In this document: in pieces, positions 1 to 64,000 of the stretch
Numbering within the stretch: the first letter of the stretch is position 1
Layout: every line of letters starts with the position of its first letter
Assembly (NCBI RefSeq): GCF_001428045.1
Contig: NZ_LMSD01000023.1
Span: 248,001 to 312,000 of the forward strand
Direction: 5' to 3'
DNA from: Paenibacillus sp. Soil750
GTDB taxonomy: Bacteria > Bacillota > Bacilli > Paenibacillales > NBRC-103111
Length of the DNA: 64,000 nt
Translations under genes and position numbers: made by a program
The notes under the pieces: model-generated
The model's database searches: none
What the model saw: the letters and a program-made list of their open reading frames with translations, nothing else
What the model was told of the DNA's origin: nothing

Positions 1-372
1 TATGCTGCCTTGATGGGTGTGGATGCGGAGTATTATGAAGCGGCCAAAATAGACGGGGCAGGCAAGCTGCGGCAGGCCATATCGATCTCGATTCCCATGA
101 TTAAACCGATTATTATCATGATGGTCATCCTGCAAATCGGCAAAATCTTCTATAGTGATTTCGGATTATTTTATAACGTAACTCTGAATTCATCCTCCCT
201 GTATGCAACGACAGATGTGATCGACACCTTCGTTTATCGGTCACTAGTCGATATGGGCGATATTGGTATGGCGGGAGCTGCGGGGTTCTTTCAATCTACA
301 GTTGGTTTCACCTTAGTCATTTTGACGAATTTTATCGTGAAGAGAATTAATCGTGAAAATTCATTATTTTAA
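1..372 (+). CDS. ABC sugar permease, LplB type (5' end outside window)
   Basis: This is the C-terminal part of an inner-membrane permease of a carbohydrate ABC importer. Frame 1 is open from the first base, so the gene starts upstream and the ATG at base 10 is internal. The permease-ATPase coupling (EAA) loop is visible as EAAKIDGAGKLRQA near the start, followed by two hydrophobic membrane segments. The protein ends in the FecCD-unrelated Lpl-type tail NRENSLF. It is closely similar to the permease at 28182-29123, with which it shares the EYYxAAKIDGAxKxRQA loop and the ENSLF terminus. A second permease follows 12 bases downstream, so the two are co-transcribed. The family normally pairs as heterodimers and borrows a shared MsmX-type ATPase. 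The substrate cannot be read from the sequence, but an oligosaccharide is likely. Confidence 0.93.
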   Translation, partial: YAALMGVDAEYYEAAKIDGAGKLRQAISISIPMIKPIIIMMVILQIGKIFYSDFGLFYNVTLNSSSLYATTDVIDTFVYRSLVDMGDIGMAGAAGFFQSTVGFTLVILTNFIVKRINRENSLF

Positions 373-384
373 GGAGAATGTCAC

Positions 385-1293
385 ATGATGACACCACGGA
401 TTTCTAACACCCGTTCACCATTTATGCTCAGTACATGGATTATTCATGCGATTTTTATCCTCGTATGTATCGCTTGCCTGTATCCCTTTCTAGTCATTAT
501 AGGCACCTCCTTTCAGAGCGAAAGTGATATTCTGAAATCTGGATATTCAATCCTGCCGAAGAAGATCGATTTAACTGCGTATCGTGTCATTCTCCATAAT
601 CCTGCTGTCTTGCTGGGTGCGTATATGATAACGATTTATACAACGTTAATTGGGACTGTGGCAGGGCTGTGGATTACAACAAGCTTTGCCTACACGATTT
701 CAAGGAAAGATTATGCCTATCGGAAGCAGCTTTCTTTCTATGTGTTTTTTACAATGCTGTTCCAGGGTGGGCTGGTTCCTTCTTACATTTTGATGGTGAG
801 CTGGTTGGATTTGAAAAATAATCTCTTAGCCCTTATTCTCCCCTTCTTAATAACAGGTTGGCATGTGTTGTTAATGAGAGGCTTCTTACAAACGCTGCCT
901 GACGCTTTATTTGAATCCGCTAAAATAGACGGAGCCAGTGAGCTAACGATCTTTACACGCATCGTGATTCCTCTCAGTAAACCAGCGTTGGCAACACTTG
1001 GCTTATTTCTGGTATTGCAGTACTGGAATGACTGGTGGCTGACCCTATTGTATATTGACCATGAGAATAAGATGAAGCTGCAATACTTACTCATCCGAGT
1101 ACTGCGTAACATGGAGTTTCTCAATAGTGCTGAAGCGATTCAATACGGTCTGGTTAAGCCAGGACAGCAAGTTCCTAGTTTGGGTGCACGGATGGCGATG
1201 TGTATTCTTGCTGCAGGACCAATGCTGGTTATATTTCCATTCTTTCAGAGATATTTCGTGCAAGGCTTGACGGTTGGATCTGTAAAAGGTTAG
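385..1293 (+). CDS. ABC sugar permease, LplC/YtcP type
   Basis: This 302-aa protein is the second membrane subunit of the importer begun by the preceding gene. An N-terminal membrane segment is followed by the typical IGTSFQSESDI periplasmic-side loop. The EAA coupling loop is ESAKIDGASELTIFTRIVIP, near residues 175-195. The C-terminus is FVQGLTVGSVKG, the ending typical of YtcP-like MalG-family permeases. A ribosome site (AAGGAG) lies just before the ATG, inside the short gap after the upstream gene. The permease at 29136-30044 is a close paralogue of the same length, with the same WNDWWLTLLY and SAEAIQYGLVKPG segments. The binding protein follows after 85 bases. Confidence 0.95.
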   Translation: MMTPRISNTRSPFMLSTWIIHAIFILVCIACLYPFLVIIGTSFQSESDILKSGYSILPKKIDLTAYRVILHNPAVLLGAYMITIYTTLIGTVAGLWITTSFAYTISRKDYAYRKQLSFYVFFTMLFQGGLVPSYILMVSWLDLKNNLLALILPFLITGWHVLLMRGFLQTLPDALFESAKIDGASELTIFTRIVIPLSKPALATLGLFLVLQYWNDWWLTLLYIDHENKMKLQYLLIRVLRNMEFLNSAEAIQYGLVKPGQQVPSLGARMAMCILAAGPMLVIFPFFQRYFVQGLTVGSVKG

Positions 1294-1378
1294 CGAACAT
1301 TAGTAAGTCCAGCGCATGGATCTTTCGTCCTGTGTCTGTTATATATAAATGAACATCATAATCTAAGGAGGTATGTTT

Positions 1379-2935
1379 GTGAGTAGGGGAAATAAAAAGA
1401 CAAAGCAAGTTGTGGGCGGCATGGTTTCGATGGGGTTGGTGGTTTCTGTGGTTCTTAGCGGGTGTAGCTCAGATAAGAAAGAAGAACCCACTGCCACGGG
1501 CACCAGTTCAGCAGCACCCAAGACGACCGCAGCAGTCGAGCCATCGAAAGAGTTGGTGAATATTAGTTGGTATATGCGTAAACCGATTGATACGATGAAG
1601 GATCAAGAAGCCATTGAAGCGGAAGCGAATAAAACGATTAAGAACGCTGTAAACGCGAATCTGCATTTTAACTTTATTGACGCAGCAAGCTGGGAAGACA
1701 AAATGAAATTGATGTCAGCCTCAGGCGAACCCTACGATCTGGTATTTACTTCGAACTGGACGAACCCGATCGATTCGAATGTGCAGAAAGGCGCATTTCT
1801 ACCACTGGATGATCTTCTGAAGAAATATGGGCAGGATATTCTCGCGAAAGTGGATAAACGCTCTTGGAAGTCAGTGACGTATAATGGCAAGATTATGGCG
1901 ATTCCATCCCAGTCACCTTTCACAACGCCATCAGGTATTGTATTCAAAAAAGATTTGGTGACGAAGTACAATGTGGATTATAAGAAAATTAAAAATCTAC
2001 AAGATCTTGAGCCATTTTTAGAAACAATCAAGAAGAATGAACCGACAATAACGCCATTGCTTGTCACGAAAACGGTTTCAGCAGCGGGTGATCATATTGC
2101 TGACCATACCATTGTAACCAAAGGGATTCGGTACGATGAAAAAGGTGGCCAACTCGTATTGGAAATCGAGATTCCCCAATACGTCAATAATTATCGCACT
2201 ATGCACGATTATTATGTGAAAGGCTATGTCGCGAAAGACGCTGCCATTAAAACAGACTTCACAGCTGAGGCTAAATCCGGGAAATATGCGGTCATGCGTG
2301 ATTCCGGTGGATATTCAGAGGATGGTTCCAAATCGACGGCACTATTTGGTTTTCCAACTGCAGAATCGCTTGTCTACTATCCCATCATAGCAACAAGTAA
2401 TATGGTCGGAGCGGCAACAGCCATCTCCAAGACCTCAAAAAATCCAGAAAGAGCGATGGAACTGCTAAATGCTGTTTGGAAAGATAAGAAGCTCTCTAAC
2501 ACGCTTGCTTACGGGCTAGAAGGAAAGAACTATACCGTTAAATCCGGTGCCGGAACCGATGCCATGTCCGTAGAAGCGAAGAGTGGAGCGGAACAAACGT
2601 GGGCGATCTGGCATAACTGGTTAGGACCGCTTTGGGATCAATGGGATTCCAGCTGGAACTCCAAGGCTTCTCTGGAGTTAATGCAAAAAAATAATAATGA
2701 AGCCAAAACGTCGGCAATCCTCGGATTCCTTTTTAATGGGGAAGTCGTCAAATCAGAAATCGCACAAGTAAATGCTGTATATGCGGAATTGCTTCCTATT
2801 CTTATCTCAGGTGCGATGCCTGATTATGATAAATTCTTAGGCGATATGAAGCAACGATTGAAAGATGCTGGCTTGGAGAAAATTAAAGCCGAAGCTCAGA
2901 AGCAGCTCGATACGTGGAAAGCACAGAATAAGTAA
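1379..2935 (+). CDS. ABC extracellular sugar-binding lipoprotein (LplA-like, DUF3502-type C-terminus)
   Basis: This 518-aa lipoprotein captures the substrate outside the membrane for the two permeases upstream. I place the start at GTG 1379: the AAGGAGG at 1365-1371 lies 7 bases before it but overlaps the spacing needed by the ATG at 1373. The N-terminus has a charged region, a hydrophobic stretch and a lipobox (VVLSGC), so the cysteine near residue 29 should be lipidated. A Ser/Thr/Ala-rich linker follows. The C-terminal third has the WAIWHNWLGPLWDQWDS segment and the GFLFNGEVVKSEIAQVNAVY region typical of LplA/DUF3502 proteins. The lipoprotein at 30116-31672 has the same length and is clearly a paralogue, so the two importers probably arose by duplication. 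The ligand is unknown. Confidence 0.94.
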   Translation: MSRGNKKTKQVVGGMVSMGLVVSVVLSGCSSDKKEEPTATGTSSAAPKTTAAVEPSKELVNISWYMRKPIDTMKDQEAIEAEANKTIKNAVNANLHFNFIDAASWEDKMKLMSASGEPYDLVFTSNWTNPIDSNVQKGAFLPLDDLLKKYGQDILAKVDKRSWKSVTYNGKIMAIPSQSPFTTPSGIVFKKDLVTKYNVDYKKIKNLQDLEPFLETIKKNEPTITPLLVTKTVSAAGDHIADHTIVTKGIRYDEKGGQLVLEIEIPQYVNNYRTMHDYYVKGYVAKDAAIKTDFTAEAKSGKYAVMRDSGGYSEDGSKSTALFGFPTAESLVYYPIIATSNMVGAATAISKTSKNPERAMELLNAVWKDKKLSNTLAYGLEGKNYTVKSGAGTDAMSVEAKSGAEQTWAIWHNWLGPLWDQWDSSWNSKASLELMQKNNNEAKTSAILGFLFNGEVVKSEIAQVNAVYAELLPILISGAMPDYDKFLGDMKQRLKDAGLEKIKAEAQKQLDTWKAQNK

Positions 2936-2942
2936 TTGAAAG

Positions 2943-2978
2943 TTGGAACCGGGCTATTCTTCACTCGGTTCCAATTTT
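2943..2978 (+). terminator. Rho-independent terminator after the first importer operon
   Basis: A 9-bp perfect stem (TTGGAACCG with CGGTTCCAA), a 14-base loop and a TTTT run follow the lipoprotein stop codon by 7 bases. Confidence 0.75.
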
Positions 2979-3019
2979 AGATGAAAAGCAACAGATATAG
3001 GGGGAAATAGTGAATAGGC

Positions 3020-3250
3020 TTTGGAAGCGCATTCAATATGACTTATAAGGGAGCGTGATCATTTCTGCTGGACGGCGGCAGCGTGAGCTATTATGCGGGA
3101 AGCTGGTTAACGGTGGGAACTACAACTAGCGGTGAGATCAGCAAGGAATTGTTGCCTGGTACGTATACGTTTGGCATGACCTATGGAGGCGTGTACAAAG
3201 AAATTGTAGCAACCATTACAACAAATCCAACAATCGTATTTGAGATGTAA
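3020..3250 (+). pseudogene. Decayed 3' end of a repeat-tailed secreted protein
   Basis: One reading frame over this stretch encodes the same repeat found three times at the C-terminus of the giant secreted protein at 31767-38030. FNMTYKGA matches the end of one unit. After a TGA at 3056-3058 comes [14 protein letters not shown], then [18 protein letters not shown] and a natural stop at 3248-3250. In the intact protein the corresponding unit reads [14 protein letters not shown] and [18 protein letters not shown]. About 28 residues that separate these two parts in an intact unit are missing here. There is no start codon or ribosome site. The position, directly behind the lipoprotein gene, is exactly where the giant gene sits in the paralogous locus, so this is most simply the residue of a deleted homologue. 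Confidence 0.82.
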
Positions 3251-3263
3251 CCTTGTGAGGACG

Positions 3264-3296
3264 ACAAAACGAAGGTCTACGGATCTTCGTTTTGTT
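3264..3296 (+). terminator. Rho-independent terminator
   Basis: An 11-bp perfect stem (ACAAAACGAAG with CTTCGTTTTGT) with a 10-base loop lies 13 bases after the remnant's stop codon. It is probably the original terminator of the lost gene. Confidence 0.75.
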
Positions 3297-3334
3297 TACC
3301 TTATATATTGAAATTAAAAGGGAGACCAGTACAT

Positions 3335-4387
3335 ATGACAACAATTCATGCCATCGTATTTGAAAGTGCAAACAAAGTGGGCTTCGGTACATTCACATTA
3401 CCTGAAATGACTGACGATCAAATGCTTGTAAGAACACGCTATACATTTGTTTCAAGTGGTACAGAAACACGCGTCTTGGGTGGTCACTATGGTGCGTCTG
3501 ACAAATTCCCGTTAATCCCTGGGTATGCGGCTGTCGGTGAGGTGGTCAAAATGGGTGGGAACGTAAAGGGTTATCGAGTGGGTGACCTTCTGAGCTACAA
3601 TCCGCAATCGGGTCCGAAGGACATCTATTCGCAATGGGGAGGGCAGGCTAGTATGCATCTGGTTGGCGTGGAAGATAAGCCGATTCTGTTGCCAAAAGGG
3701 TCAGATCCCTTGGACTATGTCGTTAGCCAGGTGGCGGCTATCAGCTTGCGAGGTGTCATGGCAGCGCAGCCACAGCGTGATGAATGTGCGGTGGTCATTG
3801 GACAGGGGGTAATTGGAGCTTTCTCCGCGGGACTTCTAGTCAGTCAAGGATGCCGAGTGATTGCTGTTGATCTATCGGAGTCCAGACTTCAGCGTTCCTT
3901 GAGTTACGGTGTTCACGCTTGTGTTCAGGCCGCTGACCCCGATGCCTTGGAGCGGATTCTTGCTTATTGTGATGGCGGTGCCAATATCGTTATTGAAGCT
4001 TCAGGTTCCTCACAGGGCGTAGCGCTTGCACACAAGCTGATTCGTAAAACACCACATGTGTACCGGGATCCGAAAACGTATTATGTGAACCCTATTTCAG
4101 GTTCTGTCGGTCATTGGCCGCGCATTGTCTATCAAGGCACTTACATAGAGAAACTAAGTCTTGATCCAAGGGTTGATTTAAATTCGGAGGGTGTTCTCCT
4201 ACTAATGCCTGGGGACCGAGGGAACGAAGATCGGTTGAATGCCGTTGAAGCCATTCGGAGTAAAATGATTGATCCCCGGCTTTATATCGATCGCGTTGTC
4301 CCTTATACAGAAGCAGCATCAGCCTACGAACAATTGCGTTTACACCCTAATGACGTCTTCTCCGTCGTATTCGATTGGGCGCAATAA
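3335..4387 (+). CDS. MDR-superfamily dehydrogenase lacking zinc ligands
   Basis: This 350-aa protein belongs to the medium-chain dehydrogenase/reductase superfamily and probably oxidises or reduces a sugar or polyol in the cytoplasm using NAD(P). I chose ATG 3335, which has GGGAG about 10 bases upstream, over the TTG at 3308. The N-terminal catalytic domain has the family layout, but the usual zinc-binding CxTD and GHE motifs are replaced by SGTET and GYAAVGEV, and no structural four-cysteine loop is present. The Rossmann domain shows VIGQGVIGAFSAGLL, then VIAVDLSESRL. The substrate cannot be assigned. It stands alone between two terminators on the plus strand and faces the sensor-regulator gene. 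Members without zinc are often found in Paenibacillus glycan loci, which is general knowledge of the family and not shown here. Confidence 0.88.
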   Translation: MTTIHAIVFESANKVGFGTFTLPEMTDDQMLVRTRYTFVSSGTETRVLGGHYGASDKFPLIPGYAAVGEVVKMGGNVKGYRVGDLLSYNPQSGPKDIYSQWGGQASMHLVGVEDKPILLPKGSDPLDYVVSQVAAISLRGVMAAQPQRDECAVVIGQGVIGAFSAGLLVSQGCRVIAVDLSESRLQRSLSYGVHACVQAADPDALERILAYCDGGANIVIEASGSSQGVALAHKLIRKTPHVYRDPKTYYVNPISGSVGHWPRIVYQGTYIEKLSLDPRVDLNSEGVLLLMPGDRGNEDRLNAVEAIRSKMIDPRLYIDRVVPYTEAASAYEQLRLHPNDVFSVVFDWAQ

Positions 4388-4397
4388 CGTTTAAAGG

Positions 4398-4446
4398 AAA
4401 AGGCCGAACATCTAACAGATTGATCTGTTAACATGTTCGGCCTTTT
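4398..4446 (+). terminator. Strong rho-independent terminator
   Basis: A 14-bp stem beginning AAAAGGCCGAACAT pairs with ATGTTCGGCCTTTT, and an inner TAACAGAT/ATCTGTTA stem extends it. It is T-rich on the plus-strand exit, A-rich on entry, and could act in both directions. Confidence 0.85.
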
Positions 4447-4516
4447 ATGTGTATTAATCGTGGGCGACCAGCTCTCTATTGATCGGCATTGAGCCTGTGA
4501 TTGCCTGTAACAGATA

Positions 4517-4741
4517 TTAGGCTGTACAGTCGATATCTCCATACGTATTTATGATGGTGTCGATGGAAGCCTCGTATTCCTTATGAACGAAAGGATGAAA
4601 GTGGGAAACAAAGATAATCGGCGTATCAAATTTCGTCCAGCCGCCCATCATGTTTCTCGCTATTTCGTCATGCAGTCGAACAACATTCAGGCCGTTTATT
4701 TCATCGATGTGCCTCTTTTCGTTTGTTATAGGTAATAGCAT
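4517..4741 (-). pseudogene. Short remnant of an unrecognised protein (3' fragment)
   Basis: Seventy-four codons on the minus strand end in a stop and read like real protein: NGLNVVRLHDEIARNMMGG, then TPIIFVSHFHPFVHKEY. The VxRxHD and ARNMMGG pieces faintly resemble Nif3-like or metallo-dependent hydrolase tails, but I cannot name the family. The ATG at 4741 has no ribosome site and lies 14 bases behind the stop codon of the upstream regulator. The piece is therefore more likely a 3' fragment than a working gene. The rest of the gap between 4447 and 4754 shows nothing else. Confidence 0.4.
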
Positions 4742-4754
4742 TCACAGTCTGTGA

Positions 4755-7136
4755 CTAAGATTCTAAATCATTTTTCGAGAGTTTTAATTGTTGGACATTG
4801 CTTTTTAACGCATATTCTTTAGGCGTAATGCCAAAATGCTTTTTAAAGAGGCTAAAGAAATACGTTTCGTTTACAACGCCTACTTTTTCTACAATTTCAC
4901 GCACGCTGATTTCGTTCTCGGTTAAGTATTCTGCTGCTTTGGCTAGTCTTGTTTCATTAATGTAGTCGGCAACGGATAGATGCATGGCCTCCTTAAACAG
5001 ATTGCCTAGACGTCTTTGAGATACTTTCATAATAGAAGCAATGGATGCTAAACAGAGTGAAGAGTCTTGGAAGTGTGTCTTGATGTACTCAGATACCGTT
5101 TCTACGACGTAATGATTTACTTTATTTGTAATAACTCCTGACTCTGATTGCAAAGATTCTCGAATTGCGCTAATGATCGTTTCGTAGATACTATTTAAAG
5201 TCTCTTTCTCCATAAGCTGAAGTGAGAAGCTAGAGAGATCCAACATAAGTGAAGGCGTTTCTGGGTCTGAGCTGAATTCTAACGTTTTCTTTGTCGTTTC
5301 TAAGAGACGGAAAGTTGAAGCAAGCGCATTATAATAGTTGAGTTGACTAATCCCATCGAATATTCGTCTCATAGCGTCCTCAATATCAGCCAAGTTGCGT
5401 TTACGAAGGGCCTCCTGCAAATTAGTTTCTAGATTCTTGGCATATCCTGTTTTTGGATTATCTTCGTTGAGAAGTAAGGCCTTAGCATTGAGAATAGCAT
5501 TATGGCCATAGTTAAATCGATAAACACTTTGATCCAAGGCTTTATTATAGAGGATATGTAAGGAATCAATCGTTTCTGAAATAGGACTTAGTGACACTGT
5601 AAACGTAATTTTGTAAAACTGATGGACATATTGTTGTGCTTCTTGGGTTAAGGACGTCACAGAGCTTTCAAAATCTTCATCTAGGTCTGGATAGCTAACA
5701 ATTAATACAACGTGATCATCTTTTAAATCAAGTCCTTCATTGATATAAGTTCGGGAAATCCATTCCGAGGTGATGTTGATCATCGCATAGCGTATGGTTT
5801 CCTTATCTTTGGAAGAAAAACTTCGCTGGAAATCCTTGTAATTGTCTATTTTCATAAGTAAAACCGCATAGGAATTGTCTAGTGGCAAGGCTATCTTCAT
5901 TTCACGAAAAATGCTTTCCAGCTCGGCGGTACCCAATTTCAAATTTTCCGTAAGTATCCGATTTAACCAGTAGTGCTTCATCACATCCCCATATTGGTAG
6001 ATTTGTTTGTCGTAGAGCTGCAATGTTTCCATGGACTGCTTATACACATAATCCAAATAGGATATTTCATCGCCTTTGCCTCTTTGTTCGAATTTATGGA
6101 GACGTCCAGATGAAATTGTTTGTACTAAATTGCCGATAGGGCTATAGATTTTGCGGGAAATACTTACGGAAATAATAATTGCCATGACTAGGAAAATAAG
6201 TGTTATAAAGATAATGCTCGTCTTAAAACCTTGAATATACCCATATACCTCAAGGGACGGTTGAATCTTCAATAATGTCATGTTAATACTATCGATATAC
6301 AGGTAGGTTACTAAATACTGTGTGTCCATGTATTTACTTGTGAACGAACTTTCAGCATCTATAGATGAAGGTTTGTTGGTGCGACTTTCAACTTCATCCC
6401 TCAACCATTTCAATTTGACAGGATCTTCTTGATTGTCATCTTCAAGGATATAGTCCCTATGCTGATCGAGGATATAAATATTATTTCCCTGTTGCCGATC
6501 AACCCTATTAATTTGCTTAATGTTGCCAAGCAGCCATTCTGGTTTAACATTAATAACCACAGCACCGTTCGGTTTTTCAGCGTTCAGGGCAGTCTCATAC
6601 ATAAAGTAGGAAAGTACGCGTTCACTTTTGTTATCACCATTAACTACTTTGTGAATATCCCGAAAAATGGGTTTTAATTTTGGAAGTAATTGATTCGAAT
6701 TAAATAACGCTAACAGTTGAGGATCATCGAAAAAAATTGGCGACCCCGCATTATAAAATTGATCGAGATTGCGGTTATATACACTAATGGAGTGGATGTA
6801 GGGGTAAGAGGATGTTAGTGAGTTAACGACGTTATTAATGCGTGTGATGACATCTGACATATTCTCATGCTCAGCGTACATAATGGAAGTAATATTGTTA
6901 TTTAAATAGAGGGATTGCGTGAGTCGACTCATCGTTTCATTCATAATATTTGTATTGTATTTGACTTGGAGGAGAATTTTTTTACTGTTGTCGGATTCCT
7001 TGCTGATCATTAAGCTTTGTGCATTTAAATATATGATGACAGACAGAATGCCAACAATGAGTAGAACGGATGCGCTGATCCACAAGACGATTTTAAAAAG
7101 AAAGCTTTTGGAGGCAAATAAGGTGTTTAATTTCAT
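4755..7136 (-). CDS. Membrane sensor / AraC-family transcriptional regulator
   Basis: This 793-aa regulator joins an extracytoplasmic sensor to a DNA-binding domain. I start it at the ATG ending at 7136, with GGAG 10 bases upstream, because the encoded N-terminus MKLNTLFASKSFLFKIVLW aligns with that of the paralogue at 18224. Membrane segments lie near residues 13-35 and 290-312 and enclose a Cache-like sensor region. The C-terminal 100 residues hold two AraC helix-turn-helix motifs (CLASIASIMKVSQRRLGNLF and ISVREIVEKVGVVNETYFF) ending in FGITPKEYAL. The family usually activates an adjacent ABC importer or glycosidase operon in response to the sugar. It is divergent from the esterase/beta-mannosidase operon at 7435 and convergent with the dehydrogenase gene. 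Confidence 0.93.
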   Translation of the reverse strand: MKLNTLFASKSFLFKIVLWISASVLLIVGILSVIIYLNAQSLMISKESDNSKKILLQVKYNTNIMNETMSRLTQSLYLNNNITSIMYAEHENMSDVITRINNVVNSLTSSYPYIHSISVYNRNLDQFYNAGSPIFFDDPQLLALFNSNQLLPKLKPIFRDIHKVVNGDNKSERVLSYFMYETALNAEKPNGAVVINVKPEWLLGNIKQINRVDRQQGNNIYILDQHRDYILEDDNQEDPVKLKWLRDEVESRTNKPSSIDAESSFTSKYMDTQYLVTYLYIDSINMTLLKIQPSLEVYGYIQGFKTSIIFITLIFLVMAIIISVSISRKIYSPIGNLVQTISSGRLHKFEQRGKGDEISYLDYVYKQSMETLQLYDKQIYQYGDVMKHYWLNRILTENLKLGTAELESIFREMKIALPLDNSYAVLLMKIDNYKDFQRSFSSKDKETIRYAMINITSEWISRTYINEGLDLKDDHVVLIVSYPDLDEDFESSVTSLTQEAQQYVHQFYKITFTVSLSPISETIDSLHILYNKALDQSVYRFNYGHNAILNAKALLLNEDNPKTGYAKNLETNLQEALRKRNLADIEDAMRRIFDGISQLNYYNALASTFRLLETTKKTLEFSSDPETPSLMLDLSSFSLQLMEKETLNSIYETIISAIRESLQSESGVITNKVNHYVVETVSEYIKTHFQDSSLCLASIASIMKVSQRRLGNLFKEAMHLSVADYINETRLAKAAEYLTENEISVREIVEKVGVVNETYFFSLFKKHFGITPKEYALKSNVQQLKLSKNDLES

Positions 7137-7434
7137 TAATAATCTTGCTCCTTCCATGCCTTGTAGAAGTGAGAATAGCTTATATATAAGTAAAAGTAAA
7201 TATAATTTGCAAATCTTAAAGTAACCAACAAAAATCATATAGCTCATAAACGGAGCTTAATGAGCATAATTGGACCCAATGTTAACGGAATGCAACCTAT
7301 TCACTACAATTTTCGGAAGATTCGACCTAATTTACAGTATACATTCTATCGTGTGTTAGCTACGTTTAATGAAGGATTGGGCTGCTGCCAAGATGGCTCA
7401 CCATACTCGAAAGTCACATGGAGATGAATGCACA
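7137..7434. promoter_or_regulatory. Divergent control region between sensor-AraC and esterase operon
   Basis: This 298-base gap separates the two divergent genes. It holds a perfect CTTATATATAAG palindrome at 7179-7190, a plausible -10 area for the minus-strand gene. An inverted repeat GCTCAT/ATGAGC lies at 7242-7247 and 7260-7265. The TATACATTC element at 7338-7346, annotated separately, points toward the plus-strand operon. No other gene is visible. Confidence 0.55.
7312..7346 (+). promoter_or_regulatory. TATACATTC promoter-like element (variant copy)
   Basis: GGAAG at 7315-7319 is followed after 18 bases by TATACATTC at 7338-7346, and CCTA precedes TATACA by 8 bases. The same TATACATTC or TATACTTTG block and the CYTA 8 bases before it occur at 18096, 24696 and 28137, where a GGAAA lies exactly 15 bases upstream. 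The longer spacing makes this the least regular copy. It lies about 90 bases before the esterase start. Confidence 0.5.
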
Positions 7435-8532
7435 ATGGAGACAATACAGCTTCGAAATCGGTTAACGCAAGTCAAAAGTAAGCTGCAAACAGGGCAATTA
7501 ACGTTGGGTTTCATTGGTGGATCTATAACCGCAGATAGCAAAGTGATGGCGAATTGGCCGGAGCCAGTCGCGCGTTGGTTTGTTGAATCATTTCCTCACG
7601 CACGCATTACAGTGGAGAATGCAGCGATTGGTGCGACAGGCAGCGATTTGGCTGTTTTCCGTGCAGAACGGGACTTGATTAACCGTCAATGCGATCTGAT
7701 TTTCATTGAATTTGCCGTCAATGACTACAATACACCGTCTGAACAGCGGATGAGGGCGAGAGAAGGTTTGATTCGCAAACTTTTGGCAGATGGGCGTAGT
7801 GAGCTCGTTTTCGTCTATACCTACTGTCAGAAAATGTACGAGGACATGTCACGGGGGATGGTCCCTGCCAGCATCGCTGAATTCGAGGAGCTAGCCGAGC
7901 ATTACGGCATTAACACGGTTTGGGTCGGACTGCATGCCTGGCAGGAAGTGAAGAAAGGCCGAATGACCTGGGACGAATGGTTGCCGGATGGACTTCATCC
8001 TACGCATCGAGGCAGTCTGAGTTATGGACAGTGTGTAATCGACTATTTGGAAAAAGAATTGCTAACGTCTCCCGATGAGGAGAAAGCCGAAACCTATAAA
8101 CCGCTCGCAGCGCCGCTTAATAACAATCACTGGGGGCAAGTGAATACGCTTTCCTTCGACGAAGTTCAGTTGGAAGGACCATGGATGATTAGACGGGCAG
8201 CGGCTCATATGCCTTGGGTTGATCAGATTCTAAGCACATCAGCGATTGGTGCGAAGCTGTCCTTGTCGTTCACAGGCAAGGGATTGGCGTTAGCCTTCGA
8301 TTTTGGCAAAAAATCAGCGGAATTCATGTATAAGCTCGACGGAGGTCCTGCGATCACGAGTTGTCGGGATCGACCTAATTGGTGCGGAGATAGCGGCTGG
8401 TTTCGTATCTACTGGATCGCAGATGATCTGGAGGACGGACTGCATCATTTAGAGCTGGAGGTTGTTCACGGCAATAGAGAGGAATGCACGGGGACGAATT
8501 TTCATTTGGGACTTATCGGAATAGTTAAGTAA
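7435..8532 (+). CDS. SGNH/GDSL-family carbohydrate esterase (cytoplasmic)
   Basis: This 365-aa protein has the SGNH-hydrolase fold and probably removes acyl groups from sugars. I use ATG 7435, preceded by TGGAGA with a 10-base gap, since the upstream ATG at 7369 has no ribosome site. Block I is LGFIGGSITADS with Ser30 as likely nucleophile, block II is NAAIGATGSDL, block III is EFAVNDYN, and block V is LPDGLHPTH with Asp185 and His188. Residues from about 240 on form a separate beta-rich domain of unknown role, common in carbohydrate-linked members. There is no signal peptide, so it acts on imported oligosaccharides. The beta-mannosidase gene begins 9 bases downstream, which suggests deacylation ahead of glycosidic cleavage. 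Confidence 0.9.
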   Translation: METIQLRNRLTQVKSKLQTGQLTLGFIGGSITADSKVMANWPEPVARWFVESFPHARITVENAAIGATGSDLAVFRAERDLINRQCDLIFIEFAVNDYNTPSEQRMRAREGLIRKLLADGRSELVFVYTYCQKMYEDMSRGMVPASIAEFEELAEHYGINTVWVGLHAWQEVKKGRMTWDEWLPDGLHPTHRGSLSYGQCVIDYLEKELLTSPDEEKAETYKPLAAPLNNNHWGQVNTLSFDEVQLEGPWMIRRAAAHMPWVDQILSTSAIGAKLSLSFTGKGLALAFDFGKKSAEFMYKLDGGPAITSCRDRPNWCGDSGWFRIYWIADDLEDGLHHLELEVVHGNREECTGTNFHLGLIGIVK

Positions 8533-8541
8533 AGAGGTGCG

Positions 8542-11109
8542 ATGACGATGAAACTACTTCTTAATGAAGATTGGCAGCTAACGTGGGAGCCGCTCTATCG
8601 CCAGACGGCAGATTATATACAAGTTAAAAATAAACAGCAGGATTGGCTGCGGGCCGATTTGCCTTGCGATGTGCATATGCCGCTCATCGCGCAAGGGATC
8701 ATCGCAGAGCCGTTAGTAGCGGATCAGTGCTTTGCGAGTGAATGGACGGAGAACCGCTCTTGGTGGTTTAAGAAGACTTTTATGCTGACGGAAGAGCAGT
8801 TGCTTTCAGACCAAATGATCCTTCGATTTGAATCTTTGGATGTAGAAGCAGATATCTGGATGAATGATTGCCATCTGGGCCATCATCGCAGTGCCTTTTA
8901 TCCGTTTGTTTGTGATGTGAAAGGCAAGTTGCAGCAAGGGGTTAATCAACTCTTTGTACGTGTTACTTCGGGGTTGGAGCTCTATTCGGAGAATGATCTT
9001 GCGCTAATTAGTGAGGCCAAAGTGGTATATGAGAACGAGCAGATCGGGCACAGAGGCGATCATCGTCGAGGCATGCTGAGAAAACCGCAATATGTATTTG
9101 GTTGGGATTGGGGACCAAGGGTCGTGACGTGTGGGATCATGGGTGAGGTGAGTATTGAGTTTGCCCACAGTTTTCAAATTCGAGACATTCACGTAACCAC
9201 GACAAGCTTGGATGCTGCGAGTAAAACCGCACACTTACAGTTTCAATTGGAGCTTCTGAATCTGCACCCTTTTCAAACGTTAGAAACGGAGTTGAAACTG
9301 GCACTGCTTTTTAATGGCAAGGAAGTGCAGCTTATTCAAAAGGATTGTTGTCTTCGTTCCGGGCTGAACTACGTCACAATTCCGATGGAGGTGCTTGATA
9401 CTAAGCTTTGGTGGCCCAATGGGATGGGCGAGCAGCCGCTGTATGGGATTCGGGCAACGCTGCAGACGACAACGCATGCTGTAGAATATCCCTCCTTTTC
9501 ATATGGGATACGCACGTTGTACCTAAACATGGATAAAATCCTGGAGAGTCAGGATGAACGTTCGTTCACTTTTGAAATTAACGGTGTGTCTGTCTTCAGT
9601 AAAGGTGGAAACTGGATTCCTGCGGACGCCATTTATGCGCGGGTCACGGATGCCAAATATGAAACCCTGCTGAGCGAAGCAAAGGAAGCTAACTTCAATA
9701 TGCTGCGCGTGTGGGGAGGAGGTATCTACGAAAGAGACATTTTTTATGACAAATGTGACGAGTACGGGATTCTCATTTGGCACGATTTCATGTTCACCTG
9801 CGCGAAATATCCAGATCACTTGGCTTGGTTTCGGGACGAAGTAGAGCGGGAGATCGATTACCAAACTCGGCGGCTTCGCAATCACTGTTCGCTCGCACTT
9901 TGGTGCGGAAATAACGAGAATCATTGGGGCTTTGAAGAATGGTGGAATGAGACCTTAGCTGCCGATTTCTATGGGGGAGCGGTCTGTTACAATGACATCG
10001 CCCCACGCATTGTCCAGCGGAACTGCCCGGCTATTCCCTATTGGAATAGCTCGCCTTACGGCGGTGCCCATCCGAATGGCAACCAATCGGGCGACACGCA
10101 TCATTGGAATGATTGCATGATGCATGCCGACATGGAAAAGCGGATTACACCCGAGGAATATGACAAGGTGAGTGCTAAATTTGTCTCGGAGTATGGTTAC
10201 ATCGGTCCATGTCGGAAGACTTCCATGGATATGTACCACAATGGTCAGGAATTGGATCGTGAGAGCAAGCTTTGGCAGCTTCATACGAATATTTTCGAAA
10301 AAGATACGGTACTTGCCGGTATAAACAAGCATTATTTGACTACCGAACACTTGGGAATCGACGATTACTTGCTATACGCAGGCTTATGTCAGGGTGTCAT
10401 GCTGGGGTATTCACTTGAGGCGATTCGATCCAAGTTGTTTTGTTCCGGCGCGTTATTCTGGATGTACAATGACTGCTGGGGGGAGGTAGGCTGGTCGATC
10501 CTTGATTATTACCTAACGCGTAAAATTTCGTATTATTTTGTGAAACGAGCATTAGCACCGGTAAAACTCATTTTACGCGAGCAGGATGGGATGATTCAGC
10601 TCACGGCGATCAATGAAACTAGCTCGGCTATTCGTGAAGTCCTAGAATACGGCCTTGTTTACTATGATGGGAGCGAGAAGCAATCGACGGAGATAGAAGT
10701 TGAACTGCCGCCTTTCTCGCGGGAAGTCGTCTTGCAATGGGCAACACCTGCCTATCCTTCGAGAGAGGCGTGTATGTTTGTCAGAGCGTTAGGTGAATCC
10801 AGCGAAATATTGCCAGCCGTGATACAAAACGAAGTGGTTCGCGATCTCATTTTGCCTGACGCACGACTAAAAGTGTCAAACATTCATGTCATTGAACCAG
10901 GGCAAATTCGCTGTACGGTTACAAGTGAAGCTTTTGCGCATGCGGTGCATTTTGGATTGGATGAAACGATTCAGTTGAGTGACGAATATTTTGACTTGCT
11001 TCCAGGTGAGAAGCGGGAGATTACGATACGACACGGGGAAATTGCCCTCACAACAGACCAGATTGTACCACGATCAATTACACGAAATCATAGCGAAGGC
11101 GGCGTATGA
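8542..11109 (+). CDS. GH2 beta-mannosidase
   Basis: This 855-aa glycoside hydrolase family 2 enzyme most resembles beta-mannosidases, which release beta-linked mannose from oligosaccharide ends. The N-terminal jelly roll carries WWFKKTF and LDVEADIWMN. The catalytic barrel begins around FSKGGNWIPADAIY and contains MLRVWGGGIYE. The likely acid/base is Glu459 in WCGNNE, and the likely nucleophile is Glu550 in VSEYGYIG. A C-terminal Ig-like region includes SDEYFDLLPGEKREITI. There is no signal peptide, so it is cytoplasmic. It lies 9 bases after the esterase and 1 base before the epimerase, which indicates one operon. A second GH2 at 22228 is divergent in sequence and is probably not redundant. 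Confidence 0.94.
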   Translation: MTMKLLLNEDWQLTWEPLYRQTADYIQVKNKQQDWLRADLPCDVHMPLIAQGIIAEPLVADQCFASEWTENRSWWFKKTFMLTEEQLLSDQMILRFESLDVEADIWMNDCHLGHHRSAFYPFVCDVKGKLQQGVNQLFVRVTSGLELYSENDLALISEAKVVYENEQIGHRGDHRRGMLRKPQYVFGWDWGPRVVTCGIMGEVSIEFAHSFQIRDIHVTTTSLDAASKTAHLQFQLELLNLHPFQTLETELKLALLFNGKEVQLIQKDCCLRSGLNYVTIPMEVLDTKLWWPNGMGEQPLYGIRATLQTTTHAVEYPSFSYGIRTLYLNMDKILESQDERSFTFEINGVSVFSKGGNWIPADAIYARVTDAKYETLLSEAKEANFNMLRVWGGGIYERDIFYDKCDEYGILIWHDFMFTCAKYPDHLAWFRDEVEREIDYQTRRLRNHCSLALWCGNNENHWGFEEWWNETLAADFYGGAVCYNDIAPRIVQRNCPAIPYWNSSPYGGAHPNGNQSGDTHHWNDCMMHADMEKRITPEEYDKVSAKFVSEYGYIGPCRKTSMDMYHNGQELDRESKLWQLHTNIFEKDTVLAGINKHYLTTEHLGIDDYLLYAGLCQGVMLGYSLEAIRSKLFCSGALFWMYNDCWGEVGWSILDYYLTRKISYYFVKRALAPVKLILREQDGMIQLTAINETSSAIREVLEYGLVYYDGSEKQSTEIEVELPPFSREVVLQWATPAYPSREACMFVRALGESSEILPAVIQNEVVRDLILPDARLKVSNIHVIEPGQIRCTVTSEAFAHAVHFGLDETIQLSDEYFDLLPGEKREITIRHGEIALTTDQIVPRSITRNHSEGGV

Positions 11110-11110
11110 A

Positions 11111-11881
11111 ATGAAACAGAAATTTGCGGTACAACTGTATACCTTGCGTAACGAATGTGAGCAGGATTTTCCAGGGGTGCTAAGAGAACTGAAACAGATG
11201 GGCTGGGCAGGGGTTGAACTGGCAGGTCTACATAGTTACTCGGCTGAAGAGATTTCCGACGTGCTGCAACAAACAGAGTTACAAACGGCAGGTATGCATG
11301 TGTCTTTTCAGCGTTTGAGTAGTGAGCTGGAGAGCGTGCTTACGGAGGCGCGACTTTGTCGTACGACAACTTTAATCTGTCCTTCCGTCCCCCATGAGCT
11401 TCGAAATGAGGAGGGCTACCGGCAATTTCGCAACCAGTTAAATGAGATTGCGAAGAAAGTACAGGAGGATGGCTTCACACTAAGCTTTCACAACCATGCT
11501 TTCGAGTTTGAAACAAGTATAGATGGTAGGAATGCCCTGGAATATCTGATTGAACCCTCTGCGGATAATGCGATATTGGCAGAAATAGATGTATATTGGG
11601 TGAAAAAAGCGGGGAAAGATCCAGCTGCTTTCATTCGTCCATATAGCCGCCGGATGCCAACAATGCATGTAAAGGATATGACTGATGATGAGCAACAGAC
11701 ATATGCTGAAATTGGCACAGGCGTGATCGATTTCGATCCCATATTGATATGGGGAGAGCAGAATGGTGTGGAGTGGTACGTTGTGGAGCAGGATGTGTGT
11801 CAAGGTAATCCCATGGATTGCGTGAAGCTTAGCTTAAAGAACTTACACCGAATCGCGGATAGATTAGCTGAAATTACATAG
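11111..11881 (+). CDS. Sugar phosphate isomerase/epimerase (AP-endonuclease-2-like TIM barrel)
   Basis: This 256-aa protein belongs to the xylose-isomerase-like TIM-barrel family. I start it at ATG 11111, one base after the beta-mannosidase stop, where MKQKFAVQLYTLRNE gives the family's first strand; the longer open frame runs back into the upstream gene. Likely metal ligands lie in SFHNHAFEFE, EIDVYWVKKAG, MHVKDM and VVEQD. Members isomerise or epimerise free or phosphorylated ketoses and inositol derivatives. The substrate here is unknown, but its place behind a mannosidase suggests processing of the released sugar. A terminator follows directly. Confidence 0.88.
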   Translation: MKQKFAVQLYTLRNECEQDFPGVLRELKQMGWAGVELAGLHSYSAEEISDVLQQTELQTAGMHVSFQRLSSELESVLTEARLCRTTTLICPSVPHELRNEEGYRQFRNQLNEIAKKVQEDGFTLSFHNHAFEFETSIDGRNALEYLIEPSADNAILAEIDVYWVKKAGKDPAAFIRPYSRRMPTMHVKDMTDDEQQTYAEIGTGVIDFDPILIWGEQNGVEWYVVEQDVCQGNPMDCVKLSLKNLHRIADRLAEIT

Positions 11882-11890
11882 TTGTCTAAA

Positions 11891-11918
11891 AAAAGAGCTG
11901 CCACGAGGCAGCTTTTTT
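11891..11918 (+). terminator. Rho-independent terminator
   Basis: AGCTGCC and GGCAGCT form a 7-bp stem around an ACGA loop, extended by an A-tract and followed by TTTTTT. It ends the 7435-11881 operon. Confidence 0.85.
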
Positions 11919-11953
11919 CATATGGAAGTGTGCCTGAGGGTCTACGAAATCCC

Positions 11954-12742
11954 CTAAGACTTCCAAACCTGAACTTTCTCTTTCATATAAGTGGAGGGCA
12001 GAGTGCCCGTACATTTTTTAAACACTTTATTAAAATAGGACTGCTCGCAGAATCCGAGAAAATCGGAGATTTCTCCTACGTTCATCTGAGAGTTAGTCAA
12101 CAGGTCACAAGCGGCGGCAATACGGATTTGCTGAATGTAGTCCGTGACGGATTGTCCGGTAACCTGTTTGAAAATGGTACTGACATAGTTAGGGGTCCGA
12201 TCCGCATATTCGGCTAATTCGCTCAAAGTGATCGTTCGGTGATAATGGTTGAGTATGTAGGCTTGAAGCAGCATCACGATGCTATAGGATTTGCCCTGTG
12301 TGGATTGCGAATCAATTTCTTCGTTGATTACCGCGAGCATTTCAAGCAGAATGCCGTGGCAGATGGTGTCTGAATAGACGGATTTGCGCAGCCAATGTTG
12401 GGTCAACAATGAAAACCTTTGCTTCATATAGTCAAAGTTAAAAGGTCTGGTTAAGCAGCGATCAGGTGTTATTAGCAGCGGAAGTCCATCCCCGTCTCCT
12501 TGATAATGAAAGTGCGCGACGTACATATCATGCGGTTCCTTGGTTGAATTCATCGCGCTGCGCCAAACACCTTGAGGGACAAATAAAAGATCCCCCTTTT
12601 GCATTGTAAAGGTGTGATCTTCAACGGTATAGTGAATGGTTCCATTGGTCATGAGGATTAAAATATGGTTGTTCGTCTTACTCATAGGGACGTGCCAATT
12701 CGGCTCACAATGCTCGAAGTAGATAGCAACAGGTTGGATCAT
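11954..12742 (-). CDS. AraC-family transcriptional regulator with cupin sensor domain
   Basis: This 262-aa soluble regulator combines an N-terminal cupin-like sugar-binding half with a C-terminal AraC DNA-binding half. I start at the ATG ending at 12742, which has an AAAGGAG ribosome site; the longer frame adds an unlikely arginine-rich leader. The cupin part includes [20 protein letters not shown]. The helix-turn-helix part includes [20 protein letters not shown] and [19 protein letters not shown]. It is divergent from the isomerase operon at 12912 and probably controls it. The effector is unknown. Confidence 0.92.
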
Positions 12743-12911
12743 AACGTGCTCCTTTCGGTCGATACTCACACCTCTGTGAGGTCTAATACTCATTCTCATA
12801 GTATAACTGAAATCGTAGAATTGTTGAAATAATTATTGTATAGTTCATTGTTTCAATAGCCTGATTTTACTAAGCTTAAGATGAAAGATATGCGGGGAGG
12901 ATGAGGGAGAA

Positions 12912-14354
12912 ATGAGTAGTTTATTCCAAAAAGTTAAAGCGCGTGTAGGCGTGATGACGGTAGGTCACGAGCCATATTGGGTACAATTTCCGGGGTTAAA
13001 AGAGGAGCTGGAAGGCTACGGACGTGAATTCGAGGAAATGCTTCGTAAGCATGACGTCGAGGTGGTGTCGGCAGGCTTTGTCGATACCGTAGATAAGTCT
13101 TTTGCCGCTTCATCCTATTTGAAAAGTCAAGATGTTGATTTCTTATTTTGCTTCTTGAGCACGTATGTGACGTCGTCAACAGCTGCTACCCCGATTCTGA
13201 ACTTGTCTGTACCGACGGTACTTGTTGCGTTGCAGCCGAGGAAGCGTCTTGACTATAGAAATACGACGACGTATATGCAGTTAGCTAACGATAATATTTG
13301 TTCACTTCCAGAAATAGGCGGCGTGCTTGTGCGGGCAGGAAAGCCTGCGGCAGGGATGATCGTAGGAACGCTCTATGATGATCCACGCGCGATGACGGAG
13401 TTACAAGGATGGTGCCAAGTCGCCAATACGCGCAGAGCGTTCAAATATGCCAAAATCGGCTATATGGGGCATACCTATGAAGGTATGTATGATATGAACT
13501 CCGATCCAACAGCTTTTACGGCTGCTTTTGGTTCGCATGTGCAAATGCTCGAAATGTGTGATTTAGCCAAGCTGGTCAATGGTGTAACGGCTAAGGAAAC
13601 AGCTAATAAACTGGATGAAATTAAAAGCGTTTTCAAAATATCCGATCCTTTTATCGATCCGGTGACAAGACCGATCAAACAAGAGGATCTCGATTGGTCA
13701 GCTAAAGTTGCGGTTGGACTGGATAAGCTGATTGTGGAAAATGGGTTAACAGGTCTGGCCTATTATTACAGGGGACTCGACAATAATGAGTATGAACGGA
13801 TCGGATCGAACATGGTACTCGGTAACTCGCTGTTGACAGGCAAAGGGGTTCCGCTTGCTGGAGAAGCCGATTTGAAGACATGCGCAGCGATGCTAATCAT
13901 GGATCGTCTAGATGCTGGAGGTTCGTTCGCAGAGCTGCATCCTTGTGACTTTGTCGACGATATCGTGTTGGTCGGACATGACGGGCCGCATAATATTAAA
14001 ATTAGCGACGGGCAGCCGATCATTCGTGGATTGGATCTGTTTCATGGTAAAAGCGGTTCTGGCATCGGCGTTGAATTCAGCATCAAATCAGGCCCTGTTA
14101 CTTTGCTCAGTATTTCACAAACCGCTAATGGCAAATACAAAATGATCGCCACGGAAGGCGAATCCATCAAAGGTGAAATTCCACAGACTGGCAATACAAA
14201 TACACGTTGTAAATTTGATTATAGTGTTTCAGAATTCGTGGAAAAATGGTGCTCAGCAGGTCCTACGCATCACTTTGCGCTTGGTGTAGGGCATGTGGGT
14301 TCCAAGATTCGTAATGTAGCCAAAGTACTAGGCATTGAGGTGGAAGTGATATGA
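12912..14354 (+). CDS. L-arabinose/L-fucose isomerase-like protein
   Basis: This 480-aa protein belongs to the AraA/FucI-like aldose-ketose isomerase superfamily. Its likely metal and catalytic residues fall at the spacing of L-arabinose isomerase: Glu318 in AGEADLKT, Glu341 in SFAELHP, His356 in VGHDGPHN and His453 in GPTHHFALG. E. coli AraA uses E306, E333, H350 and H450. The overall similarity to true AraA looks low, so the sugar isomerised may differ. A strong GGGGAGG-rich ribosome site precedes ATG 12912. The stop codon overlaps the start of the next gene in ATGA, so the two are translationally coupled. An AraC regulator is divergent upstream. Confidence 0.85.
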   Translation: MSSLFQKVKARVGVMTVGHEPYWVQFPGLKEELEGYGREFEEMLRKHDVEVVSAGFVDTVDKSFAASSYLKSQDVDFLFCFLSTYVTSSTAATPILNLSVPTVLVALQPRKRLDYRNTTTYMQLANDNICSLPEIGGVLVRAGKPAAGMIVGTLYDDPRAMTELQGWCQVANTRRAFKYAKIGYMGHTYEGMYDMNSDPTAFTAAFGSHVQMLEMCDLAKLVNGVTAKETANKLDEIKSVFKISDPFIDPVTRPIKQEDLDWSAKVAVGLDKLIVENGLTGLAYYYRGLDNNEYERIGSNMVLGNSLLTGKGVPLAGEADLKTCAAMLIMDRLDAGGSFAELHPCDFVDDIVLVGHDGPHNIKISDGQPIIRGLDLFHGKSGSGIGVEFSIKSGPVTLLSISQTANGKYKMIATEGESIKGEIPQTGNTNTRCKFDYSVSEFVEKWCSAGPTHHFALGVGHVGSKIRNVAKVLGIEVEVI

Positions 14355-16834
14355 CAACACGCGTAAAACCAAAGAAGTCCTTGCAGAGAGTTACACTTGA
14401 AATGAGTCTAAAGCCATTCAAGAGTATGGCACCTGAGGCTATCGAAGCTGTATGTACCGAGGCTATAAGGCAATGGCTTCCACTAATCGGCATGGCAGAC
14501 AGCTGTTCGATCTTGCTGTGGGTCGCTGATGGGAGCGAGATCCTAGTTTGGGACGGCGATTTGCAGCGCGAGATTGAATGGGGCCGCTATATCGGATTTG
14601 CCAATGAGGAGTATTTCGGCCATATTAAGAACGACAAAGACCCGCGAATTGCCACGCCTTACATTAGTGAACCGGCACGAATCACCTATGGTGATTTGCA
14701 AGTTATTATTGCGTCTTTTAAAAGAATTGCAGCCGAGCGTTATGGCATTCGCATGGAGGTGGGGGCCACCTTTGACGCAGGACCTGAATTTGCCTACTCG
14801 GATTTCAAATATAAGCTGCACCCGGAAATCAATCGCGCCGAAGTTGGTGGGCAATTTATTTCACTGAAGGCGGACTATACCGTCGTATGTAGTTGGTCGA
14901 AGCTGAAAGAGGACCACGTAGCGTATGCGGCTTATCCTGATGGCATTCCCGAAAGCACAGCGTTTGGCGAGTTTCTGGGGCGGCAGTGTGCCAGCTTTTT
15001 ACCTACATTAGGCTTTGATTATATATGGTTTTCCAATGGATTCGCGCTGTCGTACTTTCCGTGGACATATTTAGGAGCTAATTATGATGGCACGCAGATT
15101 GCGATGGCGGAGTATGAAGAGCTATCGTCTAAGATGCTGTCATTCTGGGAAATTTTCAAGCAAGAGTGCCCGAATTACCGGACAGAAATCAGAGGGACGA
15201 ACTACGGAACAGGCATGGATCTTGCCAAGGACTGTATCCCCTTACTTGATCTATATGAGAGAAAATATGTGGAATATCCGCCGCCGAATTCGCCATGGGG
15301 AGCTCTTAACTATGACTTCGGCCTAGAACTTACAGGCTATATGTCGCGTATCGCAGTTTTGCCGGCAGAGACGTACCTCTTCCGGTTCTATGCCAATGAT
15401 CCTTGGTTCTGGCAAAATCCGTGGTGGGATCTCTATGATCGGGAGCCACATGACATTTATTGTCCACTCACCGTCGCTCGAGTTAATACGGAGGGCGAGC
15501 TGGAGAGTCCGGGTGTCGTAGAGATTTTGACCATCGATTCGGAAAAAGGCGAGATGGATGCAGATATCCCGTTGGAAGTTATCCCTCATATTAAAAAAGC
15601 ATTAAAAGACGCACCAGACCAGCCAGGGATCTTAACATGGTTGTACCCGTTTCGAGAGCTGCATGAAGCGATGGCGGAATCGGGCGAGCATTCGAGCGAC
15701 GTTTTCTTCCATGATTGGTTTGTGCGCAATGCAATTAACCAAGGCTTGCCGCTGAATACGGTGCTTAGTACCGATGACTTTTTCGCAATGCAGGACGAGG
15801 CAATCCATAAGTTGCAAGATACGATCTTGTTTACTTCGGCCTTTTGGATAAAAGGGGAGAAAGCACAGCGAATCGTCGAGTATGTTCGTAACGGAGGGAA
15901 GATCATTTTCTATGGTCGTGTCGAAGATCCGGATCTACTCAACCTGTTGAATCTCAGAAACGAGCCTGAACTGGAAGGTGCTTTTTCCGTTAAACTTACC
16001 TTGCCTGAAGATACGATCAAGAATGAGGAGCCTACTAGAGGAGATGGGAATCATAAATTGCACCATCATCCACACATTTCAGGCGGTGGGTTAGGTGAAG
16101 TTGTGGAAGATCTGGCTGATAGCTCTACTCAAATTCATGCAAGTGTGAGTCAGAGTGGGCTAGAACGTGCATTTACGATAACTAGAGCTTTACCTGAATG
16201 GGATGGAGGCAAAGTAGGGTGGGTACGCGGTTCGTTGCCCTTCCAATCTGCTGGTGTATCGCATTTGCCGATTCGTCAGGAAAAAGAATTTCTGGATTCC
16301 TCGCTCTTCGTACGGTATGTCCTGCAACAATTTGGTTACTCCTTGTATCAGGTGAAGGAAGAGGCAGCATCTGAATCAGCATTGATGTTCATCACAAGGA
16401 ATGACAATGCGTTTATCCTTACTGGTTGTAAGCAGGATACATCCGTTGGGCTGCAGCTTCAATTTCCCGATGGCGCTCCACTTATTATCGGGCAGTCCGT
16501 TATGATTGGAGAAGGAACGACTGCGACTTATACACTTGATCGAACGTTTCATGACGAATGCCGCGTGTTTGTTAAGCAAAAGCAAACATCTCGCATTACG
16601 TGTAAAGAAAAATCGCCTGATCCAACACCTCGGAAGCATAACCGTACGCTTCGTAATTTTAGTGTGAACAATCTGATTGAGGCCGATCTTACCATTTATC
16701 CGCCTCTTGCACAGCTGCAAGCAGGTGACGTTGAAGTGAGGAACGGTGAGCAATACTTGGAATTGTTTGGTAAAGTAGTAGGGAATTGTATACGATTAAC
16801 CCAAATTAGCGGGAACATTGATATTTCATGGTAG
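14351..16834 (+). CDS. Uncharacterised putative glycoside hydrolase (TIM barrel plus GATase-like domain)
   Basis: I do not recognise the family of this 827-aa cytoplasmic protein. Residues from about 10 to 430 look like a glycosidase TIM barrel: VTLEMSLKPFK at the start, MEVGATFDAGPEF, DYIWFSNGFALSYFPWTY and EIRGTNYGTGMD. Residues of about 440-540 contain HDWFVRNAINQGLPLNTVLS, then VEYVRNGGKIIFYGRV, which resembles the GATase-like trimerisation domain of GH42-type beta-galactosidases. A beta-rich C-terminus follows. Candidate acids are the Glu residues in RMEVGA and TEIRGT, but I cannot assign them. It overlaps the isomerase-like gene by 4 bases and precedes an SGNH esterase. Such tight coupling suggests it liberates the sugar that the isomerase-like enzyme converts. 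Confidence 0.8.
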   Translation: MTTRVKPKKSLQRVTLEMSLKPFKSMAPEAIEAVCTEAIRQWLPLIGMADSCSILLWVADGSEILVWDGDLQREIEWGRYIGFANEEYFGHIKNDKDPRIATPYISEPARITYGDLQVIIASFKRIAAERYGIRMEVGATFDAGPEFAYSDFKYKLHPEINRAEVGGQFISLKADYTVVCSWSKLKEDHVAYAAYPDGIPESTAFGEFLGRQCASFLPTLGFDYIWFSNGFALSYFPWTYLGANYDGTQIAMAEYEELSSKMLSFWEIFKQECPNYRTEIRGTNYGTGMDLAKDCIPLLDLYERKYVEYPPPNSPWGALNYDFGLELTGYMSRIAVLPAETYLFRFYANDPWFWQNPWWDLYDREPHDIYCPLTVARVNTEGELESPGVVEILTIDSEKGEMDADIPLEVIPHIKKALKDAPDQPGILTWLYPFRELHEAMAESGEHSSDVFFHDWFVRNAINQGLPLNTVLSTDDFFAMQDEAIHKLQDTILFTSAFWIKGEKAQRIVEYVRNGGKIIFYGRVEDPDLLNLLNLRNEPELEGAFSVKLTLPEDTIKNEEPTRGDGNHKLHHHPHISGGGLGEVVEDLADSSTQIHASVSQSGLERAFTITRALPEWDGGKVGWVRGSLPFQSAGVSHLPIRQEKEFLDSSLFVRYVLQQFGYSLYQVKEEAASESALMFITRNDNAFILTGCKQDTSVGLQLQFPDGAPLIIGQSVMIGEGTTATYTLDRTFHDECRVFVKQKQTSRITCKEKSPDPTPRKHNRTLRNFSVNNLIEADLTIYPPLAQLQAGDVEVRNGEQYLELFGKVVGNCIRLTQISGNIDISW

Positions 16835-16892
16835 GCGTCTAATCGTCTAGTTATTTGAAACCATCAGTTATATAAAAGGTTGGTGAAAACGG

Positions 16893-17990
16893 ATGAATGT
16901 ATCAAGGAAGAATGAGATAGAGAAGCTGGACAGTAGTATGAAAATGGATGTCGATACCAACAGCGACTGGGAATGGTACTCACCGCGCAATGAACCTTTT
17001 CGGATAACAGGATTGCCTTGGCTGGAACAAGACGGGGTATATCGAAGATTGCCACTTGAACCAAGCCATCCGATTCGATCAGAGGTAGATCGACTTGCGA
17101 ATTATACGGCTGGCGTGCAGATTCGTTTCCAGACAGATTCACCAAAACTTTCTGTAAGGGTCGTTTTGGTTGACAGGGCCACCATGTACCAAATGCCTGC
17201 CACTGGTCAATGTGGCGTTGATTGCTACGTCGGTGCAACTGGAGCTCAGCTTTATATAAATACCACTCGCTTTGATCAGTCAAAAAATGAATACGAATCC
17301 ATCCTTTTTGAATCCATACCGTGGGAAATGCGGGATATCACACTTAATCTTCCCCTATATCAAGGCGTGAAGGAGATTTGGATAGGTTTGGATCCATCTT
17401 CATCGGTAGCTGGATTTCCTGGCTTTGCCACCAACAAGAAAGTACTTATATACGGGACATCCATCACCCATGGCGCTTGCGCTTCGAGGCCTGGTATGGC
17501 CTATCCCAATATTTTAAGTCGGAAATTTCCAATTGAAATTGTGAATCTCGGTTTCTCTGGAAATGCACAAGGAGAGCCGGAGCTTGCCCATTTGATCAGT
17601 CAAATCGATGAACCGGCGTTGCTTGTTCTGGATTATGAAGCTAATACGCCTAGTACAGAACGGCTCCAGGAATCATTGCCTGAATTTATCCGGATTTATC
17701 GTTCACGCCATCCTGAAGTTCCAATTCTCGTCCTATCACAGATTCGACTAGCGAAGGAAGCTTTTGACGAAACCATGCTTCGCCGCCGGGAAGAACGCAA
17801 ACAGCTTCAAATGGCTATCGTTGAGCGATTGCAGCAAGAAGGGGATGCGAATCTCCACTTCTGTGACGGTGCAGAGTTGTTAGGGGCGGATTACCAGGAA
17901 TGTACCACAGATGGTATTCACCCTTCGGATTTAGGCTATTATCGGATAGCGGAAACACTTAGCCCTATTCTTGGGAAACTGATTGACTAA
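16893..17990 (+). CDS. SGNH/GDSL-family esterase with N-terminal beta domain
   Basis: This 365-aa protein has a beta-sandwich N-terminal half (about residues 20-175) and an SGNH hydrolase C-terminal half. Block I is VLIYGTSITHG with Ser190 as likely nucleophile, block II is NLGFSGNAQGE, and block V is TDGIHPSD with Asp340 and His343. The usual GxND block III is not conserved; VLDYEANTPS occupies its place. No signal peptide is visible. It is a probable deacylase of imported sugars and the last gene of the isomerase operon, 58 bases after the putative glycosidase. It is only distantly related to the other two SGNH proteins in the window. Confidence 0.85.
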   Translation: MNVSRKNEIEKLDSSMKMDVDTNSDWEWYSPRNEPFRITGLPWLEQDGVYRRLPLEPSHPIRSEVDRLANYTAGVQIRFQTDSPKLSVRVVLVDRATMYQMPATGQCGVDCYVGATGAQLYINTTRFDQSKNEYESILFESIPWEMRDITLNLPLYQGVKEIWIGLDPSSSVAGFPGFATNKKVLIYGTSITHGACASRPGMAYPNILSRKFPIEIVNLGFSGNAQGEPELAHLISQIDEPALLVLDYEANTPSTERLQESLPEFIRIYRSRHPEVPILVLSQIRLAKEAFDETMLRRREERKQLQMAIVERLQQEGDANLHFCDGAELLGADYQECTTDGIHPSDLGYYRIAETLSPILGKLID

Positions 17991-18014
17991 CATTTTTTTT
18001 TGACTATTTTGTAG

Positions 18015-18058
18015 ATCGCCTTGCCCGGATCGTAGTTCCGGGCAAGGCGATTTTTTTA
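18015..18058 (+). terminator. Strong rho-independent terminator
   Basis: A 15-bp perfect stem (ATCGCCTTGCCCGGA with its complement), a 7-base loop and a T-run follow the esterase gene. Confidence 0.9.
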
Positions 18059-18075
18059 AAGTTCCCATATTCATA

Positions 18076-18104
18076 GGAAATGACTTATATTAAAGTATAC
18101 ATTC
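18076..18104 (+). promoter_or_regulatory. GGAAA-N15-TATACATTC promoter-like element
   Basis: GGAAA at 18076-18080, a 15-base spacer containing CTTA, and TATACATTC at 18096-18104 lie about 120 bases before the sensor-AraC start at 18224. The same arrangement occurs at 24676 and 28117. TATACA is a plausible -10 hexamer, while the upstream position lacks a TTGACA-like -35, which is what an activator-dependent promoter would show. Confidence 0.6.
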
Positions 18105-18223
18105 GGGCTTCATGCAATTACATTAAGATGACAACCTAAATGTAGGTGTATTGTCGTTGGATTGTGCGGTGGGACTGGTGCATGCCAGTCGATTTCACTT
18201 CGAATAAAGGGGAATATAAAGGC

Positions 18224-20575
18224 ATGAACATAAAAGCTTTTTTAGGAGCTAAAGCCTATTTTATAAAAATGGTTCTTTGGATTAGCGTAGCTATATTGAT
18301 TCTTGTTGTTGTTCTTTCAACGGTTATTTATATTAATTCGCAAAATCTTTTGGTCAAAAATGAATATGCAGCTAATCAGAAAATACTTTATCAGGTCAAG
18401 TATAATATGTCTTTTATGGATCAAACGATTTCCAATTTATCGAAATTTCTTTACTTGAACAGCGATGTAACCGCTATTATGTATGCGAAAAAGGAAGATA
18501 TGATTGAAGTGTCAAGCCACATGTCTAAAGTCGTTAGCTCTGTCACTTCAGCTATTCCTTATATTCACTCGATTGGCATTTATAATCGGAATTTGGATCA
18601 TTCCTATAGCACGGGTTTTCCTTTATTTTTTAAAGATCAGATGCTCTTCGACTTTATTAATTCGGATCAAGCGCTGCCTAAGTTGAAACCGATTTTCCGT
18701 GATATCAAAAAACTAGTAAATGGGGTAACCGAGTCTGAGTATGTATTCTCCTATTTCATATACGAAACGACAGTGAGTGGGGCTAAGCCGGATGGCGTTG
18801 TCGTTATTAATGTGAAGCCGGAGTGGTTGCTGGAGAATATTAATCAAATCAATATGATCGATAAACAAAAGGGAGATAACGTATTTATTCTGGATCAGGT
18901 TGGCGAGTACTTGGATGATGGTACCCATGATCCTACCATTAAAAGTTGGCTGAAAACGGATTTTTTGGCATATAAAACAACACATCCACAGGCCGATCGA
19001 GATGGTTTTTTTCAAAGCAAGCATGGCGGAACGAAATATTTAGTCACTTACACAAATGTCGACAACACGGGGATGACGCTGTTAAAAACGCAGCCTGTTC
19101 TTGAAATCTATACCTATATCAACAGCTTAAGAAATAGCATTATCATCATCACGCTCATTTTTCTTGTCATGGCAATTGTGATATCCATTGTTATTTCCCG
19201 GAAAATATATGGTCCAGTGGGGAAACTGGTGAATTCGATCATGCTGGATCGGATAAGGAGATCGGACAAAGACGAGGTCGTCGATGAGATCTCTTATTTG
19301 AACACCGTTTACAGACAATCTATGGAAATGCTCGATCATTACGATAAGGAAAAGATGCAATATAAAGACGTCATGAAGCATTATTGGTTAAGCAGACTGC
19401 TCACGGAAAGCTTATCGATCGGCAGGTCAGAATTGGAAAGCATTTTTAAAGAAATGAGGATTTCTTTAGTTTTGGATGGTTCCTATGCCATATGTTTATT
19501 AAAGATTGATAACTATAAGGAATTTCAACATGCGTTCCATCCCAAGGATAAAGATACGATTCGCTTTGCTATGATCAATATTGCATCAGAAATTATGGCT
19601 AGAAAGTACCCTAACGAAGGACTTGATATGAAGGATGATCATGTCGTATTGATTGTCAGTATGCCGGAAGAAGATGATCAGTTTCAATCACATATCCACT
19701 CGCTTATAAAAGAGGTTCAAGAGAATGTTTCCCGATTTTTTAAAATCTCCTTTACGGCATCGATTAGTGAAAAAACGAGTCAGATGCAGGAATTGAATGG
19801 CCTGTATCATAAGGCTCTCGATCAGGGGATGTATCGCTTATTACTAGGCCATTCCTCCGTCATTACCTACGAAACGGTTAAGAAAAATGTGGAAAGCAAA
19901 AAAACAGGATATTCCAAAAATCATGAGGAATGGCTTGTGGAAGCGATGAAATCGAGCAACACCGCAGTAATAGAAGAGGTTTTGGGGAATCTATTTGAAG
20001 AGCTGGGCACGCTAAACTATCACAATGCTCTAGTCTCCATCATTAGACTTGTGGATGTAGTTATTGAGACGCTAGAAGAAATGAAAGTGACAGCTGCGCC
20101 ATCTTTGCACATCTCATCAATCAGTCGCAATATCTTGGAGAAGGAGACGATTGCCGAGATTCATCGGATCATTGTAGGTGCCCTGCAAGATTCGTTCAAA
20201 AAAGATTTCGAGGGAAATACCAATAAACTAAATTACTTTTTGGTAGATGCGGTCACGGAATACATTCATAACCACTATCAAGACCCTTCCTTGAGCTTGA
20301 CTTCGATCGCTTCGATGATGAAAATATCGACAAGGAATTTAAGCAAGACATATAAGGAAGCTACCCATATCTCGATTCCTGATTTTATTAACGAGTTTAG
20401 ATTAGCCAAAGCGGCAGACCTTCTTATCCAAGATGACCTTAGTGTGTATGAAATTGCTGAAAAGGTCGGGATCTTGAATGAAACCTATTTTTTCAGCTTG
20501 TTCAAAAAGAAATATAAGGTCACTCCGAAGGAATATGCCTTACGGAGAAATATGACGAATTTGATTCAAAAGTAA
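18224..20575 (+). CDS. Membrane sensor / AraC-family transcriptional regulator
   Basis: This 783-aa protein is a paralogue of the regulator at 4755-7136. I start it at ATG 18224, because MNIKAFLGAKAYFIKMVLW aligns with that protein's N-terminus and the upstream extension has no ribosome site. Membrane segments near residues 15-37 and 300-325 enclose an extracytoplasmic sensor region. The C-terminal AraC domain has SLTSIASMMKISTRNLSKTY and LSVYEIAEKVGILNETYFF, ending in KVTPKEYAL. It is preceded by its own copy of the GGAAA-N15-TATACATTC element, which suggests autoregulation or membership of the regulon it controls. It converges with the ROK kinase gene across only 22 bases, with no terminator visible between them. 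Confidence 0.93.
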   Translation: MNIKAFLGAKAYFIKMVLWISVAILILVVVLSTVIYINSQNLLVKNEYAANQKILYQVKYNMSFMDQTISNLSKFLYLNSDVTAIMYAKKEDMIEVSSHMSKVVSSVTSAIPYIHSIGIYNRNLDHSYSTGFPLFFKDQMLFDFINSDQALPKLKPIFRDIKKLVNGVTESEYVFSYFIYETTVSGAKPDGVVVINVKPEWLLENINQINMIDKQKGDNVFILDQVGEYLDDGTHDPTIKSWLKTDFLAYKTTHPQADRDGFFQSKHGGTKYLVTYTNVDNTGMTLLKTQPVLEIYTYINSLRNSIIIITLIFLVMAIVISIVISRKIYGPVGKLVNSIMLDRIRRSDKDEVVDEISYLNTVYRQSMEMLDHYDKEKMQYKDVMKHYWLSRLLTESLSIGRSELESIFKEMRISLVLDGSYAICLLKIDNYKEFQHAFHPKDKDTIRFAMINIASEIMARKYPNEGLDMKDDHVVLIVSMPEEDDQFQSHIHSLIKEVQENVSRFFKISFTASISEKTSQMQELNGLYHKALDQGMYRLLLGHSSVITYETVKKNVESKKTGYSKNHEEWLVEAMKSSNTAVIEEVLGNLFEELGTLNYHNALVSIIRLVDVVIETLEEMKVTAAPSLHISSISRNILEKETIAEIHRIIVGALQDSFKKDFEGNTNKLNYFLVDAVTEYIHNHYQDPSLSLTSIASMMKISTRNLSKTYKEATHISIPDFINEFRLAKAADLLIQDDLSVYEIAEKVGILNETYFFSLFKKKYKVTPKEYALRRNMTNLIQK

Positions 20576-20597
20576 GATAGCAAAGCCATTGGCTAGG

Positions 20598-21566
20598 TCA
20601 CATCACCTGATATTCCGCAACGGACAGACTAGCGTAATCGCCTACAAGTTCTCCTAACCCGGCAGGGACAACGCGGCATACACGATGAGCGTGAGGGAGT
20701 GCCTCCCTTTGAAGTTCCTCAAGTGCGAAAGCTTCAAGCAGGTCCCGCTGTCTGGCATACATGCTGCCAATTACGATTAACTCGGGGTTAAGAAGGTCTA
20801 CCAGGACAGATAGCCCTCTTCCAAGCTGTACCCCCACAGTACGAAATACTTGTAACGCTAAAAGATCCCCTGATTGCGCGGCCTCCGCGATCTGCTGAGC
20901 TGTCATCGCGTCCAATTGCGACTCGGACTGGCAAAAGCTTGGAGGCTGCCCAATTGCCGAAGCTTCCGCGGCTTTCATTCGTCCCAATTGAACAATGCCG
21001 CCTCCGCTGCAGAAGCCTTCGAAGGAACCGGCTTTGCCATAACCGATGGGTCCTGTAGGCTCAAGCCTCATATGACCGATCTCACCGGCCATATCATTGG
21101 TCCCCGTATATAACTTGCCATCTAGAATAAGACCAGCGCCCATACCTGTACCGAAGGTCAGGAATATCATATTCCGGGTTCCAACGCCAGCACCCCAGCG
21201 CCATTCTGCCAACGCACAGGCATTGGCATCATTCTGCAAGCCAACGGGAACACCAAAGTGTTCCTTGATTAACGAAGTAATGGGGATGTGATCCCAGCCA
21301 GGCAAATTCGGTGGTGAAAGGATGACCCCTGTTTTGCTGTCCAGCGGCCCCCCGCAGCTGATGCCAATCGCTGCGAGTGAACCACCTTGTTCCAGTAATA
21401 ATTGCTCTAAGACTGAAATAAGCTTCGTGATGGTCTGATACGGATCTTTGGGAGTGGAAAATTGAACTTTGCCAAGTAGCGTGATCTCATTATGATCCAT
21501 CCGTCGACCGACAGTAACGGCACACTTGGTTCCTCCAATATCAAAGCCAGCAAGGATCGTCATCAT
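20598..21566 (-). CDS. ROK-family sugar kinase
   Basis: This 322-aa protein has the ROK fold without an N-terminal helix-turn-helix, so it is a kinase and not a repressor. I start it at the ATG ending at 21566, which has AAAGGGAG upstream and overlaps the stop codon of the SIS gene; the longer frame reads through that gene. Phosphate-binding residues are in FDIGGTKCAVTVG, the catalytic base is Asp113 in LQNDANACALAEW, and GTGMGAGLILDG and EIGH follow. The zinc-binding CxCGxxGC motif is replaced by a GSFEGFCSGGG sequence. It probably phosphorylates a hexose or N-acetylhexosamine; the sugar is not evident. It ends a three-gene operon with a SIS isomerase and a GH2. Confidence 0.9.
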   Translation of the reverse strand: MMTILAGFDIGGTKCAVTVGRRMDHNEITLLGKVQFSTPKDPYQTITKLISVLEQLLLEQGGSLAAIGISCGGPLDSKTGVILSPPNLPGWDHIPITSLIKEHFGVPVGLQNDANACALAEWRWGAGVGTRNMIFLTFGTGMGAGLILDGKLYTGTNDMAGEIGHMRLEPTGPIGYGKAGSFEGFCSGGGIVQLGRMKAAEASAIGQPPSFCQSESQLDAMTAQQIAEAAQSGDLLALQVFRTVGVQLGRGLSVLVDLLNPELIVIGSMYARQRDLLEAFALEELQREALPHAHRVCRVVPAGLGELVGDYASLSVAEYQVM

Positions 21567-22213
21567 CCGAAAAACTCCCTTTCCAACATCGTACATAGGA
21601 TGTGATAAATCGGCAGGTGCCGCTCCTGGATATCCGGTGTTCGCTCCCAAGGCACCCTAATGGTCACGTCGCATAACTCCTTCAATCGGCCACCTTGTTT
21701 TCCGGTTAATCCGATGGTACTCATTCCTATCGCTCTCGCGGTTTGAACAGCCCGAATGACATTCGCTGAATTCCCGGAAGTGGAGAGAGCTAGGAGGACA
21801 TCTCCCTTTTTCCCATAACCATACACTTGTTGGGCAAAAATCATTTCCGGTTCTACATCATTAGCATACGCAGTTATCAAGGCAGCGTGATTGGTAAGTG
21901 AAATGGCGGGGAGCGCCTGCTGCAGATGATCTGCTAAATAGTCCCCTTCTTTTTCATCCCATATTTGGATTAAAGAACCACGGAAGGATAAGGGGACAGG
22001 CCTTTTGGATAGAAAGCCTTTCATCAGTTCGCCGGCAATATGATCACAATCAGAGGCGCTTCCCCCATTGCCGCATAGCAGCATTTTACCAGATAAATGG
22101 AAAGCGTCTGCGCATAATTGGAAGGCTGCAATAATGTCAGATGTACAACCTTCCAAGTCTGGGTATCGCTCTACGAGTTGTTGCATATCGTTTTCGAGTA
22201 TCCATTTCTCCAT
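21563..22213 (-). CDS. SIS-domain sugar phosphate isomerase (GmhA-like)
   Basis: This 216-aa protein has the SIS fold that binds phosphosugars. The phosphate loop LLCGNGGSASDCDHIAGEL (about residues 45-63) resembles sedoheptulose-7-phosphate isomerase GmhA and DiaA. A second serine-rich loop is ALSTSGNSANVIRA. A strong AAGGAGGG site precedes the ATG ending at 22213. The GH2 gene ends 14 bases upstream, and the stop overlaps the start of the ROK kinase in a coupled junction. The context suggests isomerisation of the phosphosugar produced by the kinase; a role in heptose synthesis is unlikely. Confidence 0.88.
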   Translation of the reverse strand: MEKWILENDMQQLVERYPDLEGCTSDIIAAFQLCADAFHLSGKMLLCGNGGSASDCDHIAGELMKGFLSKRPVPLSFRGSLIQIWDEKEGDYLADHLQQALPAISLTNHAALITAYANDVEPEMIFAQQVYGYGKKGDVLLALSTSGNSANVIRAVQTARAIGMSTIGLTGKQGGRLKELCDVTIRVPWERTPDIQERHLPIYHILCTMLEREFFG

Positions 22214-22227
22214 CGTAAAAACCCTCC

Positions 22228-24561
22228 TTATCGACCGATCTCGTCGGCTCGGAAATCGTTAGAAATAGAGGCAATTTGCGGCAACCAGCCTTTATAGGTT
22301 TCCAAGGAAAACGCCGGGAAGCCAAGCAGATAGTGATTGCCATAGGTTCGTCCATTGAGACTCCATTCCAGTAGAAACAATTGCTGCTTGGCGTGAGAAA
22401 TAGGGATTTTTCCTAGCTCAGAAGTCCCGTTCGCCTCCACCTCGAACCTACCTTCCATAAGCGTTTCTTTGGAATCGGCATCCCAAATGCGATATGAACC
22501 AGCAGCTGATTCTCGGGAGTCATTGCCTACGGCTACTCGCACATGCCAATTCTCAGGCTCATCGATCATAATGCAGACGGGGACTTGGCTTCTTTGGATG
22601 TAATGAAAAGCCAATTTCTTACCATAGTAATAATCAACGACTGCATCTGAGAATTGCGGCCAACCGTCAATCATATTCCACCAGATGATGCCTGTTTTCC
22701 GCCATTTTTTGAGCCGAGCGGTCTCGATAAAAAACTTTTTGGCCTCAGCTTGGGAAATTTGCGAAGCAAGTATGAAATCCTCCAAAGCGTCAGGAATGGC
22801 TCCGAACAATTCCTTAATTTGATTCGCCATCAATTGGATACGCGTCGCGTTATGACCTTGTGAGCCGCTAACATCCGTTGCGTGGGCGATCCATTGCTCA
22901 TCCTTATTGTTAAATGGCCATAGATGCGCAGGTTCAATGAACTTCTGGATTGACGATACATTCGGACAGCCATGATAGCCAATTTCACTGATAAAATGGT
23001 CCGTACTCGTCTTATAAAAGGAGCTTTTATAATAATCGCGCGGCCCCCAAAGATGTCGTTCAGGAGCTAAGTTCATGTTCCCTGATCGGATAACCTCAGG
23101 AGACAAGTAGGGAGAGCTTGGCAAATAAGCCCGGTGAGGATCATATTGCTGGATAATTTGCGGAAGCAGTGTGCGGGTGATCTGATTCACACCAGGATCA
23201 GGCAATCCATACCACTGATAAGCTTCGTCACATTCGTTATCCCCGCACCATAGAACAAGCGAAGCGTGATTTCGTAATTTTTTGACAACGGAGCGAGCTT
23301 CAAGTCGCATGGACTCACGGAATTCGGGCGTTTGTGGATAGACAGCGCAAGCCATTGCAAAGTCTTGCCAGACCATCAACCCATGACTGTCGCAATAGTC
23401 AAAAAAGGCATGGTCCTCATAGACGTTTCCTCCCCAGCAGCGGACGATGTTGCAGCCTGTTTCAATAAATAGCTGAAGAGCCTTCTCGTAGCGACTGGCG
23501 TCTCGGCTATGGAACGCATCCATCGGAACCCAATTGGAGCCTTTGCACATGATTGAGGTGTGATTGACTTTAAATAGAAATTCGCCGCCAGCTTCCATAG
23601 TGGTTGTTTCTGTGCGAATTAAATGGACGTGACGCACGCCGATTCGCTCCGTACGTGAAGCGAGTACACGTCCCTGATGGAGTAATTCGGTCTTAACTTC
23701 ATAGATATGGGCTTCCCCATACCCATTTGGCCACCAGAGCAGTGGATTCTTGAGGGATATGGTTAAGGAGCCTACATTGAATAACACGGGCTTGCAGATC
23801 TGAAACTCCGATGCCCCCGATTTGCCTGTTACCCGAATCTCCAATCCATGATAAAAATACGCAGGATCCGTTTCCACTCTGTAAAACAGTCCGATTTCTG
23901 CAGCCGAAAGATTGGCATCGACAGATAAGGTATAGAAATATAGGTCGCTCAGCGCATGTTCCTCACTTGCGACCAACGATACGGATCGCCAGATGCCTGC
24001 AGAAACCGCGCGGGGCATAATATCCCATCCGAAGCTATGAGCCGCTTTTCGTACGAATAACTGCTCGCCATTCGTAAGTGGCCCGTAACAAATGGCGTCA
24101 GTGCTGCGATGCCCGGCTTCAATAATGGGGGAACGCAACCGTACATAAAGCTTGTTTACACCATGGCAGAGCAGTGAATTCGTTGTCTCGAGTCTTACCT
24201 CGATAAACATATTGTCGCTGGAGCCAAGCTCCTCCCCATTCAGCCAATAGGTTGCGAAGCAGTCTACCCCTTGGAACACCAATTCTGTTAGTTTGCCTTC
24301 CATCTCGGGTGGAGCGGTGAACTCCAGACTGTACCACCATTCATAAAGCTCGTAAGGACGGAGTTCATTGATATTCGTTCCGAGGAAGGGCTCAGGAAGA
24401 AGGCCGCTGCTTACCAAGTCGAGCTCCACATTCCCTGGAACAGAAGCATTAATAGAAGGCAAACCTAATTTGCTCAATTCATCTGGATGGTGGATATGCC
24501 ATACTCCTTGCGGATAATAAACAAGCTTCCATTGTCCGTCCAGGCACAGTTCATTTGTCAT
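22228..24561 (-). CDS. GH2-family beta-mannosidase-like glycosidase
   Basis: This 777-aa cytoplasmic enzyme has the GH2 domain order. The N-terminal jelly roll includes WWYSLEF and GVDCFATYWLNGEE. The catalytic barrel includes SNWVPMDAFHSRDASRYEK and NIVRCWGGNVYEDH. Likely acid/base Glu443 is in LWCGDNECDE, and likely nucleophile Glu526 is in ISEIGYHG. The W-C-G-x-N-E motif favours the beta-mannosidase branch over beta-galactosidases. It lacks a signal peptide. It is the first gene of an operon with the SIS isomerase and ROK kinase, so the released sugar is probably phosphorylated and isomerised. The divergent neighbour is the FAD oxidoreductase operon. Confidence 0.92.
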   Translation of the reverse strand: MTNELCLDGQWKLVYYPQGVWHIHHPDELSKLGLPSINASVPGNVELDLVSSGLLPEPFLGTNINELRPYELYEWWYSLEFTAPPEMEGKLTELVFQGVDCFATYWLNGEELGSSDNMFIEVRLETTNSLLCHGVNKLYVRLRSPIIEAGHRSTDAICYGPLTNGEQLFVRKAAHSFGWDIMPRAVSAGIWRSVSLVASEEHALSDLYFYTLSVDANLSAAEIGLFYRVETDPAYFYHGLEIRVTGKSGASEFQICKPVLFNVGSLTISLKNPLLWWPNGYGEAHIYEVKTELLHQGRVLASRTERIGVRHVHLIRTETTTMEAGGEFLFKVNHTSIMCKGSNWVPMDAFHSRDASRYEKALQLFIETGCNIVRCWGGNVYEDHAFFDYCDSHGLMVWQDFAMACAVYPQTPEFRESMRLEARSVVKKLRNHASLVLWCGDNECDEAYQWYGLPDPGVNQITRTLLPQIIQQYDPHRAYLPSSPYLSPEVIRSGNMNLAPERHLWGPRDYYKSSFYKTSTDHFISEIGYHGCPNVSSIQKFIEPAHLWPFNNKDEQWIAHATDVSGSQGHNATRIQLMANQIKELFGAIPDALEDFILASQISQAEAKKFFIETARLKKWRKTGIIWWNMIDGWPQFSDAVVDYYYGKKLAFHYIQRSQVPVCIMIDEPENWHVRVAVGNDSRESAAGSYRIWDADSKETLMEGRFEVEANGTSELGKIPISHAKQQLFLLEWSLNGRTYGNHYLLGFPAFSLETYKGWLPQIASISNDFRADEIGR

Positions 24562-24797
24562 TTGAAAACCTCCCTAAATTAAGTGCCAATGAACTCATTG
24601 TAAAAGAGAGGTTAGGATAAAACTTGCCGTATGTTCAGAAAAATTGCACGATTTTCGGATATTACTAAATTTGAAGGAAACTGCTTAATGTGTAATATAC
24701 TTTGCCGAGATCATCACCTAAAGTGGAGTTGTGTAGCAGGTATGAAGGCAGCATGAGTTATTGCATATGGAAAAATCGGGGGAAATGAGGTCGTCAC
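24562..24797. promoter_or_regulatory. Divergent control region, GH2 operon and oxidoreductase operon
   Basis: This 236-base gap holds no gene. The plus-direction element at 24676-24704 is described separately. I found no matching element on the minus strand for the GH2 operon. Confidence 0.45.
24676..24704 (+). promoter_or_regulatory. GGAAA-N15-TATACTTTG promoter-like element
   Basis: GGAAA at 24676-24680, a 15-base spacer containing CTTA, and TATACTTTG at 24696-24704 lie about 95 bases before the oxidoreductase start. A further shared string, ATCACCTAAAGTGG against ATCCCCTAAAGTTGG, follows both this copy and the copy at 28117. That supports a common origin of the two promoter regions. Confidence 0.6.
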
Positions 24798-26048
24798 ATG
24801 GTTACGAATCATTATGAGCTTCACCGCCAGATTCCAGTCTACGATCGAGCTGATTTGGTAGTGATCGGGGGAGGTCCCTCAGGTGTATCTGCAGCCATAG
24901 CAGGGGCACGTTGCGGAAAAAAGGTGATCCTTCTTGAACATACGGCTCAGCTCGGCGGGATGGGGACACTAGGCAATGTGAGTATTTTTATGAAGGTTGG
25001 CAATTGTACGGGCATTTACAGGGAGCTCATTGCTGAATTTGCTTCTGCACATCTGCCGAATGGGCATGAGGAAGGATTAGAACATCAATTTAATCCTTTT
25101 CGGCTCCGCTATTATTTAAATGAAAAGCTGGAACGCGAGCATGTGAAGGTATGCTACCATACAAGCTTTGTATCATCCGTTATCATTGAGAATCAGCTGA
25201 AGGCTGTTATGATCAACACCCGTGAAGGACTAAGGGCAGTAGAAGGAGCTGTGTTCCTCGATTGCACGGGAGATGCTCGTGTTGCGATCGATGCTGGCGC
25301 TGCCTACACAACAGGTCGCGAATCGGATGGAATGACACAGCCCATGACGCTGATGTTTATGATGCAGAATACCGGAGCAACGGTACAACCCTATTTGCCA
25401 GAAGGATGTTATTACTATGAAAAGCCAGAGGATTTGCCCCAGGGGAGACACTTATACTGGGAGCGAATGGGCGATGGCACGCTGCTAGTGAATATGAGTC
25501 GGGTAAAAGGATATGGCGCGAAAATCGACGATATTAATTTTGCGGAGAAGGAATGTCTTAGACAAGTTTTTTCTATCGCGCATTATCTACAACGTAATGG
25601 TTTTGAAACGTACACCATTTCCCATGTTGCTTCTCAAACTGGAGTCAGAGAGACCAATCAGCTTGTTGGTTCATATACGTTGACGGAAGAGGACTTAATG
25701 ACAGGGCGCCGTTTCCCCGATGTGGTGGCGCAAACCAACTACGAGATCGATATCCATAGTCCTGATGGTGCGAAGGTTACCGATGAGCGGCACATTGATG
25801 GCTATGACATCCCCTATCGCTGTATGGTACCTGCAAGTGTCGAGGGATTATTAGTAGCGGGACGCGCCATTTCCGCTACCCATGTGGCGATGTCATCGAT
25901 GCGAATTCAAGCTACGTGCTACGCACTAGGTCAAGCGGCGGGGGTAGCTGCTTCGATTGCCATAGACGGTAAGTGCAAACTAAGGGACATTCCTATGGAG
26001 AAGCTGCATGAAGAATTAAAGAAGCAAGGCGTTTATTTTGTTCAATGA
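24798..26048 (+). CDS. FAD-dependent oxidoreductase
   Basis: This 416-aa flavoprotein has an N-terminal dinucleotide-binding motif, VVIGGGPSGVSAAIAGARCG, followed by an acidic residue at the strand end in VILLEH. QLGGMGTLGNVSIFM is typical of the FAD_oxidored (pfam12831-type) group found in bacterial glycan loci. C-terminal flavin contacts are in GLLVAGRAISATHVAMSSMR. There is no signal peptide. The substrate is unknown; a sugar or sugar acid is plausible from context. The esterase-like gene follows 52 bases downstream, so the two probably form an operon under the element at 24676. Confidence 0.88.
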   Translation: MVTNHYELHRQIPVYDRADLVVIGGGPSGVSAAIAGARCGKKVILLEHTAQLGGMGTLGNVSIFMKVGNCTGIYRELIAEFASAHLPNGHEEGLEHQFNPFRLRYYLNEKLEREHVKVCYHTSFVSSVIIENQLKAVMINTREGLRAVEGAVFLDCTGDARVAIDAGAAYTTGRESDGMTQPMTLMFMMQNTGATVQPYLPEGCYYYEKPEDLPQGRHLYWERMGDGTLLVNMSRVKGYGAKIDDINFAEKECLRQVFSIAHYLQRNGFETYTISHVASQTGVRETNQLVGSYTLTEEDLMTGRRFPDVVAQTNYEIDIHSPDGAKVTDERHIDGYDIPYRCMVPASVEGLLVAGRAISATHVAMSSMRIQATCYALGQAAGVAASIAIDGKCKLRDIPMEKLHEELKKQGVYFVQ

Positions 26049-26100
26049 GCGATCTGACGGCGGGTAAATATGATTTTACAATTGAAGGAGTTGCGTGCCC

Positions 26101-27147
26101 ATGAATTCGGAGAGCCGCCAACAGACTGCGGAAGCATTCATTTTTGTAAAGGAAGAGAACATGTCTATCCGATACCGCCCTTTAGCCAAGCAGGCTATGG
26201 TATTGCGGAGTCATGCGGATGAGGATCATCCGGGTAATATCATTTACGCAGAGGGAATAGACTATGTCGTCGATTATGACCGAGGTGTCATTCGCCGGAC
26301 GGAGCAAAGCCGGATCCCAGATTGGTCACGTCACGAATTGTACGGCCAAACGGTGTTTGATCATACGGTGTTCAAAAACTGCAGCAATCGTGAATATACC
26401 GTGTATGGGGATTATGTGTATGAGAACGATCCGTTTACGGACGGCTTCGTTGCCCCCGATAGCGGGAACCGAGCGGGGGTGGAGCGCTGGCTTTCCAAAT
26501 TGCAAACCGGCGATGAGCGTTCAATCGTTGTTTTTGGTGACAGCATTAGTGCAGGTGGAGAGGCTAGCGAAGAAAAGTTTATGTACTTCAACCGTGTTCA
26601 TCAATTTCTCACTTCACGCTATCCGCGCAGCCGAATCCGTCTGTTGAACAAATCAGTCGGCGGTGAAACGAGCAAAGATGGAAAGAATCGCATACAGCGC
26701 GATGTCATTCCTTTGCACCCCGATCTCGTGATCATCGGATTCGGCATGAACGATCAGAACAAATATGGGGAAGGGGTGGGCGTTTCTCCGGAGGATTTTG
26801 AAAGCAATCTATGTCAAATGATCGAGGCCGTCAAGAAGTTGGACAATAGCGATCTTGTGCTCGTGACGCCTTGCCTGCCGAATACGAAATGGTGGTATGC
26901 CAGTGGATTGACTGGCAGGTATGCGGAAATCATCCGTCGGCTGGGCCGAGAATACGGTGTTGGCGTAGCTGACGTCACTGCGGTTTGGGAGCAGGAACTG
27001 GCAGCTGGCAAGTCGGCGGAAAGTCTGCTCCTGAACAACATCAATCATCCGAATGATTATGGGCACTGGCTTTATTTCCAAGCTTTTGTCCCGCTACTTC
27101 ACAAGCCCGCCGACCAGCACGAGGAGACACCCCATATTTGCTTTTAA
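26101..27147 (+). CDS. SGNH/GDSL-family hydrolase with N-terminal beta domain
   Basis: This 348-aa protein has a beta-rich N-terminal domain (about residues 1-135) and an SGNH hydrolase domain. I start it at ATG 26101, 10 bases after AAGGAG, and not at the GTG at 26095, which is too close. Block I is VVFGDSISAGG with Ser148, block II is NKSVGGETS, and block III is IIGFGMNDQN. Block V reads NNINHPND, with Asn315 before His316 where most members have Asp, so the catalytic pair is altered. It is probably a sugar deacylase, cytoplasmic. Its last 107 bases overlap the end of the convergent AraC gene. Confidence 0.87.
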   Translation: MNSESRQQTAEAFIFVKEENMSIRYRPLAKQAMVLRSHADEDHPGNIIYAEGIDYVVDYDRGVIRRTEQSRIPDWSRHELYGQTVFDHTVFKNCSNREYTVYGDYVYENDPFTDGFVAPDSGNRAGVERWLSKLQTGDERSIVVFGDSISAGGEASEEKFMYFNRVHQFLTSRYPRSRIRLLNKSVGGETSKDGKNRIQRDVIPLHPDLVIIGFGMNDQNKYGEGVGVSPEDFESNLCQMIEAVKKLDNSDLVLVTPCLPNTKWWYASGLTGRYAEIIRRLGREYGVGVADVTAVWEQELAAGKSAESLLLNNINHPNDYGHWLYFQAFVPLLHKPADQHEETPHICF

Positions 27148-27949
27148 AACAACGGATGAAATAAGGCAAGGAATTAAAGCCGGATGCCAGTGCTATTTCC
27201 GTAACGGGTAAGCTGGAATTGAGCAGGAGCCTATGGGCAAATTGAAGTCTATGCTCCTGCACATATTGCTGAAATGATTGACCGATGATGGTACTGAATT
27301 TTTCGCTAAAATAGTTCGGGCTCCATGGTGTGTGTTGCGCAGCTTGCTTTAGTGTAATCGGTTCACGAAAATGGAAATCGATATAGTTCAGGGCTTTGCG
27401 CAGTTTGATCCGTTCTGGCACATCGCTGGAAGTGGTTTCCAATACTGGCTGAGGATCAGTCGGAATCATACGCAGCAGATCAACAAGCAATCTGTCCAAT
27501 GTGGCACGGATCGCTTGTTTTTTGCCGATTCTGGATTCTGTGCTTTCCGCTAATAATCGGCGGCATTCCTTTTCGATGTCAACCAAATGTTCACCCTCGC
27601 AGCAGACGGACAAGCGATTAGGCTGGCTAAAGAGTAAGAGTCGCAATTCCTCATCGAGCCACTCCTCGGTAAATTTCAAATTAATTAAACGAAGAGGAAA
27701 ACCAGGATCAGGAGTAATGGTATGGAAATCGACAGGGGTTAAAAGGTAAACCGAGCCGGGGGTGAGTTGGGAGGACTCTCCGTTCAAAATTTGTGTGCCT
27801 TTTCCAGATAAAATAATCTCCATTTCAAAAAATTCATGGCCATGCAAATTGTGAAACCGGCTTACCTCATATTCGGAGATACTGAAATGAAAAGACGGAG
27901 TAAGAAATTCATCGATCATATAGCGATATGGCACAGATCCTTTTCGCAT
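27041..27949 (-). CDS. AraC-family transcriptional regulator with cupin sensor domain
   Basis: This 302-aa regulator has a cupin-like N-terminal half (SRFHNLHGHEFFEMEIILSG, then GSVYLLTPVDFHTI) and a C-terminal AraC domain with TLKQAAQHTPWSPNYFSEKF and VTEIALASGFNSLPYFIRCF. I start at the ATG ending at 27949, which has AGAGGAG 7 bases upstream; an in-frame ATG lies 6 codons further up. The C-terminal 30 residues after KYGVSPRAG are unusual for the family and lie antisense to the esterase gene, so the ancestral stop may have been lost. It is divergent from the importer operon at 28182 and is a candidate regulator of it. Confidence 0.9.
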   Translation of the reverse strand: MRKGSVPYRYMIDEFLTPSFHFSISEYEVSRFHNLHGHEFFEMEIILSGKGTQILNGESSQLTPGSVYLLTPVDFHTITPDPGFPLRLINLKFTEEWLDEELRLLLFSQPNRLSVCCEGEHLVDIEKECRRLLAESTESRIGKKQAIRATLDRLLVDLLRMIPTDPQPVLETTSSDVPERIKLRKALNYIDFHFREPITLKQAAQHTPWSPNYFSEKFSTIIGQSFQQYVQEHRLQFAHRLLLNSSLPVTEIALASGFNSLPYFIRCFKSKYGVSPRAGRRACEVAGQKLGNKASAHNHSDD

Positions 27950-28116
27950 GTCTACGCTCCTCTCCATGTCTTCCCATGTGTGTAGTATACAATATCATTC
28001 GCCTTAGGTGGAGGCTACGACGCAGTTTCCGTTCCATCGCTACGAAGGTTAGAGGAACTCACTTGATTTGGAGTTTTCTATCCTGTCGAAAGGGACCTAA
28101 CCTACACATTTTTAGA

Positions 28117-28145
28117 GGAAAATACCTAGTTCATAATATACATTC
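28117..28145 (+). promoter_or_regulatory. GGAAA-N15-TATACATTC promoter-like element
   Basis: GGAAA at 28117-28121, a 15-base spacer containing CCTA, and TATACATTC at 28137-28145 lie 37 bases before the importer operon. This is the closest copy to a start codon. Confidence 0.6.
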
Positions 28146-28181
28146 TCCAGGGCATCCCCTAAAGTTGGGGTATCGACCAAG

Positions 28182-29123
28182 ATGGCAGTCAAAATTTCAA
28201 AGCTAGGATGTGTTGGATGGATGGTAAGAATTTTCAAGAAAAATTTCGGAGTGACCCTGCTAGCACTGCCAGGATTCCTATTGATTTTACTCTTTAATTA
28301 TGTGCCGCTTTACGGATTACTGCTTCCTTTTAAGAATTATAAGTACAATTTGGGGATTTGGAATAGCCCTTGGGTCGGGTTTGACAATTTCGGATTCCTA
28401 TTTAATGGCAATGTACTTTATCGTGTTCTACGCAATACGCTCCTGTATAACATGGTTTTCATTATTTTGGGGACGTTTCTCTCCATCGTCATTGCCTTAT
28501 TGTTATTTGAGCTGAGTCGAAAATTTGTGAAGGTGTATCAAACGATTTTGTTCATTCCTTACTTTATTTCCTGGGTGGTTGCTGGCTTTGCGTTCAGGGC
28601 GCTGTTTGATATGGATCACGGTGTTATCAATAGCATCTTGGTTGCTGTGGGTAAAGCACCCATTCTCTGGTACAGCGAACCTCAGTATTGGCCGTACATC
28701 CTAGTCGCAGCTGCTGTTTGGAAGGGACTCGGGTATGGATCTGTCATCTATTACGCAGCTCTGATGGGGATTGATGCTGAGTATTATGATGCAGCGAAAA
28801 TTGATGGAGCGAGTAAGTTTAGGCAAGCTTTTTCGATCTCAGTTCCAATGATCAAACCCATGATTATCATGTTGGTTATCCTTCAAATCGGAAGTATCTG
28901 CTACAGTGATTTCGGTTTGTTCTACAATGTGACGTTAAATTCATCCTTGATCTATCAGACAACAGATGTCATTGATACTTTCGTTTATCGTTCTCTGATT
29001 GATATGGGGGACATTGGGATGGCATCAGCAGCAGGATTTTTTCAATCGATCGTCGGGTTTTGCCTCGTTTTGTTAACCAATACGATCGTAAGAAGGATTA
29101 ATCCTGAAAATTCACTTTTCTAA
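28182..29123 (+). CDS. ABC sugar permease, LplB type
   Basis: This 313-aa membrane protein is the first permease of the second importer. It opens with LLALPGFLLILLFNYVPLYG, the hallmark first membrane segment, and carries the coupling loop YDAAKIDGASKFRQAFSIS about 100 residues from the end. It ends in RINPENSLF. The ribosome site before ATG 28182 is weak, and the in-frame ATG at 28221 is an alternative start. It is strongly similar to the fragment at 1-372. The operon continues with permease, lipoprotein and the giant secreted enzyme, which makes this the best candidate for uptake of that enzyme's products. Confidence 0.94.
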   Translation: MAVKISKLGCVGWMVRIFKKNFGVTLLALPGFLLILLFNYVPLYGLLLPFKNYKYNLGIWNSPWVGFDNFGFLFNGNVLYRVLRNTLLYNMVFIILGTFLSIVIALLLFELSRKFVKVYQTILFIPYFISWVVAGFAFRALFDMDHGVINSILVAVGKAPILWYSEPQYWPYILVAAAVWKGLGYGSVIYYAALMGIDAEYYDAAKIDGASKFRQAFSISVPMIKPMIIMLVILQIGSICYSDFGLFYNVTLNSSLIYQTTDVIDTFVYRSLIDMGDIGMASAAGFFQSIVGFCLVLLTNTIVRRINPENSLF

Positions 29124-29135
29124 GGAGCATCGACT

Positions 29136-30044
29136 ATGAATCCTCACAAAGTAATTCGGTTACGACCTACACTGACCATAGGAAAATTAGTGATTAATAT
29201 CTCATTTATCTTGTTGTGTGCGGTGTGCGTGTTTCCTTTTCTTGTCATTATCGGCACCTCATTTCAAACGGAAAATGACATTATCAAATATGGGTATTCC
29301 ATGATTCCCAAGAACTTTACGTTAGATGCGTATAAGGTGATTCTGCGTGAGCCAACTGTTCTGTTGAACTCTTATCTGGTTACGATTGGTACGACGGTCA
29401 TCGGTTCTTTGATTGGGATGTGGGTAACCACGACCTACGCTTATGCGATTTCGCGCAAAGATTATTCCTACCGTACGTTCCTTGCCTTCTTCATCTTCTT
29501 CACGATGCTCTTTCATGGGGGGATGGTTCCTTCTTATATTCTCATGGTGAAATGGTTGGGACTCCGCAACAATATCCTGGCACTCATTTTGCCGTATCTG
29601 ATTAGCGGTTGGTTCGTGCTCCTCATGAAAGGATTCTTGCAGACCATACCGGATGCCATTATCGAGTCAGCTAAAATGGATGGCGCAGGCGAGCTGCGCA
29701 TATTTACGCAAATTGTTTTGCAAATATCCAAACCGGCACTGGCAACATTAGGCCTGTTCTTTGCTCTCCAATACTGGAATGATTGGTGGCTGACCTTGCT
29801 TTACATGGATCAGAGCAATTTAATGAAGCTGCAATATTTACTTATTCGTGTTCTAAAAAATATGGAGTATTTGAATTCGGCTGAGGCCATTCAGTATGGA
29901 CTTGTGAAACCAGGTATGCAAGTACCTTCATTAACTGCTCGCATGGCGATGTGTATTTTGGCTGCAGGACCGATGCTGCTTGTTTTCCCACTGTTTCAAA
30001 AGTACTTTGTGCAGGGGTTAACGGTAGGGTCTGTCAAAGGTTAA
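29136..30044 (+). CDS. ABC sugar permease, LplC/YtcP type
   Basis: This 302-aa protein is the partner of the preceding permease, 12 bases downstream of it with a TAAGGAG ribosome site. It has the conserved IIGTSFQTENDIIKYGYSM region, the coupling loop ESAKMDGAGELRIFTQIVLQ and the terminus FVQGLTVGSVKG. It matches the permease at 385-1293 in length and in most recognisable blocks. The spacing between the two permease genes is also identical in the two loci. Confidence 0.95.
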   Translation: MNPHKVIRLRPTLTIGKLVINISFILLCAVCVFPFLVIIGTSFQTENDIIKYGYSMIPKNFTLDAYKVILREPTVLLNSYLVTIGTTVIGSLIGMWVTTTYAYAISRKDYSYRTFLAFFIFFTMLFHGGMVPSYILMVKWLGLRNNILALILPYLISGWFVLLMKGFLQTIPDAIIESAKMDGAGELRIFTQIVLQISKPALATLGLFFALQYWNDWWLTLLYMDQSNLMKLQYLLIRVLKNMEYLNSAEAIQYGLVKPGMQVPSLTARMAMCILAAGPMLLVFPLFQKYFVQGLTVGSVKG

Positions 30045-30115
30045 TAGTTTCAGATGCAGGAGAAACGCGCTGCGTCTGTAAATTATATAAAGACAATATA
30101 AGGGAGGCAATCCAC

Positions 30116-31672
30116 GTGAAAGGTCAAAAAACAAAAGCTTCAAAATGGTTTGGACCAGGAACATCCGTCTTGCTTGCAACAACGATTGTGATTAGCGGCT
30201 GTAGTACAACTGAAAAAAAGAGTGAAAGCACTAGCCCAGCTGCAAGTCCAGCTGCAAGCGCAGCAGCGAGTACGAGTCCGACGAAAGATTTTGTGGAGAT
30301 TAGCTGGTATATGCCCAAACCGATCGACAATATGAAGGATCAGGAAGCGGTTGAAGCGGCAGCGAATAAACTGATCAAGGAAAAATTGAATGCCAATGTA
30401 AAATTTAACTTAATTGATAATGCGGGCTGGGAAGATAAGATCAAGCTGAAATCCGCTGCCGGCGAGCCTTATGATCTCGTATTTACGTCCAATTCGTCCA
30501 ATAACTTGAATGCGAATGTGCAAAAGGGTGCTTTTATGCCCCTCGATGACTTATTGCAGAAGTATGGTCAAAATATTTTGAAGAAAGTAGATCCTCGCGC
30601 TTGGAAAGCTGTTACTTATAAAGGCAAGATTATGGCGATCCCTGCGCAGACCCCTTACAGTCCGGCATCTGCCTATGTATTTAAAAAAGATTTAGTTGAA
30701 AAATATAAATTCGATTATAAGAACGTCAAGAGCCTTGCTGACTTAGAGCCATTCCTGAAACAGATTAAGGAAAATGAGCCGAACATGATTCCCGTCATTG
30801 CCACGGCCAATGGAGCGACCTCTGGCGTAGGGTTACCCGACTATACAACTGTCGTTGGTGGCATATCTTTCAGCGAGAAGGATGGTAAATTCGTCAAAAC
30901 CCTTGATATTCCACAGAATTATGAAAATTATCGCATTATGAATGATTTCTATAAGAAAGGCTATATTGCCAAAGATGCTGCAATCAAAACGGATTATCTA
31001 GCTGAAGCGAAATCAGGGAAATATGCCGTGCTGCGTGATTCAGGCGGTTATACCGAGGATGGGTCGAAATCGACAAGCACGTATGGATTCCCAACTGTTG
31101 AAACATTCAGCTCACAGCCGACGATTTCAACTGCTTCCATGACTGCTGCTGCGACAGCGATTAGTGCAACGTCGAAGAATCCAGAAAGAGCGATGATGCT
31201 GCTCGATTATATTTGGAGTGATAAATACTTATTGAATACACTTGCTTATGGCGTTGAAGGTAAAAATTACACCGTTAAATCGGGTACGGTGAAAGATGCT
31301 AACCCAACGATCGAAGCCAAAAGCGGTGCTGAACAAACGTGGGCGATTTGGCACAACTGGCTTGGACCGCTTTGGGATCAATGGGATTCCAACTGGAATT
31401 CAACGAAAGCCTTAGAAGCGATGAGAAAAACAAACGACAACGGTAAGGCATCGGGTCTTCTCGGATTTGTCTTTAATAATGAGCCGGTTAAGACGGAGAT
31501 TGCGCAAATCAATGCGGTCAATAAAGAGGCCAATCCGATCTTTACGACGGGATCCATGCCGGATTATCCGAAGTACGTCGAGGACACGAAGAAAAAGCTG
31601 GTGGAAGCTGGCATTGACAAAGTGATGGCTGAGATCCAGAAGCAATACGATGCTTGGAAGGCAGGCAAATAA
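30116..31672 (+). CDS. ABC extracellular sugar-binding lipoprotein (LplA-like, DUF3502-type C-terminus)
   Basis: This 518-aa lipoprotein is the solute receptor of the second importer. I start it at GTG 30116, 8 bases after AAGGGAGG; the longer open frame runs back into the permease gene. The lipobox is TIVISGC, followed by a low-complexity Ala/Ser/Pro linker. The mature domain begins at EISWYMPKPIDNMKDQEAVE, and the C-terminus has GFVFNNEPVKTEIAQINAVN. It matches the lipoprotein at 1379-2935 in start codon, length and most of its sequence. The two receptors probably bind related oligosaccharides. Confidence 0.95.
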   Translation: MKGQKTKASKWFGPGTSVLLATTIVISGCSTTEKKSESTSPAASPAASAAASTSPTKDFVEISWYMPKPIDNMKDQEAVEAAANKLIKEKLNANVKFNLIDNAGWEDKIKLKSAAGEPYDLVFTSNSSNNLNANVQKGAFMPLDDLLQKYGQNILKKVDPRAWKAVTYKGKIMAIPAQTPYSPASAYVFKKDLVEKYKFDYKNVKSLADLEPFLKQIKENEPNMIPVIATANGATSGVGLPDYTTVVGGISFSEKDGKFVKTLDIPQNYENYRIMNDFYKKGYIAKDAAIKTDYLAEAKSGKYAVLRDSGGYTEDGSKSTSTYGFPTVETFSSQPTISTASMTAAATAISATSKNPERAMMLLDYIWSDKYLLNTLAYGVEGKNYTVKSGTVKDANPTIEAKSGAEQTWAIWHNWLGPLWDQWDSNWNSTKALEAMRKTNDNGKASGLLGFVFNNEPVKTEIAQINAVNKEANPIFTTGSMPDYPKYVEDTKKKLVEAGIDKVMAEIQKQYDAWKAGK

Positions 31673-31687
31673 CTAAAGTTAAACTCG

Positions 31688-31732
31688 TGACAACAATGAC
31701 TCTACTAATTATAAGTAGGGTCATTGTTGTCA
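31688..31732 (+). other. Long intercistronic hairpin without a U-tract
   Basis: A 19-bp stem with one G-T pair and a 7-base loop lies between the lipoprotein stop and the giant gene. It starts TGACAACAATGAC. A-rich, not T-rich, sequence follows it on the plus strand, so it is unlikely to be a full terminator. It more probably stabilises the upstream messenger, keeping importer levels above enzyme levels. Confidence 0.6.
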
Positions 31733-31766
31733 AAAAAGCTAATTCATTAGGAAAGGGAGTTTATTG

Positions 31767-34700
31767 ATGATTAAAAAGCTCTTAGGCATGGTCGTTTCAG
31801 TTCTGATTGTATGCGCTTTCACAACTATATTTGAGCCTTCTCGTGCTCGTGCGGAAGGAGCAACTCCGGAAGTTGGGTATGTCATTGATGAGGATTTCTC
31901 GTTCTTATCCGCCTTGACGCCAGGGAATAGTCAGCCATCCGGGTGGGATGTTCGCGCTGCAGGAGGGGCGTTGGTCTCCATGTACAACACGAATTTCAAA
32001 ATCAGCGATACGAGCACGGTGCTGCCCGTTTCTATGAATAAGAAATTTGTTTCGCAAAGCGAAGGCAGTTTGACTATGGAATTTCGAATTAAGCCTTTGT
32101 CCATCATAGATGGCTTGAAATGGCAGTTGCTCAGCAATGAGGTCGTAGGCGTCAGCTTAATTACGCAAAACAATACGCTTAGTCTGGAGACCGGCATAAA
32201 CACTGTTGTTCCTCTGCAAACCTATGCGGCAAACATCGAATATGGCATTAAGGTCGTTATCAACCTGAACACACACACTACTGATGTGTATATCAATGGT
32301 GTGAGGAAGGCGAACGGTGCAACCTTTAAAAATACCGTAGCGGATCTAAATCAGTTTCAAGTAAGAACAGGCGATGCCTCCATGGGGGAATTCTACTTTG
32401 GGCCTTTGAAAATCTATCGAGGGTACGCGGTGAATGAGAGGCTCATATCGGTCGTTAACGGCGGTGCGATTCCGCAGGATTGGACAGCGGTTACGTCGGG
32501 CGGCGCCATCACGGTCGGTAGCATGCTTAGTTCCCCGCAGCCAGACATTAACAGCATGAAGTTGAGCGCAAGCACGGCTACAGGCAGTATGAGCCTGACC
32601 AAAACGATTTCGCCCATGTCGGATAACTTTACCTATGACTACAAGGTTCTCTTTAAGCAGAAGGAGGATGGATTGGAAGCCGAACTTAAGAGTGGAACGA
32701 CGAGTGTCATTAAATTAACGACGGCGGGGGATTATTTGGCTTATGTCAACAACAGCGGGCAACCTGTCCCGCTGGATTACAAGTATTTAGCGAATCTGTG
32801 GACGCACATTCAGATCAAGGTGAACTGGGCGACGGCTACAGCGGATATTTATATCAATGATAAGCTTGTTAAGCAAGGTGTGGCGCTCGCTTCAGGCGTG
32901 ACAGCCGTTGACAGCATAAAATTTACAACCTCCTCTTCGTATCGGGGAGAGATGTGGCTCGATGATATTCTTTTGTATAAAACTGTTCCCCTCCCGGTCG
33001 ATTATGTGCCGGCTCCTGTTGCCGTCAGTAAGAACGAGGGCGCTCCGCTTGTAGGCGTCCAAAGCTGCCCGATGTGGCGGGAAGGCCATCACCTGGGCTG
33101 GGATATGATTCAGCCTTATCCGGATCGGACTCCTCTTCTTGGTTTTTATGATGAAGGTAACCCGGAAACGGCGGATTGGGAGTCGAAATGGCTGGAAGAG
33201 CACGGCATCGATTTCCAGATGTCCTGCTGGTTCAGACCGCTAGGCGGAGATACGGATCGGATGCCGATTAAAGATTCGTATTTATCCCATGCTTTGGATA
33301 ACGGTTATTTTAATGGCGCGTATAGCGATCAAACCCAATTCGCCATTATGTTTGAAAACCTCAATTCCAAAGTTAAGGATATTGAAGATTTCCGAACGAA
33401 CCTGATTCCTTACTGGATTGAATATTATTTTAAAGATTCGCGTTATATGAAGATCGACGGTAAACCTGTTTTCACAATCTACAATTATGACGAGTTAGTA
33501 AATGCTTTTAAAGACAGCAATGGCAACGATCATGTGAAGGAGGAGCTGGATAACTTACGGACCGAAGTGAGCAATGCGGGTATTCCAGGTATTATCCTGC
33601 TGAACGTATATAACGGGACGGACTACGCGCAGTTGAAGAAACGCAAAGATGCTGGCTTTGATGGCGTGTATGCGTATTCCTGGGGCTCCTTTGGCGGACA
33701 TCCGGAATTTCAGAAATTGAAAATGACGCAGGAGAAGGATACCGGCGCCATCGATATTATCCCTGGTTTGAGCATGGGCAGAGATGATACAGCTTGGCGC
33801 CTGAACTTCGGTTATTATGCTACGCCGTCGGAATTCGAGTCTTTGGCACAGTGGACGAAGGATAGCTTTATGCCATCGCTTCCTGCGGGCAGTCTTGGTA
33901 AGAAGCTGGTGATGCTAGATAACTGGAATGAGTTTGGAGAAGGCCACTTTATCATGCCTGCGGGGCTGGCCGGTTTCGGGTATGTGGATGCCATTCGCAA
34001 TGTGTTTGGAAGCAGTGCACCGCATACGGACAGCGTGCCAACGCAGACCCAGAAGGATCGGATCAATACCCTTTATCCTGCGGGGAGGGTGGTACCTAAT
34101 TTAAACCAACCCCAGGCAGTGATGACCAACGTCTACGGGAATATGTGGGAATTCAATACGCCGGGCGATGCGGAGGGCTGGACAGTTGAAAAGCAGATTG
34201 TGGGCGTGACCGTACAGGATGGCACTTTTTCGGGGGTAACGAATAATACCGATCCCGGCATTCGTTCCGCTGATCACCTTGGGATTAAGGCAGAGGACAT
34301 TCCTTATATTGTGATTCGAATGAAGAACAGTGCGAATGATATCGACGGCCGCTTCTTCTTCACGACGGAGACAGATGGAACCTGGAATGAGGCTAAAGCT
34401 GTCGGCTTCTTTGTAAATCCGTTGGATAGTGGTTATACGGAATACATTATTGAGGCGTGGAGAAACAAGAACTGGACGGGGACTATCCGGCAAATGCGGA
34501 TCGATCCAATTTCGGCTGTAGGACCGATCAGTATTGATTATATTCGAACCATTTATTCTCCGCAGCCGGGTATTCGGACTTACGTGGACGGCACTTACAA
34601 AGGGTTCAGCCAGCCTGCGCTTTTACAAGATGGCATCGTCATGATTCCCATGAAAGATATGTACCTGCAAATCGGCGCAAAGCCGGAATGGGACTCTGCG

Positions 34701-37700
34701 ACGAATACTCTGTTGGCTGTGAAAGATAACGTCGTCTATAAAGTAAAGGTTGGCGATAGCATAGCTTATAAGGGGAATCAGGCAATTACGTTAGAGCATG
34801 CGCCTGTCAAACTTGCGAACGGAACGGTGATGGTGCCGCTCAGCTATCTTCGCCAAGCATTTGGCGCAGTGGCGAAGTGGGATGCCACTGCGCAAACAGT
34901 GAGTGTGTATCCAACGGCCATCACATGGGATTTTGCGACGAGCAGCGGTTGGACGGCTAACAGTCAGATCGCGAATCCCGTCGTTGCGAATGGCGTCTTC
35001 AGCGGAACTTCAAACGGGGTATCGGGAAGTGTCCAGCCAACGATCCTTTCACCGGATAATTTGGAATATGCAGCTTCGGATATTAGGCGAATTCGCGTCC
35101 GAATGAACAATATGACAAACGGTGAAGAGGCTAAAATATATTTTACGACGACCGGAGATACCACTTGGAATGAGGCGAAAATGATCCCTTCCTATATTCT
35201 CCCAAATGATTCCGTTTATCGTGAGTATGTGTTTGATACGTCAAGCTTAGCTGCCTGGACGGGAACTATCAAACAGCTCCAAGTGGTGCCAACGACGGCT
35301 TCCGGAGCCTTCAGTCTGGATTCCGTTCAATTGGAAATTACGCCAACTGTTGCACTAAAAGGAGATAATCTCATTGAAGATCCGGGATTTGAAGGAAGTA
35401 CAACTTCACAATATAAGCTGCAGAATGCGACTGCTGCAAAGGATACGACACAATCACATAGCGGCCATCAGTCCGTCAAGATCACGAAATCGACACGTTA
35501 CGGCAGTATTAGTTTTCCAGTGAATGTGGAAAAAGGCAAGCCGTATACGTACTCAGCTTGGGCCAAGTTGGCAGCAGGCACGACGACCAATGAATTTTTA
35601 AGGGTGGGAATCCAATATAATTTGGACGGGGGTCCTCCCAAGCAACTCATTATTTTCACAAGTCCTGGTCTGAAAGCGGGAGAGTGGACACAAATCGAAG
35701 GTACTTACACGATTCAGGAATCAGGAGTCGTAACGAATGTTCTAATGTATCTCTATACGGAGATTAACAATCCAGGCGGCGTTTACTATGTCGATGACGT
35801 TGCGGTTAAGCCAATAACAAATTCGGGAAGTTCGGTTTGGGTTCATCCATCGAATATAAGTTTTGGTGCGACCTCAATGACGGTAGGTGTTGGTAAAACC
35901 AAAGCATTGGTTCCTGCGTACACACCAGTGAATGTAAGTAATAAAGAATTAATCTGGCGTTCGAGCAACCCAAGTGCAGCGACTGTGGATGTGAACGGCA
36001 TGGTGTATGGCGTGAGCCTAGGCACCGCAACGATAACGGCAACGACGGTAGATGGCGGAAAAGTCGCATCTGTGCTCGTCACCGTAGATGATACGATTGC
36101 GGTTACGGGGGTGTCGCTAACACCAACTTCACTCAGCTTGCCGCTCGGCACTCAGCAAACGCTTGTTCCGACGGTAACACCGGCCAATGCAACCAATAAG
36201 CTCATCAAATGGGAATCCGCGAATCCAATTGTGGCGGTCGTCGATGCCAATGGGATCGTTACAGGCGTGGGGACGGGCACAACCCAAATTAAAGCAACAT
36301 CCGATGATTCGGGTAAGCAAGCTATCGCCTCGGTTACGGTAACAGCACCGACGAACGTTGTAAAAGGCTCAAACCTGATTGTAGATCCTGGCATGGAAGG
36401 CAGTATATTAGCGGCTCCTAACTACGCTTATCAGGCAGTGCCTTCCCTGACTTCGGCGGAACAACATTCGGGCCAGAAGTCCTTGTTGTTGACGAAGACC
36501 GATAAATACGGAGGTGTTAAATTTCCTGTCCCACTTGTAAAAGGCAAACCCTATTACTATTCAACCTGGGCGAAACTAGCATCTGCTCCTGCTTCCACCG
36601 AGACGATCAGGATCGGCTTGCAGTATAAGCTAGACGGTGATCCTATGCCTAAACAGTATATTATGTTCGTCAGTCCATCCCTAAATGCTGCAGAATGGAA
36701 ACAAGTGCAAGGGAGTCTGATTATTAATGAAACGGGTGTTGTAACCGAAACGACCATGTTTTTATACACCGAAACTCAGGGTAACGGCACTCCGTTCTAT
36801 GTTGATGACGTAGAGGTCAGACCATTGACCGTCGATGATGTGCCTCCCGTTACGGTCAGTGATGCGCCGTCCGGCTGGCAGACAACGGCTCAGGTTGTTC
36901 ACTTGACGGCGAGTGACTCGGGAAGTGGCGTCGCAGGCACGTTCTACAGCTTGGATCACAGCGCTTACGTGGTTGGGAATACGATCTCCATCGCTGCCGA
37001 AGGCGTGCACACGCTGGATTTTTACAGCAAGGACTTGGCTGGTAATCAGGAAGCGACGCAAACCGTCAATGTCCGTATCGACGGAACGGCTCCAACAACA
37101 ACGTCAGTCGTTGCCCCATCTGCGCCTGACGGACCAAGCGGTACCTACGTCAGCCCTGTTACAGTCACATTAAGCGCTACTGACAACGTGTCTAGCGTTG
37201 GGCAGGTCGTCTACAGCGTGAATAATGGCGCGACATGGACGCCTTATACAGCCGCGCTTACCTTTGATAAACAGGGGGCATATACGCTCCAGTACCGAGC
37301 GACCGACTTAGCGGGCAACAGTGAGACAGCCAAGAGCGTAAGTTTCAATCTTGCCGCTTCAACGGTGAAGGTTCAACTCAAGGACAGTACCGGCAATCCC
37401 TTAAACGGCGGAGTGGTTAAATACTACGACGGCGGATGGAAAGATTTTGGCGTAACAGATGCCTTGGGAAATGCAAGCAAATCTTTACAGGATAAGGGCT
37501 ATACCTTTGGCATCACGTATGAGGGAACGTATAAGGAGATTGTACAACATACAGGAACGGACGCTGTCGTCGTATTTCAGACCGTCAAGGCCAAGGTACA
37601 GTTAAAGGATAGTCTGGGGAATCCCCTCGATAGTGGTACGGTGAAGTATTATGCAGGAAGCTGGCGGACCATCGGCAATACAAGCGGAGGCGAGATCAGC

Positions 37701-38030
37701 AAGGAGGTACTGCCTAGCTCCTATACCTTTGGCATGACGTATGGGGGAAGATATAAGGAAATAGTACAAAATACAGGAACAGACCCCGTAGTCGTATTTC
37801 AGACGGTCAAGGTCACGGTACAGGTAAAGGATAGCCACGGGAATCTATTGGATGGTGGTACGGCCAGTTATTATGCGGGCAGTTGGCAGACGATTGGCGT
37901 TACAACAGGCGGGGGGATCAGCAAGGAGTTATTGCCTGGTTCTTATACATTTGGCATGACTTACAATGGGACGTACAGAGAACTGGTACGGAACGTAGCA
38001 ACGGATCCTACAGTTATATTTCAATTGTAA
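31767..38030 (+). CDS. Giant secreted modular enzyme with GH99-like (WbsX-type) catalytic domain
   Basis: This 2087-aa protein starts at ATG 31767 after GAAAGGGAG. It has a signal peptide ending near ARA in residues 1-29. Two LamG-like regions span about 30-410. The catalytic-like domain is about 425-770: it begins [11 protein letters not shown] and ends around WNEFGEGHF, whose Glu722 and Glu725 have the E-x-x-E spacing of GH99 endo-mannanases. Two homologous beta-sandwich domains (about 788-932 and 1050-1193, each with TWNEAK) flank a copper-amine-oxidase-N-like domain (935-1049). Two CBM-like domains (about 1200-1352 and 1533-1688) flank two Big_2 Ig folds. Two OmpL47-like Ig repeats (about 1691-1865) and three repeats of about 73 residues complete it. 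No sortase or SLH motif is present. It is probably an extracellular mannan-type hydrolase feeding the importer upstream. Confidence 0.88.
37368..38030 (+). repeat. Three C-terminal repeats of about 73 residues in the giant enzyme
   Basis: Units at about 37368-37586, 37587-37805 and 37806-38030 each follow the pattern VQLKDSxGNPLxxGxV, YYAGSW, [16 protein letters not shown], then TDPVVVFQ. A decayed copy of the same unit lies at 3020-3250. Confidence 0.9.
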
Positions 38031-38052
38031 AAGAAGTCGATCTCATCATTTG

Positions 38053-38096
38053 AAAAAGAATGGCTGCGCTCAAAAGGCAGACCATTCTTTTTTTTC
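38053..38096 (+). terminator. Rho-independent terminator (overlaps end of convergent AraC gene)
   Basis: AGAATGG pairs with CCATTCT with a further inner stem and one bulge, followed by eight T residues. The stop codon of the minus-strand regulator lies in the loop side, so transcripts from both directions meet here. Confidence 0.75.
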
Positions 38097-38948
38097 GTTT
38101 CTTCGATAAGTACCAGGGCTAGTACCTATGATGGATTTAAACGTTTTGGAGAAATGATGAACATCCGTAAAGCCGCAGTATTCGCTCACTTTCTGAATAG
38201 AGACGCCCTCGTATAATAATTCTCGCGCATGCTCGATGCGTAAATGCAACAAATATTGGTAAGGTGTCGTGCCAAAATGTTGTTTGAAGAGCACGTTAAA
38301 TCTAGATGGCGAAAGCCCGGCTCTCTTTGCCATATCGATGACGTTGATGGGTTCGGAAATGTGAAATGCAAAATAAGACGTGATCCAGTTCATAAAGGGC
38401 TGTGGAGATACCGATGCCGTTTGGGGTTTCATGTAGATTTTGAATATAATAGTCAGCCATTCGTGGGCAAGCTGATTGGCTTCCATGACGCCTGTATACG
38501 TTTGAGACTGCCAGCACTCGATCATTTTCAGCACCAGATCTCTCATTTTATGCGAGTGGGCCGTCTCCAGCTTAAAAGGGATTCGGAGATCCTGGCAATC
38601 ATGCATCCTAGGTTGCATATAAGAGGCGTAGGGAGTCATGTCCAATTGCCCAGGCAGAGTTACAAAGCTGCTTTCCCTTAATGGATTATAGAAAAAATCA
38701 AGGTGAATATATGGATTAATCGTAGAGGTAATCCCCTTGATGGTATGCACATCACCAGGCTGAAACAGACATAGGTCGCCTTCCTTCAACATATGGGTAT
38801 CACCGCCCAGTTGAATCTCAAACTGACCTTCTTGCACATAAAAGAGGATGTAATCCAGCAAGCTGCGTTCACCTAAAATAAACGGAGGTCGGACTGCATA
38901 ACCCGCGATTCGAATAAAAGGAGCTACCGCATAATTTTCTAAAATCAC
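38070..38948 (-). CDS. AraC-family transcriptional regulator with cupin sensor domain
   Basis: This 292-aa regulator starts at a GTG (ending at 38948) with a GAGGTG ribosome site. The N-terminal half is cupin-like, with FYVQEGQFEIQLGGD and KEGDLCLFQPGDVHTI. The AraC domain has NVIDMAKRAGLSPSRFNVLF and QKVSEYCGFTDVHHFSKTFK, followed by GTSPGTYRR. It is divergent from the GH116 gene across about 140 bases and is its likely regulator. Its effector is unknown. Confidence 0.93.
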   Translation of the reverse strand: MILENYAVAPFIRIAGYAVRPPFILGERSLLDYILFYVQEGQFEIQLGGDTHMLKEGDLCLFQPGDVHTIKGITSTINPYIHLDFFYNPLRESSFVTLPGQLDMTPYASYMQPRMHDCQDLRIPFKLETAHSHKMRDLVLKMIECWQSQTYTGVMEANQLAHEWLTIIFKIYMKPQTASVSPQPFMNWITSYFAFHISEPINVIDMAKRAGLSPSRFNVLFKQHFGTTPYQYLLHLRIEHARELLYEGVSIQKVSEYCGFTDVHHFSKTFKSIIGTSPGTYRRNEKKEWSAF

Positions 38949-39092
38949 AAATGTACACCTCTTTCAGGATGCAATTGCAGTTGTTTTTTACATAAAAAAA
39001 GCGTTTTATCCACAAAGAATTTAGTCTGTTTTTACATTATGATAAAGGGAGTAGATAACTTTAGTATACCATTTTACAATCGGAGGAAACAC

Positions 39093-41675
39093 ATGAAAAA
39101 CGTGTATAAAGGCGCCAAAACAAGAGAAATCAGCTTTCCAATAGGTGGAATAGGAAGCGGATGCATAGGTTTGTCGGGGAATGGAAGATTGGTGGACTGG
39201 GAAATTTTTAATCGCCCAAACAAAAAGAGTTTCAACGGTTTTAGCCACTTTGCAATAAAAGCAGAAAGTCAGGGGAAAATTCTGGATGCACGCGTGATAA
39301 ACGGAGATTTGCAAGCATCCTACGTTGGCGAACACGTTCGAAACGCTCCTTTACATAGCGGATATGGCTTCGGACCGGAGAGCCAGACAATGGCAGGCAT
39401 GCCGCATTTCGAAGAAGTTGAGTTCAGGGGAGAATTCCCATTTGCCGAAATGTCGTTTGCGGAATCAAAGTTCCCAGGACGTATTGAATTAGTAGCTTTT
39501 AATCCATTTATCCCCCTTCAAGAGGATGATTCCAGTATTCCCGCTGCCTTTTTCGAGTGGGAGCTGGAAAATACGGAGGATGTCCCACTCATGTATACGC
39601 TTTGTCTGTCTGCCGGTAATCCGATTCCAACAGAAAAGGTTGTTCACCAGTACAGTGAAAGCGATGGCGTCCATTCGATCCTGTTAGGATCGAATCAGTT
39701 TAACAGTGAAGATCCTTATTTTGGCGATATAACGATTGCCACAGATGCGGCAGATATTAGCTACCAAGAATTCTGGTACCGTGGCGGGTGGTGCGATAAT
39801 CTTGAGATGTTCTGGCATGACTTCACGCAGCCTGGGCACTTGAACAACAGGCAGTACCGCGAGGATGAGCCACCTGTGCGCAGGAGAGATACGGCATCGC
39901 TAGCTGCGCATACGGAACTGATGCCTGGCGAGAAGAAAAAGATCAGATTCACAATCAGTTGGAGCTTCCCGAATGTGAATAATTATTGGAATCCGAATCC
40001 AGATGGTCCTAATGTCTGGCGAAATTACTATGCAACCCTATTTGAAGATTCTCGGGCAAGCGCGAAGTATGCTTTTAAACATTGGAAGCGTTTAGTCGGA
40101 GAGACACTTAAATTTAAAGAAGCTCTGTTTTCTTCCACCGTGCCTGACGTTGTCAAAGACGCGGTTTCCGCGAACTTATCTGTCCTTAAGTCGGCGACTA
40201 GCTTACGTCTAACCGATGGTTCTTTTTATGGATTTGAAGGCGTCATCGAGGACACTGGGTGTTGCGAAGGATCTTGTACGCATGTGTGGAATTACGCTTA
40301 CGCAATGCCGTTTTTGTTTCCGAGGCTGGAACGCAGCATGAGGGATCTAGATTTCACGTACAACAAACGCGATGATGGTAGAATGTCATTCCGCTTGATG
40401 CTCCCGCTAGGTCGCGAGAGGATGGACTTCCGTGCTTGTGCAGATGGACAATTCGGCGGCGTCATGAAAGCTTATCGCGATTGGAAAATATCAGGAGATA
40501 CGGCGTGGTTGCGATCTGTCTGGCCCGCCATCAAGCAATCGATTGAATACGCTTGGTCTGACACCAATGAGGACAAGTGGGACACCGAAAAGAGAGGAGT
40601 TCTTGTAGGCAGACAACACCATACGTTGGATATGGAGCTTTACGGTCCAAACTCCTGGTTGAGCGGATTTTATTTGGCTGCGCTCAAAGCGGGAGCTGAA
40701 ATGGCTGAGTTCTTAGGCGATCAGAAGACATCAGAGGAGTTCAGCAACTTGTTTCAAACCGGTAAACAGTGGGTAGATGAGCACCTATTCAATGGCCAGT
40801 ATTACGTTCAACAAGTGGATTTATCGGATAAATCCTTGCTAGATCAATTCGACGAGGAAACGGTTCGTCACTATTGGAATGTGGAATTAGGGGAAATCAA
40901 ATATCAGGTTGCCGAAGGCTGTGTGATCGACCAGGTCATTGCGCAGTGGCATGCTAATTTATCGGGGTTAGGCGAGATTTTTGATAAAGGCCAAACTCGC
41001 ACCGCCTTGCAGTCACTGTATCAGTATAATTTTAAAACCAGTATGAGACACGAGGCCAATACCTGGAGGTTGTACTCGCTGGGTGATGAGGGGGGACTTG
41101 TGATCTGCACATGGCCCGAAGGAGTAAGCAAACCAGCGATTCCATTGACGTACAATACGGAAACAATGACGGGTTTTGAATATCAAGCAGCATCGCACAT
41201 GATTCAGGAAGGATTCATTGATGAGGGGATGTCCATCGTTCAAGCAATTCGTGATCGTTACGACGGCGAAAAGCGCAATCCGTGGAACGAGATCGAGTGC
41301 GGCAGCAACTACGCCAGATCGATGGCTAGCTACTCCTTGCTGCAGGCTTTCAGCGGATTTGAGTACAATATGGTTACAGGTATGATCGGTTTCAACCCCG
41401 TACAATACAAAGAGGGGATATTCCGTACCTTCTGGTCGCTCGATGCAGGCTGGGGGACCTTCGAGAAACGTGAGGAGCAACTACGCCTTCAAATTTTAGG
41501 GGGGCAACTCCACTTAAAGGTATTTAAACTTCCCGTAGAGCAACTCATTGCTATTGAACAAATTCAATGGAATGGCGATAACTTGGCGTACACAATCGAA
41601 GGTAATGACATACATTTTGCTGGTGGGTATACGCTAGATACGACACATCCGCTTGTAATAAAGCTCCGTTCATAG
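39093..41675 (+). CDS. GH116-family glycosidase (GBA2-like beta-glucosidase/xylosidase)
   Basis: This 860-aa enzyme belongs to glycoside hydrolase family 116. I start it at ATG 39093 after CGGAGG. The N-terminal domain opens with REISFPIGGIGSGCIGLSG, typical of the family. The (alpha/alpha)6 catalytic domain contains CCEGSCTHVWNY, where Glu392 is the likely nucleophile, and HHTLDMELYGPNS, where Asp513 is the likely acid/base. Family members cleave beta-glucosides and, in bacteria, beta-xylosides or N-acetylglucosaminides; specificity cannot be read here. There is no signal peptide. A truncated sugar permease gene follows 36 bases downstream, so the enzyme once had its own importer. Confidence 0.92.
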   Translation: MKNVYKGAKTREISFPIGGIGSGCIGLSGNGRLVDWEIFNRPNKKSFNGFSHFAIKAESQGKILDARVINGDLQASYVGEHVRNAPLHSGYGFGPESQTMAGMPHFEEVEFRGEFPFAEMSFAESKFPGRIELVAFNPFIPLQEDDSSIPAAFFEWELENTEDVPLMYTLCLSAGNPIPTEKVVHQYSESDGVHSILLGSNQFNSEDPYFGDITIATDAADISYQEFWYRGGWCDNLEMFWHDFTQPGHLNNRQYREDEPPVRRRDTASLAAHTELMPGEKKKIRFTISWSFPNVNNYWNPNPDGPNVWRNYYATLFEDSRASAKYAFKHWKRLVGETLKFKEALFSSTVPDVVKDAVSANLSVLKSATSLRLTDGSFYGFEGVIEDTGCCEGSCTHVWNYAYAMPFLFPRLERSMRDLDFTYNKRDDGRMSFRLMLPLGRERMDFRACADGQFGGVMKAYRDWKISGDTAWLRSVWPAIKQSIEYAWSDTNEDKWDTEKRGVLVGRQHHTLDMELYGPNSWLSGFYLAALKAGAEMAEFLGDQKTSEEFSNLFQTGKQWVDEHLFNGQYYVQQVDLSDKSLLDQFDEETVRHYWNVELGEIKYQVAEGCVIDQVIAQWHANLSGLGEIFDKGQTRTALQSLYQYNFKTSMRHEANTWRLYSLGDEGGLVICTWPEGVSKPAIPLTYNTETMTGFEYQAASHMIQEGFIDEGMSIVQAIRDRYDGEKRNPWNEIECGSNYARSMASYSLLQAFSGFEYNMVTGMIGFNPVQYKEGIFRTFWSLDAGWGTFEKREEQLRLQILGGQLHLKVFKLPVEQLIAIEQIQWNGDNLAYTIEGNDIHFAGGYTLDTTHPLVIKLRS

Positions 41676-41711
41676 ATAAACAAATAACTATGATATAAGG
41701 CAGGGACTCAC

Positions 41712-41920
41712 ATGAATGACATGATGCAAAAGAGAGTGCTTATTTTTTCTTTTCTGGCTTTGCCGATTGGGTTGCTGGTGTTATTCCTGATTTACCCGAC
41801 TGTCAAACTGTTTCAATATAGTATGACGGATTGGAACGGGATTAGGGAAGCGGGAGCTTCCCATTTTCAGTTTTTCGGAAAACATTTGAGCGAAGGAGAC
41901 AGCAGAATGAAGTTAAAAGC
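41712..41920 (+). pseudogene. Truncated N-terminus of a MalF/UgpA-type sugar permease
   Basis: The first 40-45 codons encode a standard sugar-permease start: a short charged leader, then a membrane segment with LPIGLLVLFLIYPTVKLFQY, then SMTDWNGI. After about 41850 the family sequence stops. The open frame continues into sequence antisense to the next gene, so nothing beyond the first transmembrane helix remains. A GAAGGAG followed by an ATG at about 41907 inside the scar may be the beginning of yet another fragment. It lies directly behind GH116 and belongs to that operon. The break marks the left edge of the different-looking block that runs to about 45.6 kb. Confidence 0.8.
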
Positions 41921-42295
41921 TTATCTTTCTCCAACGTTATTTCTTGATCTCATTCCAGCTAAGCCAATCAGACCAAGCAATCCAAGCCAACCCCAGTTCG
42001 AAGCATTCGATCCCGAATTTGCAGTATCATAAGCGCGGATAGAATTATTAGTAGAGTAAGAATTTAGCCCAGTTCCGTAATTGGTTTGGTTTAGCTTAGT
42101 ACTGGGAAACGCAGGAGGTGAACTAATCGTTCCTGTATTTGTACCATATGGACTGTAATTATTCACATTATTATTTGTATTTATACTTGTTGAAGAATTC
42201 ATTCCAACACCTGCATTTTCATGTGCTCCAACTGTTCCAAAACTTAATGCTGATGTTAATAAAATAGCAAACGTAAGAGTTTGAACCTTTTTCAT
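41921..42295 (-). CDS. WGxxGxxG-family small exported protein
   Basis: This 124-aa protein starts at the ATG ending at 42295, with GAGGAG 11 bases upstream; the longer frame lacks a site. A signal-like N-terminus (MKKVQTLTFAILLTSALSFG) is followed by an Asn/Ser/Thr-rich linker and the C-terminal signature WGWLGLLGLIGLAG ending in a basic MRSRN tail. This WGxxGxxG sorting-like signal is known from Bacillus and Paenibacillus exported proteins of unknown role; the tail probably sits in the membrane. Its stop codon lies against the broken permease. It is unrelated in kind to the sugar genes and shares strand with the repeat protein behind it. Confidence 0.82.
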   Translation of the reverse strand: MKKVQTLTFAILLTSALSFGTVGAHENAGVGMNSSTSINTNNNVNNYSPYGTNTGTISSPPAFPSTKLNQTNYGTGLNSYSTNNSIRAYDTANSGSNASNWGWLGLLGLIGLAGMRSRNNVGER

Positions 42296-42392
42296 AATGT
42301 CCCTATCTCCTCTCAAATCTTTATTTGACAACACTAGTTAGGATGTTCAACAGTGGCCATTTCTAATGGGGGAGTTATTGGCACAGAATAAA

Positions 42393-42433
42393 GAGGACTT
42401 TCATCTCCCTTAACACTAGAGGTGAAGGTCCTC
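42393..42433 (-). terminator. Terminator-like hairpin behind the repeat-protein gene
   Basis: GAGGACTTTCAT and its near-complement close a stem of about 15 bp with two G-T pairs. On the minus strand a T-rich run follows. It lies 18 bases after the stop of the gene at 42452-43261. Confidence 0.6.
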
Positions 42434-42451
42434 AATTTACTATTCGACTAA

Positions 42452-43261
42452 TTAGTTACTGCTATAACCGTAATGCGCGATGACCGGTTGTGATGACTGT
42501 ATGGATCCTTGTTGTGGATATCCGCTGTTCTGGGAATTCTGTGCCTGATAGCCGCCGTAATGAGAAATGACCGGCTGAGAGGCGTTTTGAGAATAAGCAT
42601 TCATTTGAGATGCATGGTTAGGCTGCATGCTGTTCTGGGAATTCTGTGCCTGGTAGCCACCGTAATGAGAAATGACCGGTTGTGAGGCGTTTTGAGAATA
42701 AGCATTCATTTGGGATATATGGTTAGGGTGCATGCTGTGCTGGGAATTCTGTGCTTGGTAGCCGCCGTAATGAGAAATGACAGGCTGTGAAGCGCTTTGA
42801 GAGTAAGCATTAATTTGGGATGCATAGCTAGGCTGCATGTTGTTCTGGGAATTCTGTGCCTGATAACCGCCAAAGTGAGAAATGACAGGCTGTGAGGCGC
42901 TTTGAGAGTAAGCATTTATTTGGGATGCATGGCTAGGCTGCATGTTGTTCTGGGAATTCTGTGCCTGATAACCGCCAAAGTGAGAAATGACAGGCTGTGA
43001 GGCGCTTTGAGAGAAAGCATTCATTTGAGAAAGATGGTAAGGCTGTCCGCTCTGCTCCCGATTTTGAGCCTGGTAACCTCCAAAATGAGAAATGACTGGT
43101 TGTGAAGCATTCTGTGTAAATGCGTTGTCCTGTGTATGTTGAGTTTGATAGCCACCGTAATGAGAAATGACCGGGTCCTGCGAAGTATACGAATTAGCGT
43201 ATCCGTTTGTATAAGATGATTGAGATGCATTGTTTTGGCTTTGCTGTCCGAATTGATTCAT
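42452..43261 (-). CDS. Gln/Asn/Ser-rich 35-residue tandem repeat protein
   Basis: This 269-aa protein has no enzymatic domain that I recognise and no signal peptide. It is built from about seven units of 35 residues around SQPVISHxGGYQAQNSQ, with a variable MQPxHxSQMNAYSQNA half; the final unit ends in VIAHYGYSSN. A strong AGGAGGG site precedes the ATG. A TATAAT hexamer on the minus strand at about 43311-43316 is a plausible -10. The composition (Q, N, S, Y, G, H) is that of a disordered, self-associating or coat-like protein, perhaps of the spore or cell surface, but this is a guess. The repeats imply copy-number variation between strains. Confidence 0.85.
   Translation of the reverse strand: MNQFGQQSQNNASQSSYTNGYANSYTSQDPVISHYGGYQTQHTQDNAFTQNASQPVISHFGGYQAQNREQSGQPYHLSQMNAFSQSASQPVISHFGGYQAQNSQNNMQPSHASQINAYSQSASQPVISHFGGYQAQNSQNNMQPSYASQINAYSQSASQPVISHYGGYQAQNSQHSMHPNHISQMNAYSQNASQPVISHYGGYQAQNSQNSMQPNHASQMNAYSQNASQPVISHYGGYQAQNSQNSGYPQQGSIQSSQPVIAHYGYSSN
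42560..43180 (-). repeat. Tandem repeat of 105 bp within the repeat-protein gene
   Basis: At least five near-perfect 105-bp units can be aligned, plus degenerate units at both ends. The string GTAATGAGAAATGAC (as read on the plus strand) or its close variant recurs about every 105 bases. The units keep the reading frame and are coding, so this is not a CRISPR array. Confidence 0.9.
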
Positions 43262-43480
43262 TTGAATAGTCCCTCCTAGATTATCTATCTTGGCCGTAGA
43301 AGCCTACATTATTATAAGGATTCAACCTGCTTTTATCCTGTGAATTTATGGTTATTTACCCCTACGTTACCGACAGAGCGTCCATGGTCGGGGACAGATA
43401 GTAACTAGATATAGAATAAAGTAACTGTAAAGTGAATTTTTGATTATTTCTTTTGGACACAATACAACAGAGGTGATCAC

Positions 43481-43582
43481 ATGCGTTGTTTACTTTGCGA
43501 GAATGAGCAAGTGTTAAAAGGAAAAAAAGCGAAATGTTTTATATGTACCATTGTTAAGCGTCGGAATTTACCTACAACTTAA
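43481..43582 (+). CDS. 33-aa CxxC/CxxC zinc-ribbon-like peptide
   Basis: This small open frame starts at ATG 43481 with GAGGTG 6 bases upstream and encodes 33 residues. Two cysteine pairs, MRCLLC and KCFIC, are separated by a lysine-rich 12-residue loop and followed by a basic tail. The layout matches a minimal zinc finger. It ends 26 bases before the RNase J start, and the two are probably co-transcribed. A nucleic-acid or protein-binding accessory role beside the ribonuclease is possible, but nothing more can be said. The good ribosome site and paired cysteines argue that it is real. Confidence 0.65.
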   Translation: MRCLLCENEQVLKGKKAKCFICTIVKRRNLPTT

Positions 43583-43608
43583 TCGTACAAGCTATGGAGG
43601 TCTTTATA

Positions 43609-45282
43609 TTGGGCTCAAACCAGGATAAGCTTTCCATCATTGCCCTCGGTGGTGTAAATGAAATTGGTAAAAATATGTACGTTATTCAATATAACGATGA
43701 TATCGTCATTATTGACTGTGGGGCCAAATTTCCAGATGAAAGCCTGTTGGGAATAGATCTAATTATCCCTGATATCTCCTACTTACTTGAAAATAGAGAT
43801 AAGGTAAGGGGTTTGGTTATAACTCATGGACACGAGGATCATATTGGTGGTATTCCCTATATAATCAAACAGTTGAACATGCCAATTTATGCTACACGTC
43901 TTACCCTTGGCCTTATAAAGGGGAAACTTAAAGAACATGGTCTTCTTAACACGACTACTTTGCATGAGATTGATGCAAATTCTAGCCTTATTTTAGGTGC
44001 CATTCCACTAAGTTTTTTTCGAACGAACCATAGCATTCCTGATTGCCTAGGTATCGTCTTCGATACCCCGCAAGGGACTGTCGTGCATACTGGAGATTTC
44101 AAATTTGATTTAACACCGGTAAACGAACAATATGCGGATATACATAAAATGGCAGCTATTGGCCAAAATGGTGTACTTGCTCTACTTTCCGAAAGTACGA
44201 ATGCTGAGCGGCCAGGATTCACACCTTCTGAACGCTTTGTTGGTGATCATATTGAGGAAGCATTTGCAAAGGCTACTGGAAAAATATTTTTATCGACCTT
44301 CGCATCTAACGTCAACAGGTTACAGCAAGTCATTGTCGCAGCAGAGAAAACGAACCGTAGAATCGCTCTTTTAGGAAGAAGCATGGTCAATGTCGTAGAC
44401 ATTGCTGTATCCCTAGGCTACTTGAGAATGCCCCCTGATATGTTAATTGAAGCTCAAGATGTGAATCGCTATTCTCCAGATGAGCTCGTCATCCTCTGTA
44501 CGGGAAGTCAAGGGGAACCCATGGCAGCATTAGCCCGCTTGGCCAGCGGTACACACCGTCAAGTCGAAGTTTCCCCAGGTGATACAGTTATACTTGCGGC
44601 AACGCCAATTCCTGGTAACGAAAGAAACGTATCGCGCATTGTAGATAACTTGTTTGCAAGAGGGGTTAAAGTCATCTACGGATCTGGATCCGTAACAGGA
44701 ATGCATGTATCTGGTCATGCAAGTCAAGAAGAATTAAAGCTAATGCTGACATTAATGAAGCCAAAATACTTTATCCCTATACATGGGGAATACCGAATGC
44801 TTCATCAGCACCGTTTATTAGCTGAAGCAGTTGGTGTAGATTCTGATAACATTTTTATTATCAATAACGGCGAGGTTGTAGACTTTATAAGCTCCAAAGC
44901 TCGTAAAGAGCGTCATGTTCCAAATGGAAATACATTAGTTGATGGGCTTGGTATTGGAGATGTAGGTCATATTGTGTTACGAGATCGAAAAGTTTTATCT
45001 GAAGACGGGATATTAATTTTTGTGCTTACCCTGAGTAAGTCGGATGGGAAAGTTGTATCGGGGCCAGATATCATATCCCGCGGATTCGTCTATGTTAAAG
45101 AATCCGAGGGATTGATGGAGGATGTACACCGGATTGCATTAACTACAATCACTCAACTACAAGATGCGAAAACGAATCAATGGGGGCTTTATAAGCAAGC
45201 TCTAAAAGAAGCGATTGGCAAATATTTATATACCCAGACCAAAAGAAGGCCAATGATATTGCCAATTATCATTCAGGTTTAA
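43609..45282 (+). CDS. rnj: Ribonuclease J
   Basis: This 557-aa metallo-beta-lactamase/beta-CASP ribonuclease has 5'-3' exonuclease and endonuclease activity in the family. I start it at TTG 43609, 8 bases after GGAGG; the ATG at 43594 overlaps that site. LSIIALGGVNEIGKNMYVI is the classical N-terminus. The zinc motif is THGHEDHIGG with His73, His75, Asp77 and His78. The motif HTGDFKFD, the beta-CASP region with CTGSQGEPMAALARL, and SGHASQEELKLML follow, then the C-terminal domain. The length is that of RNase J1. It may be the core copy or an extra one; the region is AT-richer than the sugar genes. It cannot be assigned to J1 or J2 from this window. Confidence 0.94.
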   Translation: MGSNQDKLSIIALGGVNEIGKNMYVIQYNDDIVIIDCGAKFPDESLLGIDLIIPDISYLLENRDKVRGLVITHGHEDHIGGIPYIIKQLNMPIYATRLTLGLIKGKLKEHGLLNTTTLHEIDANSSLILGAIPLSFFRTNHSIPDCLGIVFDTPQGTVVHTGDFKFDLTPVNEQYADIHKMAAIGQNGVLALLSESTNAERPGFTPSERFVGDHIEEAFAKATGKIFLSTFASNVNRLQQVIVAAEKTNRRIALLGRSMVNVVDIAVSLGYLRMPPDMLIEAQDVNRYSPDELVILCTGSQGEPMAALARLASGTHRQVEVSPGDTVILAATPIPGNERNVSRIVDNLFARGVKVIYGSGSVTGMHVSGHASQEELKLMLTLMKPKYFIPIHGEYRMLHQHRLLAEAVGVDSDNIFIINNGEVVDFISSKARKERHVPNGNTLVDGLGIGDVGHIVLRDRKVLSEDGILIFVLTLSKSDGKVVSGPDIISRGFVYVKESEGLMEDVHRIALTTITQLQDAKTNQWGLYKQALKEAIGKYLYTQTKRRPMILPIIIQV

Positions 45283-45381
45283 TATTCGTGAAATAACGAC
45301 CACTATATGGATGGTGTAAATTAATTCTAAAAACATATAATATCTGTGTTTCAAATTACTCAAGATGGGTGGGCTAAAGTC

Positions 45382-45501
45382 ATGACGAACCAGAAAAAGA
45401 GCGTAAAATCAGCAAAGCAAAAAAACCAAAAGCCAAGTAACAATAACAAAAACAGCAGAAATAACGATATTGATGATGCAAATAATAATTCTGGTGGCTA
45501 A
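45382..45501 (+). CDS. 39-aa Asn/Lys-rich small protein
   Basis: A 39-codon frame starts at ATG 45382. It encodes MTNQKKSVKSAKQKNQKPSN, followed by an Asn-rich, acidic tail ending in NNNSGG. GGTGGGC upstream is a weak ribosome site. Composition resembles small basic, disordered Bacillales proteins, some of them spore-associated, but there is no recognisable family motif. A hairpin follows 22 bases downstream, which supports a transcribed unit. Confidence 0.5.
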   Translation: MTNQKKSVKSAKQKNQKPSNNNKNSRNNDIDDANNNSGG

Positions 45502-45522
45502 TGAATAATATAAGTCTCAACA

Positions 45523-45556
45523 AACAACCTCACTTCAATCTAAGTGAGGTTGTTCT
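45523..45556 (+). terminator. Terminator-like hairpin
   Basis: AACAACCTCACTT pairs with AAGTGAGGTTGTT around a 6-base loop; the T-run behind it is short. It closes the RNase J/small-protein unit. Confidence 0.65.
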
Positions 45557-45663
45557 GTATATTGTTTCAAAGGTGATAACAGCGGACGTAGCGGGAGATT
45601 GCTTAAGAGCTGGGGATTTCAGGTTAGAGTGAATTATTTAATACTTTTTGGAAGATATTAAGT

Positions 45664-45915
45664 ATGATGGTGAATAATAGTACCGGATGTGAATGTTATG
45701 AATCGATACCTGATCTCGTCCAAATGAAAGCGATAGATAAACCCAACTCGGTAAAACCGGTTATCTTCATACATGTGGATTCCTTGCTATCTTCCGCAAT
45801 TGATGAAGGAATTAGCAAGGATATGCTTCCAACCTTCAAATATTTGAAGGAACATGGGCAATATCACAAAGAATTTGTGAGCTCGTTTCCGACGATGAGC
45901 GTGACTATAGACAGT
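45664..45915 (+). pseudogene. N-terminal fragment of a type I phosphodiesterase/nucleotide pyrophosphatase-like gene
   Basis: Codons from ATG 45664 encode PVIFIHVDSLLSSAIDEGI, then MLPTFKYLKEHGQYHKEFVS and SFPTMSVTIDSTL. This is the opening of an alkaline-phosphatase-superfamily phosphodiesterase, with the first metal-binding Asp in HVDS and the nucleophile-region Thr in FPTMS. The family sequence stops near 45915. The remaining frame, up to 46017, is out-of-frame sequence of another gene. No strong ribosome site is seen. Only the first tenth to fifth of the usual gene remains. Confidence 0.72.
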
Positions 45916-46069
45916 ACTCTATGCCGAAGGATCGGTCTATATCAGCCACAGCGGATTCCATCTGCTGCCGGGGGAAAGTCGCACGGTTACAGCTGTCTGG
46001 AAAGGTACTGGGAATGACAGCGTGTTGTCCGTCCGAGCCCTCAATGCGGATAAGCAGACAGTAGGATAG
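45911..46069 (+). pseudogene. C-terminal fragment of a GH2-type glycosidase
   Basis: In the frame shifted relative to the phosphodiesterase fragment, the sequence encodes VYISHSGFHLLPGESRTVTA, then VRALNADKQTVG and a stop at 46067-46069. The first part aligns with SDEYFDLLPGEKREITI in the C-terminal Ig-like domain of the beta-mannosidase at 8542-11109, so this is the 3' end of a lost GH2 gene. It joins directly to the phosphodiesterase fragment, which makes a deletion scar. The terminator at 46088 was probably this gene's own. Confidence 0.72.
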
Positions 46070-46087
46070 CAATGGTATATACACAAA

Positions 46088-46120
46088 AACCGGACTGAGA
46101 AATTCAGTACCGGTTATTTT
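46088..46120. terminator. Bidirectional rho-independent terminator
   Basis: AACCGG plus ACTGA pair with TCAGT plus CCGGTT, with one bulged A. It has an A-run on the left and T-run on the right, between the GH2 fragment and the end of the AraC gene. Confidence 0.75.
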
Positions 46121-46123
46121 ATC

Positions 46124-47002
46124 TTATGTCAATTTTGTTGCTGTTTTGTTTCTATATTTCATTGGCGTTGTACCCACAAGCTTTTTGAAAGCTTGACAAA
46201 AGTAAGGGAAGTTATTCATGCCTACTTCAATACTGATCTGTTCTACCCCTTTGTTGGTAATATGTAAGAGTAGACAAGCTTGCCGTATTCGCCTTGCAAG
46301 GATATATGCCATTAGACTTGAGCCGGTTTCTTGTTTGAAAATGCGAGACACATAATACTTGGATATATGCAAATGCTCTGCTAAGGTATCAAGGGATAGA
46401 TCATCGGAATAATGTCCTTCCAGCCAATTCATTACTTTTTCTGAATAGCGAAGCTGTCTTTGCGGATGTAAGTTATTCTCAACGGGATTACCAAATCCTT
46501 TAGCATAGAGAAAATGAAATATTTGCAGAAGCATTAAAGCGAAGTTATGTTGTTTTTCATGCTCCTGATAATTGGCGAAATTAGCATTGTAATGTAGGAA
46601 TAACTCGCAGATAAACCGCGTTTGGTCAACATTTTGGAGAACCTGTTCTTGGACTTCATTTTTCCACAGATGCTGAAAATAACGCTCTAAGTGGGGGAAT
46701 GAAGAGAAATAGTGTTCAAATATCGAAGGCTCTAATGTGACAATCGTGCGCTCAAATGGTGAGTCTGGTTGTACATGAACCTGTATGTTATGCAGTTGAT
46801 AGGGTTGCAGGTAGAGGAACGTACCCGATTTAATCGAATATACTTGGCGATTCACCACGATTTGACCGGTGCCTTGATGAACGAATAATAGCTCCATTCC
46901 TTGATGACAATGGTGAAATCCTTTATATAAATCAGTTGTGAATTTGCGATAACTGAAGCGAAAGGGAGTTTCATGTAATTCAACATCTTCCAATAATTTC
47001 AT
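46124..47002 (-). CDS. AraC-family transcriptional regulator with cupin sensor domain
   Basis: This 292-aa regulator has a cupin-like N-terminal half (HHCHQGMELLFVHQGTGQIV, then GTFLYLQPYQLHNI) and an AraC domain with SLDTLAEHLHISKYYVSRIF and VEQISIEVGMNNFPYFCQAF, ending GTTPMKYRN. A GGGGGAAA ribosome site precedes the ATG ending at 47002. It is divergent, across 178 bases, from the aldo/keto reductase-GH88 operon, which it probably controls. Confidence 0.93.
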   Translation of the reverse strand: MKLLEDVELHETPFRFSYRKFTTDLYKGFHHCHQGMELLFVHQGTGQIVVNRQVYSIKSGTFLYLQPYQLHNIQVHVQPDSPFERTIVTLEPSIFEHYFSSFPHLERYFQHLWKNEVQEQVLQNVDQTRFICELFLHYNANFANYQEHEKQHNFALMLLQIFHFLYAKGFGNPVENNLHPQRQLRYSEKVMNWLEGHYSDDLSLDTLAEHLHISKYYVSRIFKQETGSSLMAYILARRIRQACLLLHITNKGVEQISIEVGMNNFPYFCQAFKKLVGTTPMKYRNKTATKLT

Positions 47003-47180
47003 TCGATGTTTCCCCCATCATTGCATAGAATTGTCCAGCGAGCTTAGTGTAACATGATCTATGAAAACATGACAAGAAAACAACAATTTTATGCGAATGA
47101 GAATAACTTTGACACGGGCAGATTTCATATAATGAAGACATTGTAAGTTCGAACAATCATGAAAAAAGGATGCGATTATT

Positions 47181-48086
47181 TTGGAATACACGTCATTTGG
47201 CAGAACAGGAATGCGAGTTTCAAAGCTTGGACTTGGAGGCGCTCCGCTTGGTGGAGATTTCGGTCCGGTTACGGATGAACAAGTCATTGAAGTAATCGGT
47301 CGGGCTTTGGAATTAGGAATCAATTTCATCGATACAGCGCCTTTATATGGTGCAGGTGAAAGTGAAAGACGAATTGGGAAGGCGATTCAGGGCAAGAGAG
47401 AACAAATTTTTCTTGCGACAAAGGCGGTTATGCGAGGTACTCCTTATACATACGAGAATACGATTCAGTCTGTGGAAGATAGTCTGAAGCGATTAGGGAC
47501 GGATTATGTCGATCTTATTCAGATGCATGAGCTTTCAGAGTTGAATGCAGAAATGGGGATGAACGAAACGATCCCGGCTTTTCTGAAGTTGAAGGAGCAA
47601 GGCAAAGTGCGGGCTATCGGAGTTAATGCTTTCAATCCGTCGCTATTGCTGCCATTTATTCGATCTGGCCACATCGATTCCGTGCAAACCTTCTGCCGTT
47701 ATATGTTGATCGACTATACGGCTATGGATGAGCTTCTACCGACGGCGAAACAGCATAATGTCGCCGTTATTAACGGCAGCGTGCTCGGCATGGGTCTTCT
47801 GGCAGAAGCCCCAGCGCCATTCATCAAGACAGATTCGCCTTTATATAACGAAGCGCAACAACGAATCGATCAGTTAGCTTTCCTTCGTAAGTCAGAGCCG
47901 AAAGGATTAATTGAGCCTGCGATGCGCTTCAGCCTTGCTAGCCCTGACATTACGGTAACGTTAACTGGAACTACTTCCTTGCGATCGCTAGGACTAAATG
48001 CCAGTTATTGCGATGGCGTAGGTATCCTGCAACATGAATTAGATCGCTTGCTGTCTTTATTCCCAGGTCAGCAACTACAGTGGTAA
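47181..48086 (+). CDS. Aldo/keto reductase
   Basis: This 301-aa cytoplasmic NAD(P)H-dependent reductase starts at TTG 47181, with AAAAGGA 10 bases upstream. The catalytic tetrad is visible as Asp51 and Tyr56 in FIDTAPLYGAG, Lys81 in ATKAVM and His116 in IQMHEL. The N-terminus YTSFGRTGMRVSKLGLGG is typical of the family branch that includes L-fucose and D-threo-aldose dehydrogenases. The GH88 gene starts 18 bases downstream. Reduction or oxidation of the sugar released by GH88 is plausible; the substrate is not shown. Confidence 0.92.
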   Translation: MEYTSFGRTGMRVSKLGLGGAPLGGDFGPVTDEQVIEVIGRALELGINFIDTAPLYGAGESERRIGKAIQGKREQIFLATKAVMRGTPYTYENTIQSVEDSLKRLGTDYVDLIQMHELSELNAEMGMNETIPAFLKLKEQGKVRAIGVNAFNPSLLLPFIRSGHIDSVQTFCRYMLIDYTAMDELLPTAKQHNVAVINGSVLGMGLLAEAPAPFIKTDSPLYNEAQQRIDQLAFLRKSEPKGLIEPAMRFSLASPDITVTLTGTTSLRSLGLNASYCDGVGILQHELDRLLSLFPGQQLQW

Positions 48087-48104
48087 AAGGAGAATGATAA
48101 GCCC

Positions 48105-49250
48105 ATGTCTAAGTTAGAAGCAAATATGAAAGCGGATGCCGTGCATGCACGATGGTTGGATAAAGTTTGGAATCAAATTGTAAACAAAGTTGAACACATG
48201 AATGCGTCTATTGGCACTGAATTCCCCTACATTTCGGAGAATGGCAAGTACAACAGAGAAGCGGCTGATTGGTGGACGAATGGCTTCTGGCCAGGTCTTC
48301 TTTGGATGGTATATCGTGAGACCAAGAATGAAAGCCTCAAAGAAACAGCTGCTCAGATTGAAGTTAAAATGGACACGGTGATCGCCGACTTTTATCCACT
48401 GCACCATGATGTTGGCTTTATGTGGAGCCCCTCTTCCGTGGCCCAATACAAGCTGTTCGGCAATGAAGATTCGAAGCGGAGGGCATTGACGGTAGCTAGT
48501 CATCTCGTTGGTCGTTTGAATGTGAAAGGCGGTTTCATTCGTGCTTGGAACCAGCCTGAGCGAGTTGGTTGGGCGATTATTGACTGCATGATGAATTTAC
48601 CGCTGCTGTATTGGGCTAGCCAAGAAACAGGAGATCCTCGTTTCAAACATGTGGCAGTTTTACATGCGGATACAACGTTGCGTGAGTTTCTTCGCCCAGA
48701 TGGATCGACTTACCATATCGTGTGTTTCGACCCCGAAACGGGCGAGAGACTAGAGGCCCTTGGCGGGCAAGGTTATGCGCCTGATTCTGCTTGGGCGCGA
48801 GGCACGGCATGGTCTTTATATGGTATGGCCCTAAGCGCACGCTATACAGGAGATCAACGCTATATCGATGCAGCTAAACGTGCAGCACATTTCTTCCTAG
48901 CGAATGTACCTGAAGATGGGTTACCTCCCTTTGACTTCCGAGCACCATGGGAAGAAGGAATGGCAATGGACTCGAGCTCGACAGCTTGCGCAGCTACGGG
49001 CATGTTAGAATTGAGTTTGCTGGTACCTGAGCGTGAAGCTGAGTTCTATCGCCGTGCGGCTGAGAAATTAATTTTTAAATTAAACGAAAATTATACGGCG
49101 TGGGACGATCCGAACGAGGAAGCCATTCTGAGATTGGGAACCGCTAATCGGCCTCGGAATGCCCATGTGAATGTACCGATGATCTATGGTGACTTCTTCT
49201 TCGCAGAGGCAGTTTGCAAACTACGCGGCGTACACGACACCTTCTGGTAG
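48105..49250 (+). CDS. GH88-family unsaturated glucuronyl hydrolase
   Basis: This 381-aa (alpha/alpha)6-barrel enzyme resembles unsaturated glucuronyl hydrolases, which remove the 4,5-unsaturated uronic acid left by polysaccharide lyases. Asp102 in HHDVGFMW and Asp160 in WAIIDCMMNLP correspond to the two catalytic aspartates of Bacillus UGL (Asp88 and Asp149). WWTNGFWPGLLWM and SAWARGTAWSLYG are further family blocks. There is no signal peptide, so imported lyase products are its likely substrates. Its presence implies that a lyase works on the same glycan; the heparinase-like and toroid proteins in the next operon are candidates. Confidence 0.92.
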   Translation: MSKLEANMKADAVHARWLDKVWNQIVNKVEHMNASIGTEFPYISENGKYNREAADWWTNGFWPGLLWMVYRETKNESLKETAAQIEVKMDTVIADFYPLHHDVGFMWSPSSVAQYKLFGNEDSKRRALTVASHLVGRLNVKGGFIRAWNQPERVGWAIIDCMMNLPLLYWASQETGDPRFKHVAVLHADTTLREFLRPDGSTYHIVCFDPETGERLEALGGQGYAPDSAWARGTAWSLYGMALSARYTGDQRYIDAAKRAAHFFLANVPEDGLPPFDFRAPWEEGMAMDSSSTACAATGMLELSLLVPEREAEFYRRAAEKLIFKLNENYTAWDDPNEEAILRLGTANRPRNAHVNVPMIYGDFFFAEAVCKLRGVHDTFW

Positions 49251-49320
49251 GAATTAGACGTATACCTTTTGAAATAAGAACAAGATATTGAAGTTAGTAT
49301 AGTTCAGTAATTCGAACACC

Positions 49321-49357
49321 AAAAGCGGCCTTCTCCAAGTTGAGAATGGCCGCTTTT
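49321..49357. terminator. Strong bidirectional terminator
   Basis: AAAAGCGGCC pairs with GGCCGCTTTT, with an inner TTCTC/GAGAA stem. It lies between the convergent GH88 and sensor-AraC genes. Confidence 0.88.
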
Positions 49358-49359
49358 AT

Positions 49360-51741
49360 TTACGGTGAGATCTCCTGAATATCACTCACTCTGGATTTAA
49401 GCCGATATTCGGTGGGGGTAGTGCCAAACCGCTTTTTAAATAAGGTGAAGAAATGCTTTTTATTTTCCCAACCTATTTTTTCGATAATTTCATCTACGTT
49501 ATATGGCGAGTCCTTGAGCAATTCAGATGCTTTCACTAGTCGAGTTTCAGATATGTAGTCAGCGATCGATCGTGAAGAATGCTCACGGAAGAGCTTGCCT
49601 AAATAAGCCGGCGTTAATTTAAACTGGTCTGCTACTCGATTGGACGTTAGGGTTGTATCCATATAATGGGAGTCGATGAAGCGGATTGCGTTGGAAACCA
49701 CGATATCTGATTTCTCGCTTCGGTTTTGTTCAATTTTCCCAATAATCGCGGATATAAGGGTAATGAACTCGTTATTGATCTCGTCGAATACTTCCATTGA
49801 TTTCATTGTATTGTCAAAGGAAACGAAGTCTAGACCAAAGGAGATCGTCCCATTTCGCTCCATGAGATTAACCAGATTGAAGATGCTGGAGGACAAATAC
49901 GATAAGGTAAACATGATGATATTGAAGCTGCAATCTGTTAGTTCTTGTATCAAGTTCCAGTAGGCTGTTTTGGCTTCTTCTAATTTGGCTTTCTGAATAC
50001 AGTCTAGAAATTGCTGCACAGAGGCCGTATTGATATTGAAATCGGACCAATTGACCTTATTTATCGTTAATTGGGTGAGCAGGCAACCATGACCATATTT
50101 AATCCGATAATGGGAAAGCTCTAATGTTCTCTCATACAGGGCCCGGACATCCTTAATGGAAGTTACGGGTTCGCTAATAAAGGCTGAAACGCTAATCGAA
50201 CAGTACTTGGCGTACACTTGCTGAATCTCTTGTGCCAAGCTCTTCAAACGCTCGATGTGTGCTGTGGAACCAGGTTCATGATCACTGAATACTTCCATAT
50301 TTAATAAGGTAACCACATGATCCCGACCCGCATCGATGGACTCGCATGGATAGGAAGGATGCACGATTTCATTTGCTATATTAAGAAGCGAGTATCGTAA
50401 TAAGGATTGATCCTTCGAGCTATAGTTCGCATGAAAAGCCGCATAATGATCTGTTTTAAAGAGAATAAGGGCAATGGAGCTTCTTGGATCAAAATGAACA
50501 TTATGCTGCTTAAAAAACGCTTCATAATCGACTTCTTTTACATGTTTACTCAAGAGAAGATCCTTCAAATACGTCTGTTTCAACGTGAACAGATTGGTCT
50601 TACGGAAATCTTCAAGGGAGTTAAGTTGATAGTGAGTCGACTCTATGGAATCAGTGATGTACTCGAATTCATTGTGATGATCCCCTTTTGGCTCCTGTGT
50701 GTGATTCAGACGTCCGATTGTTTTTCTTAAATTTCGCACAGGATCATACAAATTCTTGGATAGTAAAAATCCTGTAATGAGACAGATGATGAGCATAACA
50801 AGTCCTATCGTCACTGTAATCGCTTTCACCTTACTCACGGTTCCAGCAATATATTTGTAAGGTGTGATGTTTACCAAGATCCATGGCGATGTCTCATATG
50901 ACGTATAAGTAATGATCGAGGAGGTCCCTCTGAAGTCAGCTGTGAAAACACCAGATTGGTTAGTGAATTTTAATACGTGAGAAACGAAAGGCTCGTTGGA
51001 CAAACTGCTTAGAAATAGGTCTTTTTCTTGATCCGAATTGGCAATGACGTTCCCGTTGTGATCCATAATCAAGATATTATTACCTGTTAATGAATCAGAT
51101 TCCTGATAGGACGCAAGAGAATTGAAAATCCAATTCATTCGGACATTGATAACGAGTGCATTTTTCAACTGTTTATCAGGAAAATACTCAGGCAGGATGT
51201 AGGAAAATACATTCTCGAATTTCGTAGGATCTAATTCTGATACTGGGATTTTTCTTGGAATAGGTGTATGAGACAGTAATAGCTTTGGATCTTTAAACAT
51301 TTGTACCAATTCCGTGTCATAAAACTGATCTTTCCGAGTGACTGTATTCGGTCCAATGGCATAATAGGTGTTCGTCTTCCCGTTATACACATAAGCGGAA
51401 TAGATGAATGGCGCACTTCCTAACGAAGTTTCAATAGTATTAATGCTGTTAAGCTGATCCAAAACCGATATGTCATCGCTATACATTAATTTTGTTGTAT
51501 TGGGGTTATTAAAAATCGCATTAGAGTAGGTGCGCACCGAGTTGTTTATTTGCAGGGCATTCTGATAGATCTGGTTCATTAATTTCTGATTAGATGAATT
51601 GAGCAGCCCAATGCTGTAGTTTGTAAAGTTAAAATGGAGAAACAACAAAAGCGCAAGCATGATTAAAGTAAGCAAGAATGTGATTTTGGTAAACATGCTA
51701 TAAAAATAGATCTGACCCGTACGAAAAAATCTCACCCTCAT
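49360..51741 (-). CDS. Membrane sensor / AraC-family transcriptional regulator
   Basis: This 793-aa regulator is the third sensor-AraC in the window, more distant from the pair at 4755 and 18224. AAAGGGGG lies 6 bases before the ATG ending at 51741. Membrane segments near residues 17-39 (ITFLLTLIMLALLLFLHF) and 300-325 (TIGLVMLIICLITGFLL) enclose the extracytoplasmic sensor. The C-terminal AraC domain has TSNRVADQFKLTPAYLGKLF and VDEIIEKIGWENKKHFFTLF, ending FGTTPTEYRL. It is divergent from the third importer operon at 51942, which it very probably activates. Confidence 0.94.
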   Translation of the reverse strand: MRVRFFRTGQIYFYSMFTKITFLLTLIMLALLLFLHFNFTNYSIGLLNSSNQKLMNQIYQNALQINNSVRTYSNAIFNNPNTTKLMYSDDISVLDQLNSINTIETSLGSAPFIYSAYVYNGKTNTYYAIGPNTVTRKDQFYDTELVQMFKDPKLLLSHTPIPRKIPVSELDPTKFENVFSYILPEYFPDKQLKNALVINVRMNWIFNSLASYQESDSLTGNNILIMDHNGNVIANSDQEKDLFLSSLSNEPFVSHVLKFTNQSGVFTADFRGTSSIITYTSYETSPWILVNITPYKYIAGTVSKVKAITVTIGLVMLIICLITGFLLSKNLYDPVRNLRKTIGRLNHTQEPKGDHHNEFEYITDSIESTHYQLNSLEDFRKTNLFTLKQTYLKDLLLSKHVKEVDYEAFFKQHNVHFDPRSSIALILFKTDHYAAFHANYSSKDQSLLRYSLLNIANEIVHPSYPCESIDAGRDHVVTLLNMEVFSDHEPGSTAHIERLKSLAQEIQQVYAKYCSISVSAFISEPVTSIKDVRALYERTLELSHYRIKYGHGCLLTQLTINKVNWSDFNINTASVQQFLDCIQKAKLEEAKTAYWNLIQELTDCSFNIIMFTLSYLSSSIFNLVNLMERNGTISFGLDFVSFDNTMKSMEVFDEINNEFITLISAIIGKIEQNRSEKSDIVVSNAIRFIDSHYMDTTLTSNRVADQFKLTPAYLGKLFREHSSRSIADYISETRLVKASELLKDSPYNVDEIIEKIGWENKKHFFTLFKKRFGTTPTEYRLKSRVSDIQEISP

Positions 51742-51941
51742 ACGTCGCCCCCTTTACGTTAAAATCATGTGTTGTCTCCATTTATTATAGTTGAAAGGGC
51801 GAGATTATGGAATTCATTTGCCTCGAATTGAACTCATTCACATAATTTGAACCTTGATTTTAAACCGATTCTTCAATTTTGTGCCTATCTCACCTGGCAA
51901 ATTATCTGTTACGATAAATGCCAGAAGGAGGTCATCGCATC
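51742..51941. promoter_or_regulatory. Divergent control region with TTGAAC direct repeat
   Basis: This gap holds two copies of TTGAAC (51828-51833 and 51847-51852) whose starts are 19 bases apart. They are a possible regulator half-site pair. The GGAAA-N15-TATAC element of the other operons is absent. An AGAAGGAGG ribosome site serves the permease gene. Confidence 0.35.
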
Positions 51942-52862
51942 ATGCAGCTGAGACAAATATGGAAAGATTTTCGGAAGAACAAAGTACTGCTTGCTCTAAC
52001 ATTACCACTCGTGATATATGTAACTATTTTCAGTTATGTACCGATGTTTGGAGCAATGGTTGCTTTCAAAAGATACCAGTTTAACAAAGGTATTTTGGGT
52101 AGTGAGTGGGTGGGTTTAAGTAATTTCAGGTTTTTATTCGGCTCTCCGGATCTCTGGCGAATTGTTCGTAACACATTGGGATACAATTCAGCGTTTATCG
52201 TTCTTAATTTAGTAGGATCTGTCTTTGTAGCTTTACTACTATATGAAATTACGAATAAGAAGCTGCTTAAAACGTATCAGTCGATCATGTTCTATCCTCA
52301 TTTTTTATCCTGGGTAGTGGTTGCCTATATGGCTTATTCTTTTCTAAACCCAAGATCGGGGATGTTAAATCAGTGGTTGGCAGATATTGGTTTAGGATCC
52401 GTAGACTGGTACAATAAGTCAGGTCCTTGGATCTACATCATGCCAATAGCGAATATGTGGAAAGAGATCGGGATCGGCGCCATCATTTATTATGCGGGGC
52501 TTCTAGGTATTGACCCTACCTATTATGAGGCGGCCAAGATGGATGGAGCGAGCAAGTGGCAGATTCTTATCAAAATCTCTGTACCTTTTCTGTATCCACT
52601 CATGACGATTCTTACGATTTTAGCCATTGGGCATATTTTTACGGCTGATTTCGGTTTGTTCTACCAGCTTCCAATGAATTCGCCAACCGTATACAGCTCG
52701 ACGGATGTGATTGACACTTATATTTTCAGAGCGTTAACGGATTCAGGTAATGTTGGCATGTCAAGCGCAGCAGGATTAACGAAATCGGTTCTGGGTTTGC
52801 TGCTTGTTGTCAGTACGAACGCGTTGGTGCGAAAAATAAACTCAGATAATTCGTTATTTTAA
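51942..52862 (+). CDS. ABC sugar permease, LplB type
   Basis: This 306-aa membrane protein is the first permease of the third importer. I start it at ATG 51942 after AGAAGGAGG; the in-frame ATG at 51918 precedes that site. It has the first membrane segment with LALTLPLVIYVTIFSYVPMF and the coupling loop YEAAKMDGASKWQILIKISV, and ends in INSDNSLF. It is related to, but clearly distinct from, the permeases at 1 and 28182. The second permease follows after 23 bases. Confidence 0.95.
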   Translation: MQLRQIWKDFRKNKVLLALTLPLVIYVTIFSYVPMFGAMVAFKRYQFNKGILGSEWVGLSNFRFLFGSPDLWRIVRNTLGYNSAFIVLNLVGSVFVALLLYEITNKKLLKTYQSIMFYPHFLSWVVVAYMAYSFLNPRSGMLNQWLADIGLGSVDWYNKSGPWIYIMPIANMWKEIGIGAIIYYAGLLGIDPTYYEAAKMDGASKWQILIKISVPFLYPLMTILTILAIGHIFTADFGLFYQLPMNSPTVYSSTDVIDTYIFRALTDSGNVGMSSAAGLTKSVLGLLLVVSTNALVRKINSDNSLF

Positions 52863-52885
52863 AGGAATGGAGGAGGAAGAGAGGA

Positions 52886-53779
52886 ATGGCAAGTTTGAGG
52901 AAATACCAGTTATCTATGTTGCCGATTCATCTATTTTTTATCGCTATTTCTGCTTTGTTCATCATTCCACTGTTGTCAATCGTGTCAATCTCACTTTCTA
53001 ATGAAGTAGACTTATCGAAGTTTGGTTACCGATTGATTCCCTTAAATCTTGATTTTAGTGCTTACCGTTATATTTTGGAATATCCGATGACCATTATTAA
53101 TGCGTATAAAGTTACGATCATTATGGCCTTTGTAGGTACATTTGTATCCGTACTTATCATTTCCATGTGTGCCTATGCGCTATCTAGATCGGATTTTAAG
53201 TATGGCAGGTTCATTACTTTTTATTTGTTCTTCACAACGTTATTCAGTGGGGGCATTGTTCCTTACTATATTCTAATGACAAAGGTTTTCCATGTACAAA
53301 ATACGTATTGGGCATTGATTCTCCCTTTATTAGGAAACATTTGGAACATGTTTTTAATGCGTACTTTCTTCAAGGCACTGCCGGATTCCTTAGTCGAATC
53401 TGCTAAAATTGATGGCGCAAGCGAGATGCGAATTTACTTAACAATCATTGTTCCACTCTCAACTCCCGTGTTAGCCACGGTAGGGCTGTTGACATTACTT
53501 GTCTACTGGAACTCTTGGTTTGCTTCGCTTCTATTTATTACCAAACAATCCATGTACCCACTCCAATACTTGCTGCAGGTAATGTTGAGTAACATCCAAG
53601 AAATATTGAAAAATATGCAAGATGGCGGAATAGTGGATACGGCAGCTTTAAACAAATTACCGAGTGAATCAGCCAGAATGGCCATGTGCATGTTAGCAAT
53701 TGCACCCATGCTGTTCATATTCCCATTCTTTCAAAAGTATTTCGCCAAAGGATTAACGGTGGGCGCTGTCAAAGGCTAA
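52886..53779 (+). CDS. ABC sugar permease, LplC/YtcP type
   Basis: This 297-aa protein is the second permease of the third importer, with a GAGGAGGAAGAG ribosome region before ATG 52886. It shows SIVSISLSNEVDLSKFGYRL, the coupling loop ESAKIDGASEMRIYLTIIVP and the family terminus FAKGLTVGAVKG. It lies between the first permease and the lipoprotein gene, in the same order as in the other two importers. A small hairpin separates it from the lipoprotein gene. Confidence 0.95.
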   Translation: MASLRKYQLSMLPIHLFFIAISALFIIPLLSIVSISLSNEVDLSKFGYRLIPLNLDFSAYRYILEYPMTIINAYKVTIIMAFVGTFVSVLIISMCAYALSRSDFKYGRFITFYLFFTTLFSGGIVPYYILMTKVFHVQNTYWALILPLLGNIWNMFLMRTFFKALPDSLVESAKIDGASEMRIYLTIIVPLSTPVLATVGLLTLLVYWNSWFASLLFITKQSMYPLQYLLQVMLSNIQEILKNMQDGGIVDTAALNKLPSESARMAMCMLAIAPMLFIFPFFQKYFAKGLTVGAVKG

Positions 53780-53799
53780 GCGCTAAGCATGAATTAAGA

Positions 53800-53820
53800 C
53801 TAGAATTCCCGAAATTCTAG
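53800..53820 (+). other. Small intercistronic hairpin
   Basis: CTAGAATT and AATTCTAG form an 8-bp perfect stem with a 5-base loop and no U-tract, between permease and lipoprotein genes. It may protect the lipoprotein messenger. Confidence 0.45.
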
Positions 53821-53855
53821 GTTTAAGATAAGCATATAATAATGGAGGGTTGTTC

Positions 53856-55337
53856 ATGGTAAACAGAAAAAGAAAGATGACTGTAGCGTTAACTTCGATT
53901 CTAACAATTGGGGCTCTTCTAGCAGGTTGTTCAACAAATACGGATAAGCCGAGTAGTACCAGCACAGCGCAAACATCGGTGTCTCAAAAGCCGGAAGAAT
54001 TAAAGCCAGTAAAGTTGGTTTGGTACTTGCGAAGTGCAGAACCTAAAAATGGGGCTGCTGTCATGCAAAAAGCGAATGAAATTATCAATGAGAAAATCAA
54101 GGCAACCGTTGAATTCAAGTATGTCGCTCCAGCCGATTATGATAAAAAGATGCAGCTCGTTATGTCTTCTGGCGAGGAATATGATATCGCTTTCACTGCA
54201 AGCTGGGTAAATAACTATGTGAATAACGTCAGTAAAGGAGCGTATATTCCGTTAGACGATCTGTTGGCAAAATATCCTAATTTGACGAACATGTTTAAAA
54301 AGGAAATTTGGGATGCCGTTAAAGTCAATGGGAAAACGTATGGCGTTCCGAATAACCAAATCATGGGCGACCAGCCGGGATTTTGGTTGAAGAAGGATCT
54401 TGCAGATAAGTACAAAATTGATTTGACCAAAGTAAAGTCGTTAAATGATTTGACACCCGTTCTACAAACTATTAAAGACGGAGAACCAGGTATTTCTGCC
54501 CTTAGGGATGGTAACGGCATTAATGTTGCTTACAATGATGTTGTTTCATTAGTTGTGGACACATTTGTAGTGGATACCAAGACATGGAAAGTAACTAACC
54601 AATATGAACAGTTGGCCCCTCAATTTAAGCTGATGAGAGACTGGTACCAAAAAGGCTTTTTCCCGCAAGATGTTGCTACTCTGAAAGACGAGTTGTCCTT
54701 AATCAAAGCTGGAAAAGTATTCGGCAGATACAGTCGTCAAAAACCAGGTGTCGACGCCGAACTAAAAGCATCTTATGGATTTGACGTTGTGAATTTCGCA
54801 ACCGGCCCTTCTGTCATTAGTAAATCTGCAGTAACGAGTACGCTAAATGCAATAAGCACTACTTCGAAAAATCCGGATCGCGCCATGATGTTGATCAACT
54901 TGATTGATACCAATAAAGAGCTGTTCAACTTGCTGAAGTTTGGACTTGAGGGGCAGGATTATACCAAGGTTTCTGCCAACCGCATTGAACCGAAACCAAA
55001 TGCTTACTCTGTACCTGGCTGGTTATTCGGAAACGAATTCAATAGCTTTGTTGTACCTGGACAGCCGGATGATGTTTGGGATCAAACGAAGAAACTGAAT
55101 GATACCTCTGTGGTTGATCCTGCAATTGGATTTACATTTGACCGTACGAATGTGGAAAATGAACTTGCTCAGTTGACAGCTGTAACAACGGAATTTAAGC
55201 CAATTCTTATCAACGGACTCGATGATCCGGACAAAATGATGAAGCTTTACACCGATAAACGAAAAGCAGCAGGTCAGGATAAAGTGTTGGCAGAAATTCA
55301 AAAGCAAGTCGATGCGTGGAGAAAGACACAGAAATAA
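53856..55337 (+). CDS. ABC extracellular sugar-binding lipoprotein (LplA-like)
   Basis: This 493-aa lipoprotein is the receptor of the third importer. I start at ATG 53856, 6 bases after TGGAGGG, not at TTG 53850. The lipobox is GALLAGC, followed by a Ser/Thr linker. The mature protein begins VKLVWYLRSAEPKNGAAVMQ, and the C-terminus GFTFDRTNVENELAQLTAVT is the DUF3502-like part. It is shorter than and divergent from the two 518-aa receptors, and lacks their WAIWHNWLGPLWDQWDS block, so its ligand probably differs. Confidence 0.94.
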   Translation: MVNRKRKMTVALTSILTIGALLAGCSTNTDKPSSTSTAQTSVSQKPEELKPVKLVWYLRSAEPKNGAAVMQKANEIINEKIKATVEFKYVAPADYDKKMQLVMSSGEEYDIAFTASWVNNYVNNVSKGAYIPLDDLLAKYPNLTNMFKKEIWDAVKVNGKTYGVPNNQIMGDQPGFWLKKDLADKYKIDLTKVKSLNDLTPVLQTIKDGEPGISALRDGNGINVAYNDVVSLVVDTFVVDTKTWKVTNQYEQLAPQFKLMRDWYQKGFFPQDVATLKDELSLIKAGKVFGRYSRQKPGVDAELKASYGFDVVNFATGPSVISKSAVTSTLNAISTTSKNPDRAMMLINLIDTNKELFNLLKFGLEGQDYTKVSANRIEPKPNAYSVPGWLFGNEFNSFVVPGQPDDVWDQTKKLNDTSVVDPAIGFTFDRTNVENELAQLTAVTTEFKPILINGLDDPDKMMKLYTDKRKAAGQDKVLAEIQKQVDAWRKTQK

Positions 55338-55351
55338 TGATTGACGTATAG

Positions 55352-55384
55352 CGGGGGATCCAGTATTTCTTGGTTCCCCCTTTA
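55352..55384 (+). terminator. Attenuator-like hairpin between lipoprotein and lyase-like genes
   Basis: GGGGGATCC and GGTTCCCCC form a stem with one mismatch, followed by TTTA. With only a short T-run, it probably lets part of the transcription continue into the enzyme genes. Confidence 0.55.
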
Positions 55385-55406
55385 CTTGTTAAAAGAAGGG
55401 ATGAAA

Positions 55407-57266
55407 ATGATGCTAGAGCATATAACATTTCGTCAGCTTAAGAATGCATTGGAAGAAACACAGCGCCAACCACGAACACTTTATTCAGAAGCTCATTCCT
55501 CTGAGCAATGGAAACGCATAAGAGAAGATGTGAATTACGCAGAATTCTGGCATACATTGCAAGAGAAAGCGACACATTTACTTGAAAACCCCGTACGTGC
55601 ACCATTATTTTCAGAGTTCACTTTGTTCGGGGATACAGGTGACAGGGCGATCTATCAGAAACAGCAAGATGACTTGTTCGTTGGCATCCCTATGTTTAGC
55701 ATGCTTGCCCTAACAGAGGAAAAGCAGGAGTGGAAGACCGGATTAGAGAACGCAATTTGGCATATATGTAACCAGTATACCTGGGTTTCACCAGCGCATG
55801 TTGGACTTTACCATAATGATTATCCGAATGGGATCTGGGATCAGCCTCTTCCGCCACGAGAAACGGTAGATCTGTATGCAGGAATGACCGCATTTACGTT
55901 AGCGGAGACCGTTCATTTGCTGAAAGACAGGTTGCATCCGTGGATCATTCATCGTGTGAACGAAGAAATCGATAAGCGCATATTTCAAGTCTATTTCAAT
56001 GACCCTACACCGCAAAATTGGGAACTGAAGACGAACAACTGGCCGGCAGTTTGCTCCTCAAGTATCGGAGCAACGGCGATCTATATGATCGAAGATAGTG
56101 AGAAGCTGGCAGGTATGCTCTGGCGTGTGATTGGGGTGCTGCGGAATTACTTCTCAGGCTTTGACGAGCAAGGAGCAACACCAGAGGGACCTGCTTATTG
56201 GCAATTTGGATTTTCACATTTTGTGTATTTCGCGGAATTGTTGAAAGAGCGAACACAGGGACGCATTGCACTCCTCACAGACGCTAAGGTCGAGGCCATC
56301 TCGCAATTTCCGCAATTCTGTATGTTATCGGGGGGGAAGGTTGTCAATTTCTCCGATTCTCCAGAAGAAGTCACTTTGAATCCAGGTCTTATTCAACGAT
56401 TGCAACAATATGTACCAACGCTGGAGCTTCCGACCGACTACTATCGCATGAAGCCAGTTATAGGGAATTGGCTGGATGTTACAAGGTTGATGCTTTGGTC
56501 ATTAGACTCAGAACCATTAATTTCTGCTAATGACGGAGAAAGGGTTCAAGAGCAGGTATTTATCGGTAATCAATGGGTGATTTCGAAAATTAAGGATGCT
56601 GAAGGTGGGATGACTGCTTTTGCTGCCAAAGGCGGACATAATGAAGAGCCTCACAATCATAATGATCTTGGGCATTTTATTTTACATGTTGATGGTGACA
56701 ATGTGTTGGCCGATCTAGGGCTTGGGGTATATACCAAACAATATTTCCAACCTAGCTATCGGTACGAGATGATCAATGCGGGTTCTCACGGACATTCCGT
56801 ACCGATTGTGGATGGCTGCAGACAGGGATTTGGGAAGTCGTATCGTTCTGAAATTCTTCACAGTCAAATTTCAGATGATCAAGTTCATGTCGTTATGGAT
56901 TTGACGAAAGCCTATGATTGCGTTTCATTGGACATTTTCACTCGAGAATTTATTTGGGATCATTCGGTGCATAAAGCCCCGCAGTTGATCGTCAGGGATC
57001 GCGTCATTAGTAATACAAAGCCGGAGTCATTCCAAGAGATTTTCATAAGTTGTATACAACCTAGAGTCATCGGTGCAGGCCGGATACAGATGAATAAGGT
57101 GACATTGCTTTACAATTCAGAGCAGTGGGAATTGGACATGGAAGAAATGAAAGTGGATTCTCATTATAAAATAGGAACGCCATTCTACCGAATCGTATTG
57201 AATCGTACGAGTATGGAGCGAGAGATGCTTTCTGAGTTTTGTTTTGAAATTGGTGAGAGCGTTTAA
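55407..57266 (+). CDS. Heparinase II/III-like polysaccharide lyase family protein
   Basis: This 619-aa protein has an N-terminal (alpha/alpha) toroid and a C-terminal beta-sandwich as in heparinase II/III proteins. I start at ATG 55407, 6 bases after AGAAGGG. NWELKTNNWPAVCSSSIGAT is the conserved toroid motif, with Asn and Tyr candidates around it. GHNEEPHNHNDLGHFILHVD carries the histidines and aspartate of the metal site, then GSHGHSVPIVDG. The family cleaves uronic acid-containing glycans by beta-elimination. With no signal peptide it works inside the cell on imported chains, like oligo-alginate or heparin lyases. Its unsaturated products could be substrates for the GH88 at 48105. Confidence 0.87.
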   Translation: MMLEHITFRQLKNALEETQRQPRTLYSEAHSSEQWKRIREDVNYAEFWHTLQEKATHLLENPVRAPLFSEFTLFGDTGDRAIYQKQQDDLFVGIPMFSMLALTEEKQEWKTGLENAIWHICNQYTWVSPAHVGLYHNDYPNGIWDQPLPPRETVDLYAGMTAFTLAETVHLLKDRLHPWIIHRVNEEIDKRIFQVYFNDPTPQNWELKTNNWPAVCSSSIGATAIYMIEDSEKLAGMLWRVIGVLRNYFSGFDEQGATPEGPAYWQFGFSHFVYFAELLKERTQGRIALLTDAKVEAISQFPQFCMLSGGKVVNFSDSPEEVTLNPGLIQRLQQYVPTLELPTDYYRMKPVIGNWLDVTRLMLWSLDSEPLISANDGERVQEQVFIGNQWVISKIKDAEGGMTAFAAKGGHNEEPHNHNDLGHFILHVDGDNVLADLGLGVYTKQYFQPSYRYEMINAGSHGHSVPIVDGCRQGFGKSYRSEILHSQISDDQVHVVMDLTKAYDCVSLDIFTREFIWDHSVHKAPQLIVRDRVISNTKPESFQEIFISCIQPRVIGAGRIQMNKVTLLYNSEQWELDMEEMKVDSHYKIGTPFYRIVLNRTSMEREMLSEFCFEIGESV

Positions 57267-57284
57267 TAGTCGGCGGTACAGGTA

Positions 57285-57310
57285 AGCCTGTTTACATGGT
57301 TGAACAGGCT
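57285..57310 (+). terminator. Weak terminator-like hairpin
   Basis: AGCCTGTT and AACAGGCT form an 8-bp stem with a 10-base loop, followed by a modest T content. No gene is seen in the rest of the 183-base gap. Confidence 0.4.
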
Positions 57311-57449
57311 GCCTATTTCATATATCGTAATCGGTTGTAACGAAGGGAGGAAACAGTTAGGGATCGTCATCGCTGCTCAGTCTCAAGAAGATTTTGATTG
57401 TGTCTCAAACCAATGAACACTCAAAATAATCAAAAAGGAGCATGTGTAC

Positions 57450-60308
57450 ATGAATTCAATCCAGAGCAAATGGAAGAATCGGTTAATTAAATGCGTATTA
57501 AGTGCCTTATTGATCTCTCCAATGGTCACGGCAGTCCCTATTTCTGAGGTGCATGCGGCAGGAACGACCTATTATGTTGCTACAAATGGAAGCGATTCCA
57601 ATAATGGGACATCGTTAAGCACGCCATTCCTTACGATTCAGAAGGCTGCACTCGCAGCGCAAGCAGGAGATACCGTCAATATTCGGGGAGGGACGTATCG
57701 AGAAACCGTTACGCCAGCTAATTCAGGGACAACAGGAAACAAGATTACCTATCAGAACTATTCAGGGGAAACTGTTATCGTAAGTGGAAATGATGTTGTT
57801 TCCGGTTGGACTGTTGATGCTGGGAACATATATAAAGCTCCAATGAATTGGACCCTAGGATCAGGTAACCAAGTGTTCGTGAATGGAGTAATGATGGATG
57901 AAGCACGTTGGCCCAACCAAACGGGCACCTTGCTTCAGCCGACCCGTGCGTCTATGCAGTCTGGATCGGATTTAACGCACATCGTCGACACGAATCTTCC
58001 TGGGACCACTGGGTTCTGGAATGGAGCAACCCTATGGACGACAAGTGGAAGCGGATGGATTGCCATGACATCAACGATCACAGCTTTTGATGCTACTACG
58101 AAGAAACTGACTTTTGGTGCGTTAAAGTCGACAGGAGCGTCGTACGTGCCAGCATCAGGCAACAAATATTATTTGTCTGGGATTAAAGGTGCATTGGATG
58201 TGGAGAAGGAGTGGTGGTACGACTCGGCAAACGCCATGCTCTACTTATGGGCACCAGGTGGCGGAAGTCCATCCAGTCAAACTGTCGAAGCGAAAAAAAG
58301 AACAACTGCCTTCGACCTATCTGGTAAAGGTTTCGTAGATATTAAAGGCATTCAAACGATTGCCTCGACCATCCAAATGGATGGTTCGACGAATGACTGT
58401 TTGCTGCAAGGACTCGTAAGCACATATATTTCACATAATAAGCTCAATACGACTGCGAACGAGCAAACGAATTTAGGCATCATTTTAGACGGAACCAATA
58501 ATGTGATTAGAGACAGTGAGCTTGCCTATAGCTCAGGCAGTCTTGTTACGGTAAAGGGCACCTCGAACCACGTGATAAACAGCTACATCCATGATGGGGG
58601 TTATGTACCTGATTGGGAAGGACTTGTGAATCTGAAAGGGTTAAATAGCTTGATTAGCCACAATACGGTAAGTGATTCAGGCAGGGTTACTATCTACTTC
58701 TATGCGGGTATGAGCGCAAATGACATTCAATATAACAACGTCTATAATGCCGGCTGGCTGACCAATGACCTTGGGATGCTTTATGGACCGAATACAGATG
58801 GAGGGAATACGGAGATTCATCACAATTGGGTACACGATGCTAAATCAGCCAGTTTAGGCATGGGTATCTACCTAGATAATTACACGAACAATTTCATTAT
58901 TCATCATAATGTGACTTGGAATAATGCTGGTTTGCAGTTGAATATCCCATCGGAATATAACCTCGTCTACAATAATACCTCATGGACGAATGCAGGGACG
59001 GTTCAAGCTTGGGGGAATATTTTTACCACGGATATGTATGGGGACCGAATCTTTAACAACATTGTGAAGGGCTATGATGCTGAAACAACAGCCTATACGA
59101 CCATAGGAAGCAATCTGACAACGACGCCGGGATTTGTGAATGAAGCAGCTCGTGACTATCAGTTGCTTTCGACTTCAGCAGCCAGAGATGCGGGTATCAT
59201 CATACCTTGCATTACGGATGGCTATGTAGGCAGTGCCCCGGATATTGGTGCGTATGAGTACGGCGGCACAAATTGGACAGCTGGTCATAATTTTGCGGCT
59301 CCGCCTAGTCCGACGTATGCAACTCCAAGTACACCAACCATGAATAGGGTGTCCAACGCAGGATTTGAGCTGGGGAACCTCTCGGGTTGGGTGGCTACGG
59401 ATGCTGGCAACGCTGTTGCATACAACGAAAATCATTGGGGACTCGCAGCTAATGCAGGACATTCGCGATCTCAATTATATGGCGTTAAGTTTAGCGGTGG
59501 CGTAGATGGGGTTGAACAGACGATCTCAGGATTGCAACCAAATACGAGTTATGTTGCTGGAGGCTGGCTGAGAACTCCGGGGGGTGAAACGGCTGCTTTA
59601 GGTGTTAAAAACTATGGTGGATCTGATGTATCGACGCCATCCAACAGTGCCACTTGGACCTTTGTGAAGGTCACGTTTACGACAGGGGCAGCGAATACGA
59701 GTGCCACAATTTATTTTAAGAAAACATCAGGCTCGGGAGAGGCTTATGCGGATGATGCAGGACTTATCCCGGATTCAACCGTTTACCAATCCATGTACGC
59801 ATTTGACGGTTTTGAAGGCGGACTGGGCAACTGGGTAGTTGTACCTGGGAAAGGGACGCCAACGACGAGTACAACCGTGAAACATTCTGGGAGTAATAGC
59901 TACATAGTCAATGAGGATATGGACGCTATTCAGCAAAATTTTAGCTCTAGCTACAATAAAGTGGTTACGATGTGGTTCTATGACAATGCCAGTGTAACGA
60001 ACATGCAAGTAGCAGGTTTTGTCGATGACAATGTAACGATTCGGGGAATTGAGGTCAATACCCCGACTTCAACTACAAAATATGCCGTACGGTTAGGCGG
60101 TACACATTCTGCAACGACTGTAACCAGAACAACAGGCTGGCATGAGTTCAAGTGGGACTATACGTCTGGTACAAAAGTAGATATGTATATCGATGGTGTA
60201 TTGGTTTCATCGCCGACGGGTTTAACGAACTTCAAAAGAATATCGATTGGAGATCTATGGTCTGGTAATACGAATACATCGTATTTTGATGATATAAGTA
60301 TTCAGTAG
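57450..60308 (+). CDS. Secreted right-handed beta-helix protein with C-terminal CBM-like domains
   Basis: This 952-aa exported protein starts at ATG 57450, 9 bases after AAGGAG. A signal peptide ends near EVHAA at about residue 39. TTYYVATNGSDSNNGTSLST, PFLTIQKAALAAQAGDTV and GGTYRETV are the opening typical of DUF1565-type parallel beta-helix proteins, many of them lyases or glycosidases. The helix region, to about residue 610, is rich in Asn (IHHNVTWNN, YNLVYNNTSW). A CBM-like domain begins at NRVSNAGFELGNLSGW, and a LamG-like domain starts near AFDGFEGGLGNW. It probably binds and cleaves the extracellular polymer; the catalytic residues cannot be picked out. Confidence 0.85.
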   Translation: MNSIQSKWKNRLIKCVLSALLISPMVTAVPISEVHAAGTTYYVATNGSDSNNGTSLSTPFLTIQKAALAAQAGDTVNIRGGTYRETVTPANSGTTGNKITYQNYSGETVIVSGNDVVSGWTVDAGNIYKAPMNWTLGSGNQVFVNGVMMDEARWPNQTGTLLQPTRASMQSGSDLTHIVDTNLPGTTGFWNGATLWTTSGSGWIAMTSTITAFDATTKKLTFGALKSTGASYVPASGNKYYLSGIKGALDVEKEWWYDSANAMLYLWAPGGGSPSSQTVEAKKRTTAFDLSGKGFVDIKGIQTIASTIQMDGSTNDCLLQGLVSTYISHNKLNTTANEQTNLGIILDGTNNVIRDSELAYSSGSLVTVKGTSNHVINSYIHDGGYVPDWEGLVNLKGLNSLISHNTVSDSGRVTIYFYAGMSANDIQYNNVYNAGWLTNDLGMLYGPNTDGGNTEIHHNWVHDAKSASLGMGIYLDNYTNNFIIHHNVTWNNAGLQLNIPSEYNLVYNNTSWTNAGTVQAWGNIFTTDMYGDRIFNNIVKGYDAETTAYTTIGSNLTTTPGFVNEAARDYQLLSTSAARDAGIIIPCITDGYVGSAPDIGAYEYGGTNWTAGHNFAAPPSPTYATPSTPTMNRVSNAGFELGNLSGWVATDAGNAVAYNENHWGLAANAGHSRSQLYGVKFSGGVDGVEQTISGLQPNTSYVAGGWLRTPGGETAALGVKNYGGSDVSTPSNSATWTFVKVTFTTGAANTSATIYFKKTSGSGEAYADDAGLIPDSTVYQSMYAFDGFEGGLGNWVVVPGKGTPTTSTTVKHSGSNSYIVNEDMDAIQQNFSSSYNKVVTMWFYDNASVTNMQVAGFVDDNVTIRGIEVNTPTSTTKYAVRLGGTHSATTVTRTTGWHEFKWDYTSGTKVDMYIDGVLVSSPTGLTNFKRISIGDLWSGNTNTSYFDDISIQ

Positions 60309-60320
60309 AACGGTAAGAGT

Positions 60321-60355
60321 GGACTTGGAGCGGGAACGCTCCAGTCCTGTTTTTA
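60321..60355 (+). terminator. Rho-independent terminator
   Basis: GGACTTGGAGCG pairs with CGCTCCAGTCC with one bulge around a GGAA loop, followed by TGTTTTT. The next gene may therefore have its own promoter. Confidence 0.8.
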
Positions 60356-60458
60356 GTTCGAACTGGCAACCGGAAAATTTACATTTATATACATTTGTTA
60401 TATTTCTGTGGGAATTTCGAGTTTCGTAAGAATACAGTCATCGTTTTGGAGGTAGCGT

Positions 60459-62519
60459 ATGTTTTCAACACAAGAATTAGCATATATCGAACGATTATTT
60501 GGGTCTAATCCTATACAACCACATATCGACGCTTTCAAAGAAAACAGCAAAAACAATGAGATCACAGAAACTGGGCTATCTCGTGATCTATATTTGGACT
60601 TTGCCGAAGCGCGTGTTCGTCAATTTGTTCCTTATCTAAGTGAATACGGAGGGGTTTTGGAGCCTAACGATGGGAAAGAGCACGAATTTGCCACGGCTGC
60701 ATTTGTGAAAGCCGGAGCTATTTTAGTAGCAAACGGCCGTTGTAGGGATCTGCAAGATCAGATTATGCTAGCGATGGATTGGGCTAGCCAATGTTTAGGC
60801 GAGAATAAAGTCCCAGATGATCATGCCGATTTCACTTCTCATATGCTGGTTAGAGCATATCAGCTTCTTGTGGAAATGGCAGGACGTGAGCGTAGTGACA
60901 GATGGCAGAAGCATTTGTCGCAAATTGAGCCTGAGTTAACGTATAGCCAAACGATCCGCAATTTCCCCGACATTCGTACGATCCGTAACTGGGCTACTTA
61001 TGCGATGCATGGCGAAATGATGCGGTTCAGCGAGGGTTTGACGGAATCGAACGCCTTTATCGAGACATATTTACAACCGCAAATGACGCGGTTCACGCCA
61101 GAAGGGTTATACCGTGATCCTAATCTTCCGGCGGTTTATGACATGGCTGCGCGGCAGCAGCTTAGTGGCTTACTAGACGCCGGATATAACGGCGAATGGA
61201 AGCTATTTCTTGAATCTCAGCTTCGCAAAGGTGCTCAAACCATGCTATTTATGCAATCTAGCACGGGGGGCACGAGCTGCGGCGGCAGAAGTAATCAGAT
61301 TATTTGGAATGAGTTGACCTTTGCCAATCTCTGTGAACGGGAAGCTACGCGATATGCGCAAGCGGGTGATCTAGCGTGGGCAGGTACCTTTAAGCGAGCT
61401 GCTCGAAAATCACTTGGATCCATTCAACGCTGGATCGAGGATCCCTCCGAGTTCCGATTGTTGAAGAATCGATTCAGGAGCGAGATGCGTAACGGTTGGG
61501 AGTTCTATGCGTATTACTCGACCTACAGCTTGTATGCTGCGCAAATTGCGGCTTCTTGCTATGAATGTGCGGTTGAAAACATCCCCGAGAAGCCAACACC
61601 TGCGGATATGGGGGGATATGTTGTTCCGATTGAATCCTTTAATCGCATCTATGCCACGACTGGACCACGGCAAGGCGCCTATCATCTCGTGATAGATACA
61701 GCTGCGCAAATGGGGCATGATGCAACTGGCTGGGTGAGGCTGCATAAAGCGGAGGTGAAAGAAGAAACCGCGCTCTCCATGGGGATAGCTGGGCTCAGTG
61801 GTAATCTTCACATGAATTATTTAGTGGCCAAACAGAACATACCACGCCCGCACACGCCGGCAGCGATTGGTCTGACATGGCGAGATGGGTACGGTACTTG
61901 GCACAGATTAGCCAACTATGGCCGAAGAAATCACGAAACCTTTGCATCGTTGAATGAGGACGGGGTGCCGACCAAGGATGAGAAGATGCATTGGCATGCG
62001 TCAGTTGATAATAAAGATGAAGCTGGTGATGTGCTATCCTTCCAAATTCGCTATGCATCCACTGGACTTCAACAGCTGAATGATATGGATTTGCGTGACC
62101 CAGATCCAAATATGCATCCAGTCCTCTTGCGTGCTATCGCTGATATACTACCAAGGCCAGGCATCGAAGGTGTAGCAACGATCACTGAATCATATCGGGT
62201 CGCTAACGAGGGAGTAACAACGTCATGGTTGGTAGAAGCGGCGGAGGCTGCGGAACTAACCGGTGTCGGTGTAACCGTACCGGTGTTAGTGTCCAATGGA
62301 ACGGATGAATCGGTCATCCGTGTCGAAGGCAATAAGCTGTTCGTCCATTATTCGAATGCGGTATATGCAATCCAACCACATTCAGAATCCGAAGACATTG
62401 AACTTGAAGTTCTTCCCTCGCTAATGCCGAATCGCAACGGCAATTATCGCTTAGCACAGTGGATTAGCAAGGATGCAAGTAAACCAATAACCCTTCATTT
62501 CGCTATAGAACAAAATTAA
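60459..62519 (+). CDS. Uncharacterised (alpha/alpha)-toroid-like protein, candidate polysaccharide lyase
   Basis: I cannot assign a family to this 686-aa protein. A TTTGGAGG site precedes ATG 60459. Residues 1-390 are helix-rich in a toroid-like pattern: DRWQKHLSQIEPELTYSQ, TIRNWATYAMHGEMMRFSEG, SSTGGTSCGGRSNQIIWNEL, then WEFYAYYSTYSLYAAQIAAS. Residues from about 400 to the end are beta-rich, starting near GAYHLVIDTAAQMGHDATGW. This helix-then-sheet plan is that of chondroitin/alginate/heparin-type lyases. The conserved-looking Asn, His and Tyr clusters would suit beta-elimination. No signal peptide. Its place behind the heparinase-like and beta-helix genes supports a glycan-processing role. 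Confidence 0.72.
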   Translation: MFSTQELAYIERLFGSNPIQPHIDAFKENSKNNEITETGLSRDLYLDFAEARVRQFVPYLSEYGGVLEPNDGKEHEFATAAFVKAGAILVANGRCRDLQDQIMLAMDWASQCLGENKVPDDHADFTSHMLVRAYQLLVEMAGRERSDRWQKHLSQIEPELTYSQTIRNFPDIRTIRNWATYAMHGEMMRFSEGLTESNAFIETYLQPQMTRFTPEGLYRDPNLPAVYDMAARQQLSGLLDAGYNGEWKLFLESQLRKGAQTMLFMQSSTGGTSCGGRSNQIIWNELTFANLCEREATRYAQAGDLAWAGTFKRAARKSLGSIQRWIEDPSEFRLLKNRFRSEMRNGWEFYAYYSTYSLYAAQIAASCYECAVENIPEKPTPADMGGYVVPIESFNRIYATTGPRQGAYHLVIDTAAQMGHDATGWVRLHKAEVKEETALSMGIAGLSGNLHMNYLVAKQNIPRPHTPAAIGLTWRDGYGTWHRLANYGRRNHETFASLNEDGVPTKDEKMHWHASVDNKDEAGDVLSFQIRYASTGLQQLNDMDLRDPDPNMHPVLLRAIADILPRPGIEGVATITESYRVANEGVTTSWLVEAAEAAELTGVGVTVPVLVSNGTDESVIRVEGNKLFVHYSNAVYAIQPHSESEDIELEVLPSLMPNRNGNYRLAQWISKDASKPITLHFAIEQN

Positions 62520-62578
62520 GTTCCCACAAACAGCTAGATCGAGAGAAACTAGTTTTTAGCATAGAGGTCAAGCTGAAT

Positions 62579-62636
62579 AGAGCATTCGATTTCTCGTGTA
62601 GTTTGTTTTACAGAGACATCGAATGCTCTTTTTTAA
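62579..62636 (+). terminator. Rho-independent terminator of the third importer operon
   Basis: A 12-bp perfect stem (AGAGCATTCGAT with its complement), a long loop and a TTTTTT run lie 60 bases after the toroid gene. Confidence 0.85.
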
Positions 62637-62709
62637 TTTACGTACATCAAATGAGAGCTTAGTTAGCTCCTGTCCTGTCTCGTTAATAGTGAGAACTGTT
62701 CTCAACTAT

Positions 62710-62835
62710 GATTTGGCTGGAAGTATGCTATTCATGCCGCTTGACATACCGGCAGGGGTATTCACAGCGGGTACGGCCCCGTTCTTCTTATATTTATTAT
62801 TCAAAGTTTTACGGTTAAAAGAGGGGGACGTATAG
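62710..62835 (+). pseudogene. C-terminal fragment of a FecCD-type iron-siderophore permease
   Basis: The frame encodes DLAGSMLFMPLDIPAGVFTA followed by GTAPFFLYLLFKVLR and a stop. This is the conserved final helix region of FecCD permeases (the EIPVGVxTAxxGAPFFLYLL pattern). Nothing upstream of 62700 belongs to that family, so only about 40 codons of a gene of about 330 codons remain. It overlaps, in the opposite direction, the end of the frame on the minus strand. Confidence 0.68.
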
Positions 62836-62841
62836 ACCACT

Positions 62842-63179
62842 TCCATGGGCTGCCCGGCGGCATTGAGGATTATGACCTCGACGTATATGCCCTCTTCTGA
62901 GAAGAGTTCGTCCAGTCGAAGGGTCGTCTGAATGCTGTAATGCTCCTGAGCGTATACCGGAATCGTATCTGTCATTGCCAAAATCACCTGGTCGTCATGT
63001 GCTATGTTCTTCACGTACAAGCATTGTCCGAGCATGGGGTCATCGGATGGTTCAAGGGAAACCGAGCTGGAAGAGGAGAGCGACGTAGTCTCCCACCCCG
63101 TTAACCCCTGATCAAAGCTGCCGTTTACGATCGAGATAGGCATAGCATCAGCTTTGTTCGAGAGAGAGGGACAATCCAC
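62842..63179 (-). pseudogene. Internal fragment of a carbohydrate-binding-domain protein
   Basis: The minus-strand frame encodes ISIVNGSFDQGLTGWETTSL, then SIQTTLRLDELFSEEG and VYVEVIILNAAGQ-like sequence, a beta-sandwich domain of the CBM type used in secreted glycanases. There is no signal peptide or ribosome site. After about 62850 the reading frame continues only as antisense to the iron-permease fragment. It is an isolated domain fragment and not a working gene. Confidence 0.6.
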
Positions 63180-63376
63180 GTAAGGAAGTGGGGGAAATCA
63201 ACTAAAATCTTCTTTTGTCATTCGAGCCAAGGGAACTCAATGCCCTTTCCCAAAAAAAACGGACACTCACCCAAATAATAAGCACATTATGTAATTAGGG
63301 TTGATCTAGTTATAATACCTGTATAGCTTTCAGGTTACCTCAAGATACATATAACAAGGGATGGGGGATGCACAAT
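63180..63376. promoter_or_regulatory. Upstream region of the sensor gene
   Basis: The gap holds a perfect TATAAT at 63311-63316, a likely -10 for the downstream gene. No convincing -35 lies 16-18 bases before it. Nothing else is recognised. Confidence 0.4.
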
Positions 63377-64000
63377 ATGAAAAACAGATTGCGGTATCTC
63401 GTATCGAAATTCCGTTTACAGCGGCTTCGAAGTCGGTTTCTCGTTGCTATGATTGTTATCTCTTTGCCTCCAATTATGATTGTAGGATATATGTCTTTCG
63501 ATATTGCCAAGAACACACTGATGGAAACGAATGCGCAAACCTATGAAAATCATTTAGAAACGTCAAGTGAAGTGGCGGATTTATTATTTCGAAGCATTAT
63601 TAATATGAACCGTTCGATCGTGGTGAACAATGAGGTGCGGGAGGTTTTGTCCAACAGCAACTTGGCTCAGAGCAATGAACCTAAATCTGCGGATGCCACG
63701 GAATCCACCAGTGAATGGACCTCCAATAAGCTGCAAAAAGCGATTAATAACAATCAATTTGACACCAAATTTGTAAACTCCATCTGTGTATTTAATTTGG
63801 AATTCAAGACATTCTGTGCTGGACGCTCTGATGATGCAGGGGTTTATGAACAGCCAGACAAAATCAAGCTCATCCGGCAAACCGATTGGTATCAAAGTGC
63901 TTTACAAGATCAGGGTAAAGTTGTTTTTCTTGGCTATGATGTACTCGATCATTCGAAGAATTCATTTTCCACAGTCAAATTATTTCGCGATGCATCAAGT
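63377..64000 (+). CDS. Membrane sensor protein, N-terminal part (YesM-type histidine kinase likely; 3' end outside window)
   Basis: An open frame of 208 codons runs from ATG 63377 to the end of the window; ATG 63368 is an in-frame alternative. GGGATGGGGG upstream serves as ribosome site. A basic leader (SKFRLQRLRSRF) precedes a membrane segment with VAMIVISLPPIMIVGYMSFD. An extracytoplasmic region follows: ETSSEVADLLFRSIINMNRS, then FNLEFKTFCAGRSDDAG and IRQTDWYQSAL. This is the pattern of Cache-type sensors in YesM histidine kinases of Paenibacillus sugar loci. A sensor-AraC protein is possible but less similar in its N-terminus to the three in this window. Confidence 0.8.
   Translation, partial: MKNRLRYLVSKFRLQRLRSRFLVAMIVISLPPIMIVGYMSFDIAKNTLMETNAQTYENHLETSSEVADLLFRSIINMNRSIVVNNEVREVLSNSNLAQSNEPKSADATESTSEWTSNKLQKAINNNQFDTKFVNSICVFNLEFKTFCAGRSDDAGVYEQPDKIKLIRQTDWYQSALQDQGKVVFLGYDVLDHSKNSFSTVKLFRDASS

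Follow-up and report, generated by a model that had tools for sequence, protein, structure and literature searches.

We have analysed a stretch of 64,000 nucleotides from Paenibacillus sp. Soil750 (the window) and propose that an 827-aa protein encoded there probably works with a divergent AraA-like isomerase in a cytoplasmic oligosaccharide-catabolic unit, in which it would free an aldose that the isomerase would turn into a ketose. As judged from the aligned sequences, the one truly odd feature of its family appears to be the fixed loss of the catalytic glutamic acid at β4. In its full form, which we put forward tentatively, the proposal is a glycoside-cleaving family with a GH42-type body and without the acid/base of clan GH-A, which would cleave with another proton donor or by an inverting mechanism, or act where the leaving group can depart without an acid, and would feed a rare aldose into an AraA-like isomerase in Bacillota or into a dehydrogenase, lactonase and dehydratase in Actinomycetota. 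It builds on the computed gene order, gene overlap, fold, missing motif, co-occurrence and exchange of partners. The genes of the locus are as follows.

7369–8532, + strand: second GDSL esterase, 387 aa (Pfam; relative in 9 of 49 loci)
8542–11109, + strand: GH2 enzyme with Glyco_hydro_2_N2 and Ig_mannosidase, β-mannosidase-like (relative in 6 of 49 loci)
10979–11881, + strand: AP_endonuc_2 protein, xylose-isomerase-like barrel, weakly IolE-like (relative in 14 of 49 loci)
11954–12799, − strand: divergent AraC-family regulator, 281 aa, cupin and HTH_18 (Pfam; relative in 13 of 49 loci)
12912–14354, + strand: AraA-like aldose isomerase (clade I), 480 aa, with Arabinose_Iso_C, Fucose_iso_C and AraA_central matches above the Pfam cut-offs
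14351–14354, + strand: ATGA stop/start overlap of the isomerase gene and the 827 gene
14351–16834, + strand: 827-aa glycosidase-like protein (ORF list; AlphaFold2 model and fold matches)
16893–17990, + strand: SGNH esterase, 365 aa, N-terminal GxDLY and Lipase_GDSL_3 (Pfam; relative in 19 of 49 loci)
18146–20575, + strand: AraC regulator, dCache_1 match below the Pfam cut-off (relative in 16 of 49 loci)

The ORF list and the Pfam matches agree with the initial annotation, which had described an isomerase gene overlapping the 827 gene by ATGA, an SGNH esterase gene after them and a divergent AraC gene. Isomerase and 827 genes are adjacent in 19 loci including the window, with the same four-base overlap in eight of them and the reverse order in three, and because this adjacency recurs the arrangement is not due to chance. 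The esterase at 16893–17990 matches PF14607 and PF14606 with 111.3 and 158.4 bits (cut-off 27) and is thus a GxDLY-type SGNH hydrolase. The genes for the second GDSL esterase, the GH2 enzyme and the AP_endonuc_2 protein lie upstream on the + strand, on the far side of the AraC gene at 11954–12799; the listed start of the AP_endonuc_2 gene is probably too early, as most relatives have 254–266 aa. In two loci (L131 and L132) the GH2 gene adjoins the isomerase gene, with the 827 gene about 10–16 kb away. All partner counts refer to 49 loci of unequal length (4 kb for L042, 22.5 kb used for the window) and to bit thresholds that we chose for each query. A promoter scan gave 10 sites against 11.1 expected (sd 3.8). 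Terminator-like sites numbered 12 against an expectation of 5.0 (sd 2.1), and one lies directly after the AraC gene. Inspected by eye, neither the isomerase nor the 827-aa protein begins with a signal peptide, and both are presumably cytoplasmic.

To the eye of the initial annotation the 827-aa protein fitted no known glycosidase family, and the profile searches, which gave noise only, bear this out. In Pfam nothing exceeded the cut-off and the only trace was GLMA_2nd (E 0.015 over 38 residues), whose 15.5 bits against a cut-off of 27.7 are too few to place the protein with GH35 SGT/GlmA; this trace appears at E ≤ 1 in 10 of 34 family members. Searched alone, the protein matched no NCBIfam model at E 0.1 and no PDB sequence at E 1. 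A 34-row family profile found nothing credible in the PDB (best E 0.46, lambda Cro), as did a Pfam search of the 34 members (best E-value 0.013), and PF02449 (GH42) matched neither the protein nor any of these members. When the family was compared by hhalign with 16 GH42 relatives the barrel remained unmatched and only the GATase-like part was aligned, with 2.6% probability. The sequences thus support the view that the protein belongs to no characterised family of the Pfam, NCBIfam and PDB-sequence libraries. Among the literature matches listed, as far as titles and the first lines of abstracts of freely available papers tell, the isomerase/827 gene pair is apparently undescribed.

Relatives were found by a pattern-based scan of genome contigs in 41 loci, with 37–92% identity, from Paenibacillus, Cohnella, Bacillota/Clostridia MAGs, Microbacteriaceae and one Corynebacterium-like contig. 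Alignment A2 holds 34 of the resulting 42 rows (window included), after omission of near copies (L005, L006, L007, L019), broken 827 genes (L011, L030, L037) and a garbled tail (L042). A full-length gene (at least 836 bits) is present in 26 of 392 genomes of the window's order, where in addition G104 has only a distant relative and G048 only a fragment. In the class to which one of the actinobacterial members belongs, 4 of 394 genomes have the gene, the centre genome counted; in both surveys scoring was limited to the two top first-look candidates of each genome. Two further relatives are distant: L053 from Nonomuraea, a 413-aa barrel-only protein (27% identity over 208 columns), and L099, a 728-aa protein whose gene adjoins a GH5 gene. 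A plasmid collection contained one distant relative (Nonomuraea) and a phage collection none.

The TIM-barrel and GATase-like parts suspected by the initial annotation are both recovered in the AlphaFold2 model of the full-length protein (pLDDT 86.3, pTM 0.90). It predicts a (β/α)8 barrel at residues ~6–480, as in clan GH-A, followed by a GATase-like domain (~487–560) and a β-rich part up to residue 827. This is the domain order of GH42 β-galactosidases (5e9a, 4oif), which likewise consist of a barrel, a GATase-like trimerisation domain and a C-terminal β domain. According to DSSP of the models the barrel strands are 11–19, 49–57, 135–141, 224–228, 277–281, 343–349, 389–394 and 428–432; an invariant loop after β6 (351–362) has poor confidence in the full-length and the barrel-only model alike. 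The best Foldseek matches in the PDB were GH42 (E 2.1e-14), GH164, 5gsl (labelled 'Glycoside hydrolase A') and GH167, all with low TM-scores, 0.40 at best among the matches listed. VIA alignments at Z 11–12.6 cover about residues 6–739, with some 88 residues beyond. The highest Z group consists of the GH35 β-1,2-glucosyltransferase 7vkw (IaSGT) and the exo-β-D-glucosaminidases 5gsl, 6jow and 8oug, 5gsl being presumably such an enzyme. Both 7vkw and 5gsl reach Z 12.6 (rmsd 5.5 and 6.1 over 548 and 536 residues), 6jow 11.3 and 8oug 11.2, and GH42 and GH164 enzymes reach up to 12.0 and 11.9. The latter value belongs to the β-mannosidase Bs164, which shares the three-domain GH42-like build. Family assignment from the barrel alone was dropped, as the barrel-only model (pLDDT 80.8) matches glycosidase barrels of several clans at VIA Z 11–14 (Cwp19, exo-mannosidases, GH5_18, GH20 and GH66 between 14.2 and 12.7) with none outstanding, and Foldseek gave the ene-reductase OPR3 in the first row (E 7.8e-6), then GH66 and branching-enzyme barrels. 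According to the models the protein has a glycosidase-type barrel in a GH42-like architecture with no nearest family, and such likeness of fold does not by itself establish function.

It is in the active site that the family departs from these enzymes. For Bs164 and Op5Man5 two papers give glutamic acids on β4 and β7 as acid/base and nucleophile, namely Glu-160 (strand 4) and Glu-297 (strand 7) in Bs164 (PMC7105311) and, in Op5Man5, Glu156 directly preceded by Asn155 (PMC8233224). In the 827-aa protein the β4 segment reads WFSNG (FSNGFA), so that the 'NE' of clan GH-A has become 'NG', and the GH42 β4 and β7 glutamic acids correspond to Gly230 and Asp396. Position 230 is Gly in all 38 rows covering it (39 rows in total) and the acid/base position is Gln in the distant relatives L053 and L099, which shows that the change at β4 is old and fixed. 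Acidic residues reach at most 84% of rows in any of columns 224–265, and D223 (97%) lies ahead of the strand. As a control, the 16 of 30 GH42 loci that yielded an ORF of retained length have Glu at the β4-type motif throughout (printed row WHISNEYG); of their four invariant Glu the two in HISNEYG and FMLMEQ would by motif be the catalytic pair. Unlike Bs164, to which it has no PDB sequence match, the 827-aa protein has no β4 Glu. We take 7vkw to be the GH35 SGT treated in PMC11739564. The same difference applies to this enzyme (9% identity), for which that paper names Glu176/Glu343.

At the end of β7, where clan GH-A carries its nucleophile Glu, all 39 rows have Asp396, which could act as nucleophile or base. 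E398 was considered as nucleophile because 'TEKG' resembles E-x-G, and was ruled out since Ser or Ala takes its place in some deep members. A barrel lacking a carboxylate pair had been named beforehand as an argument against a glycosidase; the canonical β4/β7 Glu pair is indeed missing, yet the barrel has no fewer than seven carboxylates close to strand ends that do not vary in 38–39 rows (E17, D60, D142, E146, E279, D350 and Asp396), with additional ones elsewhere within residues 1–480. These invariant strand-end carboxylates favour catalysis over a dead barrel.

As had been proposed, the isomerase keeps four AraA positions and is otherwise divergent. Its E318, E341, H356 and H454 align with E306, E333, H350 and H450 of AraA (2ajt, 4f2d), which we take to be the metal/catalytic residues of the E. 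coli enzyme, and are invariant in all 18 rows of alignment A3, window included (18 of 20 rows; L006 and L007 omitted). With this Glu-Glu-His-His set and with central and C-terminal domains like those of AraA it belongs to the AraA/FucI superfamily, though it scores only 60.7 bits against the AraA equivalog PRK02929.1 of NCBIfam (cut-off 622). The second NCBIfam match is the sulfoquinovose isomerase SftI, with 51.6 bits also far below its cut-off of 700. That the protein is simply the host's AraA was ruled out, because a separate host AraA scores far better (199 bits to Arabinose_Iso_C); blastp gave no alignment between the two at E 1e-3. Within the order the isomerases form two clades, with at least 608 bits to A3 for clade I and 487–521 bits for clade II, and the window has its own clade II protein with 40% identity to the isomerase.

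The clade I isomerase and the full-length 827 gene occur in exactly the same 26 of the 392 order genomes, which belong to 10 genera; in the window's own genus 11 genomes carry the pair and 19 do not. Formally, with kinship ignored, such a coincidence would have a probability of roughly 10^−40. Both genes are also found together where they are separated by about 4 kb (G051, G353), 8 kb (G036) or 16 kb (G312, G367), and in G010 they are located on different contigs. Clade II served as control and does not track the 827 gene, which is present in only 7 of the 35 genomes with a clade II isomerase. Seven further genomes of this survey, in which the best four first-look candidates per genome were scored, gave partial or lower isomerase matches only, and none has a full 827 gene. 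One exception lies outside the order survey: in G801 (L032), which carries an 827 relative, no isomerase was matched at E 1e-25. In a tree of 39 rows (L053 and L099 left out) the 827 copy of this genome clusters with L026 and L028 and with L111, whose branch is long. Another is G805, with an isomerase fragment next to a broken 827 gene. Overall the link of the 827 gene to the isomerase is strong and goes well beyond neighbouring position. The new sugar pathway of the initial annotation is supported in part by this link and by a family that is unclassified in the libraries searched; its neighbourhood has to be drawn wider, as it includes GH2, AP_endonuc_2, Gfo/Idh/MocA and second GDSL genes and varies by lineage.

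In Actinobacteria the partners are exchanged. In none of seven actinobacterial genomes carrying the 827 gene was a clade I isomerase found; one of them, G802, has a 464-bit isomerase relative. Three others (G469, G586 and G594) are members of the same class as G394, which contains L041. Instead, eight of the nine actinobacterial 827 loci encode an MR/MLE dehydratase, seven an Amidohydro_2 protein and five a Zn-dehydrogenase; at the chosen bit thresholds no relative of these three was found in the 40 other loci. For the Zn-dehydrogenase this applies to the actinobacterial one only, a different one at 3308–4387 of the window having relatives in L004–L007. One MR/MLE enzyme was compared with NCBIfam and came nearest to L-rhamnonate dehydratase (205 bits, cut-off 393). 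Of three amidohydrolases so compared, two have L-fucono-lactonase as their nearest model (67 and 40 bits, cut-off 400) and one matches only a different lactonase, with 19 bits. The substrate names are thus nearest matches far below the cut-offs, and the dehydrogenase, lactonase-like and dehydratase-like parts could together form an oxidative aldose route. Seven of the eight actinobacterial members with an oxidative partner fall into one clade of the tree; L111 stands apart, but its long branch makes this placement too unsure to conclude that the oxidative partner arose twice. None of these partners occurs within the 16.6 kb of the distant Nonomuraea relative (L053). That one protein is accompanied by two unrelated modules for aldose entry speaks most strongly for a free aldose as its product. 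Such a sugar would suit the isomerase setting as well as the oxidative one, so its release is the most likely role of the 827-aa protein.

The same fold might also carry another chemistry, so that the protein would be a phosphorylase, transglycosylase or lyase and not a hydrolase. This agrees with the β-1,2-glucosyltransferase 7vkw as top VIA match, with a Z of 9.5 for the galacto-N-biose phosphorylase 2zus and with the missing acid/base, by which standard retaining hydrolysis is unavailable. We nevertheless consider it unlikely, because no sugar-phosphate enzyme is present among the recurrent neighbours named by profile and the partners, whether isomerase or dehydrogenase/lactonase/dehydratase-like, would accept free aldoses.

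Less probable still is a 3-keto-glycoside route, in which a Gfo/Idh/MocA enzyme would oxidise the glycoside, the AP_endonuc_2 protein would eliminate and the 827-aa protein would take the oxidised substrate, for which the β4 acid would not be needed. Relatives of the Gfo/Idh/MocA (12 of 49 loci) and AP_endonuc_2 (14 of 49) proteins flank the 827 gene in Cohnella and some Paenibacillus, and other GFO_IDH_MocA proteins are encoded in the actinobacterial loci L038, L043 and L110. The Paenibacillus MocA protein matches the glycoside 3-dehydrogenase models BT_2158 and BT_2159 weakly, its 27.5 and 27.8 bits lying far beneath the cut-offs of 750 and 650, and its strongest match is inositol 2-dehydrogenase (104 bits, cut-off 355). 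Moreover, the two MocA queries are unmatched in most of the 49 loci including the window's own 22 kb, whereas the clade I isomerase is present in 26 of 26 order genomes with the 827 gene. An equally slim chance is given to a remote and otherwise ordinary retaining glycosidase of clan GH-A, in which sequence has merely drifted and neighbouring carboxylates took over: the GH42-type architecture, WFSNG in place of the GH42 WHISNEYG and a β7 Asp in place of Glu are what descent with replacement would leave, but the profile comparison with the 16 GH42 relatives gave no barrel match and the Gly or Gln at the acid/base position is an old, fixed change.

For the preferred reading, a glycoside-cleaving enzyme that supplies the isomerase, the order of deacylation, hydrolysis and isomerisation suggested in the initial annotation is plausible. 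The esterases would strip acyl groups, and the 827-aa protein would then cut a terminal glycosidic bond of an imported glycoside, presumably by hydrolysis and in an exo manner, to give an aldose. As the β4 Glu of clan GH-A is missing, this cut would depend on another proton donor, with E146 (β3), E279 (β5) and D350 (β6) as candidates, or on a leaving group that requires none. The AraA-like isomerase would convert the released aldose into a ketose for central metabolism.

In summary, the operon is of a known kind, oligosaccharide utilisation, and encodes an enzyme family that is undescribed in the libraries searched (Pfam, NCBIfam and PDB sequences, not CAZy). If our proposal is true, it would add a family of glycosidases whose active site is non-standard, together with an isomerase that has a new specificity. 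The change of partner with lineage also offers a direct route to the sugar, as the same aldose should suit an AraA-type isomerase and, once oxidised, a rhamnonate-dehydratase-like enzyme, and the substrate could thus be tested on a small panel of aldoses.

A second set of sugar genes lies within the window at 20598-26147, and other proteins are encoded further along. The ROK-like and SIS-type ORFs take their names from reading of the sequence and not from a profile match.

20598-26147 (within): ROK-like kinase ORF
20598-26147 (within): SIS-type ORF
22228-24561 (-): another GH2
24798-26048: FAD_oxidored
31764-38030: protein of 2088 residues; matches to Sialidase-like_CBM, WbsX, Cu_amine_oxidN1, CBM_4_9 and Big_2
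before 60459-62519: CBM_4_9 protein
before 60459-62519: protein with a Hepar_II_III_C match below the cut-off
60459-62519: 686-aa protein, no Pfam match at E 0.001

Judged by its predicted domains, the 2088-aa protein is an unusual mosaic.

Elsewhere in the same genome (G000:C9:69710-69811) we found a 34-residue piece showing 65% identity to residues 7-40 of the unclassified 827-aa glycosidase-like protein, and this stretch probably represents what remains of a second copy. The genome also encodes a second AraA-like isomerase (G000:C2:150649-152112; 500 aa, 40% identical) belonging to the sister clade II, which is present in 35 of the 392 genomes surveyed from the order. Permease-like genes lie near it, and no relative of the 827-aa protein was found in 17 kb of surrounding DNA.

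More distant relatives of the 827-aa protein were also identified. The Nonomuraea protein (L053:7884-9122, 413 aa) consists of the barrel only and retains the GPEF and DPWxW motifs; the gene 5' of it reads as solute-binding protein-like. In the 728-aa relative at L099:8007-10193, which adjoins a GH5-CBM protein and transporter-like genes, the invariant barrel carboxylates E146 and D396 are replaced by Gln and Asn, respectively, and this protein may have a different function or be inactive.

In three genomes (loci L011, L030 and L037) the gene for the 827-aa protein is broken by stops or frame shifts. The isomerase is apparently whole at L030, it is shortened at L011, and it carries an internal stop in the genome of L037, where the 827-aa gene is interrupted as well. 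At L011 and L037 it looks as if the pair were decaying together.
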